Source: Argopecten irradians
Taxonomy: Eukaryota > Mollusca > Bivalvia > Pectinida > Pectinidae
Reading direction: 5' to 3'
NCBI RefSeq assembly: GCF_041381155.1
Contig: NC_091134.1
Coordinates: 5,322,255-5,386,254 of the forward strand
Length of the DNA: 64,000 nucleotides
In this document: positions 1 to 64,000 of the stretch, one piece after another
Position numbering within the stretch: position 1 is the stretch's first letter
Layout: each line of letters starts with the position of its first letter
The notes under the pieces: generated by a model
The model's database searches: none
What the model was told of the DNA's origin: nothing
What the model saw: the letters and a program-made list of their open reading frames with translations, nothing else
Program-made: the position numbers and the translations under genes

Positions 1-1120
1 CAACGTCCTATTATCAGTCAAAACCATTTAAGGCAGCTTCTCGTGTATGCGGTGTCTTACATGTGGGAAATGCGTGGTGCATATTTTGGGAGATTGCGGT
101 ATATTCGTGTTGAATATTCTTTTAATAGAGAAAAAAAACTTGTCTTTTTACAGTAATATCCCATTGAAGCATGCCGTCGAAGACACCAAGCATTGTTTGT
201 TTGTTTGATTAATTAACGTTCTATTAACAGCTATGGTCACGTAAGGACGGCCTCCCATGTATGCGGTGTGTTGCGTGTTGTGTCTTCTTGTATAGTGATA
301 CACCCCACCCGGTCACATTATACTGACAACTGGCGAACCAGTCGTCCCACTCCCGTTATGCTGAGCGCTAAGCAGGAGCTGAAACTACCACTTTTATAGA
401 CTTTGGTGTGTCTCGGCCAGGTGACAGAACCCAGAGCATTCCTCACACTCCACTCTAGGCCATAAGTGAGGCGGTGCCAAGGGAGGCATTAGAAAACATA
501 AAGTCAGTTAGGAAAAAGAGAAAAGATAAGATCCTAAATTTAGTAGCCTTTAACGATCATCCAATAGGGGCAGCAGGTACAATTCTAACGCCCTACCTAT
601 AGGGCCAGACACCACACCTCAACCGATAACGTTATACTGACAACGGACAAACAAGTCGTCCTACTCCCTTAAAGCAGGAGTAAATTAGCACTTGACTTTG
701 GGGTGTCTCGGCCAAGGGACAGGACTAAGATCCTACCTCATAGGGGCAGAGTTCAACCTAAGATCAACAGTGAGGTGGTGTCAAGAATGACGAGAAAATT
801 TAAGATCCTAAACTTAGTCGCCTTTTTCGTTGTGCCGTTGATCGTTACTAGTCATGTAATAATGCTCTTGATTTCATTGCCCATAATTCACATAGGTATA
901 TCGATGGTGGAATCAAGAGTCGACAATCGTTATTAGAACTGTAGATGTGGGTGTTCGTGTAAAGACCAATATCTATTGAAGTATCTGATGTCAAATTCCA
1001 TTCATCACAACGGACAAACCAGTCGTCCTTCTCCGTTTAAGCAGGCGTAGAAACGAAACTACCACTTTTATTGACTTTGGGTTGTCTTTGCCAGGGGACA
1101 GAACTCAGAGCAAGTTTGGA
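1..1120 (+). repeat. Composite of SINE-like dispersed repeat copies (family R1)
   Basis: Three overlapping, diverged copies of one family: about 1-198, 199-850 and 1005-1120. Shared landmarks are the start AACGTCCTATTA, the block GGACGGCCTCCCATGTATGC, the block ACTGACAAC...ACCAGTCGTCCCACTCC, and a further tail with TGTCTCGGCCAGG. Read on the opposite strand, the family ends in CTGTTAATAGGACGTTAAT followed by an AAAC-rich tail, as a retroposed SINE would. No coding capacity seen. Other copies lie near 4.2, 5.3, 11.3, 20.7, 49.4, 50.3, 51.2, 54.7, 55.5, 60.9 and 61.7 kb. Confidence 0.75.
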
Positions 1121-1505
1121 GCAAGTGTCTCAGGAAATGGAATGGAAATGCAAATGGAATGAAATGTTTAAAGAAGACAATTATAGATACATCTTTGTCA
1201 TTTGTACAAATAGAGCATGAGTAACGCACTTTGTTCAGACTGCACTTTAACTGTACATTGCATGAATGCGTAAGATAACTCTTACGGATCTCTCAGTTTA
1301 ATCACAGATTTAGGAGACATATTCTATAACATTGGACTTTTTCATCATTCGTCGAGGTCTGCAGCTGCGTCAGTTGAGAAACATGCTTTAGTTCCGCCAT
1401 GATAATCACTTTCCACTTGACATAGATGCTAAAAATACCCAACAATTTCAATTTTCATTTATTCATCATCAATGCATTATAATAAATGATACCCCAATCT
1501 TTACA

Positions 1506-4500
1506 TCACTGTTTTGTGTATTGGTAGATATCTACAGTGTTCGGGAACTGAAACACATCTTTACCGGTGGTAACTGGATTGGACTCTACGATATTCGCCA
1601 ACTCTTCCAGTGCGTTTTCTTTTTCTTCTTTCGGCATCCTTGCAAAGGATGATATGGTCGAATAGAAATGCAGCCGGTCGGAGATAGTATACTATAAAAA
1701 GACAAGCAACATAATTTACTAAAAATACTTCAATATGATGACTGATTACACCCATCGTGCTTTACACACACTAACGAGTGTAAGAATTCAATCTGATTAA
1801 AACACATATCCTTATTATCACTACGTTTGAAAACAGGATATGATAACATCCCAATAGGGGTCAAGTTCTGGTGACAATTTGGAAATGACCAATCAAATAG
1901 CTACTGCTAGAATCTTGAATGGGGACGACATAAATTAAAAAAGCTGTCAAAATAATTTTCGTGTACATAGTCATCTCGCCCAAGGAGCACAACAAAGCTA
2001 AATGTATATGTATACTGGAACGAAATGGAGTGGATTGTGTAGAAAATGCATTTGACCTGAATTACACGAGGTAAAAATGTTATCAGAATAAACCCCTTTT
2101 GGGATGTTGTCACATCCTCTACTAAACGGAGTGGTTATATGGAACTGTATTTCGATCAGATTTATAAGAATTTTCAAAGCTTTTTGGCCTACAGCTTTAA
2201 ACAGAGCTTTAAGGTGGGGTTTAAAATTACATAAAACAAATTTAGCGCTAAAAAGTGGACGACGCACCGACATGATAATACAGTTATCATCCACCAAAAT
2301 TCACTATTATCGAATATAAAACTTTTAATCATTAAACCTATAGGAACATTTCCATAACGTTTCCGTACAATAAGATGTAATTTTGTTACGTTGAACTAGA
2401 AAAAAATGCTCACGATCATATTCTTAAATGACACAATGACAAATACCTTCCTATGAACTCACAGTATCGAGGCTCATTGGGTTGTTTAAATGACATCGCC
2501 TTGGCATTGACAGCTTTCACCCAATCTACTCTTGTATCAGGAAAGATCCATACCAACACTAAAAGTTCATAAGTATGAGTGTAATATTTTGATGGTATGA
2601 TTTCACATCAATATTTTGCATATTGAAATGTTATATTGATATACTTTTCGTATAACCATTAATGTTTGCACGTTGCAAGGTCCATCCTATCAATAAACTT
2701 ATTTCGTTACATAATGCACCTACCGAAGTGTCCGTTAGGTTGTAGAACACGAGTTATTTCTTGCAGTGCAATATCGTTTGCAAACCAATGGAAACAATGC
2801 GACGCCACGATGCCCTTGAACATAACACGAAAAAAATCAATCAATTAATCAACATTTACTTCTTTATGTCAATATATATCATTTTGATGAGATCCTAGTA
2901 TGGCCTTTGGCAAATTATGTTTTCTTGTATATATATATCATAAATCGAATGAAGGAATGTTGCATGCGATGTCTAAACGAAGCACGTTTTCATTTCCAAC
3001 TAAAAACCCTCATTATATTGCATCAGCCGATCACTTTTACCGGATTGTTCTTATAACTTTCATTACCTGAAAATAGTTGTCTGGAAAAGGAAGAGATTCT
3101 GCGGTACATTGGACAGTGGCTACACTTGGACAGTTGGTACGCAGCAATTAAAAAAAATCCGGGATAGGTTCAGTGGCTATAAACTTTATTTCCTACAGAG
3201 GAGATGCCACGTATGGATTAACATGAAATCATTTGTAAATATTTACATTTCCGTTTTTCTATGCTATGTAACCTTTCCAACATGGAAATCATTTACACTT
3301 GTGTAAACGAAGTAGGTCGGTAGTCGTGCAAGAATACATACAACGTAACACTGACTTCCGCAAGTAGTTTTAATGCGCTTCAGATTCGGCCTTTGTTTCT
3401 ATATATTTTTAATTATTCAATTTAACAAATGAAATGTAACGAATGTCTTGATTTACATTTCAGCATATAAAGTATTTGGGAAATAATGCATCAATGCAGG
3501 AATGTCAATTTTATGAAGAAGTATCGAAAAATAAAAATCGTTTAAACATATCAAAGATTAAATCTGTTTAACAGCCAAAAGAGCACAAGAAATATTTTTC
3601 ATTTGGATATGAATTGATGTTTAACGATGAATGGTCAATGACTTGCTCTCTTTTTGTCATAGAAAAAAATCCCATTTAAAGTGTTCTACATATTTTTTCT
3701 CCGCATCTGTAAGTTTTAAACTTTCCATATTTACTGACTTGTAAAGTTCGTATTCGCAAAGTTAGTAGATAATTAAATCTAAATATTGATTGTTGTCGTG
3801 TACACATTTGGAATAGCTAGAAAATCTTCGAAATTTCTATTCCGATCTATACGGATAATGCCTAGCTGCAAATGGGGGAAGAGATTTCTATCCTATGTGT
3901 TCTTGTTTAATAGTTTTGCACAAAACATTGATCAGTTCAGTTTTGTATTATGTAATTTCATACGTAAAATGAAACATATCGTTTCGTACATAGTGATGTG
4001 TACCCGTCGTTCAAATAAATGGCCATTTTCAAACTTACTTACGTGTTTATCATATAAAGCTATAAAGTCACACGAGCTTGACATGGAAGAGATATAATAA
4101 GCTTGAACTGATATCATTTAAGTAAGTAACTTTTGTTACTGAAGAAATATACTAATTCATCTGCCCCAGTTTTGATTGGGACGACTGGTTCGCCCGTTGT
4201 CAGTATAATGTGACCGGGTGAGGTTTGTTGCTTGGTGTCTCCGGCCTCAGTGATATAGCACTATAAAAAGGGCAACATTTCCACTATACAAGAAGACACA
4301 ACATGAATATACCGCAGTCTCCCAAGACACACACCTCGCACAACATACACGCAACATATCGCATACATGGGAGGCCGTCCTTACATGACCATAGCTGTTA
4401 ATAGGATGTTAATTAATCAAACAAACAAACAAACAAAGATAGATAAAAATTGCCATTTGTCCAGCGATGTAGCATCTCGGAACACAATTACCATATTTGT

Positions 4501-7500
4501 TTTACAAAAATAAAGATTCCATAAAAGTAGTGCATGTGATTTATTTCTGTGCAAAACCTAGCTTGGGTTTGGTTTGATTTATTATATTTACGTCCTATTA
4601 ACGGCCAGGGTCATGTAAGGACGGCCTCCCATGTATAACGTCCTATTAACAGCCGGGGTCATATAAGGACGGCCTCCTATGTATAACGTCCTATTAACAG
4701 CCGGGGTCATGTAAGGACGGCCTCCCATGTATAACGTCCTATTAACAGCCAGGGTCATGTTAGGACGGCCTCCCATGTATAACGTCCTATTAACGGCCAA
4801 GACATGTAAGGACGGCCTCCCATGTATAACGTCCTATTAACAGCCGGGGTCATGTAAGGACGGCCTCCTATGTATAACGTCCTATTAACAGCCGGGGTCA
4901 TGTAAGGACGGCCTCCTATGTATAACGTCCTATTAACAGCCGGGGTCATGTAAGGACGGCCTCCTATGTATAACGTCCTATTAACAGCCGGGGTCATGTA
5001 AGGACGGCCTCCTATGTATAACGTCCTATTAACAGCCGGGGTCATGTAAGGACGGCCTCCTATGTATAACGTCCTATTAACAGCCGGGGTCATGTAAGGA
5101 CGGCCTCCTATGTATAACGTCCTATTAACAGCCGGGGTCATGTAAGGACGGCCTCCTATGTATAACGTCCTATTAACAGCCAGGGTCATGTAAGGACGGC
5201 CTCCCGTGTATGTAGTGTCTTGCGTGTGTGAAGTGCGAAGTGCGTGTTTTGTGAGATTGTGATATATTCGTGTTGTGTCTTTTTGTATAATGGGACACTT
5301 GTCCCTTTTATAATGCTATATCAATATCACTGACGCATGCCGCCGAAGACACCAAGCAACACACCACTGGTCACATTATACTGACAACAAAACGTAGAAA
5401 ATTGATCAGTTTTAATAGTGTTTTCTCATGAATTGGAAAACCTGCCGACAGTGCATAACGATACCGACTATCGAATTTCTACTTTTCCAATGTTACGCTA
5501 GCAATATAACCTCGGAGGTCAAGGCTTACCGTCCATTTAAAACTTTTTATGTGGCATTATATATTTATGCTACCTTTAATAAAGCACTTCTTAAATGTTT
5601 GGTGAGTTTCCCGGTGCCAGCTCCTAGTTCAAATACACCGCGCACTTTCCTGAAACGTGGAATTAAGACAAAACTGAAACAAAAAATATCAAAGAAAAGG
5701 AGGAACAAAAACCGGATGTAGTGAAAGTGTAAGAGATCTATACAACCTAACGTAATCAGTGGCGTAGGAAGACGAATCGTAATGGGGAGGGAGGGCAAAG
5801 GTCTTCAAGATTTTCTAACCTCCCCTCCCCCCATCTTGGCATATTCGATTTGTATTCTAGGTTTTTTTAGGTTCGTTCAAATCCATTGTTTTTTATTCAA
5901 GAAATATAAATATTACATAACATTAAGTGTCCTTACACAAGAGGAGACCAATTCAACACAAAACCATAATACTTTATATACTGTTTTTCACATTATTTTT
6001 AATACATGCATATCATTACATAAAATCCTTGTACACATCTAGACATGTAGACAGTGGCGTCGCTAATAGGAAATTAATGAGTACGCAAATTGGCGAGCAT
6101 TTTGGTGTTTATGGGGTCTTATGAAACATATTACGATTTAGAATGGCTGATATGCCTTTCACGATGTATTTTGATAATTTTGCGAGCGCCGAAGGCGCGA
6201 GATTTTGGGAGTTTTGGGGACCGAGGTTCTCCCCCGGGAAAAATATTTTCTAAAATGAAGTATGAAAATATGCAGGAGGACGTTTTTTTTCAAATGTGCA
6301 TTTATAGAACATTTCAGTCGGCGAAAATGGGAAGGGGGGGGGGAGGAGGACAAAAAGACATGTTTGCGCCCCTTCCGTCCTCCTGAGGAAACATATCACA
6401 GCGGATGGTTTATCTAAATCACACTTCAATAAAATCATTGCTGCTCTTTTTAAAAGTTTATCAAATTTGGCAGTATATCCTCACACATTTGCAAAATAGT
6501 TAACACGTGGGTTGACAAAACAGTTTAAAATGGTAAGACGTGAAGACTTACTGAAAAATGGACTCAAATGTTTCATTTGAAAAATGTTAAAGAAAAGCTT
6601 TTCGTATACATAGCTAATTTGACAATTCCAATAAAAACATTCATCCAAATTGTCACCAAACAGTTTTTCAGATTTTACGTTTTCAATTACAGAGTCATTT
6701 ATAACAATATTAAAGCTTCTATTTTGGCGACACTTTCGTTGATTAGTACCAATCAACATAGCTTTTGGGTTTTTTCCAGTATTTATACACATTTGGTTCG
6801 ATCTACACCAATCAGAAGTAAGTTGTGCATCTGTATGTAGATTGTCACTAATTACATCAATGACTTTGTCAGAATACATAACTGGTATCATCAGCGCACA
6901 GTTACAGCTTTTAGATACAAGAGCTGTTGGAGAACAGCAAAGCTCGCCTATTCAGAAGAACATGGAAATATGACAAATTAACAGACTCAAAAACCCTAAA
7001 GGGCCCCAAATTGGTTGTATTATCACATTCAGCATCCATACACATTAGGAAAATAAAATCATAAACATTTATGATGACTTAAGCTCAAACAATTGAGGAA
7101 ACAGAAACTTGCTCAAAAACTTTAACGTGAAATGGGACGACAACGCTGACGCCGACGCCGACGCCGACACCGGGGTGACAACATTAGCTCCCCCTATTCT
7201 TCGAATAGGCGAGCTAATAAAATGAGCATGACAGGACCAAGTATTGATCCTTGGAGTACACCAACTTTGAGATGATGTCCATCACTCCATTTTTTTTTAA
7301 AAAACTTACTGTTTGGAATCGATCGAGAAGAAAAGATTTGAAAAATTAAATGCATTTTCAGAACAGCCGTTTAAATAAAGATTTTGTAATAAAATGTTGA
7401 CCAGGTCAAAAGCCTTTTGAAAATTAAGGAATAAAATACCTGTAAGAAAACCTTTGTCGATAGCTTCAAACTATGAATTAGTGAAATTTGCCAAAGCTGA

Positions 7501-8656
7501 TTGGCATAAATGACGAGGTCTGAAACCCTACTAATGTTCTAATAACAATTTGTGCCGTGAAAAAAGTTCAAAAATGTGTGTAAATGTTTTTCAATACATT
7601 TTGAAAGCACAGGAAGAACAGATATAGGTCGATAATTGGAGATTTATCCTTTTTCAATAAAGGACACACTTAGCTGTTTTCCATACTGTTAGAAAAGTAC
7701 ACGACTTTGTATAAATACAATAACATATAATTTTACATTAAACCGGTGCTACACTATCAAGAAATTGTTTTAAAATATATGAAATGAACATTTAATCGAT
7801 ATTAAAAGATTCAATGAAATGTTCAAACCCATTATATCAGTCTTGTATTTTATCATAGCAAATATGGGGCATAGTTCTTATCTTATTAGAACAAAATCAT
7901 GTAAATCACTTTACCTTAAAGGAAACCTTAATCAAAACGGCTTTTAACTTCAAAACGTTTTTAAATGTAGCTGTAACACAAGTTTAATAATTTCGTGGAG
8001 ACCCAAAAATTATCATCACTTCCTGGATTATCTTAGATCTATACATTAAATATGCTTCATCGCCGACAGAGCATAAATGAATCATCATTTGAACAATAAT
8101 TGGTGTTTAATCGTGTATATAATAGTCTAATTAACACAGAAAATAATGTAAAATTATCTATTTTGCCTTTGATACATGCGCATTCAGTAGTTCATACCAT
8201 ATAGGATATAGTGGTACGATTTTTTTCGGGATGCAATTAATTATTTTTCATATTTTTAACTTTAAGTCAAATTAGAAGCTCAAACTTTTCGATGGTGGTA
8301 ATGGTGTAAACTAAGTAACTTTTGTAACCGAAAAAAATACTAAATCGTCTGCTCCTGTTTTTAATAGTGAAAAAATACCATTTATCAGCGGTGGAGCATC
8401 TTTAAATGTTAATTACCATATCGCGCACCTTGTATCCCGACGTTATCCTAATTACCAATATTGACTATATTATCGAAATGAATATAGCTACTCTGTATTG
8501 TGTTGGATGGCAGATCATTATGATGCTTACTACATTACATTCCTAAGTAAATGTCATAATGTGCAAAATAAACCAAGCTACTTTTACCTGTATTCATCCG
8601 AGGTCCATTTGTAAGCAAATGTACGATTTCAGAAATTGATTCTGGAGTGTATGACC
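1506..8656 (-). CDS. Class I SAM-dependent methyltransferase (methyltransferase type 11 domain), partial, possibly decaying
   Basis: Predicted to transfer a methyl group from S-adenosylmethionine; the acceptor is unknown. Exons on the minus strand, in gene order: 8588-8656 (SYTPESISEIVHLLTNG), 5574-5644 (motif I, FELGAGTGKLTKHL), 3067-3192 (acidic post-I region ATEPIPDFF, then TAESLPFPDNYF), 2724-2814 (ASHCFHWFAND, then EITRVLQPNGHF), 2463-2558 (VLVWIFPDTRVDWVKA), 1506-1691 (ISDRLHFYSTI, then RMPKEEKENAL, stop TGA). These are the successive motifs of the Methyltransf_11 fold in the right order. Splice sites are GT/AG and phases agree between the first five. One exon is missing between 2463 and 1691, because the phases there do not join, and the true start lies upstream of 8656 and was not found. 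Exon 3067-3192 holds one in-frame TAA beside a run of eight T, either a lesion or a consensus error. Family membership is well supported; whether the gene works is not. Confidence 0.68.
1790..2030. repeat. Dispersed repeat, second copy at 55,040-55,262
   Basis: An AATCTGA-TAAAACAC start, TCCTTATTATCACTACGTTT, a CATCCCA-TAGG block and TAGTCATCTCGCCC are shared in order with 55,040-55,262. It lies in the last intron of the methyltransferase. No ORF of note and no class assigned. Confidence 0.6.
4155..4440 (-). repeat. SINE-like repeat R1 copy with (AAAC)n tail
   Basis: Nearly full copy reading GGGACGACTGGTTCGCCCG, CAGTATAATGTGACCGGGTG, ACTATAAAAAGGGCAAC, ACAAGAAGACACAACATG, GGGAGGCCGTCCTTACATGA, CTGTTAATAGGATGTTAAT, then AAACAAACAAAC. 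In SINE sense this copy is plus-oriented; the 1-1120 copies are inverted relative to it. It lies in a methyltransferase intron. Confidence 0.75.
4588..5390. repeat. 48-bp minisatellite (about 13 units, to about 5205) grown inside an R1 SINE copy
   Basis: The unit is about 48 bp: ATAACGTCCTATTAACAGCC, a GGGTCATGTAAGG link, then ACGGCCTCCTATGT. It matches the 3'-tail segment of the R1 SINE, and the rest of an R1 copy continues directly after the array (5206-5390: GTGTCTTGCGTGTG, then CCGAAGACACCAAGCAACAC). Because 48 is divisible by three, the minus strand stays open as a 16-residue periodic frame. That is a by-product of the period, not a gene. Confidence 0.85.
5740..6400. repeat. Repeat mosaic, purine-rich, no gene seen
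   Basis: Two CAGTGGCG(T) starts (about 5758 and 6051), a GCGAGCGCCGAAGGCGCGAG palindromic block near 6182, and G-rich runs near 6335. These are typical of degraded transposon ends in marine invertebrate genomes. Short ORFs on both strands show no protein similarity that I recognise. Confidence 0.4.
6480..7690 (-). mobile_element. LINE (non-LTR) reverse-transcriptase remnant
   Basis: Minus-strand fragments appear in RT order. First comes PISVLPVLSKCIEKHLH (about 7635-7570), then FQKAFDLVNILLQN (about 7435), then GVLQGSILGPVMLI (about 7275-7230, the QGS-LGP motif). After an interruption comes 6891-6481 with MCINTGKNPKAMLIGT and KLFGDNLDE, matching the thumb-side segment of CR1/Jockey-like elements. 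Several frame changes and an inserted hairpin element (6941-7215) show it is dead. The YADD catalytic box is not recognisable and the endonuclease region was not found. Confidence 0.72.
6941..7215. repeat. Short inverted-repeat (MITE-like) element inserted in the LINE
   Basis: Ends are AGCTCGCCTATTCAGAAGAA at 6941-6960 and its near-perfect inverse TTCTTCGAATAGGCGAGCT at 7197-7215. It contains a GACGCCGACGCCGACGCC microrepeat near 7148. It separates the QGS-LGP part of the LINE RT from the following segment, so it inserted after the LINE. Confidence 0.65.
7905..8425. repeat. Dispersed repeat with related copies at about 25.3 and 51.9 kb
   Basis: The motif AACAATAATTGGTGTTTAAT (8092-8111), with flanking AATTAACACA, recurs inverted at 25,312-25,365 and 51,854-51,908; GGAGCATCTTTAAA-like ends recur next to all three. 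The start AAACCTTAATCAAAACGGCT resembles the start of the 61.1-kb MITE. No coding sequence. Confidence 0.5.
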
Positions 8657-9644
8657 CTGAAATTAAACAACTGCAATGGTATTTCGACCTTTTACAAGAA
8701 AAGCAAAAGATTTTCAAGAATTTTTCACGAATTCAAATTTCGAGGCGAGGCTCAATAAAGATCACCGATTATACCGTATCTTTTGACCAATAGATTGACA
8801 ATAATTCAGAATGTGGAAATCCATTTTGTTTTATTTCGTGTTGTATAAGGTGTTTGAGTAAAAGATAACAAATCAATATCTACCAAACTACCATACTCAG
8901 AATGACCACACAAAGGTAATTTCAATCATGGATTAATAAATTATTATGTAATAATGTGTCACGTTGTGATATACCTACATTAGTAAATCCTTTTACCACG
9001 GCTTCATGTAAACACATTTCTTTGTCTTGCATGTTTACATTGGAAGTCTGCTACCAACTCCCTGCAAGTCGCTCAACTGCCTATACAATTATATAATAAT
9101 TATAAAATATTATATATATTATATAATCATGAGAATATAAAGAGCTATATTTAAATTTATAAAAAAATATGTCGTAACCACATCTGCTTGGGTTGTAAAG
9201 TATTGTTTATATACATATTCAAATTTCATAGAACAACTTAAAAGGAAAGACTGAATGTTGAAAACAAATTCGCAAGAACGAAAACAAGTGTATCAAAGCC
9301 TTATTTATTGTAAACTTGTCTAAGCCAGATGTTATCAGGGCCAGCATATGCAGCCGCTACATACTAAAAATATTTCAAAGTATATAAAATCCATGTCATA
9401 GTAGGCATATGTATGACGTAAAACTTTCAGCATTATATTTGTCGTAAAAAGTCTATATTTAAAGTAATTAAATACACAATAAGACTAACTGTACATATAT
9501 ACATGTATATATAGTAAAAAATATGAGACCAAATGGAATAAAATGACGTAAGAACTAGAATGATGTCATTATATAACATTTTATTTTTTTGTGTTAATAG
9601 TACAAATATTTTATTTTCCCCGCTGAAGAGTGATGAGTATATAG

Positions 9645-10340
9645 AGGTTCCCCAACCTGTGATTGTTGTTTATCATGTTTAATCAAACTCGAGTTAGTTA
9701 AGTTTCAAATTTTGGAAGGACACGAGCTTTAGCGAGTGTCTATTAAAACTTGAAATTTAACTAACGAGAGTTTATATATAGAGGTTATACAATGAGTAAG
9801 TTATTTTTTTTTAAAGTTTCAAGACACGAGCTTTAGCGAGTGTCTTTTGTAACTTTTAAAATATAACTTACGAGTGTGGAATAAATTCAATATTCAACAA
9901 CCACGAGTAGTGTGACCTGTTTCTACCACAATAATATTCGTTTTAGCTGATAGAAATACGACGGATATACGGCGGGGATACGGTAACGTGTATTTACCGA
10001 GATATGCAAATAAGGTGTAGTAATATTTTCATCAGCAAAAAGACACTACTTAGTATTCAAAAGTCATCGTTTGATAAAGAATCCATCGATATCAAATTAT
10101 TCTAATTAGGAACACCTTTAGGATTATTGAGTTCAAATCTTCATAGTTGCTTCCAGAAAATAAAACCCAATGTCGGACTACATGTAAAAATGTAAAAACA
10201 TTCGCACAACACGTCATTGTGTGGTATAAACAAATTGTTAATCAACAGCTCTAGTGTTTATTCAATGTCCTGAGAGTTTAATAACACCTCCTATTGTGGT
10301 AGAAAAACATGATAAACAACAGTCATGCGTCAGGGAACTT
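9645..10340. mobile_element. Non-autonomous DNA transposon with terminal inverted repeats
   Basis: The left end (about 9646-9680) contains TTGTTTATCATGTTT; the right end (about 10,305-10,340) contains its inverse AACATGATAAACAACAG, each flanked by related GTTCCC/GGGAAC outer bases. Inside are two copies of ACACGAGCTTTAGCGAGTGTC (9720-9740 and 9823-9844), each a small imperfect hairpin. No transposase frame, so it would depend on another element. Confidence 0.6.
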
Positions 10341-11224
10341 ATTGTCCTATAAGTTTAACTCTGTATTTAGACCGTGGTGACCATTTTCTCGCCTTCATTG
10401 AGGGAAACTTACCACCATACAATGTGTAGTAAAATATAGTACCTAAATATAGAGCCAATATTCTATTGTAAATACAATGTTATTTAAAGAATACGCTATG
10501 AAAAGTAGCCCAAAGATGAGAGCCAGTCGGAATCAAGAGATCTACATGTAGGAGTTGACCAATCAGAGGCGCCGTAGGTGTTTACACACCGGGGTGTGTA
10601 AACATAAATGATAACCAACTGCTATTGAATTTTTCACATGGGCTTTCCTTTTTGAAACATGCATAGTTGTGGGATAAATACATTTGTGGCATTGAACATC
10701 AGGTTTTTTTGTGAGAGCTGCCAGGGTTGGGGCGCCCTGGGGTCGACTTCCCCAGCATTATGTCATTAATAGCAACAGCAACAACTTTTAATTGCTCCAT
10801 TTTTAAAAATGCTGAAATTTAATAATGCAGTGGGGAAAATCATTGAAGTGTACTTGTACGCTGGAAAGTGGTTTACATATAAAATCTGCAATTATTTCAT
10901 TACATTTTGGAATTCTTCAAGAATTTTGCTGTACTTACCATGATTTTCATGGTTTCCAGTTTGTCAAAGCTATATAATCTGAATAATGTAAGGAAACGTG
11001 TTTGAAAAATATAATACGAGATGGAAATATAAGAAAAAATGAACAAAATTACGAACCAGAAGCATGTTCAATCGTTGAATACTTTAATTCACGGAAAAAA
11101 GACCTACTGAAGAGTTGGTGTTTACGCTTATTTACAACCACAACACAATGGCGGATTCTTTTTCCGCGGAAATGATGATAGGGATAAATCAATTAAACCA
11201 TTGGTAGTTTCTGCTCAGCATTCA

Positions 11225-11620
11225 GGGAGTGGGACGACTGGTTCGCCCGTTTACAGTTTAATGGGACCGGGTGGTATGTGTTGCTTGGTGTCTTCGGCAG
11301 CATGCGTCAGTGATATAGCACTATAATTTGGTTTTATATTTTTTTAACGTCATATTAACAGCCAGGGCCATTTAACGACGTGCTAGGTTTGTTGGTGGAA
11401 AGCAGGAGTATCCGGAGAAAAACAACCGAAGAGCAACCAGTACCTGGCAACTGCCCGACATGCGATTCGAACTAGCGACCCACAGATGGAAGTCTTATGA
11501 TAATATATCGGGACATCCGCGGCCCAATAACACTATAAATGGGCAAGAGTTCCACTATACAAGAAGACATAACATGAATATACCGCAAGCCAAATATACT
11601 AGGATAGTTAACACACACAG
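11225..11620. repeat. R1 SINE copy interrupted by a tRNA-derived SINE
   Basis: R1 landmarks GGGACGACTGGTTCGCCCG (11,231) and ACTATA...CAAGAAGACA (about 11,530-11,570) are split by 11,335-11,530. On the minus strand the insert reads from GGGCCGCGGATGTCCCGA to a B-box-like TAGTTCGAATCG, then GGCAGTTGCCAGGTACTGG. This is the tRNA-related head of a SINE. It ends in CCTGGCTGTTAATATGACGTTAA, the same 3' tail that R1 carries. Confidence 0.7.
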
Positions 11621-12390
11621 CATATAGTCAAAGGGTTTGACATATAAATAAAGATGTTTTATGATACGTTAGCAAAAAGTATATAAAAGGTTACACTTCT
11701 TTTAAAATCTTCAACCACTTTAAAATAATAAGTATAAAAACTTACTTTGATATTGTTACTCAACAAAAATATAACTTTAATACTAACTAGTCATAGGTTA
11801 AGTGTTTTTTAATAACTGACAAAAATACCTTTCTCGATTTTCAATATTTAAGATGTTCATGCCTATTCTATCACTTACCTCTGCCTTTGTGGTTCTCTTG
11901 ACAGTTTTGGAATAACAAATGTATTCTGACTTGCTGTAAATGAGTGGGTCGGAATGGTGTATTTCAAGACTCTCTATATTCTCTTCCGCTATACATTTTT
12001 GTGAATTTTGTTAAAAAGCTAAGAAAATATTCAATTGAAATTGCGGTTTTTTGTTTCCACGAACATCATTTACTTATTAAACTCAATATTGAATGTTTAG
12101 TAGTTCTTATTGAATTTATATATAAGAGAACGGCATTTCGGAATGATCAGCAATGTCGTTCCTAATTTCTCTTTAAATTCCTTTTCTATTGTCAGCTTTA
12201 TTCTGTACTTCATTTTAATCACACAAAATTAACAAAACATTTGAGAAAATCCAAATTATAGTAGGATTGATTAAATAAAAGAACAATTTATTTTCGTATT
12301 GTATACATATCGACAACAGTTTAATTAGTGATTTCAAGTTACACCACAAACATAAAACTGAAGAATTTAACTCATTTGATTAAAACAACT

Positions 12391-13229
12391 TTAGTTTTCG
12401 TTATAATACCACACTATTTGTTGCACACTATCGACGATTTTGTCATCACCAGCTGATATCGTCCCGTCCACACGGAAAATAAATTTCCTTGGAACTCCGG
12501 TGTTGCTTCTATGTTCAAGATTGATGACGTCATCAAAATGTGTGTTGTTCACAGTGTAGCTGCTAGCATTGTCACCTGCATTCCATCAAACCTGATGTGA
12601 ACCAATACATGTTTGAAGACGACTATAGAGTGTGATTCAGAAAATTCTGTCCAATTATTGAGTTAAAAATAAAATATAATTCGATATGTTATAATGAATT
12701 GATTATATAATTGATATCATATGGTTTTATTTTGTTCCAGCTGTTTTGGCTGCGGTGAATCAGTGCTGTATCTCATTGTAATAGTAAAACTCGTTGCCTT
12801 GTTATATTGATATCCCACTGAGGTATGCAGACACCGAACAAGTACGCCTCAACCGGTCACCCTAATAATCCAAATAAAACAGACCTTATTTCGTGTCGTA
12901 AAAGTCGTATATACAATAAAGTTTTCATTTCAAAAGTCCTGAGATGGAATTATTAATCATTAATATATTATGGATCTTTAATTAATCTTTTCATTTATAG
13001 TTATCTTTATTGTTTGAGAACTGACGTGTATGATATCATAGTAGTTGTTGAAAAAGGTGAAGGGAAAATTGATAGCTGGAGAACCATAATCAAGTGACGG
13101 ACCGAACAAATTATCCTCAGTTCCTGCGAATCCGTTTCCATCGTATAGGTAGGGGTACAGAAGTATCCCAGTTGCAACAGGTGCTAAATAAATAAAAGTC
13201 ACTTGAAGTGTAACGATAGTATCAGCCAT
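12391..13229 (-). pseudogene. NIDO-domain secreted protein, truncated copy (exons 1 and 4 only)
   Basis: Exon 1-like segment 13,026-13,229: ATG, hydrophobic signal peptide (TIVTLQVTFIYLAPVA), then ILLYPYLYD and FPFTFFNNYYDIIH before a GTCAGT donor. This is the N-terminal part of a NIDO domain, in the same phase as exon 1 of the two other copies. Exon 4-like segment 12,391-12,591: NAGDNASSYTV, DDVINLEHRSNTGVP, KFIFRVDG, then a read-through end and TAA at 12,391. The two middle NIDO exons are absent from the 430 bp between them, and the start of the exon 4-like part has an in-frame TGA where GFNAG is expected. It most likely cannot make a folded NIDO domain. Confidence 0.6.
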
Positions 13230-13921
13230 ACTCCAGAAATGGAAACATTTACATCGCCACATATTCAAACATTAAAATATTTTGAAAAACATTGAGTGTT
13301 CTCGCATAACCAATGGTGCACGTTAGCGCATCATAATATATATGCTAGAACACCCAATGTATGCTACACACTAATGTATATCAAAATATACAATAAAAAG
13401 AGATAAAGAATTAAGTATGAAAATCAAACGTATGTATTTGCATGGAGAAAAATATTATCAAATGGAACAGCAGATGATTTTGCGAAAAATGATGGGTTTG
13501 ATCTTTTCTCGGTGTGTTGCCATGGGCACCCAAATAAACAATTGAATTGTTATAAAAGTATAATTGAAACTCATCTGATATTGTGTATGTCTTGACACTA
13601 CGAGCTGGACGACTTTGGATTTACCTAACTGATTTATAGGTGACTGTCCAAAACATGATCACATACAATTCAGGCAAAATCTCATAGACCAGTTATGGTT
13701 AAAACCCTGTACTTCCATGAAATATAACACATAACGAACGAAAGGATTTATTCTAACTGTCTTTGCAAATAATCTAGCTATTTCTTACATTGTCATAGTT
13801 TCTGCAAGGAAATAGTTGCAACAAATACTCCAAAGCAGATTACATAAAACCTATTTCTCAGGCAAAACGACGGCGTGGGTAATACAAAAGAATTTACGGT
13901 AATTTCTAAACATCTAAACCG

Positions 13922-14526
13922 CAAATATTACCAACTTTGCTAGCCAAGGGTACAGTAGTCTACGATATTGAATCCTTGGCAGATATCACTTCAAAACTGA
14001 AGTTTCCGCACAGCGCCAGCTGTTGGATCACCGCATTTACGTAATAAGTAACCAATGAACAAGTTCAAATTATTGTTGTTTGCGACAGATTCAAAATACC
14101 AAAGACAAACATCTTGTAACACCGGTTATTGTGTTTCATGCTCCAGTGTCCAATTTTTTCAGGAGATCGCAATTTATCTTTGCATAATTTTTTGAACTTT
14201 TAGAAACAGAAACAACATAAGCATTTCCTTTCCTAATTTCTTTAGAGAACAACGTATCCAAGTACTTCATTAAATGATTGACTAAATAGTAAATATGACT
14301 CTGCTAGGAGGTGTTGTTGACAGTCATGATACGCTTCAATTTACAAATGTAGGGCACCACTAACACTTCGATTTAGTTTATTTGAAAATATAAAAACTGC
14401 GTTTTCATTGGTCGCATGAACCTAGCCGGATCCAATCAGATTTGAAAGCGGAAACAATTTTGACACGACATCCCCCAAAAGTTGCCGGTAGAGTTTCGGA
14501 TTGAATACCCTTGGCTAGCGAAGTTG
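13922..14526. mobile_element. TIR element (partner at 41,812-42,425)
   Basis: Ends CAACTTTGCTAGCCAAGGGT and its inverse ACCCTTGGCTAGCGAAGTTG. No transposase is recognisable; a minus-strand frame of about 110 codons in the partner copy has no domain that I know and is broken here. It predates the segmental duplication because both copies hold it. Confidence 0.6.
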
Positions 14527-15117
14527 AAATATTACCTGAAAAAAATGGATATGATATATATAGTTGGATATCGGATAGCATATAATACTATATATAATGC
14601 ATTATACTATTATTATATTAGGAATCACACATGTATATATTCATATTCCATTCAATACCCATATCAAATACATACCCGGCTATTGACCGACTCCTTTCAA
14701 CTTTCTGTTTCATTTTAGTTGGTCAGCTACCTTGGGTTGCTTTACATCAATAAATGAAAACAAATTAAAATCGTTAAATAGTGTTTATAGGGCATCTCAC
14801 TCTGATAGTTCATCTGACAGAAATAAAATTATTTAGATATTTTTGATAAGGATGGGTTTTTTATCAAAAGTATTATTTTATACGATAACTACCTGTGGAC
14901 AAACCAATGAATACGAAGTATACTTTCTCAGAAGATATACAGAGTCAATGAAGATGTTTGTTAAAGAAGTAATAGAAATGTTAACTTACCGGAACAGGGT
15001 TATTACACTACCAAGCAACAAACCCACTATCTAGCAGCATGTGTCCTTCTGTTCATCACAGACACTGACAAATCTCTGATTAAGGTACGATGGATAGCTG
15101 ACATTTAGGTAGACCAC

Positions 15118-16150
15118 TTGTCAGAAACCTTTGTCTTACACGTGTTAACAGTGTCTTACACGTGTCTAAACAATTAGGTAAACAATAGGTCAAAAACCTT
15201 TGTCTTACCCGTGTCTAAACAATCAGGTCAAAAACCTTTGTCTTACCCTTGTCTAAACAATCAGGTAAAAACCTTTGTCTTACCCGTGTCTAAACAATCA
15301 GGTCAAAAACCTTTGTCTTACCCGTGTCTAAACAATCAGGTCAAAAACCTTTGTCTTACCCGTGTCTAAACAATCAGGTTCAAAACCTTTGTCTTACCCG
15401 TGTCTAAAACAATCAGGTTCAAAACCTTTGTCTTACCCATGTCTAAACAATTAGGTCAAAAACCTTTGTCTTACCCTTGTCTAAACAATCAGGTCCAAAG
15501 CCTTTGTCTTACCCTTGTCTAAACAATCTGGTTAAAAACCTTTGTCTTACCCGTGTGTCTAAACAATCTGGTTCAAAACCTTTGTCTTACCCTTGTCTAA
15601 ACAATCAGGTTCAAAACCTTTGTCTTACCCGTGTCTAAACAATCAGGTCCAAAACCTTTGTCTTACCCGTGTCTAAACAATCAGGTTCAAAACCTTTGTC
15701 TTACCCTTGTCTAAACAATTAGGTCCAAAACCTTTGTCTTACCCGTGTCTAAACAATTAGGTCCAAAACCTTTGTCTTACCCTTGTCTAAACAATCAGGT
15801 AAAAACCTTTGTCTTACCCGTGTCTAAACAATCAGGTCAAAAACCTTTGTCTTACCCGTGTCTAAACAATCGGGTCCAAAGCCTTTGTCTTACCCTTGTC
15901 TAAACAATCAAGTTCAAAACCTTTGTCTTACCCTTGTCTAAACAATCAGGTTCAAAACCTTTGTCTTACCCGTGTCTAAACAATCAGGTTCAAAACTTTG
16001 TCTTACCCGTGTCTAAACAATCAGGTTCAAAACCTTTGTCTTACCCGTGTCTAAACAATCAGGTTCAAAACTTTGTCTTACCCGTGTCTAAACAATCAGG
16101 TCCAAAACCTTTGTCTTACCCTTATTTAAACCTTATCTTACCAAATCAGG
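15118..16150. repeat. 38-bp minisatellite, about 27 units, in NIDO copy 1
   Basis: Unit about 38 bp: AACAATCAGGTCCAAAACC then TTTGTCTTACCCGTGTCTA, with TC/TT and CG/CT variants. It lies downstream of NIDO exon 4. The partner array at 43,005-44,790 has about 47 units. Plus-strand frames through it are artefacts of the repeat. Confidence 0.92.
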
Positions 16151-16497
16151 TTCGAAACCTTTTATTCACACATCCTACTCAACAATCACTCATTCCACGT
16201 AAACAAATGTACATATGACACATTTAAAAGAACATAGGACAACATAAACATGGATGAACAATAGACATAGACATCACAAACATTATGTGCAACTTAATAA
16301 TTTGCATTTATGTTATTTATATTGTATTATTTCTGATTGATGTATTTTTTATTTTGCAAATCAAGTGTGTTGTGGAAAGAGTTAAAACGAAGTTTGGATA
16401 TTCTTATCAAGAATTTAATGGATTGGCCTAAACAGTACTTGTATTTGTATAACTAGCTTTGACTAATGTACAATTGATTACGAGAATGTCTACGTAC

Positions 16498-19400
16498 CGG
16501 CTAATATCTCATCTCGTGCTGGTATACTGCCATTCCCGTCTATACGGAAAATAAATTTGCCCGGGACGCCGGTGTTACTCCTACGTTCAAGATTGATTAT
16601 ATCTCCATGGTCAGTGTTGCTCAAAATGTAACTGGTAGTATTGTTACCAGCATTGAAACCGACCTGGATCGAGACATCGTCATGCAAAATAAATGTTTTA
16701 ACAATCAAGTCTTTCGGCTTCGTATTTATTTGATACTGAATTTCCGTTTGAAATTGTAAATCATTATTTAGCTGATTGGAAACGTCATGCCAGCCGAGGT
16801 TATATAAGTTGGCAATTCTCTAAAATACACCAAAATCCTAAAGTTATATTGCTACAAAATAAACTTTAAAAAATCGGAATTTGGCTTTATTTCATTAGGT
16901 TCGTAGACAGCCATTTGATTAAGGACCACACTTTCAGATTAAATCATATTACGGTAAAGTTATTTAGCTTTTATGAAATCGATTGCTAAGGAAATCAAAC
17001 GACGATTGATGAAGATATATTATTTTAAGTCCCATAACAAATACAATTGGTTTTAATCTTATTTCATGTATTTATCTATATCCATGTACTTTTAAATCCA
17101 TTGCTTATTATCCGTTATCATTCCAACCTATACAGATGTCAATATATTTAATGACAATATTTAAATTAAAAAAGTTCATAATTACATAGTTCAGTTAAAA
17201 AGGATTTTAGCATGTCTTTTCCTATAGTTCTTATATAATACGCAAAAATGTTAAAAAAAATGGTGCCAATTTACAAATATTTAATGCATATGGATTATAG
17301 CCCCATTGCAGGCCATTTATTTAGAAAATTATCAAAATTAAACCCCCTAGCAACTGATTTTATACCCTAGCAACCGAAAACCAATCTTCCTTTCGACCAT
17401 AAAAAACCCCCCAAAAACCCATTTTTTCATAAGTCAATTTCTAGGAAATGCAACGATACTTGGTATTGAAAATCGTATCAATGTTATGGCATATATCTGC
17501 GCTAAAAATCATAAAATAAAAATCCGTAGTGAGGCATCCATTTTTGTTAAATTACCGATCATATCAATATGCTTATTACATGTCAGCATTGATTTTTATG
17601 TCAGCATTGCTTATTATTTGTCAATATAGCTTATTATATGTCAATATAACTTATTATATGGCAGTTTTGCTTATTATATGTCAATATAGCTTATTATATG
17701 CCAGTATTGCTTATTATATGTCAGTATTGCTTATCATATTATCAGTATTTCTTATTTTATGTCAGCATTGCTTATTATATGTCAGCATTGCTTATTATAT
17801 GTCAGCGTTGCTTATTATATTATCAGTATTCCTTATTTTATGTCATCATTGCTTATTATATGTCAGTATGCTCATTATATGTCAGCATTGCTTATCATAT
17901 ATCAGTGTTGAATTGCTTATGATATATGTCAGCATTGCTCCCAAAAAACAAACCCATTTAACGAAACTTGCTGAACGGTGATATACTTGTTCAAATTCAC
18001 TCTAAATATTCTATAAAAAACGAACATTCAATCCATACTGACTATTTAGAATCCATGGTCTATGTGGTATAACGTAATTGTACCTACCGCCGATCGACAT
18101 GATCACGTCAAATGACTAAAACCCTAACGCCTTTTAAAACAGCCGAAGAGATAGGAGCATACATATTATCAGTGCTTAAGCAAGAAGGAAAATATCGGAA
18201 GGTGGACGAACTAAGCAACCCCACCTTTTTCACGACAATATACTAAGTTAACAATAATTTGATTGCTGTTGGACCTACCTGTGCTTTTCTATTATAGTCG
18301 CCAGGATACCCTGCCCATTCGATTTTCTGATAATGGAACATTGTAAAAGATTTGTCTCCGTCTGTCATTAAAACGACCTGAAATGTGTTTCTCTGAAAAA
18401 GTAACATACTTAATGAAATATATGACACAACGTGTTAATCTACGAATCTCCCTGGATTTTTAAGAGAAAAAAAACCCCAACAAAATCCTTCGGAAATAAG
18501 GCCAATCGAAGTCAAGATGGACGATCACAATTTGGAAAGTTTTGATAAAAAGCATATAAATTGAAAGTAACTTAAGTGGATCCCAATTTCACACGAGCAG
18601 AAGCTAACATTATCATGTCGATGTTGATTACGTCACGTAGCTAGTTTAATCTTTTCTAAATCTCAAGAGATCGGGTCGTGAACCTTCTTCGTCATCAATC
18701 ATAACTGCAGTCAATTGAAAATGAAACATTTATAAAGCTGTTTTGCCAACACTTGTAAGAAATAATTATTCGTATAAAAATATGGAAGATTATTACTGTG
18801 TTAATGACCTTTATCAGATCATGTCAGAACGATAAAAGTCAAATACATAGTTTGAATACTGTAAAACAACATTTTTTCGCGGATATTAAATTTCGCGATT
18901 TCTGTTTAAAAACAATTAAGTTCACGGAGATAAATATTCTCCGATTTAACAATTGACTGATAATTCCTATCAATATACAAGATGTAGATATTAATTCGCG
19001 GAGATCAACTTTCGCAAATTTACTTGGATCGCGAAATTCGTTAAAGTAAATCGCACGCGAAAGAAAGTTTGTTTACAGTATAATAGAATCGGTATCTTAT
19101 TCTACCTTATCCGCGTCGTCCCCCTCTGCACCATAGTACGGAACCTCCAGCCAGGTTGCTGTAAAAAACACTTGTCGGTTGGAATGTAGTTTGGTTGTCA
19201 TAGTAGTTAGCGATGTCCGTTTGGGCGCGGATAAGGATGTCTGAGTCGTTTGTTATCCTGTACCAGATTTGTCCGGTTGTAGTTGTTATAATATCCATCC
19301 AAAACACGGCGATCATTGGAATTGACAATGGGAATGGTTTGGGTACACTCCAGGCGCCTTCATCCGTGAAAGTTAAGAGTCCATTAGCGTGAACCTGTTG

Positions 19401-19694
19401 ACGAAAATGAGACATGGGAAAGCTATATCTTTATAATTTCGGCCAATTTAACACATCTTGTTTTTATAAGTTAAAAAGTTATAACAGTTTAGTACTTACG
19501 TGAACTGCAGTATAGTTATTCCCAAAAAACTTAAAACTGAACATGATGTCCGATGACCAACCGTCGTCTGTTTGGCACAACAGCTGGTCTTCCAATGGAA
19601 ATAGATAAGGATATGGGTACAAGTCCTGCTGAAGAATCCCCATGGCTACAGATTCAAATAATAAAGTCACAACGAGTGCAAGAATGTCAGCCAT
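16498..19694 (-). pseudogene. NIDO-domain secreted protein, copy 1, frameshifted in exon 2
   Basis: Exon 1 19,500-19,694 (ATG, signal peptide DILALVVTLLFESVAMG, then YPYPYLFPLED); exon 2 19,106-19,394 (VHANGLLTF, IPMIAVFWMDI, GQIWYR); exon 3 18,279-18,392 (NTFQVVLMTDGDKSF, IEWAGYPGDY); exon 4 16,498-16,663 (VGFNAGNNTTSYIL, INLERRSNTGVPGKFIFR). All four carry GT/AG sites, and together they form the NIDO domain of nidogen, SNED1 and tectorin-type extracellular proteins. Relative to copy 2, exon 2 has one extra A in a run near 19,165, making it 289 instead of 288 bp and shifting the frame before the ATWLEVPYYGAEG segment. Exon 4 ends at a GTACGT donor, so a further exon is expected but was not identified. 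It could still be functional if the extra base is a consensus error. Confidence 0.7.
17560..17945. repeat. 20-bp minisatellite, about 18 units, in a NIDO intron
   Basis: Unit about 20 bp, AGCATTGCTTATTATATGTC, with CAGTATT variants. The partner position in copy 2 (46,625-46,670) has only two to three units. A 150-codon plus-strand frame through it is an artefact. Confidence 0.88.
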
Positions 19695-20689
19695 AATCAA
19701 ACTGTGTTACAGAACCTATGTTAACAATGTTTTTGTCCGATATAACGTGTTGACCAAGTGTATGGTGTCCTCCCGGTGTACCCGGTGTAAAGATGGGTAG
19801 CTGTATAAACTGCCTGGAGTCGTGTGATCGTTAGTGTAACCTGTATCTGCTGACGTTGATTGGCTACGATATAATTACATGTATATCAGGCCAGGGAATT
19901 AACACCCGCCCTTATTGACCATATATGGTGTGCCTTCGCGTTATACTACATGTAATTAATTTAAATATATCAGTATCATCTCAAGTAAATACAAACCAGA
20001 TTCTGATTTTTTCTATATTTTATTTCCCCACTGAATGTATCCGGTATCCGAAGAGCCAATAAACAAACAAAATATTAGTCCGTTTCAACAAAAAGTCACA
20101 TACGTATGTGACTCTTAATGTGACTCTTAATACAACATATTATCTATGTAAAAATAGCATAAGGTTATCATTTTGATCATTTGTCAAAAATTTGGTATTT
20201 TTCCACGATTAAAAATATTACATAAAACATAAACTTTAAATAACTGCTACGTGGCCTACAATTACATCAATTGCATGAACAGCTGTATGTAATCATGTAA
20301 TGTTTTGCTTGTGTGAATCTGAACGACTAGAAAGGCTGCAGTCCGGTGTCTTCTTGTTACATTAGACATCTGCGGTTTTCAAAAAAGACAGACTAGGTAC
20401 GCGGATACGAGCGTGGACAACAGATAAATGGGAAATCGTCTTAAAAGCATTGTTTTACATTGTGTGTAACAAATGTGTTAAATACTCAATTATCGCGGCA
20501 AATATTTTATTTCAAAACCTAATTGTATAGTATAAATTAGTTATAAACAACGTCCAGACGGTAACAATGAATTTATAAACTATATATCTATATAAAAAAT
20601 AACAAAAAATTCGAAGCTCAATATTATTGGGACATTTTAACAGTGCTATGTCGCTAAAGCTTGCTACCAGAGATACAGAACAAGTACGA

Positions 20690-20885
20690 CCCAACCGGTC
20701 ATATTATATATTGACAATAGGCAAACTTGTCGTCCCACTGTCTTTACGCTGAGTGCTCGGCAGGAGCAGAAATTACCACTTTCATAGACGGAGGTGTGTC
20801 GCGGCCAGGGGACTAAACCTTGTTCCCTCCGTGCAGAGACGACTCAAGGCCAAAAGCCAGACGGTGTTGTTATTTAGAAATAAAT
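20690..20885. repeat. R1 SINE 3' fragment (partner 49,375-49,560)
   Basis: CAACCGGTCATATTATATATTG, then CGTCCCACTG, GCAGGAGCAGAAATTACCAC and GTCGCGGCCAGG, matching the distal part of R1. Present in both duplication copies, hence older than the duplication. Confidence 0.7.
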
Positions 20886-21545
20886 ATCTTTGTTACTTGT
20901 TATTCAAAAAGGATTAGTTAGATAACGAAGAACACTTAACATTTCATATACAGTATCTACGGTTAAAAGAATCTTGGGTAACAAATGCTTTAAAATCAAC
21001 TTCATTAAATGCATTAAACATATAATTTTTAAGTCGAGATGGCTGGTCGTTCGTGTATGTATAATTGGAAGGATATAGATACACTATACGGAAAGATGAA
21101 TATAAAATTAATTCGTTTTCTTCATCTGATGTAAATAGTACATTTTAAAAAATATGGCGACGTGGCTATTCTTCCCAATAAGACTCTATTTTAAAAAGTG
21201 GAGGATCCGGGTGCATGTATAAGGCCACATACACAACAATGTTAATATTTAAACTTTAATAACGTGTTCGTGCGTAAATAAAATCAAGAGATAAAGGGCT
21301 GTAAAAGAAAAAAAAACATAAATCCGGATCAAAATGAATGTTGATCTTTTGTCGAGAAATGCAAAATACGAACTTAATTTTTATTTCTAAAGCCTACCGT
21401 TTCGAAATAAAGAAAAAAATCTTTTTAGAGTTAAAGCAGTCGTATAGCGTTTGTGTTAATCTACCAATCTGTCTCAGTAATATTGATCAAACCTAACCTT
21501 CATTGACAGGCATGCAGCACATTAGTTGACAAGACCCTACTTTAA

Positions 21546-22800
21546 CATAAGGCATAAAGCCCCAAATTTTTTCAATGCGTTTTTGAATATTTTTCAATAA
21601 AGGCATTAGCCCATATTTTTACTATACATAGCTATTTGATCTTAATAAAGGCTTTTAGCCCTAATTCTAAAACTCACTTGTAGTGTCAATCAATATAAAA
21701 AAAAAAATTCTTGCATCCAGTTGGGAAATTTTTCAATAAAGGCTTTAAGCCCAAACATATCGAGTTTACAATTCAGCAGGAAATTGTAATGCAAGTATTC
21801 CTAATAAAGGCATTTGCCCACTCCTTCTGCCATAAAGATTTGATTGAATTGATTTGCAGAGGCAAGCTTTTAGGAAGTTAAAGATATACTGGGATAGCAG
21901 TCACAAGGATTTGTTCCAAGCTTTCAACATTATAAAGGTTCAATAAAGTCTAGGCCCATTTATGTTCTTCCATAGTTTCACAACTTTATGATTAAAGGAA
22001 GCTTCAGAAATAAAGGCATCTAGCCCAAACAGAATCTTTGAGCATTTCACAACTTTTGATTGAGGCATTTAGGGTATGGATGATTCAACATTTTAATAAA
22101 GGCATAAGCCCAACATCTTATACGCACAAACAAACAGATTCTTGGAGAAGATTACATCTTTTTGAATAAAGGCATCTAGCCCGTACAGGAACTTTGAGAA
22201 TTTTACAGTTTTGAATAAAGGCATCTAGCCCATATAGGAACTTTGAGTATTTTACATAATTTGAATAAAGGCATCTAGCCCACTAAGGAACTTTGAGCAT
22301 TTTACAGTTTTTAATAAAGGCATCTAGCCCATTAAGGAACTTTGAGCATTTCACACTTTTGAATAAAAGCATCTAGCCCATATAGGAACTTTGAGCATTT
22401 TACGCTTTTGAGTAAAGGCATATAAGCCCATTCAGGAACTTTGAGGATTTTACAGTTTTGAATAAAGGCATCAAGCCCATTTAGGAACTTTGAGGATTTT
22501 ACAGTTTTGAATAAAGGCATGGAGCCCATTTAGGAACTTTGAGCATTTTACAGTTTTGAATGAAGATATCATATCAAGTCCATTAAGGATTGTTAAGCAT
22601 TTTACAGTTTTGATACACAGCATCAAGCCCATTAAGTATTTTTGAACATTTCACAGTTTTTGAATAAAGGCATACAAGCCCGATAAGAAATTTCCAACTT
22701 CTGCAAGATTCAGCAACGCAATTATATGTTATTGCAGTGTTATGTAATACTTCAGCACACTATTTTTTTCAATAAAGGCTCCGACCAATCAGCTTAAAAC
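21546..22800 (+). repeat. About 50-bp tandem repeat carrying AATAAA in most units
   Basis: The consensus is TTTTGAATAAAGGCATCTAG, then CCCATTAAGGAACTTTGAGCATTTTACAG; it is regular from about 22,150 to 22,560 and looser on both sides. I count about sixteen AATAAA hexamers on the plus strand between 21,590 and 22,780, the same sense as WDR33, whose first visible exon begins at 23,145. It starts directly at the edge of duplication copy 1. Confidence 0.85.
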
Positions 22801-23144
22801 TTGTCTGCATTAATATACTCTTTTTCTTGCAGAATGCCAGTTCTTGATATTTTGATGTTGATCACTGATCTATGAGGGTAGAATGTTCAGCATGTTGATA
22901 AGTTTGAACAGGCTATGGGAGTTAATCTTTATTTTGCCGTTCTCTCCTTTCAGAATGTATTTTAAAGAAATGAATGTTTTTTTGGAGTATTACAAATGCT
23001 GAACCCACCTCTCCCTCATAGTAATTACTTCAATGAAATTTGCTTCATTGTCTTCACAGACACTGAAACATGTTCAAATGCATTTTATCACTAAGTTTAT
23101 GGCATTAATATTTCCATATGTTGTTTGTTTATTTTTCTGCACAG

Positions 23145-26100
23145 TTTTTGTCCAACGGATAATAAATTTGCGACATGCTCTGACGACGGAACAGTCCGAA
23201 TATGGGATTTTATGAAATGTCACGAAGAAAAAATTTTGAGAGGTAGGTCTGTCCGAAGCCCAGTAGGAGGGGAAAAACTGCCAAGAAACAACTCGCTTCC
23301 TCTTCTTATTGTCTAGATGTATTTATTTAAACCAACTCTTCTAAGGTATTTAAACTTGTTTGTTAACCATGATTGTACACAAGAAATATTAATGGTCTTT
23401 AGCTCAGACAGTGATGCTGTCCTGGCCACATGCAACAAGAAGTATGGCTTTGGAGTAGATTAAATTCTCACATCTATATAGGTTGTAATTTTAGATTATG
23501 GCAATCAGCAGATTAGATAGAATAAGTTACTATAGCAACCAAGAGAAAGGTGACAAAATGGACATAACATGGTTAAACACATGATGCCAACCATTATAGA
23601 AGAGGGAATGGAAGTACATTTGTACACATCATTAGAATACGCCAGGGAAACGCTACTCCTGTAAAGGGTTGACTTAATAACGTTTGCAGTTTTGGTTTAT
23701 TGTAAAACCAATTTATTTTTGGACTGACAAAATCAGTATGATAGAAGCGAAAAAGAGTTTTTAAGTCTTGAATATTGCTATTGACAATTAAAAATTGGAT
23801 ACAGAAAGCATTTTGTGTATGGGATACTGAAACTGTGGTTATAAATCATGCAGGATTTGATCTAGAATTGTAAAAATGTTACTCAGGCTTTGGCACAAAT
23901 ATAATTGTATATGAGGATTGTTATCTGCTGTAGGAATAGTTTTGTGAGGAAAATTTTTCATTTATTTCAAAGTAAGTGAAATTGAAGCCAATAAAGGGGG
24001 ATGGGCACTTATAGGAATGGGGGCGCTTACCTTGAGCATTTTAAAACTTAAAGGAAACAATGTGATGATGTGCCTTTATAGCATACATATGAAAAAGTAA
24101 CTGCAGCTAGGGCATCAACAGATAAAAAAAATGTATTAACATGAATAGGAATTTTAATAAAAACACAAAATGTATACTACAAAAATCATTTTTGCTATTT
24201 TGAAACTGCTATTTACAGTTTCAAGGGCACTATAGTTACATGTACTCTGCTAAAACATGTGTCTAGCAAACATTTTGATAAAATCACTCCAAAGGAAAGA
24301 AAACGAGAATACATGAATGTTTAGAACTCTTGAGGCTACTGAGGCTAGCTAGACTCGCCACGTCATTGCTGTCTTAGGGTCATGGAGCTGACGTCAAGTG
24401 TGTGGATTGGCACCGCTCCCAAGAAAGTGGTCTCATGCCCTCCTCACGGCGAGTAAGGTTATCCAGCAAGACATCAGCAACTGGAGGGAACCCAAGGCGG
24501 GCTCCTGTCTGGCCTCCACTGTAGGTAATTCTTGTTCATTTCTTGGCATGTATCGTTTGCAATCGTCAAAAATGTATGATTTAGCTTAGTTACTTAGTGT
24601 ATATGCTTTGTATGAAGTTTTTTCTTGGGTGATGTTGCTCCATGCGGTCCTCGCTAATTGGGTATTTTTATCACTATATAATTAAATCTGCGAGCAGACT
24701 CGTTATAGTGGTATTGGCGTTTTGGTTCAAGAATTTTTTTTCTTTTACACCATTACACACCATTGGAAAGTTTGAGCTTCTAGCTAATTTAACTTCAAGT
24801 TGAAATTTTACAAAAAAAATAATTTAATTGACATCTGTTATAAAAATCTGTGCACCTATATTCTACTATGGAATGTAAGTATCTGATTGCACATACACCA
24901 TAGGCAAAATAAATTTTTTTACATAAGGCCATGCAAGACTGACGTCACTACATGGTCAGAAACAAAAGATTAGGCCTTACGCGCCCACTGGTGGTCTAAA
25001 TTGGCTTGAGTTTACTAGAGAGCATATATTGAGAAAAATACAAGATATGTTTGATTCACTACAGACACCAGAAATGTCAAGCTGGAAAATTGGAAGACAT
25101 CATTGGAAAGGGAATAATCCCATCTCCATTTTTGATGTATGACATTTAAAGATCGGTTCGAAAATAAAGAACGAAATCATTTATTAAAAATTTACACTGT
25201 ACAGTTAATACAAAGCCAAACCACCAAAGTTAGACCAGCAGTGGGCAGGGCTTAATGATAGGGCCATTGTGACGTCACTTTTATTTACTGTATGAATTGG
25301 GCTTATTAATTTTTTTGTGTTAATTAGAACAAAATACACGATTAAACACCAATTATTGTTCAAGTGATGGATATAATTTATGGTCTGTCGAAGCTGGAGC
25401 ATCTTTGAAATGTTCATAATAATTTTAGACAGTGTTCCAGATTAAAATACGCATATATAGATTTTACCATCTGGCTATATTTGGCTATCTGTAATTTTCA
25501 ATCAGTAAAAAATCTGCAAAAATCAATCGGTAGCAGTGTTTTTAAATCTACAATATAATAGAATTATGCCGGATTTTTTAAAGTGATTTAGCTAATCATT
25601 GTTTGAACAGCCAAGCCCTGATGCCAAATTTCCTCATACCTTGACATTTTTTGCATAAAGTGACAAACATTTTCATAATCTGATTACAATAGAGATTCTT
25701 ATTCTAATGGAGGATAAAAAACCCTACACAATTACATCCTGATTGTGGTCACGTTGTAATGACTTCTATACTTACTCGCTTTGTTTCTGCTGAAGACAAC
25801 ATTTCTCCAAAGTGTATACATATATGCTGTGCTCTTAGGCCAAATTGACTACATACTAACGAGAATGATTCTCATAGCTCTTGTAAACTGTTTTTTCCTT
25901 GTCAAGAAATTGAGGAAGTTAGCATTTTTTGAAAAGGTCTATCACGATCACAATGACCCCATATAGGATGACTCCCCATAATACTTCACAGGGATTACCC
26001 TTTGTAGGATAGATAGCAGGGTAAAGATTAATCTCTATCTTACACAGGCGAGGGTGTCAGACAACTCATCACGCGCTAGAAAATTACGTATACAGACATC

Positions 26101-29100
26101 AATTACAGTGCGTGAACCTACTTTACCTGTTGCTAAAGTGCATTTTAAGTTGAACATCATCATATTTTGAGGTTATTAACTCAACATTCCGGCATAATAT
26201 TGTCACAACCGAAATAAGCTTGGAATAACAAACAGGAAATTTTCATCCTTTATGCTTTTCACAGTAGTTATGGACGTTAGGGAAAAAGAATAACTAAAAT
26301 GGGTCTGTCAAGTGGACTGTGATATCTCAACCCTCTTGAAAGATTTTGGCCATCAACCCTCGGTAAGCCTTGGGATGACAAGCCAAAATCTTTTCAATCG
26401 GGTTGAGAAATCCCTGTCTACTTGACAGACCCATGGAAGATTCTATTAATCCACAGAGTGGGGACCTAAAATAGGAAACATTGCCAAATTTAGGCTTAAA
26501 AGTCCTACTACATGTACTTCTTTACCCTTGAGTGGATTACAACCAGATTTGGTGTGAATACAACAGTATTGTATATAAACACAGCAGGTCTGACCCCAGG
26601 GGATGAGGGGTAGGTTTCCAAAATGAGAACATTGCTTTCATTTTCTACATCTCTTAATGACTCTGAGTGGATGTCAACCAAATATGGTGTGAAAGATTTA
26701 CAGAGGATGATTGTATTTTATGTGAATGGGGCTGGTCCAACCTCCTTCCAGGTGCAGAGGGGTGGGGCTCTAAAAGGGAACTTTGCTATGTTTTGTTTTA
26801 AATTACAATTTGTTTCACGCTTGCATGGATTACAGTGGGTCCAAAGGGGCAATTTTGGCTATTTCTATATGAAGATTTACTCTGAAACTTAGCACTGGAT
26901 AACACTCATATTGCATTGACACTGTAGCATCCTTATGGAGTACCATGGTGAGGATTCTAAATTGTACAAATAATTGGGCTTACCCCTGAGAGTTTGGGCC
27001 AAAAGGGGTTGATTTCTCTATTTCCAATTTTAATTTTACAAGCTCCATTTAACCTATTAGGAAACAATAGTTATGCAGGTTTCATGGAGGATAAGAAATC
27101 CCAAAAATAAATTTTTTAATTAAATCACTGTGGAATGTTTAAAACATATGTACAGACTAGAACCAAATGTGTTTCAAGCCGGAAATTCAATCACTGTGAA
27201 AAAATGATTTGGCAAAAAAAAATGTGAAATTTTGTGGTCACAAAAATTAGTTGAACCAATAATTCATATGGTAGAGTGTGTGTCCAGCATCATTTTGTCT
27301 ACACATTGAGGTTAGTCAAGGATTCCTGCAGTGTCTAGGACATGTAATATGTCATATTTTTCCAGAAGACATAAGCATTCATGCAACAACTTGCAGGGGA
27401 GACAATCCTTACAAGGCCTCGGCTGTTTTTAAGACAAATTAAACAACCAAAAAACATGGCAGAGCCTAGCACAGTGACAATAAAGGAGGGACATATTTTA
27501 GCCCGTCGGAAATTAATTTTTGATCCCTTTGACATTTGAATCATGAAATAACATATTGTACCATGATCTTAAGCTCTTTGTCTGACTAAAAACATAATTT
27601 TAGGCCGTTTTCATATTCCCTTGAATGACTTGCATCTCTTTTTTTGTTTCCATGGCATACCATAATTTTTGCAAATAAGCTAAATCATATTTGTCCACTA
27701 CCTCCTGATTGTGATGTTCTGATGACATCAGAGTAGTGTTATAAAATGGATGACATGGCGGAACATATGGTGTTACAGACATGCTCACAAAGGGACTGTA
27801 ATGAATCTGAAGTGGAATCAGAATGGTAACTGGCTGCTGACTGCCTCCAGGGATCACCTCATGAAACTGTTTGACATCCGTAATATGAAGGAGGAGTTCC
27901 AGACCTTCAAAGGACACAAAAAGGAAGCCACAGGTACTGTTAGGAATAAACTGTTATAGAGGATCATACATCATGAGTGGCTAGATAATATGAAATTTAC
28001 ATGAGTGTAAGATTCTATTTTATCACATAACTTGCTAGTATTTATGAAATTATAGACAAAACTTTTCATTTTATTTCTATATAAGATTGGCGAAATCAGG
28101 TTCCGATATTTATGACATGGCCGAATGTGTCAATTATTTGACAAATCACCTTTATCATATGGTATACCGTAAACACAGATGTTTTGTTGTGTCATATGTT
28201 AGCGGAAATTTCATGCAAACAAAAAACAAAACAAAAACATGAAAACTCCTAAGTGGTAAAATGTTCAACATTTTGACTACATATGGCCAATTGGCAAAAA
28301 AACCCATCCAGCTGCATTGAACTTTTAGTGCTGACAGTGGGGGGGCATGTGTTTTTTTCCTTCCTTTGTGGCTGAGTAATTATGGTGTTCGAACTATGAA
28401 ATAAGTTTGAATTACAGAGGGCAGTTGCCAGGCACTGACTGTTTCTTCAAGTACATTGACTTTACTTCCCCTCCTAAACCTTGCACAAATTACCCTGGCT
28501 GTTAATTTTATAGGATGTTAAACTAAAACAAAGGGAACAACTTTCTTTGACAACTCACAATTTAACCTTTAGCAAAACTCTGCATATTTTCAGATGAACA
28601 TAGCTGTGAATTGTTATGACCTTACAAACAATTGTAGAATTCCTAAATTTCATTAGATTAAATGGTTACATTTCTTTCTTGACTCTCCGATAGGTTTAAG
28701 ACTATTAACAAAGCTGATACATGTTATGACTTTACAGCTGTGGCTTGGCATCCGATCCATGAAGGGTTGTTTGTGAGTGGTGGATCTGATGGGGCCGTCA
28801 TGTTTTGGATGGTCGGGTAAGTCATGTCATATCACACGATATAATCTCAGGTGTCAGAAATGTAAAAATGTTTCATCATATTCAATGAGAAATTCCCTGA
28901 AGATAGCATTAACCAACAGTAGTTCAAAAACTTTTATCATCAAAAACTGATGATAAAAAGTACTTTATGACTATCATATGGTGTGTAATGTAGATGAATC
29001 TGGTAAATCAAGACATCAATCGAGAAAGCCCTATTCAATTTGAAGCATTTTAGTGACCTGGAATACACTTTATACTAGTATACTAGGTACAACTAACCTT

Positions 29101-32100
29101 GATACCCCAAATATCTTTTTAACAGTATTTATTGGCTTGGTTTGTGTTGTAGAACTGACAGAGAGGTTGGAGGAATGGAGGAAGCCCACGAGGGTATGGT
29201 ATGGAGCCTCGCCTGGCACCCTCTCGGTCACATCCTTGTGTCTGGCTCAAACGATCACACCACGTAAGTTAGCCAAGCACCCTCTAGTACGTCACGTAAG
29301 TTAGCCAAGCACCCTCTCGTTCACATCCTTGTGTCTGGCTCAAACGATCACACCACGTAAGTTAGCCAAGCACCCTCTCGTTCACATCCTTGTGTCTGGC
29401 TCAAACGATCACACCACGTAAGTTAGCCAAGCACCCTCTCGTTCACATCCTTGTGTCTGGCTCAAACGATCACACCACCTAAGTTAGCCAAGCACCCTCT
29501 CGATCACATCCTTGGTCTGGCTCAAACGATCACACCATGTAAGTTAGCCTAGCACCCTCTCGTTCACATCCTTGTGTCTGGCTCAAACGATCACACCAGG
29601 TAAGTTAGCCAAGCACCCTCTCGATCACATCCTTGTGTCTGGCTCAAATGTCTGGCTCAAAAGATCACACCACGTAAGTACTTCCTAAAATGTAACTGGA
29701 GAAGATGCGAAGCCTGTATTGAAAACTACCAGTGTATTCATTTAAGATTTGTTGAAATATAGGATTTCTTGTGTTTCTGAATGCTTTTGTTTAAATTGTG
29801 AAACAGGAAGTTTTGGACACGAAATCGTCCTGGCGACCGAATGAGGGACAAATATAACCTGAACACCTTACCAGGAGGGTCTGAGCATGAAATGCCTGAG
29901 TTTGGTAAGTGGGGGGAAAATGCCAATAAAAAAAATATATTTCTAAGAATAAACATTATTGGTGATAACTTCTTGCAAGCTATCATTAGAGCAGAGATTG
30001 TACGGTAAACATGCTGATACATGTTATGTATCAGCATGTTTACCAATTTCTTCTTAAAATTTCTTTAATTCTAAGCCGACCACCATAGTTAAGAGAGCTT
30101 GTATTTTAGGTCTGGTACGAATAAAACTTTAGTTTTGATAATCATTATTATCTTGAAGTACTGTGAGTGGATTTTTTGTCTCTTGTGTTAAACTTGATAA
30201 ACATTTACTTACAATTTTAAAGTTATCCAGACATTTTTGTGAGAAAAATCACACATTTAGGCACAGGGACAATTTGAATTGGACTGAAATGAGTACAAGT
30301 CTAAGGGATATCTGTTAAGTTGTTATTTAAGTGCTTGCAAAGTTTACAATCGAGTTTGATTAATTATATTATGTTGGTGTCATACAGAGCCTGACAACAC
30401 AGGACAAAGTAACATTCCAGGCATGGGTATCACTCCAGCTGATAAAATGATGAATGAACAGATCAACAAAAATCAAGGTAAGTCCAGACACACCCTTGAT
30501 CATAGTAATGAGCGAGTCCTAATTTGGTATAAATACATACTTGGCAAAAGATTGTATTGAATTTTAGGTAAAAAGAACTTAAATTGCCTATAATCTATTG
30601 ATATCTTACAGCGTAAAAGTTGACTCGGCTCTAAATAAATCTAATGTATGTTTGAATTTGTGTTGACAAGTTTTCGGTCCAATTTGGCATTGTATCAGTC
30701 AATAAAATGTATGAAATGACTGTATTATGAATGTATCTGTGTTTATAGAGACTGAAGGAGAAGATCTGCCATCCATTCCTGGTCTTGACTGGTCGGCAGA
30801 TGAACAGTTCTTTAGAGAACAACAGCTCCTCCGAGAAATACCGAAGAAAAAGATTCCCTACGCTCGCCCAATTCCCTGGGAATTTGAGCAGGCCTGGATG
30901 GTGAAACATACAGGGCTTTTAGTGCCTGACGGAGAAGGAGAGGAAGGAGCAGGAGGCGGAGGAAGTAGGGAAAAAAGGAGGGAAAGACGCAGAAAACAGC
31001 AAATGGAAAGAGGGGCTGATAATCAGCAAGGCTCAGGGGATAGTCAACCCAATAACAATCCTCCATCCTTAATGCAGCAAGGTTAGTGATAAATCTGTGT
31101 TACGTTTAGGTTTCTGTTTTAGGGGTGGGAATATAAAGGAATCATTCTGGTAATGGTGTAGGCTTTGTTAAATGTATGAGTAAGTGTTGAAAACGTTCAG
31201 ATTAAGCTAGGAAATTATTCAAATATGATGGAATGGATTTAAACTGACAAAAATACAGCATCATAAATGAACACAAAAAAAATTGGTGAAATCGTTTTGT
31301 TGAGAGATTGATAGGTTTGTAACAATTTTATTTTGATGCTGTAAATTTAAATTCAAAGATGTTATAGGAAGTAAAATATTTGAAATTACAGGAGCACCGC
31401 CCAACCAGATGATGGGTCCAGGGAACCAGAACAATAACCCTAACATGGTGCCACCTGGACAAGGCAATATGCCAGGTAGAGGGTTACTAGGCAACCAGCC
31501 AGCAGGATGGGGCCAGCAACAAGGTGGTGGATCCCAGGGAATGAGGCAACAGGGACCAGGACAGCAGCAAAATCAGGGCTTGCCACATGGTAAGCATCTA
31601 TATCCCCATCCCAGTTCCGTTTCAGGTTTGGGGTTTTATAAAGCTATTGAATCTGTGATTTTGGTTTGTTTAGTTTTAACGCCTATTAACTGGCTTGGAA
31701 GGGACAAAGCCCTCTAGTAGAGGCGAGAGCTTTAAGTCATGTAAAATGCTAATCGTTAGAAAGTATCTGAAAGATTTTTACCAAATTGAATTAAACAACT
31801 TTTGGTGAATGGGAACATGTTTAAAGTGTTGGACAAAGCAATTAAAAACACAGAAAAAGTTGGACAAAGCAATTAAAAACACAGAAAAGTGGGTAGTAAA
31901 TTCTTTTAAATCAGTTTGTAAAAATTAACTATTTTGCCATAATGAGTGCAATATCCTGGCATTCTTTAATTGCCCTTTGTGTGGTTTATTGCTTTGTGCA
32001 GTCTTATGAAAAGTTTTTTTATTTTGCAGGAGGTGGGAGATCCCAGGGATTGCTATCAAACCCTATGATGCAAAATCAAAATCAAGGTATGTAGTATCTG

Positions 32101-33417
32101 CTTTTTTATGTTATCTATACAAAGCAGGTGACTATAGGCATCCAGGAAATAACTCTTGATCAAACCAGAACACCATCAATGCACCAAAAGTATTTGCTTG
32201 GGTTTGATTTTCATCATTAATTGTCAAAGATCAATATCGCTTTTACCAAAAATAGAAAATTAAATTCTGTGAAATAAGGTTTCTGAATGCCTATTAAGAC
32301 TTTCAAAAACCCCTTTCTTACAAAAAATACCTGCTCGGGATTGCTTTTCATGACAGAAGGGCAAATGTCAAGGTTATCGTATCTAAGAATTAATTGTGAT
32401 AATTGAAGCTCTGTGGCTTTATTCAAATGGAAAGAACTGGCATGAATAGTATTTCAGGTAAAAAATTCTGAGGTCAAGTTCGATGACAAAGAATGTGACA
32501 TTTGTGAATTATATTCGATAACTGGTGTCTACTATGACTGTACGCTATTGCCATGATTTACAGGTGGTCAAGGGTTTCAGCAAAATGACCATGACTTTCG
32601 TGGTGGACAGTGGAATCAAGGGCAAGGTGGAAACCAAGGAAACTTTGGTAACAATGACATGCTTAATGATAACCAGTTCCAAGGTGACCAAGATTTTCGC
32701 AGTGACCAGGACTTCAGGGGAGACCAGGATTTCCGTAATCAACAACGGCAGCGGAATGATAACCATAATCAGAACTTTAATGATGGAGGTCAGGGATTTA
32801 ATCGCCGTGGAAACAACATGCAACGGGATGATAATCAGAGAGGTTTCCGTGGTAACCAGTGGGAGCAACAGCAAAGAGGTGGTAATGACAGAAACTCAAA
32901 CTTTGGTGGTGACCATGGTAATAGTAACTTCAATAACCATGGTAATGACAATTTCATGGATCAGGATGAGAGATTTGATGGTCGAGGCCGAGGAGGAGGC
33001 ATGAATCCGAGTCGTGGTAGGGGAAGGGGCCAGGACGAGAGGCGGCGTGGTCGTAGGAACGAAGGGGGGCATAACTTTGGGGGATCACAGGAGAACTATA
33101 GTAACAAGAGACATTGGGAGGAGGGGCCAGGGGATTACAGACAGCAGCAGGGAAACCAAGGTCCTTCAGACATGGATACAGACCAGTCAGGGGGGTGGGG
33201 ACAAAATAATCAGAGGGGAGGGCGGAATTTCTCAAGTCCTGGTCGGGGCGGTAATCGTGGTGGGAGGGGAGGGAGAGGAGGTGATAGAGGACGGGGTGGG
33301 GATAGAGGAAGGGGTGGGGACAGGGGGAGGGGTGGTGATAGGGGAGGACACAGAGGGGGATCAAACAGGGGTGGGGACTGGGGAGGGGGAAGAGGTTTTG
33401 GAGGGGGAGGCAGGTAG
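23145..33417 (+). CDS. WDR33: pre-mRNA 3'-end processing protein WDR33, lacking N-terminal exons
   Basis: WDR33 is a nuclear subunit of CPSF (mPSF) that, with CPSF30, binds the AAUAAA signal. Exons: 23145-23242, 24378-24520, 27779-27933, 28738-28816, 29153-29263, 29807-29904, 30388-30477, 30749-31081, 31392-31589, 32030-32086, 32564-33417 (stop TAG). WD40 blades show as [64 protein letters not shown], and [19 protein letters not shown] followed by [13 protein letters not shown]. Next come [20 protein letters not shown] and [19 protein letters not shown], the conserved WDR33 linker. The rest is Gln/Asn/Gly-rich and ends in RGG repeats. Splice phases agree from the third exon onward; the first two junctions do not (see exon 24378-24520). 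About 740 codons are visible. The N-terminal part of human WDR33, which contacts the poly(A) signal, has no counterpart in this window. Confidence 0.93.
24378..24520 (+). CDS. WDR33: WDR33 second visible exon, frame-inconsistent
   Basis: It opens with [11 protein letters not shown] in one frame, but the matching continuation of the blade ([11 protein letters not shown], then [10 protein letters not shown], against the family pattern SKDSQQPIKFW, PKTGQSLAT) lies in another frame, and the exit phase needed by the next exon (HAHKGTVM) is the first frame again. The junction from the previous exon (phase 1) also gives the wrong frame unless one G is surplus. Several single-base errors in the consensus, or a damaged exon, would explain this; all neighbouring exons are clean. 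Confidence 0.6.
25130..27770. other. WDR33 intron: repeats, no exon seen
   Basis: Holds a copy of the AATTATTGTT repeat (25,310-25,430), the inverted-repeat element at 26,297-26,435, and several blocks of a GGGGT-rich dispersed repeat (26,580-27,010) with one 89-codon open frame of no recognisable kind. No segment here matches WDR33. Confidence 0.5.
26297..26435. repeat. Inverted-repeat (fold-back) element in a WDR33 intron
   Basis: Left arm GGGTCTGTCAAGTGGACTG, TCTCAACCCTCTTGAAAGAT; right arm ATCTTTTCAATCGGGTTGAGA, CTACTTGACAGACCC. Arms of about 50 bp around a spacer of about 30 bp. No coding sequence. Confidence 0.75.
29200..29685 (+). repeat. 61-bp minisatellite repeating a WDR33 exon end plus its splice donor
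   Basis: The last about 50 bp of exon 29153-29263 (coding [16 protein letters not shown]) and the following GTAAGTTAGCCAAG are repeated downstream with a period of about 61 bp. GTAAGT donors follow the repeated ATCACACCAC at 29264, 29296 (short unit), 29357, 29418, 29539 (after CCAT), 29600 (after CCAG) and 29674; the unit at 29479 reads CTAAGT. The first unit joins correctly in phase to exon 29807-29904. Confidence 0.92.
30004..30044. repeat. Near-perfect short palindrome
   Basis: GGTAAACATGCTGATACAT is followed within two bases by ATGTATCAGCATGTTTACC. Arms of 19 bp in a WDR33 intron; would form a tight hairpin in RNA or DNA. Confidence 0.85.
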
Positions 33418-34370
33418 CTATAGATGTTGGTGTTATAAATCCTTCTTGTTTTCATTTTCATATTCATTTCATCAATCCATAGTTTTTCAATTCATTTCAG
33501 AAGAAATATTCATTTCACCAATTTTTGATATTTCTGAGTCCATTTTTATTAACGCTGTGAATTCACAATATCTTCACATATTTTTCAGAAATTTTGTTTT
33601 ACTTCATAGTTAAAAGATATCGATGATTCTTAGATCTTGGAAATTTGTCATGAAGGATACCATGAATATCTTAATACAGCCAGTGCAACCATTCTTCTTT
33701 AATATGCGATTATATATCGTGGAATAGAAAGCTCTGTTACTGTATATCAGTTACTTTTGTAGGAGTGTTATTTTTGCTATTTTGCAGGTCACTAAGGTGG
33801 ATAAAAATATTTTATCTATGAAATGCTATAAGGCTTAAAAATAAAAGTAAAATATTTGTCTATAGAAAGATCACAAAACTGAAAATAATCTGGATTCGTA
33901 AGTAAGATCATTATATCAGCTTCCATTATACAGTTAGATGGTGGGCGTTCTGTTGGATAGTACAGTTTGTTTAGCAAACAGAACATAATAAATGTATACA
34001 TAATACATTAGATTGCAGCGAATATATTTTGGTATTTACTAGAAAACAAACATAAGTTGCAAAAAAGTTGGTTTAAACAAAGAAAAATCATATATTTTCT
34101 TTTTTCTTTTATCATTTTCATTTTTTTCGCTAGTATTAATGCTTCATATGTATGTTTAAGAAAATTTAAGCAAGTTTTCGAAATATATATGTGTTGTTAA
34201 GAATACGATGTGATTTGTGTGAGATGTATTGTATATAATGTAAATATGCGAGTATGGTCCCAATCGTGGTGCATGAGCCAGTTTATAAATCATATGTCAA
34301 TGTTTCATTTAACTAAATTGGAACTGACATTTCCTCTGTTATTTGAAACCTGAATATTTTTAGTTGTAAG
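33418..34370 (+). other. WDR33 3' UTR and flank
   Basis: AT-rich sequence after the WDR33 stop with no further exon. Candidate AATAAA signals include about 33,838; which one is used cannot be decided from sequence alone. Confidence 0.45.
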
Positions 34371-34371
34371 T

Positions 34372-34574
34372 ACCGTATTCTACCCAATAAGCGCCAAGGG
34401 CGCTTAAAAAAATTGATATAAATGAAAAGGTGCTAATAAGTCAAAATTATTGCAAATCTATACCGTTTTATGTAATTTTGGTCCTTATTTATGCATGGGC
34501 AATTGAAATTGAGGCCTCGAAAAGATGGAGGGGCGCTTACAGGGACATGGGCGCTTATTGGGTCGAATACGGTT
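34372..34574. mobile_element. Short MITE with long inverted ends
   Basis: Ends ACCGTATTCTACCCAATAAG and CTTATTGGGTCGAATACGGT are inverse; inside are GCGCC/GGCGC blocks. A related fragment (GGGCACTTATAGG, GGGGGCGCTTACC) lies at about 24,000. About 200 bp, non-coding. Confidence 0.78.
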
Positions 34575-34624
34575 CTTGGTACAATTGATGAGTAGTGTTT
34601 GATTGTGGTGCTTGGTCTGAAGTT

Positions 34625-35375
34625 GGTCAGTAAACAGGTGTAAGAGTGAAACTCATTGATCCATGGCCTTCATGTCACGGCACAGTAAACATGTGTTAGG
34701 ATGAAAGTCAATGATCCATGGTCTTTATGTCATGGTACAGTAAACATGGGTTAGAGTGAAAGTCAATGATCCATGGCCTTTATGTCACGTGTACAGTAAA
34801 CAGCGTTAGAAATGTGGAAAGTCAATGATCCATGGCCTTTATGTCACGGTAAGTAAACTATGCTTAGAAGCAATGTGTTAGAATGAAAGTCAATGATCCA
34901 TGGCCTTTATGTCAACGGTACAGTAAACATTTGTGTTATGTAGAGTGAACATGTGTTAGAGTGAAAGTCAATGATCCATGGCCTTTATGTCACGGTACAG
35001 TAAACATGCGTTAGAGTGAAAGTCAATGATCCATGGCCTTTAAGTCACGGTACAGTAAACATGTGTTAGAATGAAAGTCAATGATCCATGGTCTTTATAT
35101 GTCATTGTACAGTAAACATGTGTTAAAGAGTGAATGTCATTGATCCATGGCCTTTAAGTCACGGTACAGTAAACATGTGTTAAGAATGAAAGTCAATGAT
35201 CCATGGTCTTTATGTCACGGTACAGTAAACATTTGTTAGAGTGAAACTCATTGATCCATGGTCTTTATGTCACGGTACAGTAAACATGTGTTAAGAATGA
35301 AAGTCAATGATCCATGGCCTTTATGTCACGGTACAGTAAAACCTGTGTTAGAGTGAAACCCATGGCCTTCAGGTC
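34625..35375 (+). repeat. 55-bp tandem repeat, about 13 units, downstream of WDR33
   Basis: Consensus GTCAATGATCCATGGCCTTT, ATGTCACGGTACAGTAAACA, TGTGTTAGAGTGAAA. Units vary by small indels. No open frame is preserved. Confidence 0.9.
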
Positions 35376-35704
35376 ATGGAATGTCTGTTTGTGTAAAGAC
35401 TTCAGGGACTTCAGGGATAACACTAAAATGTTCTGTTACTTAAAAAACACCAGTTTACTCATCCAACTCTATATATTTTAACGAACTGCTCCCTCATTTG
35501 AATTAGACGAGTCCAGATTTGTGTTCAGAGGTACATCAGACCTAGGAGGTATGTTTTCCAATACTAATACATCAATATAGTCGAATAGTTGTTGTAGTTA
35601 TTTCATTGATGTCATCGTGTTTTTTTTTGCAAGTGTATAAGGTGTCTGAAATCCTTCCATTCATCCCTACCGTTATGATATGTGGCAGTGACCAGGTAAA
35701 GACC

Positions 35705-35787
35705 ACAGGGGCCCGTAATATGGGATATAACGTACCCAGTGAATGAAAATATATATTATAATATAAACAGTAGTTACGGGCCCCTGT
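35705..35787. repeat. Very short inverted-repeat element
   Basis: ACAGGGGCCCGTAA and TTACGGGCCCCTGT bound 83 bp of AT-rich sequence. It resembles the tips of a MITE. Confidence 0.6.
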
Positions 35788-36883
35788 GTACAGACCGTAG
35801 ACCAATAGTTACAAAGTTCTCTTACTGGGGTTCTCCCTTCACTTTCCATGCATTACCATATCATCATACATAATAAGGTTGGCATATCTTCCATCAAAGG
35901 AAAGTGAGACATATTGTGCAAATACTAGTTTAGCACAGACATGATTGTAATTTGTGTAACTTCTATATCTGTCCAAGCATACTTCTATTCGGGTCATTGG
36001 CAATACCCAAACACAGATATCCGATGGTATACATAACTGAACGTCTAAGGGGCAGCTAGATAATACAAAAGGGTTATGATGAAAAATTGAGATGTCTTAA
36101 AAGTGCTCATGATCCCAAATGCGTGAGTGGCTTGCACGTATTGACAAGATAGTTCTCTGTGTGTCTAAAATGCATTGATTTGTAAATATTTATACAAGTT
36201 ATTGATCTGTATATATACAGAGCTATGCCACTTGTCTGAAGAATAAATAAAATTTATGGAAAATATTATGAATATGTTTGGATTTTGATACAGAAATTAT
36301 GCTTAATCGATTTAATTTACCGATGGAAAGAGAGCTATGTTATCATTGTTGGCGGCTATGAAACACATGTTACACTACAGGTGCAAGTCTCCTGATAGAA
36401 GTCTCAGTCGATTACCATAGCTCATGTCCTTCATCGTCCATCGTGAACAGTTAACATGTCGATTTATAGATCTGAAGTCTTAGCTTTATTTGCTGGCTGT
36501 CGTTTTATGCAATTATTGACGAAGTATGCACACCAGCAAAGCATGGAATATTCAAATGATACTACAGCATCACAGCCGTTTCGTCAATATTATACGTGTC
36601 AAAACATGGTAATAGAACACTTTCATCACGCTTAAAATGTATCGAGTAATATTTTTTTTTCTTTATTCTTTATTGAAAATGCAAGTGATTTATGCTGTTA
36701 AGATCAATGTCTGAAACTTCCATAGCTATATCATAGCTCAATTTAAAATGTAGATTTAAGAATATAAATGAAATTACAAATACATATTAATTGATTGTAT
36801 CTTATTGTTTCATCTTAGGGATTTTTAAAAGTCTCTTCAGTCCATAACGGTCAATATTCCAATTTATTACTTGTGTATTGCAG

Positions 36884-37047
36884 AATTTCGTACTTTCGCT
36901 GGTATCACCAATCACGACATCGATGGTTGGTCTGATGTAGGCCTAGTGACAGATGAATACAACAACAAATGCTACGGCATCCAAATGGACAACAATGTTG
37001 TACACTTCTGTATTTGTGACTGTTTTATTTTAATATTTAATGGTTAA
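36884..37047 (+). CDS. Possible terminal exon of an unidentified gene
   Basis: A pyrimidine-rich tract and TTGCAG are followed by an open segment coding FRTFAGITNHDIDGWSDVG, then a cysteine-rich end (CYGIQMDNN, HFCICDCF) and TAA at 37045-37047. Codon use and the splice acceptor look exon-like. No partner exon was found upstream and I do not recognise the family. It could be a chance open segment of 53 codons. Confidence 0.3.
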
Positions 37048-37275
37048 AATAACATTTCTTTTTCATAAAGAATTCTAAGGTTAATAATTGGTCTATTGCA
37101 TTTTACTGGGAACTCTATTTCTTTTTGTCCGTTTATAAAGTGGCATATCGCCTTGAACTTTGACAATATATTTTGTCCAAAATGTACGCACTGATTATTT
37201 TCCATGCATTTACCATTTCATGTAATTCGTCCCTTACAGACAAATATACCCGTTTGACCCATCCACATGAAACTA

Positions 37276-37412
37276 TTCAAGCAATAAACTATTACCAGAT
37301 TGGACATACAGTTGATATGAAGCCCATCCGGAATGAAGATAAAAGCCATGAATATTTATCTTTCGGACGGATGGGCTTCATATCAACTGTATGTCCTATC
37401 TGGTAACAGTTT
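37276..37412. repeat. Long hairpin (fold-back element)
   Basis: Left arm (about 37,284-37,331) includes GGACATACAGTTGATATGAA and GCCCATCCG; the right arm (about 37,366-37,411) carries the inverse, CGGATGGGCTTCATATCAAC, then TGTATGTCC. Arms are about 45 bp with one or two mismatches and a spacer of about 35 bp. Confidence 0.85.
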
Positions 37413-38009
37413 ATTACTTATATTTCCATTACGATCATTCGAATTAAAAACTATACACGTATAACCTTTAAATTTCCTGCTTGCGCTAGTGTTGACGTCA
37501 CCAAATTCAACAGCAATAGCATCAGCTTCTGAATATAGTTCAACACAAAACGGTTTGAAACAAGCGAACAAATGAAAATTATGCCATGACGTTTTTTAAT
37601 ACAAGTGATTTTGTCAACACGATAATACTATTAGATTTCATAGACTGCACAACTTTAAAACCACTTTTGAAATTATTTGACCGTTATGTATAAGCGTAAG
37701 CATACATTGAATACATTGTCAGTGACGCGGCGGAAACGTTAAATATTCATACGCTTAATCAAATTGGAGTTCATAGCCAGATATTGCCCATCTGGATTAA
37801 CATAGATTAAACGGGAAACTGCAAGTAGAATGGAAATATATAGTTATGTGATAGAAAACATTTAAAAAAACAAACCATGTGGATAAGAAAATACCAATTT
37901 CATTGACAAATCATAACAGACAAAATACATTGTATTACATATATACCGTGTAACTAGTGTCGTTCATTAATCTGTAACATGTCGTAATGAACATTCAGAG
38001 CGTTAGAAT

Positions 38010-39835
38010 AAGATTTCAAATAATTCTTCACGAATGAATAATTTTAGCTGAATAGCGTGTTTATTTATTTTATATACTCGTCTGGTAGATGCACACAACT
38101 TGTAGGAACCGAAATACATATTTCCTAGCGGTGGCTTGAACGGCCACCACTCAATATCTCCCATAGTATTTTCCTTATCTTCTTTGGACATTCGGGTTGA
38201 CCCGACATAGAATAAAACCAGGACATTGTTCGTTCACTGTCGACAGAAAAAACAAAACAAATTAAGACTGTTAATGTATTTGATTTCTCCAAAGAATAAG
38301 ACGTTCCAGAAATCGAGTAATTATATTAATACATATCTTCAGTCGACATATGATCACTTACTGAATGCATAGCACAAAGTTGTTTCAGAGTTATCGTTAT
38401 TACTATGAAGTTGTGTCATTAATGATATATTTTCATAAATTTTGAAAAATGTATCAAAAAATGATTACGCTAAAGATGAAAAACACAATGTTAGAGCACA
38501 ACATACAAATCAGCACATTGAACAGTGTTACCCCTGCCAAAGGATAATGCCATATGGTTTTTTATATTGGATGTTGTTCGTGGAATTTTCCGCAAGTAAT
38601 GACATCACTCATTATGGCTTTCACTCAATCTACTCTTGTATCGGGGTAGATCCAATACTTTAAAGAGGTAGTATTAAAAAGAACAAAGTAAAGTATTTTT
38701 AGCCATTTTTTGGCTTCTTTTTACGACTAGGAAAATAGAGAAAATGCTACCGTACAATGTACATGTATATACTTACCGAAGCAGCTGGAACCATCTCGCC
38801 AGGCAATAGTTTTATGTACCAATGGAAAGAATGCGACGCCCTTCAAGAAACTGAATATAAATATGTAATTTAATATTAAAATCTAAAATGACAAGTTAAT
38901 TAACACTAAATAGCAAAACTAATTACAAAGCGATAGAGGTTTATTCATTTTGCAAACATTAATACGTATTTGATTGCAAACTTGGCACTTTTCTTGTAAT
39001 TACTAAATATGAAAATACACGCAAAATATCAATGGTACATTGAAAAAACCTTAAATATAAGAACACATGTTTTATTTTCCTCCATTTTTTGCTGTGATTT
39101 TAACTACAGTATCCAATGTATGACAACTCAGAACATAATGAACAGTATCAGTAATAATAACGGCAATTGATTATGTATAAATGAGAATAGCTTCTTTGCT
39201 AAAATATAGTTGCTTGTCTTTCTATCAATTGGTTACTAAATAGATAGAAAATAAACTTCAAACAGTATAATTGTCTCTTCCACAAATTTTCGGCCTCTTG
39301 GTCATCTTCAGGTACATAGAAACACAAGAAAAGCTAAGTGAAATCCATCCTGAATCTTTTTATATGAAAGAAAATATCATATCAAAATGTTCAAGATGGA
39401 TTTCACCTAGCTTTTCTAGTGTTTCTATGTACCTGAAGATGACCAAAAGCTGAAAATTTGTGAAAGAGACATTAATACAGTTTGAAATATATATATATAT
39501 TCTCCTCTAGAGGACTAGTATTTGGAAAATAGAAAATAGTTTATACGTTTTTACTGCAAATATTTTCATAGCTTGCTAATTGCAACACATCGTACTAAAT
39601 AAAATGTTTCTGTCTCATTGATATCCTCATAAAAGTTCGAAGTTGATATGAAATATTGTTTTATATTAATACCTATAAGTATATCCTCAGTTTCTATCTT
39701 TCAAACTTTGCCTCACCCCACAGCAAATCATTTTACCATCAACAATCATGTTGACTAATGAGAGGACACTCTCTGCATTTTGAGTTCTTCTTGACAGCTG
39801 GTCATTGAAACAAATTTCAGAGTTGGTTGAAATCA
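38010..39835 (-). pseudogene. Decayed second copy of the methyltransferase
   Basis: Minus-strand pieces parallel the exons at 1.5-3.2 kb, in the same order. About 39,835-39,735 is alignable at DNA level to exon 3067-3192 (ACCAGCTGTC against ACCAACTGTC, followed by a degraded AES motif). About 38,855-38,776 reads ASHSFHWY against ASHCFHWF. About 38,663-38,600 reads YPDTRVD, a stop, then VKA against FPDTRVDWVKA. About 38,230-38,010 reads RMSKEDKENT against RMPKEEKENA. Stops and frame changes, and the lack of motif I, show it is non-functional. Confidence 0.55.
39252..39487. repeat. Long hairpin (fold-back element), about 100-bp arms
   Basis: Left: AACTTCAAACAGTATAATTG, TCTCTTCCACAAATTTTC, GGTCATCTTCAGGTACATAG, AAACAC; right: GTGTTTCTATGTACCTGAAG, ATGACC, AAAATTTGTGAAAGAGAC, TTAATACAGTTTGAA. 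The loop is near 39,365-39,385. Non-coding. Confidence 0.85.
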
Positions 39836-40619
39836 ATGTATCAACAAATTATCTAAAAAATGAAGGAAATGTTAACACGAATGTGTTGTCTTTATTATTA
39901 GAACCTATATCTTCTCTGGAATTGATATTTTACTAGTATAGAAATATCAACGCAAATGAACTTTGACAACGAATGTTTAATTCTTTACTATGGTATGAAT
40001 GCTTACCCAATATTTCCCAAGTCCCTTTGAAACAATGCAATAAGAACACAAGTTATACGTACAGATACAATTTAACATTATAAATGGATAGAGTAACACT
40101 ATGCAGTGATTAATTTGAGCCGTGTATATATTGCATCGGTTCACTTTCTTTGTTGTATTTCACATGACGATAAACACAAACGAAAGTCAAAATGAGTATC
40201 ACTTACCTTTGTATAAGTTTGGTAGTTGTGGACATTCTGACCGTGGTCTTATTATAATATTATATCAAAATAATTCTTAATGGTAAAAAAAGCAAAAAAG
40301 AAAAAGAAAAAAAAAAGAATACATGTGGCGTTTAATATTGTTTTGATAAGCATTAGATGTTAGTAATTTCAAACACAGTGAATAATTAAAAAATAAATTA
40401 TTCTCAAGAATTGAATCTGACCGTCATATTGACAAAACATTATTTTCACAAATACACAATGTTGAATAATGAAGTTATGATACATACTGGGGCCCTACCA
40501 GTATTCGTGTTTTTGAAAAAATAACTGTTTGCATCAATAAAACAACACCATCATGTCAGCAGCTCCAGACATTTGGAAATCTGGACGCACAGTAGAATAT
40601 GTATGCTGTTCCGTCACGG

Positions 40620-40663
40620 CTACTGGTTGGGTCCCAATACTTGACATATTGTATACAAGATAC
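40620..40663 (-). CDS. Possible last exon of a NIDO transcript
   Basis: TTATCAG acceptor, then a 44-bp open segment that joins in phase (phase 1) to the NIDO exon at 40,945-41,110, coding ILYTICQVLGPNQ and a stop. An overlapping frame (VKYWDPTSSRDG, ending FPNVWSC) is also open and looks protein-like but does not fit the phase. Weak. Confidence 0.25.
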
Positions 40664-40944
40664 CTGATAATTATTTAAATGTTTAGGTAGTAATACGAAT
40701 GTCTTTATCATAAACTTATACAATACATTGCGATAAAAATGTCTTAAAACTGTAATATGAATTATTTGTATCGATTTCTTCACTTTTAATGAATATTGTA
40801 TTCAAGAGAGCTGATAATTATTTTAATGTTTATGTAGTAATTCTAACGTCTTTATCATAAACATATACAATACACTGTGATAAAAATGTCATAAAACCAT
40901 AATATGAATTATTTGTAATGACTTCACTTTTAATGACTACGTAC

Positions 40945-41110
40945 CGGCTTTTATCTCGTCACCTAATGCTATAATTTTATCCCCGTCAACACGGAATAAA
41001 AACCTGCCTGGGACACCAATGTTACTTCTGTGTTCAAGGTTGATGACGTCATCAAAATCAGTGTTGTTTACAGTGTAGCTGTTGTTATTGTCACCAGCGT
41101 TGAATCCGAC
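40945..41110 (-). CDS. Extra NIDO exon 4 (exon 4')
   Basis: 166 bp, open, phase 0 in and phase 1 out, with a GTACGT donor: VGFNAGDNNNSYTV, DDVINLEHRSNIGVPGRF, FRVDGDK. Same length, phase and donor as exon 4 of the NIDO gene at 45,173, but clearly diverged. No matching exons 1-3 precede it, so it is either an alternative exon of the upstream NIDO gene or a leftover from a deleted copy. The 12,391-12,591 segment is its damaged partner. Confidence 0.6.
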
Positions 41111-41811
41111 CTGATATAGGTATAATTGTATCCCGAAGAATTCAGCCTACATTATAACATATCATTGCTGATACTGAACACACTAACTTAGTTATGCTTT
41201 GTCATGTTATCACTACACTACATGAATGGAACGCTCTCATCTTTTTAGAATTAATGTATGCTACACACTAATGTATATCAAAATATACAATGAAAAGAGA
41301 TAAAGAATAAAGTATGAAAATAAAACGTATGCATCTGCATGGAGAAAAATATTATCAAATGGAACAACAGATGATTTTGCAAAAAATGTTGGGTTTGATC
41401 TTTTCTCGGTGTGTTGCAATGGACACCCAAATAAACAATTGAATTGTTTTAAAAGTATTTTGAAACTCGTATGATGTTGTGTATGTCTTGACACTACGAG
41501 CTGGAATTTGGATTTACCTAACTGATTTATACGTGACTGTCCAAAACATGATCACATACATTTCAGGCAAAATCTTATAGGCCAGTTATGGTTAAAATCT
41601 TGTGCTTCCATGAACGAACGAAAGGATTTATTCCAACTGTCTTTGAAAATAATCTAGTTATTTCTTACATAGTCATAGTTACTGCAAGGAAATAGTTGCA
41701 ACAAATACTCCAAAGCAGATTACATAAAACTTCTTTCTCAGGCAATGCGACGGTGTGGGTATTACAAAAGAATTTACGGTAACTTTTAAATATCTTAACG
41801 CAAATATAACC

Positions 41812-42425
41812 AACTTCGCTAGCCAAGGGTACAGTAGTCTACGATGTTGAATCCTTGGCAGATGTCACTTCAAAACTGAAGTTTCCGCACAGCGCCACCT
41901 GTTGGATCACGGCATTTACGTAATAAGTAACCAATGAACAAGTTCGAATCATTGTTGTATGGATTGTCCTTTGAAATGCACATGTTTTTTGCGACAGATT
42001 CAAAATACCAAAAACAAACATGTTGTAACACCGGTTATTGTGTTTCATGCTCCAGTGTCCAATTTTGTCAGGAGATCGCAATTTATCTTTTGTTGAACTT
42101 TGAGAAACAGAAACAACATAAGTATTTACTTTCCTAATTTCTTTGGAGAACAACGTATCCAAGTACTTCATTAAATGATTGACTAAATAGTAAATATGAC
42201 TCCGCTAGGAGGTGTTGTTGACAGTCATGATACGCTTCAATTTACAAATGTAGGTCACTACAATCACTTCGGTTTGGTTTATTTGACATATAAAAACTGC
42301 GTTTTCATTGGTCGCATGAACGGATACAATCAGAATTTGAAAGCGGGAACTTCAATTTTGACACGACATCAGCCAAAGGTTGCCGGTAGAGTTTCGGACT
42401 GATTACCTTTGGCTAGCGAAGTTGA
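41812..42425. mobile_element. TIR element (partner at 13,922-14,526)
   Basis: Ends CAACTTCGCTAGCCAAGGGT and its near inverse ACCTTTGGCTAGCGAAGTTG. Contains an open 110-codon minus-strand frame with no domain I recognise, broken in the partner. Confidence 0.6.
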
Positions 42426-43004
42426 CATATGGCCTGATAGTTTAAAATGGAGATAATATATATAGTTGGATATCGGAAAGCATTTAATACTATTTATAAT
42501 GCATTATACTATTATTATATTAGGATTCATACATGTATATATTCATATTCCATTCAATACCCATATCAAAACATAACCGGCTATGGACCAACTCCTTACA
42601 ACTTTCTGTTTCATTTTAGTTGCCCAGCGACCTTGGGTTGCTATACATCAATAAAATGAAAACAAATCAAAATCGTTAAATAGTGTTTGTAGGGCATCTC
42701 ACTCTGATAGTTCATCTGACAGAAATAAAATTATTTAGATATTTTTGATAAGGCATTATTTTATACGATAAATACCTGTGGACAAACCAATGAATACGAA
42801 GTATACTTTCTCAGAAGATATACAGAGTCAAGGAAGATGTTTGTTAAAGAAGTAATAGAAATGTTAACTTACCGGAACAGGGTTATTACACTACCAAGCC
42901 ACAAACGCACTGTCCTGCAGCATGTGTCCTTCTGTTCATCACAGACCCTGACAAATTTCTGATTAAGGAACATTGGATAGCTGACATTTAGGTAGACCAC
43001 TTGT

Positions 43005-44790
43005 TAGAAACCTTTGTCTTACCCGTGTCTAAACAATTAGGTCCAAAACCTTTGTCTTACCCGTGTCTAAACAATCAGGTCCAAAACCATTGTTTTACCC
43101 GTGTCTAAACAATCAGGTCTAAAACCTTTGTCTTACCCGTGTCTAAACAATCAGGTTCAAAACCTTTGTGTGACCCGTGTCTAAACAATCAGGTCCAAAA
43201 CTTTGTCTTACCCGTGTTTAAACAATCAGTATCAAAACCTTTGTCTTACCCGTATCTAAACAATCAGGTCCAACACCTTTGTCTTACCCGTGTCTAAACA
43301 ATCAGGTCCAAAACCTTTGTCTTACCCGTGTCTAAACAATCAGGTTCAAAACCTTTGTCTTACCCGTATCTAAACAATCAGGTCCAACACCTTTGTCTTA
43401 CCCGTGTCTAAACAATCAGGTCCAAACCTTTGTCTTACCCGTGTCTAAACAATCAGGTCCAACACCTTTGTCTTACCCGTGTCTAAACATTCAGGTCCAA
43501 AACCTTTGTCTTACCCTTGTTTAAACAATCAGGTTCAAAACCTTTGTCTTACCCTTGTCTAAACAATCAGGTCCAAAACCTTTGTCTTACCCGTGTCTAA
43601 ACAATCAGGTCCAAAACCATTGTCTTACCCGTGACTAAACAATCAGGTCCAAAGCCTTTGTCTTACCCTTGTCTAAACAATCAGGTTCAAAACCTTTGTC
43701 TTACCCGTGTCTTAACAATTAGGTTCAAAACCTTTGTCTTACCCGTGTCTAAACAATCAGGTCCAAAGCCTTTGTCTTACCCGTGTCTTAACAATCAGGT
43801 TCAAAACCTTTGTCTTACCCGTGTCTTAACAAACAGGTTCAAAACCTTTGTCTTACCAGTGTCTAAACAATCAGTTCCAAACCTTTGTCTTACCCGTGTC
43901 TAAACAATCAGGTTTAAAACCTTTGTCTCACCCGTGTCTAAACATTCAGGTCCAAAACCTTTGTCTTACCAGTGTCTAAACAATCAGTTCCAAACCTTTG
44001 TCTTACCCGTGTCTAAACAATCAGGTTGAAAACCTTTGTCTTACCCGTGTCTAAACAATCAGGTCCAAAACCTTTGTCTTACCCTTGTTTAAACAATCAG
44101 GTCCAAAAACTTTGTCTTACCCGTGTCTAAACAATCAGGTTGAAAACCTTTGTCTTACCCGTGTCTAAACAATCAGGTCCAAAACCTTTGTCTTACCCTT
44201 GTTTAAACAATCAGGTCCAAAAACTTTGTCTTACCCGTGTCTAAACAATCAGGTTGAAAACCTTTGTCTTACCCGTGTCTAAACAATCAGGTCCAAAACC
44301 ATTGTCTTACCCTTGTTTAAACAATCAGGTTGAAAACCTTTGTCTTACCCGTGTCTAAACAATCAGGTCCAAAACCTTTGTCTTACCCGTGTCTAAACAA
44401 TCAGGTCCAAAACCATTGTCTTACCCGTGTCTAAACAATCAGGTCCAAAGCCTTTGTCTTACCCTTGTCTAAACAATCAGGTTCAAAACCTTTGTCTTAC
44501 CCGTGTCTTAACAATCAGGTTCAAAACCTTTGTCTTACCCGTGTCTAAACAATCAGGTCCAAAACCATTGTCTTACCCGTGACTAAACAATCAGGTCCAA
44601 AACCTTTGTCTTACCCTTGTCTAAACAATCAGGTTCAAAACCTTTGTCTTACCCGTGTCTAAACAATCAGGTTCAAAACCTTTGTCTTACCCGTGTCTAA
44701 ACAATCAGGTTCAAAACCTTTGTCTTACCCGTGTCTAAACAATTAGGTCCAAAACCTTTGTCTTACCCTTATTTAAACCTTATCTTACCA
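43005..44790. repeat. 38-bp minisatellite, about 47 units, in NIDO copy 2
   Basis: Same unit as the array at 15,118-16,150 but about 20 units longer, with higher-order blocks of several units visible near 44,000-44,400. Open frames through it are artefacts. Confidence 0.92.
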
Positions 44791-45172
44791 AATCAGGTTC
44801 GAAACCTTTTATTCACACATCCTACTAAACAATCTCTCATTCCACGTAAACAAAGGTACATATGACACATTTAAAAGAACATAGGACAACATAAACATGG
44901 ATGAACAATAAACATAGACATCACAAACATTACGTGCAACTTAATAATTTGCATCTATGTCATTTATATTGTATTATTTCTGATTGATGTACTTTTTATT
45001 TTGCAAATCAAGTGTGTTGTGGAAAGTGTTAAAACGAAGTCTGGAGAATTCTTATCTACAAATATAATGGATTGGTCTAAACAGTACCTGTACGTGTAGA
45101 TGTATTTTTGACTAATGCTAAGCACAAACAAATTATAAATCTGAACAATTGATTACGAGAATGTCTACGTAC

Positions 45173-48100
45173 CGGCTATTATCTCATCTCCCGCTGGTAT
45201 ACTGCCATTCCCGTCTACACGGAAAATAAATTTGCCTGGGACGCCGGTGTTACTCCTACGTTCAAGATTGATGATATCTCCATGGTCAGTGTTGCTCAAA
45301 ATGTAACTGGTAGTATTGTTACCAGCATTGAAACCGACCTGGATTGAAACATCGTCATGCTAAATAAATGCTTTAAAAATTAAGCCATTGGGCTGCGAAT
45401 TTATTTTGAGACTAAGATAACGTTTGAAATTGTGAATCATTATTTCGTTGGTTGGAAACGTCTTTTTTACAGCCGAGGTTATATATGGTGGCAATTCTCT
45501 AAAATTCCTCAAAATGGTAAAGTTAAATTGCTACAAAAAACTAGAAAATATTGGAAATTTGGCTTTATTTGATAAGGTTTAACGGTTCATCGAAAGCCAG
45601 TTTCTTAAGGACCACGGTTTAATATTAAAACATATTAAAGGGATGATTCAGTGAGGCTAATTCGTTACATAACCACGAAGCAAAATGTGACATAAATGTA
45701 TTGTTCCACATTCCTTATGAAACATGACTAGAACAAGTGACAAATTCAACAACATTGTTAAGTATTTTGATTAATACCATTGAAATTCCAAACGTTGATC
45801 AATACGATTAAGCAGGTAGAACATGTACGATGTACCCATACCCGAGCCAAAGTCACGTACGTTAAACAAATGCAATACATAACCACTGAGGAGTTGATGA
45901 CATATCTATTTTTAGATAAGAACATGCATCTAATAATGTTTACACAACTGTAAGAGCGATTTGAGTAGTTCTAGACAAAAAATTATTTACTATACAGGCA
46001 CGGGTCAGGGTTCGGCATACAAGGCTATGTGGAATGGCGATTGAACATTTCACATACATTTGACTACAGTGGGCTTTTCTGACATATCACAGTAAAACCA
46101 ACTAATATAATTTTCATTAGAACTGGTTTGTTTCCGAAATCTGTGCAAGTTTTAATGTAATCTTAGACTGAATTGTCACTTTAAGGTAATCTTAAAAGGT
46201 TATTTGGTTTTATTGGAGTCGATTACTAAGGAAATCGAACGAAGATTTATCAAGATACACCCCCTAGTCTCATCAAAGCTTTAATTGGCATTGACCAGGA
46301 CTGCATATTATGGATTTATCTAGATTCCTGTAGTTTTTAAATTCATTGCGTTATCATACAGCCTAAACAGTTTGCAATATATTTAATTAGAGCACTATAA
46401 GCAAATAAGTTCATTGTGTTGTAACTGCTATTATTTTTAAAACAAATACATTAATTTAGTTCAGTACAATGTACAGTAGTCATCTTAGTCACATGATTTA
46501 AGCGCATGAAGAATTGTATCCCTTATTATTAAACTACTATCTTAAAGAAGGCCTCGAATCTGAATGCTATGTTTTGCTAACAAATGTGTATACAACAGTA
46601 TCATGTAAATTGGGGCGTACCAGAATTGCTTATTACATGTCAGCATTGCTTATTATATGTCAGTATTGCTCCCAATAACCAATAATAATAAATAAATTCT
46701 TCTAATAAAGACGAACACTCCTTACTAACGATTGTACCTACCGCCGACCGACATGATCGAGTATGATGACTATAACCTTCGCCTTTTAAAACAGACGAGG
46801 AGATAAAAGAGCATACATATTATCAGTGCTAAAGCAATAAGGACTTTGAAATTGGAAAGTATCGGACGGTGGGCGAACATATCAACTCCATCTTTTACAC
46901 GACATAAAATAACAATAATTTGATTGCTGTTGGACCTACCTGTGCTTTTCTTTTATAGTCGCCAGGATACCCTGCCCATTCGATTTTCTGATAATGGAAC
47001 ATTGTAAAAGATTTGTCTCCGTCTGTCATTAAAACAACCTGAAACGTATTTCTCTGAAAAAGAAACATACTTAATGAAATATAACGACACAACGATTTAA
47101 TCAACGAATCTCGAAATTTCGAAGAAAAAACCCAACAAAATCCCTCAGAAACAAGCTTACAGTATGTGATGCAAGCAACACACGCCCCCTGTCATCAATT
47201 GCATTTTCTAATCTATGGCAAGTTATTATTGCCTAGTTATGTTCATTGTATGAATTTTGAACAATTTCTGTTGATGTGTCCTCAAGTTATCGTCCGGAAC
47301 CGTAAACTTGTGAAACAAAATATGTTTAATATATTGATCTTTGTAGTTGACCTTTTGACTCCAAATTCAACCCCAAACTGTATTTTCTCATATGCTACAA
47401 TTGTGTGAAGTTTGATTAAAATCCGTTTATTTTATTGTCTTAAGTTATCGCCTGGAAAAGATTTTTTTTAAACAATCTATTTGTAGAAACAAATTAGATC
47501 CCAAGTTGTGTTTTCCCATATGCTACCTTGTGTGAAGTTTCATCAAAATTATCATCCATTAGTACTCAAGTTATCATCTGGAAACCAGTTCCGGACAGAC
47601 ACACACAGACGGATGGACTTCGGTTTCAATCATAACATTTATAAAAACGTTGTACCAACACTGGTAAGTAATCATTATTCGTATAAAAAAATAAATATAG
47701 AAAACTAGATATTACTTTGTTAATGACCTTAACCAGATCATGGCAGAACCATAAAAGTTATAGTTTGAATATAATCGAATTGGTATCTTATTCTACCTTA
47801 TCCGCGTCGTCCCCCTCTGCACCATAGTACGGAACCTCCAGCCAGGTTGCTGTAAAAACACTTGTCGGTTGGAATGTAGTTTGGTTGTCATAGTAGTTAG
47901 CGATGTCCGTTTGGGCGCGGATAAGGATGTCTGAGTCGTTTGTTATCCTGTACCAGATTTGTCCGGTTGTAGTTGTTATAATATCCATCCAAAACACGGC
48001 GATCATTGGGATTGACAATGGGAATGGTTTGGGTACACTCCAGGCGCCTTCATCCGTGAAAGTTAAGAGTCCATTAGCGTGAACCTGTTGACGAAAATGA

Positions 48101-48383
48101 GACATGGGAAAGCTATATCTTTATAATTTCGGCCAATTTAACACATCTTGTTTTATAAGTTAAAAAGTTATAACAGTTTAGCACTTACGTAAACTGCAGT
48201 ATAGTTATTCCCAAAAAACTTAAAATTGAACATGATGTCCGATGACCAACCGTCGTCTGTTTGGCACAACAGCTGGTCTTCCAATGGAAATAGATACGGA
48301 TATGGGTACAAATCCTGCTGAAGAATCCCCATGGCTACAGATTCAAATAATAAAGTCACAACGAGTGCAGGAATGTCAGTCAT
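45173..48383 (-). CDS. NIDO-domain secreted protein, copy 2 (open)
   Basis: Exon 1 48,189-48,383 (65 codons, signal peptide DIPALVVTLLFESVAMG, then YPYPYLFPLED, DIMFNFKFFGNNYTAVY); exon 2 47,797-48,084 (96 codons, VHANGLLTF, PMIAVFWMDI, GQIWYRITND, ATWLEVPYYGAEG); exon 3 46,940-47,053 (38 codons, NTFQVVLMTDGDKSF, IEWAGYPGDY); exon 4 45,173-45,338 (VGFNAGNNTTSYIL, LERRSNTGVPGKFIFR). All junctions are GT/AG and the phases fit, giving about 254 residues: a signal peptide and one NIDO domain. Proteins with this domain are extracellular matrix or mucus-type proteins; the partner and role here are unknown. Exon 4 ends at a GTACGT donor in phase 1, so at least one more exon should follow; candidates are weak. 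The start ATG precedes a clear signal peptide. Confidence 0.8.
45635..46184. mobile_element. 550-bp TTAA-flanked MITE, present only in duplication copy 2
   Basis: TTAA at both ends (45,635 and 46,181); inner ends TTAAAGGGATGATTCAGT and the inverse of TTAAAGTGACAATTCAGT. Copy 1 has CATATTACGGTAAAG at the matching place, without the insert. TTAA target use points to piggyBac-like mobilisation. No ORF. Confidence 0.8.
47160..47640. repeat. Insertion in copy 2 only, SINE-like
   Basis: Contains two CTCAAGTTATCGTC-like blocks (47,281 and 47,441), a third variant at 47,565, and the end CGGACAGACACACACAGACGG. A similar end is at 53,400-53,460. It has no counterpart in copy 1 (18,470-18,740), which instead carries different sequence. 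Confidence 0.55.
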
Positions 48384-51099
48384 AATCAAACTGTGTTACA
48401 GAACCTATGTAAAGAAATGTTTCCGTCAGATGTAACGTGTTGACCAAGTGTATGGTGTCCTCCCGGTATACTCGGTGTAAAGATGGGTAGTTGTATAAAC
48501 TGCCTGGAGTCGTGTGATCGTTAGTGTAACCTGTATCAGCTGACGTTGATTGGCTACGATATAATTACATGTACAGCTGTATATCAGGCCAGGAATTAAC
48601 ACCCGCCCTCATTGACCATATATGGTGTGCCTTCGCGTTATACTACATGTAATTAATTTAGATATATCAGTATCATCTCAAGTAAATACAAACCAGATTC
48701 TGATTTTTTCTATATTTTATTTCCCCACTGAATGTATCCGGTATCCGAAGAGCCAATAAACAAACAAAATATTAGTCCGTTTCAACAAAAAGTCACATAC
48801 GTATGTGACTTTTAATACAACATATTATCTATGTAAAAATAGCATAAGGTTATCAACTTGATCATTTGTCAAAATTTGGTATTTTTCTACGATTAAAAAT
48901 ATTACATAAAACATAAACTTTAAATAACTGCTACGTGGCCTACAATTACATCAATTGCATGAACAGCTATATGTAATCATGTAATGTCTTGCTTGTGTGA
49001 ATCTGAACGACTAGAAAGACTGCAGTCCGGTGTCTTCTTGTTATATTAGACATCTGCGGTTTTCAAAAAGACAGACTAGGTACGCGGATACGAGCGTGGA
49101 CAACAGATAAATGGGAAATCGTCTTAAAGGCATTGTTTTACATTGTGTGTAACAAATGTGTTAAATACTCAATTATCGCGGCAAATGTTTTATTTCAAAC
49201 CCTAATTGTATAGTATAAATTAGTTATAAACAACGTCCGGACGGTAACAATGAATTTATAAACTATATATCTATATAAAAAATAACAAAAAAAATCGAAG
49301 CTCAATATTATTGGGACATTTTAACAGTGCTATGTCGCTTAAAGCTTGCTACCAGAGATACAGAACAAGTACGACCCAACCGGTCATATTATATATTGAC
49401 AATAGGCAAACTTGTCGTCCCACTGTCTTTACGCTGAGTGCTCGGCAGGAGCAGAAATTACCACTTTCATAGACGAAGGTGTGTCGCGGCCAGGAGACTA
49501 AACCTAGTTCCCTCCGTGCATAGACGACTCAAGGCCAAAAGCCAGACGGTGTTGTTATTTAGAAATAAATATCTTTGTTACTTGTTATTCAAAAAGGATT
49601 AGTTAGATAACGAAGAACACTTAACATTTCATATACAGTATCTACGGTTAAAAGAATCTTGGGTAACAAATGCTTTAAAATCATCTTCATTAAATGCATT
49701 AAACATATAATTTTTAAGTCGAGATGGCTGGTCGTTCGTGTATGTATAATTGGAAGGATATAGATACACTATACGGAAAGATGAATATAAAATTAATTCG
49801 TTTTCTTTCAAACTTCATCTGATGTAATAGTACATTTTAAAAATATGGCGACGTGGCTATTCTTCCAATAAGACTCTATTTTAAAAAGTGGAGGATCCGG
49901 GTGCATATATAAGGCCACATACAGAACAATGTTAATATTTAAACTTTAATAACGTGTTCGTGCGTAAATAAAATCAAGAGATAAAGGGCTGTAAAAGAAA
50001 AAAAAACATAAATCCGGATCAAAATGAATGTTGATCTTTTGTCGAGAAATGCAAAATACGAACTTAATTTTTATTTCTAAAGCCTACCGTTTCGAAATAA
50101 AGAAAAAAATCTTTTTAGAGTTAAAGCAGTCGTATAACGTTTGTGTTAATCTACCAATCTGTCTCAGTAATATTGATCAAACCTAACCTTCATTGACAGG
50201 CATGCAGCACATTAGTTGACAAGACCCTACTTTAACACACGGGTTATTTTTGAGGCATTTTCACCGACAACTCATACGAGGCGGCAAACTGATGTGTATC
50301 TCGTTTACTATTACACAAGGAGACACAACACGAATATACCGCAGTCTCCCAAAACGTAGCCATTAACACGCAACAAATTATATACAGGGGAGGCCTTCTT
50401 TAAATGATAGTAGCTGTTAAGAGGACTTCAAGTTTAATCAATAAATCACCAACGGAAAATCGGCTTTTATCTCAATCAATATAAAAAGAAGATCTTGAAA
50501 GCAAGCATTAAACTTTTTTTCGATTTCTGATTGGACTAAGTATGAAACGAATATGTATTAAAAAGCGAAAACTAGAAATTCTAATTTTGTCGTCAGCCAA
50601 TGGGAATAACAATATGATGAAATATAGTCTTAGTTTTGATTTTGCATTGTTTGGATTGTGAAAGGCCCAATAAACATAATTATCAGGAAATATTGTGATT
50701 CATCAAGTGAAAATTCATGTGATTAAAATTAATTCGTATCAGCAAAGTTCAATATCTAAGATAACACCATACACGTCTTTTATACTGCAACACCTGAAAT
50801 ATCATGCATTAATATAAAGTTGCTAACGACGTTTGTGTGTACTAAGGTTCCATGCACTATTTGAACTAAAGATATTTTGTATGACTACGTATAACTTCTT
50901 AGGTATACTTGAACATAACTAAGTTGACAAAAAGTGTGTATGCATCAGGTCTAACCGTAGGTATTACTGTTAACTCGAAGATTGTTGTGTTGTTTGTAAA
51001 TTTGGTAAAATATGCAAAAAATTGTACATTTCAGTTAAGTAAATCCTCAGGGTTCGGTTCATGTTTCCGTCATCAAACATCAATCCTTTATATCTATAG

Positions 51100-51335
51100 A
51101 ATGTTTGTTTGTTTGTTTGATTAATTAACGTCCTATTAACAGCCAGGGTCATGTAAGGACGGCCTCCCATGTATGCGGCGTGTTGCGTGTATGTTGTGCG
51201 AGGTGCGTGTTTTGGGAGACTGTGGTATATTCGTGTTGTGTCTTCTTGTATAGTGGAACTGTTGCCCTTTTTATAGTGCTATATCACTGAAGCATGCCAC
51301 CGAAGACACCAAGCGACAGGAGAACTGGTTTGACC
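51100..51335 (+). repeat. R1 SINE copy, well preserved
   Basis: TTTGTTTGTTTGATTAATTA, ACGTCCTATTAACAGCCAGG, GGACGGCCTCCCATGTATGC, GTGTTTTGGGAGACTGTGG, GTGTTGTGTCTTCTTGTATA, then ACCGAAGACACCAAGC. Read on the minus strand this is the 3' half of the SINE with its AAAC tail. Confidence 0.8.
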
Positions 51336-54300
51336 GGATTCGACTTTATGAAATAAGCGTTTCTAGTACATGCTATAAACACTAGTAAACATAATGACAT
51401 GGTTATTTGGTGACAAAAATATGTTTTTGCCAAAATTTACGAACAACACAATTATCTACGATTCAAAAATAATATATATAAAGACGGATCTTTAGACACT
51501 TTTAGCAACTAAGTTGTATGTTCATGAACACCTAGAAGTGTATATAGGAATACAAAAGTTACTAGTTAAAGATGATTACCTGCTGACAAACTGTACGTTT
51601 TTTTTCTATAAAAAAAACCCAGGAACAGATGAATAAGTATTTTTCTTTTGATGCAACAGTTTATTACTTTACACTATTACATGAACCACTATTGAAAAGT
51701 TTGAGCTTCTTATTTTACTACAAGATAAAAACATTAAAAATAATTAATTGCGTTCCGAAAAAATTCGTGGAACAATGTCCTTCATGGAATTAAGTTCTGA
51801 TTGTGCATGCACCAAAAGCAATATAAATTATTTCATATTATTTATTTTTGTGTGTTAATTAGACATACATATATATATATATACACGATTAAACACCAAT
51901 TATTGTTAAAATGATGAGAATCGTTTCTATTCTGTCAGCGGTGAAGCATCTTTAAACAGGGTCTAAATTCTCCATAAACGTATATATGTAGATCGTTTAC
52001 GTATTGAGCTGACTTATTTTGGATTGGTTTATTTACGCCCTATTAACAGCCAGTCGTTAATCTCCAACTATATCAATTCAGGTGTTTGTACATACAAGAT
52101 GTATAGACGTATTATGCTATGTTTGTACCTCCTGTTAAAATGTATATTTACTCGAGAAAGGAGTTACCGTAGGTAAATTTAGAACAGAACATTGAGAAAA
52201 AGGTGTGGTAAGAAACAGGATTTATTAGGTAAGACAGGAAGAAAACAAAGGGAATCACCAATCATTTAGGTGTTATCTTCTACATCTAAATATAAAATCA
52301 TAATAGAAAAAATAAATCTTTGGGATGAAATTTGAATTATTTGCAGTAAAATCATACGGTTTTAATGGACATCTTCAACATTTTGGGTGGTAAACAAGAG
52401 TCCCAATGGGTCTGTATCGTTTATCTGGATATTGTGTAATGCTTAGTGCTTAGTGCAAAAAATAGTATTTAAAAGGGAATATTTTCAAAGTATTTGCTAT
52501 TATTGATTAATTATAATAGAAATGGATGCCATGTAACTTTCTTTCGCGGCTAATGGCAAAACAAGCTTATGCAGATTAAAGAAATGAATGAAAATCGCGA
52601 AGTTGGTTTATGGTATATGTAATGGAAGTAAGTTTTATACGAAATTTTGAGATACAATACGTATCCTTTATTTAAAGATAGTAATGCAAATACTTGGTCC
52701 TACCGTCTTGCCACAGAGGGATCAGTTACCATTTTAACAGTATATCTTCACCTTCCCTCAAAGATGCTATGGTTAAAGTTGGTTAAATGAATTGAGAAAC
52801 AGTAAATTTAATTCTGTTTCTATATGACCGTCCTCCTGTTCCAGAGGGGACCGAGTCACAATGTATGAAATATCACATCCCTTTCTAAAGGATGTTTTGA
52901 CAACAATCTATCTGTTTCTGACCCTTGAGGCTGTGTGAGCTAAATCAATTCTTCAATTATAAGAACGTATTTTGATAATTAAGAAAACAAATGTCGAGAA
53001 ATTATGAACTAAGAATAGGCTATATTGTGAGAGGGGACTCACATGCATGATATGTAGAGGGACCGTCACCTCTTAGTGAATGCACGTGGAGATAAACCTG
53101 TACGGCCAGTTTGAAGCCCATCCTTCCAAATGGACAAGTTCGGTTTAATTTTAGGCTATAAAATGAAATGTTTATTGTTGGTTTCGGTAAATCTATACTG
53201 TAGCTAGTTTGCGAACAAGAAACCTCGCAAACATTTTAATAAACAAATGTTCTGAGTATTGCTGAAGCAACTTGGCGACCCCACCCAGTACTATTACACT
53301 GACCTTAATATATTTTTAGTAACAGATACAAATCTAATTCCAACTAAGATTGTCTTTCCTTTATTATAAGGTACCATTGTATGAATTTTCATCAAATATA
53401 CATCTATTCGTTCTCAAGGGGACGTCTAGAAACCAACATCCGAACAGACAGACGGAGTATAAAAATATAGTTCCTTCGAGTTTCACTGACAGGTGCCTTT
53501 GTCTCTGTGGGCATGCTTCTGTAAAATAACGCTATAAGAACGTCGAAAGTTTCACTATTGCAAGGATACCGCAGTCCCCCCCTCCAAACATTCACACATA
53601 AAACCGCATTCCCCCCCCCCCCCCGCTCCAAACATTCACACATAAAACATTGTCAAATTATTTGTTTAAAATCATGGTAAGTTTCTTTGGATAGCCCCTT
53701 GAAATTAGCTGCCCTCGTCAAATGTGGATTTTTTAAAGGGTTTCCTCTATGGTGTGCTACTAATAGGGGCCAAGGCTCAAACCATGGTATCATTTCAGGT
53801 GTCTCAACTATCAAAAATCTTCAAAAATTAAAACAGTTAAAAAAAATTAAAATAGCAACGCTTTTGAAATGCCAGTATTTGTGTGTTACTAGGTGTCGTA
53901 TTACCAGATAACATTTACTTTATGGAAATAATTTTATAGATGATTCAGGTATTTTGTCGGGTTTTTTTGTTTTGTTTTTTAAATCGGACAGAGATATAAT
54001 GATGTTATGTGGAGCATGAATATTATTTCGTCAGCTTTTACAGAAAAAGTAAACAGGAAAATACCAGGTATTATGGAGTAATATGAGAACACGGACGCTA
54101 CTGCACGAAAACCAAGTCAAACAGGACAAAGGATGCTGTCATATGAAAGGAAGATATTACTTTATCTAATATGCGTCGTGACATTTTAAAGTAAAATTAG
54201 AATTTGTTGGGATAAACCTGTCGTTTATGATCTAAGAGATTAATAAAGAAAAACTGAAATCGAGAAATGTGTGTATCGAAGCAAGAAATCGTTGTTATTC

Positions 54301-54544
54301 AAGTCAAATAAGACTTTTTGAATACAGTAATAGTTTTTCTAAACTTTTATTACAACGATTTATGTTAACAGGAAGTTAAACCCATTCAGTCAACCAACAG
54401 CATCATAAAAGGCGAGTACACGAGATTTTCCGTTTTACTGGTGCTGCCTTTGATACCGCCTCACTTTTAGCCTTAAATGTCCGCCCCTGTGAGGAAGGCT
54501 CTAGTTTCTATCACTTGGCTGAGACACATCATAGTCTATAAAAG

Positions 54545-55020
54545 TGGTAGCGCTCAGCATAAAGGTTTGGTTTGGCTATTATATCTGCGGACTCCCTTAT
54601 TATGTGATGTCTCGCGTGTGTGAAGTGCGAAATGCGTGTTTGGGAGAATAGAATATTGGTGTTGTATCTTCTTGTGTAGTAGAACTCTTGTCCTTTTTAT
54701 AGAGATATAGCTCTGTATCATGCCGCCAAAGACACCAAGAAACACACCCCACCCAGTCACATTATACTGACAACGAGCGAACCAGTCGTCCCACTCGCTT
54801 CATGCTGAGTGCTAACTAGGAGCAGAAACTACCACTTTCATAGACTATGGTGTGCCTCGGTCAGGGGACAAAATCCAGTGCCTACCTCACTGGCGCGAGC
54901 GCTCAACCGAAGGCCAAAAGTGAGACGTGTCAACTGAGACGTTAGGAAGAAGAAAGTTAGCTAGGAAGAAGAAAAAGTACAATATCGTTAATTTAGTCGC
55001 CTTTTAAGCTTGCAACAGGG
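54545..55020 (+). repeat. R1 SINE copy
   Basis: Contains CACCCAGTCACATTATACTG, ACCAGTCGTCCCACTC, GCAGAAACTACCACTTTCAT, then the distal tail with a GAAAGTTAGCTAGGAAG block and TTTAGTCGCCTTTTAAG, a section also seen at 490-570 and 790-830. Confidence 0.75.
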
Positions 55021-55984
55021 CCAGCAGATACACCTCTTAACAATCTGACTAAAACACAGATCCTTATTATCACTACGTTTAATATGAGGATCTTATAACA
55101 TCCCATTAGGAGTCACGTTCGGGTGACCTTTGGAAATGACCAACCAAATTGCTGCTGCCAGAATTGACTAGGGACGAAATAGTTTGAAAAAGCTGTCAGA
55201 ATTATTTTCGTGTATATAGTCATCTCGCCCTATGAGCACAACAATGCTAAATGTGAAATGGAGTTATCAATTGATGGAGTTGATGGAGTTATCAATTGAT
55301 GGAGTTGATGGAGTTATCAATTGATGGAGTTATCAATTGCCATAGCAATGTGTAGAAAATTTGTTTGTTTGTTTGTTTGATTATTTTAACGTCCTATTAA
55401 CAACCAGGGTAATGTAAGGACGGCCTCCCATGTATGCAGTGAGTAGCGTGTGTGAAGTGCGAGGTGAGTGTTTTGGGAGACTGCGGTTTGTTCGTGTTGT
55501 GTCTTCTGTATCTGAAGTACACGTGGTAAGTAGGTAATTCGAACATGACCACTTATAGGATGTTATAAAAATCTCTGTAGGCCTCTCGGTATAAAGGGAG
55601 AGGGACGACTGCTTTGCCAGTATAAAGTGACCGTGGTTAAGGGAGGGTTTGGGTGCTTGCTCCTTGTGAGAGGGAAATAAAAGTGCATTACTACTCGGTA
55701 GTTTTATATTACAAAGATTTAAAATAATGTCATCGGGTGTATAATGTCTTGGCAGACAGTCAGTTTAAAAGGCATTATAAGGTAATAAATCACGAACAGA
55801 GTCTATTGTTACTCATTTTAACTCTTGTTACAATAGAAACACGGGTAAAACACCAAATTACCACGGCAACTTATGTCTTCAGATGTTAAACTCTCAAGAA
55901 TCCAGCGAAGAGAAAATGGTTCTAAGGGAAGTAATCCAGCCTACATTCAGGATCGTGCTGACTACCGTTATTAGTTTTTAAATT

Positions 55985-56147
55985 TTTAAGCATTGATGTC
56001 ACTATTTTTTGATTTTATCGGGGTATGAAAAAAAATTGTTTGCAAACTGTGTGAATCCGCGTAGCGGATTCTCACAAAAGTTTGCAAACATTTTTTTTTC
56101 ATACCCCGATAAAATCAAAAAATAGTGACATCAATACTTTTAATTAA
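55985..56147. repeat. Long hairpin (fold-back element)
   Basis: Left arm TTAAGCATTGATGTCACTAT, GATTTTATCGGGGTATGAA, TTGTTTGCAAACT; right arm AGTTTGCAAACA, TTCATACCCCGATAAAATC, ATAGTGACATCAATACTTTT. Arms about 70 bp; the centre GAATCCGCGTAGCGGATTC is itself palindromic. Confidence 0.9.
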
Positions 56148-56649
56148 TTTTATACTCTATTTCATAAAACGAAGTATGTTTAAATGTAACATTACAGTGG
56201 TTTTTCAAGGGATTTTTTTCCGAATCAATACGCAACGTCAATGTCTCTATTGTGACATCACGACAACGTCGGGGTTTCGCGCCATTCTCGGATTTTTTTT
56301 TTTTCATAGTGGTTGGATGCAAAAAAAATATTGGTCAATCAGAAAGCCAGATTTGGTATGGAAAAAAAAAAGAAAAAATAATTATTGCTGAATGCATCAT
56401 GTTTGGAGAAATATGAAACTATAACAATCATCAGTTTAGTCCAGTTTTATTCAAGTCATAAATTAATAATGCTGTATACACTTAACGGATTTGACTTAAA
56501 CTTTACCGGCATTACAAATAATTACAATGCAGGATAAATAATAGGAAGACACAGTATATATTATATCCTGAACACAACTGCCTACACTAACTAGATGTAT
56601 GGTGTTTGACATCATCTAGGACTTAGCTTTGTCCTTGACCTTTAACAGG

Positions 56650-56752
56650 TTAGCGACTAGCGCAGCCTCCCTCATTGACAATTGTGATTCTCCTATACTC
56701 CTCGGATCCGTACTTACGCAGTATCATGGCCAGATAGTAGAGGAAGGCTGTA
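56650..56752 (-). CDS. Possible terminal exon of an unidentified gene
   Basis: TTTTTATAG acceptor, then an open segment coding TAFLYYLAMILRKYGS, EEYRRITIVNEGG and a TAA stop. The amphipathic start and exon-like composition suggest real coding sequence. It lies just downstream of the ninjurin gene on the same strand and could be an alternative 3' exon of it or belong to another gene. Family not recognised. Confidence 0.35.
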
Positions 56753-57094
56753 CTATAAAAATGGCTTTGTTTCGTTGAGCTGGTCAATGAAATATGTACG
56801 CATTCTCACATTTATTTCGATGAACTGAACTTTTACACATCCACGAATTAAATGAGGAACTACAGACAATTCGCTGTACAATTTGTACTAGACGCCTAAG
56901 ATATTTTGTGTAATGGTTATTTGTTTACATTGAGTGTATCTACGGTTTACTCTGATATCTTTAATGATAAAAGTTGTTTCGAAAGAACGTTAATGCTAAA
57001 TCAGGCGAGATATATTTTAAATAAATTTTCGTTAGCGAACAATTGAGGCCATGGTTATTTGACGACGGGTTATTTACAGACATCGCCTTACACA

Positions 57095-58397
57095 TTACTC
57101 GATAACTATCCTTGAATTAGAGTCATCTATATGAACATTTGAATCTTTTTTATGACTAGGGACTAATGACGATAAAAACACACATAACAACAGTACTACA
57201 ATTATCAAATTAACAGTTACGTCATTGAGCTTCCTGATGACGTCAATGCCATGTTTTTCACTTCTTTCCATGAATGCAATAGCAGCGAGCAGGCCCGCCG
57301 CCACCACCTGGCAGGCTAACGCTAAGACTGTTAGGGCTGTGATGAGACTGAAGAAGGGAGGCGGGGGCGTGGCCGCCTGTAGAAAACGCAGACTTGTGGT
57401 GGTGTGTAGGAGAAGCACTAGGATTAGTAGTCCTTGTAAAATAGTCTTCTTCTTCGTGTACTCTGCCTCTTCCTCCTTCCAACGGGAATCCTGGAACAGA
57501 AATAGACTAATAGAATCGTTCATCCCTTTTGGGGTCAAACTAAAAGAATCGTTCATCCCTTTTGGGGCGAGATAAATAGAATCGTTATCCCTTCTGGAGT
57601 GAAATGGGGGGGGGGGGGGGGGGGGTTTACGTCAGTTTTAATCAGCTTTTGGCGTGTGCTAAAAAGGGCTTTTGTTTATAATGGTCCCCGTTTTGTACAT
57701 TTCAAATCATGGATTTTAGGAGGAACATAATTATGCATGCTTGAATTTGACACGATTTATGGGGTTTTCGTGTCTTACAAAATAAAGCCATTTTGCGGTA
57801 ATATTAAAAAGAATGACGTTGGATTACGAAGGAAAGCAATGTTTTCATCCAGTGTCAATGTAAAAGTCCATAGCTAATCATGACACTATGGAGAACTTCG
57901 GTATTATGTGAGACAGCAGGACTAAATGATAAACTAATCGCTGCACCATCTGACATGGCAAGGACATGGGTGATGCCATATATTAAATACTTTTCAAGAG
58001 AGTGCTTATTGACAAAAACGTTCTTCCATTGACTTATGGGCAACTATTGGTATCGGAATACTGTTGACGTATGCTACAGCGGTAGCCGGGACTGTAGTTC
58101 TCAAAGGATTCGTTGTTTTGGGATTGTGGATTCGAAAACAAAAACTGTATCACGAGCAATGAATTAGTTGACACAACAGATTATTATTGGAATAATAGTG
58201 AAACACGCGCTTGGTCGTTTTACCATTTGTGTTGACTTGTCGACCATCATAGCAGATGGCCATTGCCGAGAAGCTGTGACGTCATTATCGACCGTCGCAT
58301 AGCGTCCCATTACCCGCTTCCGGTGATGGCTCCCTTGGCGTCGTGACAACACGGCATTGGCTGCCATGTTCATGGTCGCCTCTTCGAACGAATCCAT
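57095..58397 (-). CDS. Ninjurin family membrane protein
   Basis: Ninjurins are small double-pass cell-surface proteins; vertebrate NINJ1 promotes adhesion and oligomerises to rupture the plasma membrane in lytic cell death. Exon 1 58,224-58,397 (58 codons, MDSFEEATMNMAANAVLSRR onward, hydrophilic), donor ATG/GTAAAA; exon 2 57,095-57,490, acceptor TGTTCCAG, stop TAA at 57,095-57,097. Phase 0 to 0, about 189 residues. Exon 2 shows the family layout: YTKKKTILQGLLILVLLL amphipathic segment, PPFFSLITALTVLALACQV first membrane helix, ERSEKHGIDVIRKLNDVTVN loop, LIIVVLLLCVFLSSLV second helix. It is longer than vertebrate ninjurins (about 140-150) owing to the N-terminal extension. The exon 1 start is chosen as the ATG before SFEEA; an in-frame ATG four codons upstream is possible. 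Confidence 0.82.
57495..57630. repeat. About 33-bp triplication and a G run beside the ninjurin exon 2 acceptor
   Basis: AGAATCGTTCATCCCTTTTG and close variants occur three times between 57,512 and 57,592, followed by a run of about 20 G at 57,606-57,625. The array begins about 20 bp from the acceptor of ninjurin exon 2. Confidence 0.8.
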
Positions 58398-58439
58398 TCT
58401 CCAAAACAATCTTCAGACACATAGAACCTAAAGCCAGAA

Positions 58440-60680
58440 TAAAACCATTTCTCACACCATTATTATAAAAATGTACTATCAAAGTGGAATCGTTGATAGT
58501 TAGGTTTATCGCACATGTCCATCACAAAAGTAACATCAGCTTTATGGAAGTTTCTCAGATATATAATAAGTACTAACTACATGTACTAAGTAAGCGGAAA
58601 ACTGGCCCCGGAAATCGGTGCCTTGGTGATTAACTAACTGAAATATGTTTTAACAACTACATGGGTCACCTCGAACGTTTACCGGAAGTTGATTATATAA
58701 TTATGTACATGACAAATATACATCAACCCTGTCAAGTCTAAGGAGTGGAATTCCAACTAACGTTTTACCGAAAGTTGATGTCCTTTTATTTATTTTTTTA
58801 CTGATAATTCGACTATATCGCCGCTTACTAGAGTGGTGAGCCGATAGAGACATGCTATCTGATAACAAAAGGCGTCAGATATCATTTACATGTACATGAA
58901 AATGGCTGAATAAAACGTGCATCAGATTGAGTTTAAACAGAATAAAACGGTGAAACCAATTTTTGATGCTGTTGTCTTGCGTAATATTCGTATCAGATCC
59001 CCGTGTACTTTATCTATGTACGTGTAGAACATAATGAACACACATATGATATACATGTACGTTGTGACTAACTCGTGCTATGTAAGATGTATACATCATT
59101 GCGTGTGTTTATAATAAATGCCATTCTGAGTGTATGGAAAGTATGGTTATCTCAACGAAATACATCTTCGTTCACTATTGTCTTTATCTCGACTACTCAA
59201 CTTGAATTTTCCGGAAATGTGTATAATGAGATTAATTTGTCAAGGGATGACTAATTTCTGCTTGTAATATACATAAATATAGATTTACATACTACAATCG
59301 TGAAACTGGATGAACAATTAGTTGTAAACGTATACAGGGCTGAATGGATTGTTGTGTATCGTATAAGTTTCTATTCTTCAGAAAAAGTTGGGAAAAGTTA
59401 GTGAAGTTCGCAATGAGATAATTAGAGTATAATATTAATTAGAGTATAATATACCTATCATTTATCCACAGATCCACAGGGACCTGGTCCCTGTGCATTT
59501 ATCTGTTTATATTGAAGCTGATGACAAGGATCAAATATGTGGTGGACCCCGCCTATTACTGGTAAAATAGATATGGATCAATTACGGACAAAAACACAGT
59601 TGAGTGATGTACCGGAGACTTGTGTGACAGTGGGGCCTATTTCTGTGTATGTTTGACGGGAAAGTGATGCTGCATGCCAGTGTTATAAATGGAACAGTTT
59701 ACATAGCGCGTATAATTCTAAAATAACAGAGTCTGTATGTTTACAGTTACCCAGTCCAAGACGGCATGTGCGTATTGTGATGTACACGTACTTTACACGA
59801 GCTTGTTATAACGATTTATACATGTCGTTATCCCAGGGAGACCGAACTGTGTCTAGAGATTAGTCACGCCCTATGAATCCCTACATTTTCTACTCTCCAT
59901 CTTCCTTCAGACTTTTCACACATTTCAAAATCAGATCAAACAAATGACCAGCCAAGCCTAATAAGTCTTCACCCAATACCGATTCCCAGCCCCACTCAGT
60001 GCCCCAATGCGTATAACGTAAATTCTTCCAAATTACACGGGTAAATGCCCACAAAAAAATGTAATTGATGCATTAATAATTCGTCTAATCCTAACATATA
60101 TATAGTAAGACGTGAAGAGTAGAGTGTGAGATCTTGGATTAACCGAGTGTGTATTTTTAACTTTTGAATCGTTCGAGCTTTGCTCTTTAGATACATGTAG
60201 ATAAAAATCGTTCACCCGTAACGCAAACTAACTCAGTAGTAATACAATATACTCTGTATCATATAGGAAAATACACCGTAATTTTTTACATGCTAGATCT
60301 ACAGTTTTAGAAACTATTACTCCATCCACCAACACACACACATATAAAAACACAAGTAATTATCTGTACAATAATCCCAGCCACACTATCCCTAGACTCT
60401 AATTGTATCCGTCCCGCACGTGTATTACAGAGGTACACGTGAATCCCCACACGTCATCCCCTAGTCCTGAAAGTACCCGTCCACAGCACGTGATCTTACC
60501 TTGGGATTCAGCTCCATTTCACATCGTCTGGTTATAAAATGTCCACAACCTGACAGTTGTAAAGCCACTGTGCAGCTCTCTATACTTCCCTAACTAAGTA
60601 CAAACTTCCTGTAACATTCCACCAAGTGTCCTTTTGAGCTGAATTTGTTTGTGTATCACATTTTTAATCTGTGTGTACAC
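58440..60680. other. No gene seen
   Basis: AT-rich sequence upstream of ninjurin. Contains a small inverted repeat GGGACCTGGTCCC (59,479-59,491) and scattered short frames. The ninjurin promoter should lie near its start (58,400-58,700), but no specific element could be picked out. Confidence 0.45.
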
Positions 60681-60689
60681 ACGGTGTTA

Positions 60690-61090
60690 ATTGCGTTCTG
60701 GTAAGAGCATACAGTAAAATGTAGCTATGGAAAAAGGCGACTAAATTTAAGACCTTATCTTTTCTCTTCTTTCTGATTTGTTCATCCAAACATCTCTTTG
60801 ATACCTCCTTACTTCTTAGGCCTTCAGTTGAATCCCCGCTCGTGTGAGGAAGACTCCGGGTTATGTCGTCTGGTCGAGACATAACCAATAGAGCGTTCAG
60901 CATCAAGTGAGTGGGACGACTGGTTTGCCCGTTGTCAGTAGAATGCGACCTGGTGGGGATTTGCTTTAGTTACCAGTAGTCTAGACACAGCACGAATACA
61001 CCATAGCCTCCCGAAATATATATAGACATTCAAACACTACAACATGTTACATACATGGGAGGCCGTGCTCAAATGACCGTGACTGCAATA
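60690..61090. repeat. R1 SINE copy
   Basis: Distal part near 60,725-60,800 (GGCGACTAAATTTAAGACC, then CTTTCTGATTTG), then GAGTGGGACGACTGGTTTGC (60,908) and the 3' side with ATGGGAGGCCGTGCTC. Degraded. Confidence 0.65.
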
Positions 61091-61109
61091 TGACGTTGAT
61101 CAAATAAAC

Positions 61110-61517
61110 TTAAAGGGCCACTACCTTTCCGAAACGGCTTTTAATTTTTATAATAGGAATGTAAAACGAGATCAATAATTTTGTAGAGTCGCAGAAGTTA
61201 TTAACTATACGTTTACTAGCACACTTATCATCACCTTCAAAACTGTTTAATTAGAATAAATAAAATGTTAATTTTCATAACGCGGGTCGTTTTATGTTTC
61301 CCGCCGTCGTCCTAAATGCCGCGCGGTAGTTGACTATCACTGCGCCAGACGGCAAAACAGCGAAATGAATCTCCACTGTTATAGTACATTAGACAGGAAA
61401 TCTTGCATATGTTTGGTGTTGTAATCTCATCTTAAGCCATCGATATATATTTTCTTTTGTTATTAATGTTTTTAAGAAACCTTTAAATTTTGCTCCGGAA
61501 AGGTAGTGGGTCTTTAA
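61110..61517. mobile_element. 408-bp TTAA-flanked MITE
   Basis: TTAA at 61,110 and 61,514; inner ends AAAGGGCCACTACCTTTCCG and the inverse CGGAAAGGTAGTGGGTCTTT. No ORF. The internal AACGGCTTTTAAT is shared with the 7.9-kb repeat, suggesting one family. Confidence 0.8.
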
Positions 61518-61559
61518 TAAGTATATGTGTGTGTATTAAAGTTTCATTTACGATTGTAT

Positions 61560-61890
61560 TTGGACATCGCCTCACTTTTGACCTTCTGATGAGGTTGTCT
61601 CTGGGTTCTGTCCCCTAGCCGAGACAAATCAAAGTCTATAAAATTGGTAGTTTCTACTCCTGCTTAGCGCGCGCTCAGCATAAAGGGAGTGGGACACCTG
61701 GTTTGCCTGTTGTCGGTTGGGGTGTGTTGTGTTGCTTGGGTCTTCGGCAGCATGCTTCAGTGATAGGGCACTATAAAAAGGGCAAGAGTTCAACTATACA
61801 AGAAGACACACCACGGATATATTGCCGTCTGCGTGGGAAGTCGTCCTAAAATATGACCCTGGCTGTTAATAGGACGTTAATTAATCAAAC
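61560..61890 (+). repeat. R1 SINE copy with full 3' tail
   Basis: ATCGCCTCACTTTTGACCTT, GGAGTGGGACACCTGGTTTG, GCACTATAAAAAGGGCAAG, ACTATACAAGAAGACACAC, then ATGACCCTGGCTGTTAATAG, GACGTTAATTAATCAAACAA. The tail stops about 250 bp before the exon at 62,140. Confidence 0.78.
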
Positions 61891-62139
61891 AAACAAATTG
61901 ACTCAGTTAAATGAAGGGAAGTTACATCGCATTCTAATAGATGAGAATGTTGAAGGGTTGCACGGTCGGTATCATAAACATTTCTACATTGTTTTTGAAT
62001 ATAGCTCCCTTGATTTATTTCGTTATTTGTTCAAGACCTAAAGTTTAAGTGATGGTTGGTAGGCTTATTTGAATTTTCCCGCCAACAAAATTCGAAACTA
62101 AACTATGCTACGTGTGATAGCTTTACATCTTCATTCAAA

Positions 62140-62223
62140 ATGGCGACGCCCATGCAGACGTCTACGATAGAAACAACAGAGGAGTTTTTACCTGGAATAA
62201 AAGATGTTACAGAATTTACACAG
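62140..62223 (+). CDS. First coding exon, resembles the N-terminus of EXOSC10 (Rrp6)
   Basis: ATG in the context CAAAATGGCG, 28 codons (MATPMQTSTIETTEE, then FLPGIKDVTEFTQ), ending exactly at a GTATTC donor. The LPG-x-x-D-x-x-x-F pattern and position match the start of the nuclear exosome 3'-5' exonuclease EXOSC10 (human LPGFPDADSFVK). The match is short; the catalytic DEDD and HRDC domains would lie beyond the window. The gene would be read away from the R1 SINE. Confidence 0.35.
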
Positions 62224-62229
62224 GTATTC

Positions 62230-63460
62230 TATATACACAATGATAACAAGTGATTGACACTGAAAAAATGTTTTGTGGTGGACCATTCCATAATGTTTTG
62301 ATCAAGTGCCGTATTTCGCTTTACCAATTGCACGTGTCTCTATTAAACAGTGACACTACATGTAGTATGACTATCAGCTGAAGACTGTCGCAGTCTCATT
62401 TAAGGACATTAATGACATTTATTGACAGATTTTTGGCACAGGATAACATATCCTCTACACCAGACTCAAATTATGTACATACTTTATGAATGCAGTTATG
62501 GATTGTAATCAATTTACACACACAGCTCAGTTTGTCAATTAAATTAGCCTTGAAATAATAAAATAGATCTATATTTTTCCAATCTCTATCCAGTTCATTT
62601 AATTTCAAAACAATTTAAGTTCTTAGCACGAACTATACACTCTCTGGTAAGTTGTTCCGCACTGCTGCAGTACATAGTGAAAAACTTTTTTATCTCTTTA
62701 CAGTGTTACATTGTTGAGGGTATACTTTTAAAGAATTTCCTCTATTTCTGGACCGCCACGAAACATCTTTCCACATCTTCAAAAATCCTGTAACTTCATG
62801 ATCGTACATTTCGTTGGTTATTTTGTAAATTTCTATCATATCTCCTCTATCCATTTAACGACAATGTGATGTATTCCATATGCTTTTAGTCTTTTAAGTA
62901 ATCTCTCAGACCTAAACTAAAATGTAACCTAGTTCTGTCTGTATATACTCATGTAAGCCTCGATACTCTTTGAGACCATAATAATTCTTTATCGGAAAAT
63001 AACAAAAAAGCCTTATTAAAATTTCCACAACAAACCTTGTGCTTATTTTGCTAGTCCATGTTTGCCGTTTTTAGAGAATTTTCATGTTTTGTATTTTTCT
63101 TTCAGTTCAAAATATTTTATTGAGCATCAAAAGGATTGGATAACAGGCAGTGCCTATACTGCTCCTTTCCTGGAATTTTTCTTTCACAGAATCCTGCATT
63201 AGACCGTCTTTACGTTAATTTTTTCCGCTGCTAGTCAGTTGGACAACTAAAACCTAAAATTTTACTAGTCCGACTATTTAATCACTAGTCCAAATTATGT
63301 ATACAGCCGTTTTGCGTCAGTCATAATCAGTTTACGATTTTTGACCCTAACTATAATCTGGATGTGTACACATGTTCGTGAACACAAATTCTTACACAAT
63401 GATGCATCCTGACTGAAGTAATCGAATACTCTAATATAAGCTTTCAAATGTGTTGAAAAA
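62230..63460 (+). other. Presumed intron 1 after exon 62140-62223, no exon seen
   Basis: AT-rich, with no recognisable coding segment and no long repeat. Confidence 0.4.
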
Positions 63461-63475
63461 TGCAATTAGTATTTT

Positions 63476-64000
63476 TAGCCCACCATCATCAGATGGTGGG
63501 CTATTCAAATCGCCTTTCGTCCGTGGTCCGTCGTCCGTCCGTCCGTCCTTCCGTCTACAGTCCTTTCATCCGTCCTTCCGTCCGTCCGACCGCTATTTCT
63601 CAGAAAGTACTGAAGGGATCTTTCTCAAATTTCATATGTCTGTTCCCTTAGGGCCCTAGTTGTGCATGTTGCATTTTGGGACCGATCGGTCAACAAGATG
63701 GCCGACAGGCGGCCATCTTTGATTTTGATAGTTAAAGTTTGTTACCGCTATTTCTCAAAAAGTGCTGAAGGGATCTTTCTCAAATTTCATATACAGGTTC
63801 CCCTAGGACCCTAGTTGTGCATATTACATTTTGGGACCGATCGATGAACAAGATGGCGGAGAGGCGGCCATCTTGGATTTTGATAGTTAAAGTTTGTTAC
63901 CGCTATTTCTCAAAAAGTATTGAAGGGATCTTTCTCAAATTTCATATATAGGTTCCCCTAGGGCCCTAGTTGTGCATGTTGCATTTTGGGACCGATCGGT
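63476..64000 (+). repeat. Dispersed repeat with 155-bp tandem core, cut by the window end
   Basis: Begins with the hairpin TTTAGCCCACCATCATCAGA, TGGTGGGCTATTC (63,474-63,507), then a CCGT(C) microsatellite, then units starting CCGCTATTTCTCA at about 63,590, 63,745 and 63,900. Each unit contains AGTGCTGAAGGGATCTTTCT, TTTTGGGACCGATCG, AACAAGATGGC and GGCGGCCATCTT. This type of repeat is common in bivalve introns. Confidence 0.8.

Follow-up and report, generated by a model that had tools for sequence, protein, structure and literature searches.

A minisatellite that repeats a WDR33 exon end and its splice donor in Argopecten irradians

In the 64,000-nucleotide stretch of Argopecten irradians DNA analysed here (the window), a coding exon of a WDR33 gene runs directly into a minisatellite whose units repeat the end of that exon together with its splice donor, and among the intact donors that then stand in a row before the next exon only the first keeps the reading frame. 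We consider it reasonably probable, though by no means secure, that this minisatellite was founded by a tandem duplication of the exon/intron boundary, that the first donor (donor 1) wins by exon definition and that some splicing leaks into nonsense transcripts.

Results

The exon with the duplicated 3' end (29153-29263, plus strand, 111 nt) lies between a WDR33 exon at 28738-28816 and the next one at 29807-29904, both also on the plus strand. By tblastn these three are 83%, 74% (to human residues 329-359) and 85% identical to human WDR33, respectively. When the array-bearing exon and its downstream neighbour are joined, phmmer matches them to three solved WDR33 chains with E values of 1.6e-38 to 2e-38, the best stretch being query residues 2-64 at 118.7 bits; chain 2ymu_A (a WD-40 repeat protein) reaches a higher summed score, spread over 14 domains of at most 19.4 bits each. 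Judged by these matches, exon 29153-29263 codes for part of the WD40 propeller of WDR33, a CPSF subunit, and the WDR33 identity that a first-pass annotation of the window had given to this exon and its downstream neighbour is borne out by phmmer (E ~2e-38) and tblastn. The same annotation had put the acceptor at 29,806, which did not hold up: the acceptor exon begins at 29807. The preceding intron (28817-29152) is 336 nt long, the following one is 543 nt long when counted from the donor at 29264, and with that donor the joined frame is open from 28738 to 30477.

TRF reports the array at 29293-29648 with a period of 61, 5.9 copies and 96% matches; cutting at each donor and aligning the units places it at 29264-29673 on the plus strand, with seven units of 32, 61, 61, 61, 60, 61 and 74 bp and a total of 410 bp. 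A full unit consists of the 8-bp intron start (GTAAGTTA) followed by 53 bp that match the exon tail at 29211-29263; the first unit is 29 bp short of full, and the last contains a 13-bp internal duplication. Compared with the 53-bp exon tail, 50 positions are identical in five of the seven units and 48 in the unit at 29479. TRF and the unit alignment agree with the earlier description of a 61-bp unit that duplicates the exon end and GTAAGT, the exon part (put there at about 50 bp) being 53 bp. The locus is a tandem array at an exon end with the donor sequence in its units, as expected of a candidate multiple-donor minisatellite.

GTAAGT is intact at seven of the eight donor positions, and the earlier count of six or seven intact donors in a row before the next exon resolves to seven. 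As located by cutting at the donor, they read CAC-GTAAGT at 29264-29269 (donor 1), 29296-29301 (donor 2), 29357-29362 (donor 3) and 29418-29423 (donor 4), CAT-GTAAGT at 29539-29544, CAG-GTAAGT at 29600-29605 and CAC-GTAAGT at 29674-29679 (the last donor), all on the plus strand; the broken position on the same strand, 29479-29484, has CTAAGT. The last donor is followed by ACTTCC, whereas the others have TAGCC. Outside the array the plus strand carries about 0.12 GTAAGT per 410 bp, and no other 417-bp stretch on either strand has more than 2; between 29264 and 29806 there are 7, whereas 1000 dinucleotide shuffles of that interval average 0.22 and never exceed 3. Chance does not account for the number of donors in the array. 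Tandem repeats are often mis-sized in assemblies, and for this general reason the array might be an assembly artefact, but it is just 410 bp long in all, and it combines three identical units with others set apart by private changes, a shortened first copy or an internal duplication of 13 bp, a pattern that random read error would not yield; we judge an artefact very unlikely.

The relationships among the copies bear on where the array came from. All six full units depart from the exon at the same sites: the exon's GGT, which codes for the glycine in WHPLGH, is GTT or GAT in them, and its GCCTGG is GCCAAG or, in one unit, GCCTAG; this second site is also changed in the short first unit. Because these differences are common to six units, the full units descend from one founder that had already diverged from the exon. 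The exon itself appears not to have been overwritten by the units, its glycine codon having been kept. Three adjacent units are identical, which suggests a recent expansion and hints, in this single sequence, that unit number may vary between individuals, a length polymorphism that the first-pass annotation had thought probable. The donor at 29674 is probably the ancestral intron start, and an intron without the array would span 133 bp. The history that we propose is as follows: a tandem duplication in the WDR33 gene would have joined the intron start (GTAAGTTA) back to the exon tail beginning 53 bp upstream, and the duplicate would then have grown as a minisatellite, taking the intron from roughly 133 bp to 543 bp, while selection would maintain the true exon and donor 1 and leave the copies to drift as intron.

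The effect of the array on the reading frame is uniform. With donor 1 the exon is 111 nt long and the intron 543 nt, and among the seven donors this is the only one that leaves the frame open to 30477. Translation from each of the six downstream donors, which make exons of 143, 204, 265, 386, 447 or 521 nt (the intron that remains is 207 nt for the donor at 29600 and 133 nt for that at 29674), ends the protein at ...SGSNDHTT* through the TAA at 29265-29267. The exon ends in ACC AC and the intron starts with GTAAGT, so any longer exon reads ACG TAA. The first-pass annotation had predicted a TAA from use of any donor except the first, and the stop is there in all six; its added argument, that 61 is not a multiple of three, has no bearing, because the TAA sits in frame straight after the exon end in every case. 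Two-step splicing within the array would give an open frame in 3 of 147 donor/AG/donor combinations (a raw count, in which the AGs were taken without a polypyrimidine-tract filter). Since only donor 1 of the seven gives an open frame, it must be used at least in part if the gene works.

Which donor would win the competition that the first-pass annotation had proposed? Scored by U1 pairing, the seven exon donors up to 30478, where the scoring ended, gave -10.1 (23243), -4.8 (24521), -7.1 (27934), -11.1 (28817), -5.4 (29264), -8.8 (29905) and -10.3 kcal/mol (30478). Donor 1 is the second weakest of these and matches the consensus at 8 of 9 positions, and the decoy at 29600 has the strongest pairing of all that were scored (-11.8 kcal/mol) and a 9/9 consensus, so donor strength speaks for 29600 and against donor 1. 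Nor does accessibility explain a choice of donor 1, because in the fold model only 29600 is less accessible than donor 1, and accessibility peaks at the last donor.

Proximity points the other way. Among human donors of near-equal strength, the upstream site is preferred in exon-defined exons with both introns longer than 250 nt, a preference also seen in minigenes where identical donors compete under exon definition, according to the accessible text of PMC9225289. The introns that flank the array-bearing exon, at 336 and 543 nt, both exceed 250 nt, so under exon definition proximity favours donor 1. Donor 1 would probably be picked in this way, as it makes the smallest exon between those two introns, and at 53 nt it is the donor closest to the purine-rich half of the exon (purines make up 69% of 29153-29210 and 38% of the duplicated tail). 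The likeliest leaks would be from the donors at 29600 and 29674, which stand 207 and 133 nt upstream of the following exon, and would yield nonsense mRNA subject to decay. The same source also reports that, when human events are taken without a strength filter, the downstream donor is preferred in about 60% of them and in all four intron classes; where a long intron precedes the exon and a short one follows, it finds the downstream donor favoured even at near-equal strength (PMC9225289). That layout would apply as seen from the decoys at 29600 and 29674, and these findings, together with the dominance of the stronger donor in most human events, count against our reading of donor 1; the human rules of donor choice may also not hold in the source species.

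These considerations lead to an alternative in which the decoys are much used as unproductive splicing, so that the length of the array, together with the perfect donor at 29600, would set the share of WDR33 mRNA that goes to nonsense-mediated decay. It would fit the identical early stop from six of six downstream donors and the perfect consensus at 29600, whose 207-nt intron is within the intron-definition range, as well as the human data in so far as they make strength usually decisive, the stronger donor being dominant in 86% of events (PMC9225289). But the donors from 29539 to 29674 would make exons of 386 to 521 nt, and smaller exons are preferred in human, again in the accessible part of PMC9225289; there is also no sign of selection for the array, one of whose donors is already broken. 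We give this alternative a minor but real share of the probability. A related proposal is that an array of decoy donors with variable copy number controls how much of the poly(A)-signal reader WDR33 is made, every added unit bringing more intron and another nonsense donor, and that alleles in nature are graded for exon- versus intron-defined donor choice within one gene; this strikes us as quite unlikely. We favour use of donor 1 by exon definition with some leakage.

In another alternative, the WDR33 copy is itself a partial duplicate or one in decay, and the array would have no fitness consequence. The first-pass annotation had spoken of an essential gene; the identity as WDR33 stands, and we are less sure of the adjective for two reasons. 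First, tblastn detected no exons for human WDR33 residues 1-208 in positions 1-23143 of the window. Second, the exon at 24378-24520 is odd: its start resembles WDR33 in its own frame and its later part does so only in another frame (24440-24517, a weak match of 42% across 26 residues with an E value of 3.9); with the borders as modelled, it is also one base out of phase with the exon before it (23145-23242), and the join runs into a stop within four codons. A direct duplication that flanks the WDR33 exons (13356-21547 versus 41253-50237) could likewise be taken to favour a decaying duplicate. The 5' exons may, however, lie beyond the window, and exon 24378-24520, read in the frame in which it starts, stays open and continues so through the five next exons to 30477. 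Of the alternative GT-AG borders tried, six also allow a stop-free join between it and the preceding exon; they lie within 23225-23270 and 24340-24425 and gain or lose few residues. The other propeller exons found, five in number, share 74-96% identity with human WDR33, and 32557-33417 contains an open frame of 286 aa. Open exon frames are present at 23145-23242, 27779-27933, 28738-28816, 29153-29263, 29807-29904 and 30388-30477, and stop-to-stop frames, given without set exon borders, are open around 30715-31086, 31337-31717 and 32557-33417. We lean towards 5' exons outside the window together with locally poor sequence or an imperfect model, rather than a damaged copy, and regard a decaying duplicate as unlikely.

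Several other features were seen in the window. Fourteen tandem stretches summed from the TRF table cover about 10% of it, and the array would have expanded in a neighbourhood rich in tandem repeats. A 55-bp minisatellite (TRF) occupies 34628-35363, about 1.2 kb beyond the end of the last WDR33 open frame, and at 4590-5211 a 48-bp unit is repeated 13 times at 96%, is open on the minus strand and has flanks with relatives near 51100. In the segmental duplication on either side of the WDR33 exons the two longest pieces are 89% and 97% identical, and both copies carry a minus-strand nidogen-like (NIDO) frame and an array of one 38-bp unit (about 25 and 46 copies). An open frame on the minus strand at 57095-57631 matches Ninjurin (Pfam PF04923, E 3.9e-8). 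No known RNA families were found in the window, nor any tRNAs in a scan run with bacterial settings.

Discussion

A minisatellite that provides several splice donors is already in print, for human IFI6, and the present one is not new in kind. Turri, Cuin and Porter reportedly described in 1995, in Nucleic Acids Res 23:1854, a minisatellite with multiple splice donors in that gene (also called 6-16 or G1P3). The WDR33 unit is 61 bp long, includes 53 bp of conserved coding exon and leads to an immediate stop from each downstream donor, whereas units in IFI6 are about 12 bp long and extra ones add amino acids. In IFI6 two downstream repeat units are reported to act as donors, giving three mRNA species in the accessible text of PMC4526556; downstream use has been reported there, and the WDR33 array is known here from its sequence.

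Two further studies describe related events. Internal tandem repeats at exon-intron boundaries were surveyed in human duplicated genes by De Grassi and Ciccarelli 2009 (PMC2812944), where the repeats are discussed with new introns and cryptic splice sites and the main text never uses the term donor. Intron gain by tandem genomic duplication has been described for potato RdRp in the accessible text of PMC4974935, and the two cases are alike in that a tandem duplication in a coding gene changes splicing; they differ in that WDR33 gains no intron, one that was already there becoming longer and having its donor multiplied. Among the matches listed in our literature searches, which covered mainly freely accessible papers, there was no exon-derived unit in which all of the extra donors lead to nonsense, and the matches listed likewise included nothing on splice control of WDR33 (isoforms or autoregulation).

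In an active gene, the array would offer a natural counterpart of donor-proximity minigene experiments, with exons of 111 to 521 nt and introns of 543 to 133 nt in one transcript, and its donor series straddles the 250-nt line that has been proposed between intron and exon definition (PMC9225289). If the gene is active, each of its transcripts would have to find the single productive site among the seven donors, although the one with the best consensus is poisonous.
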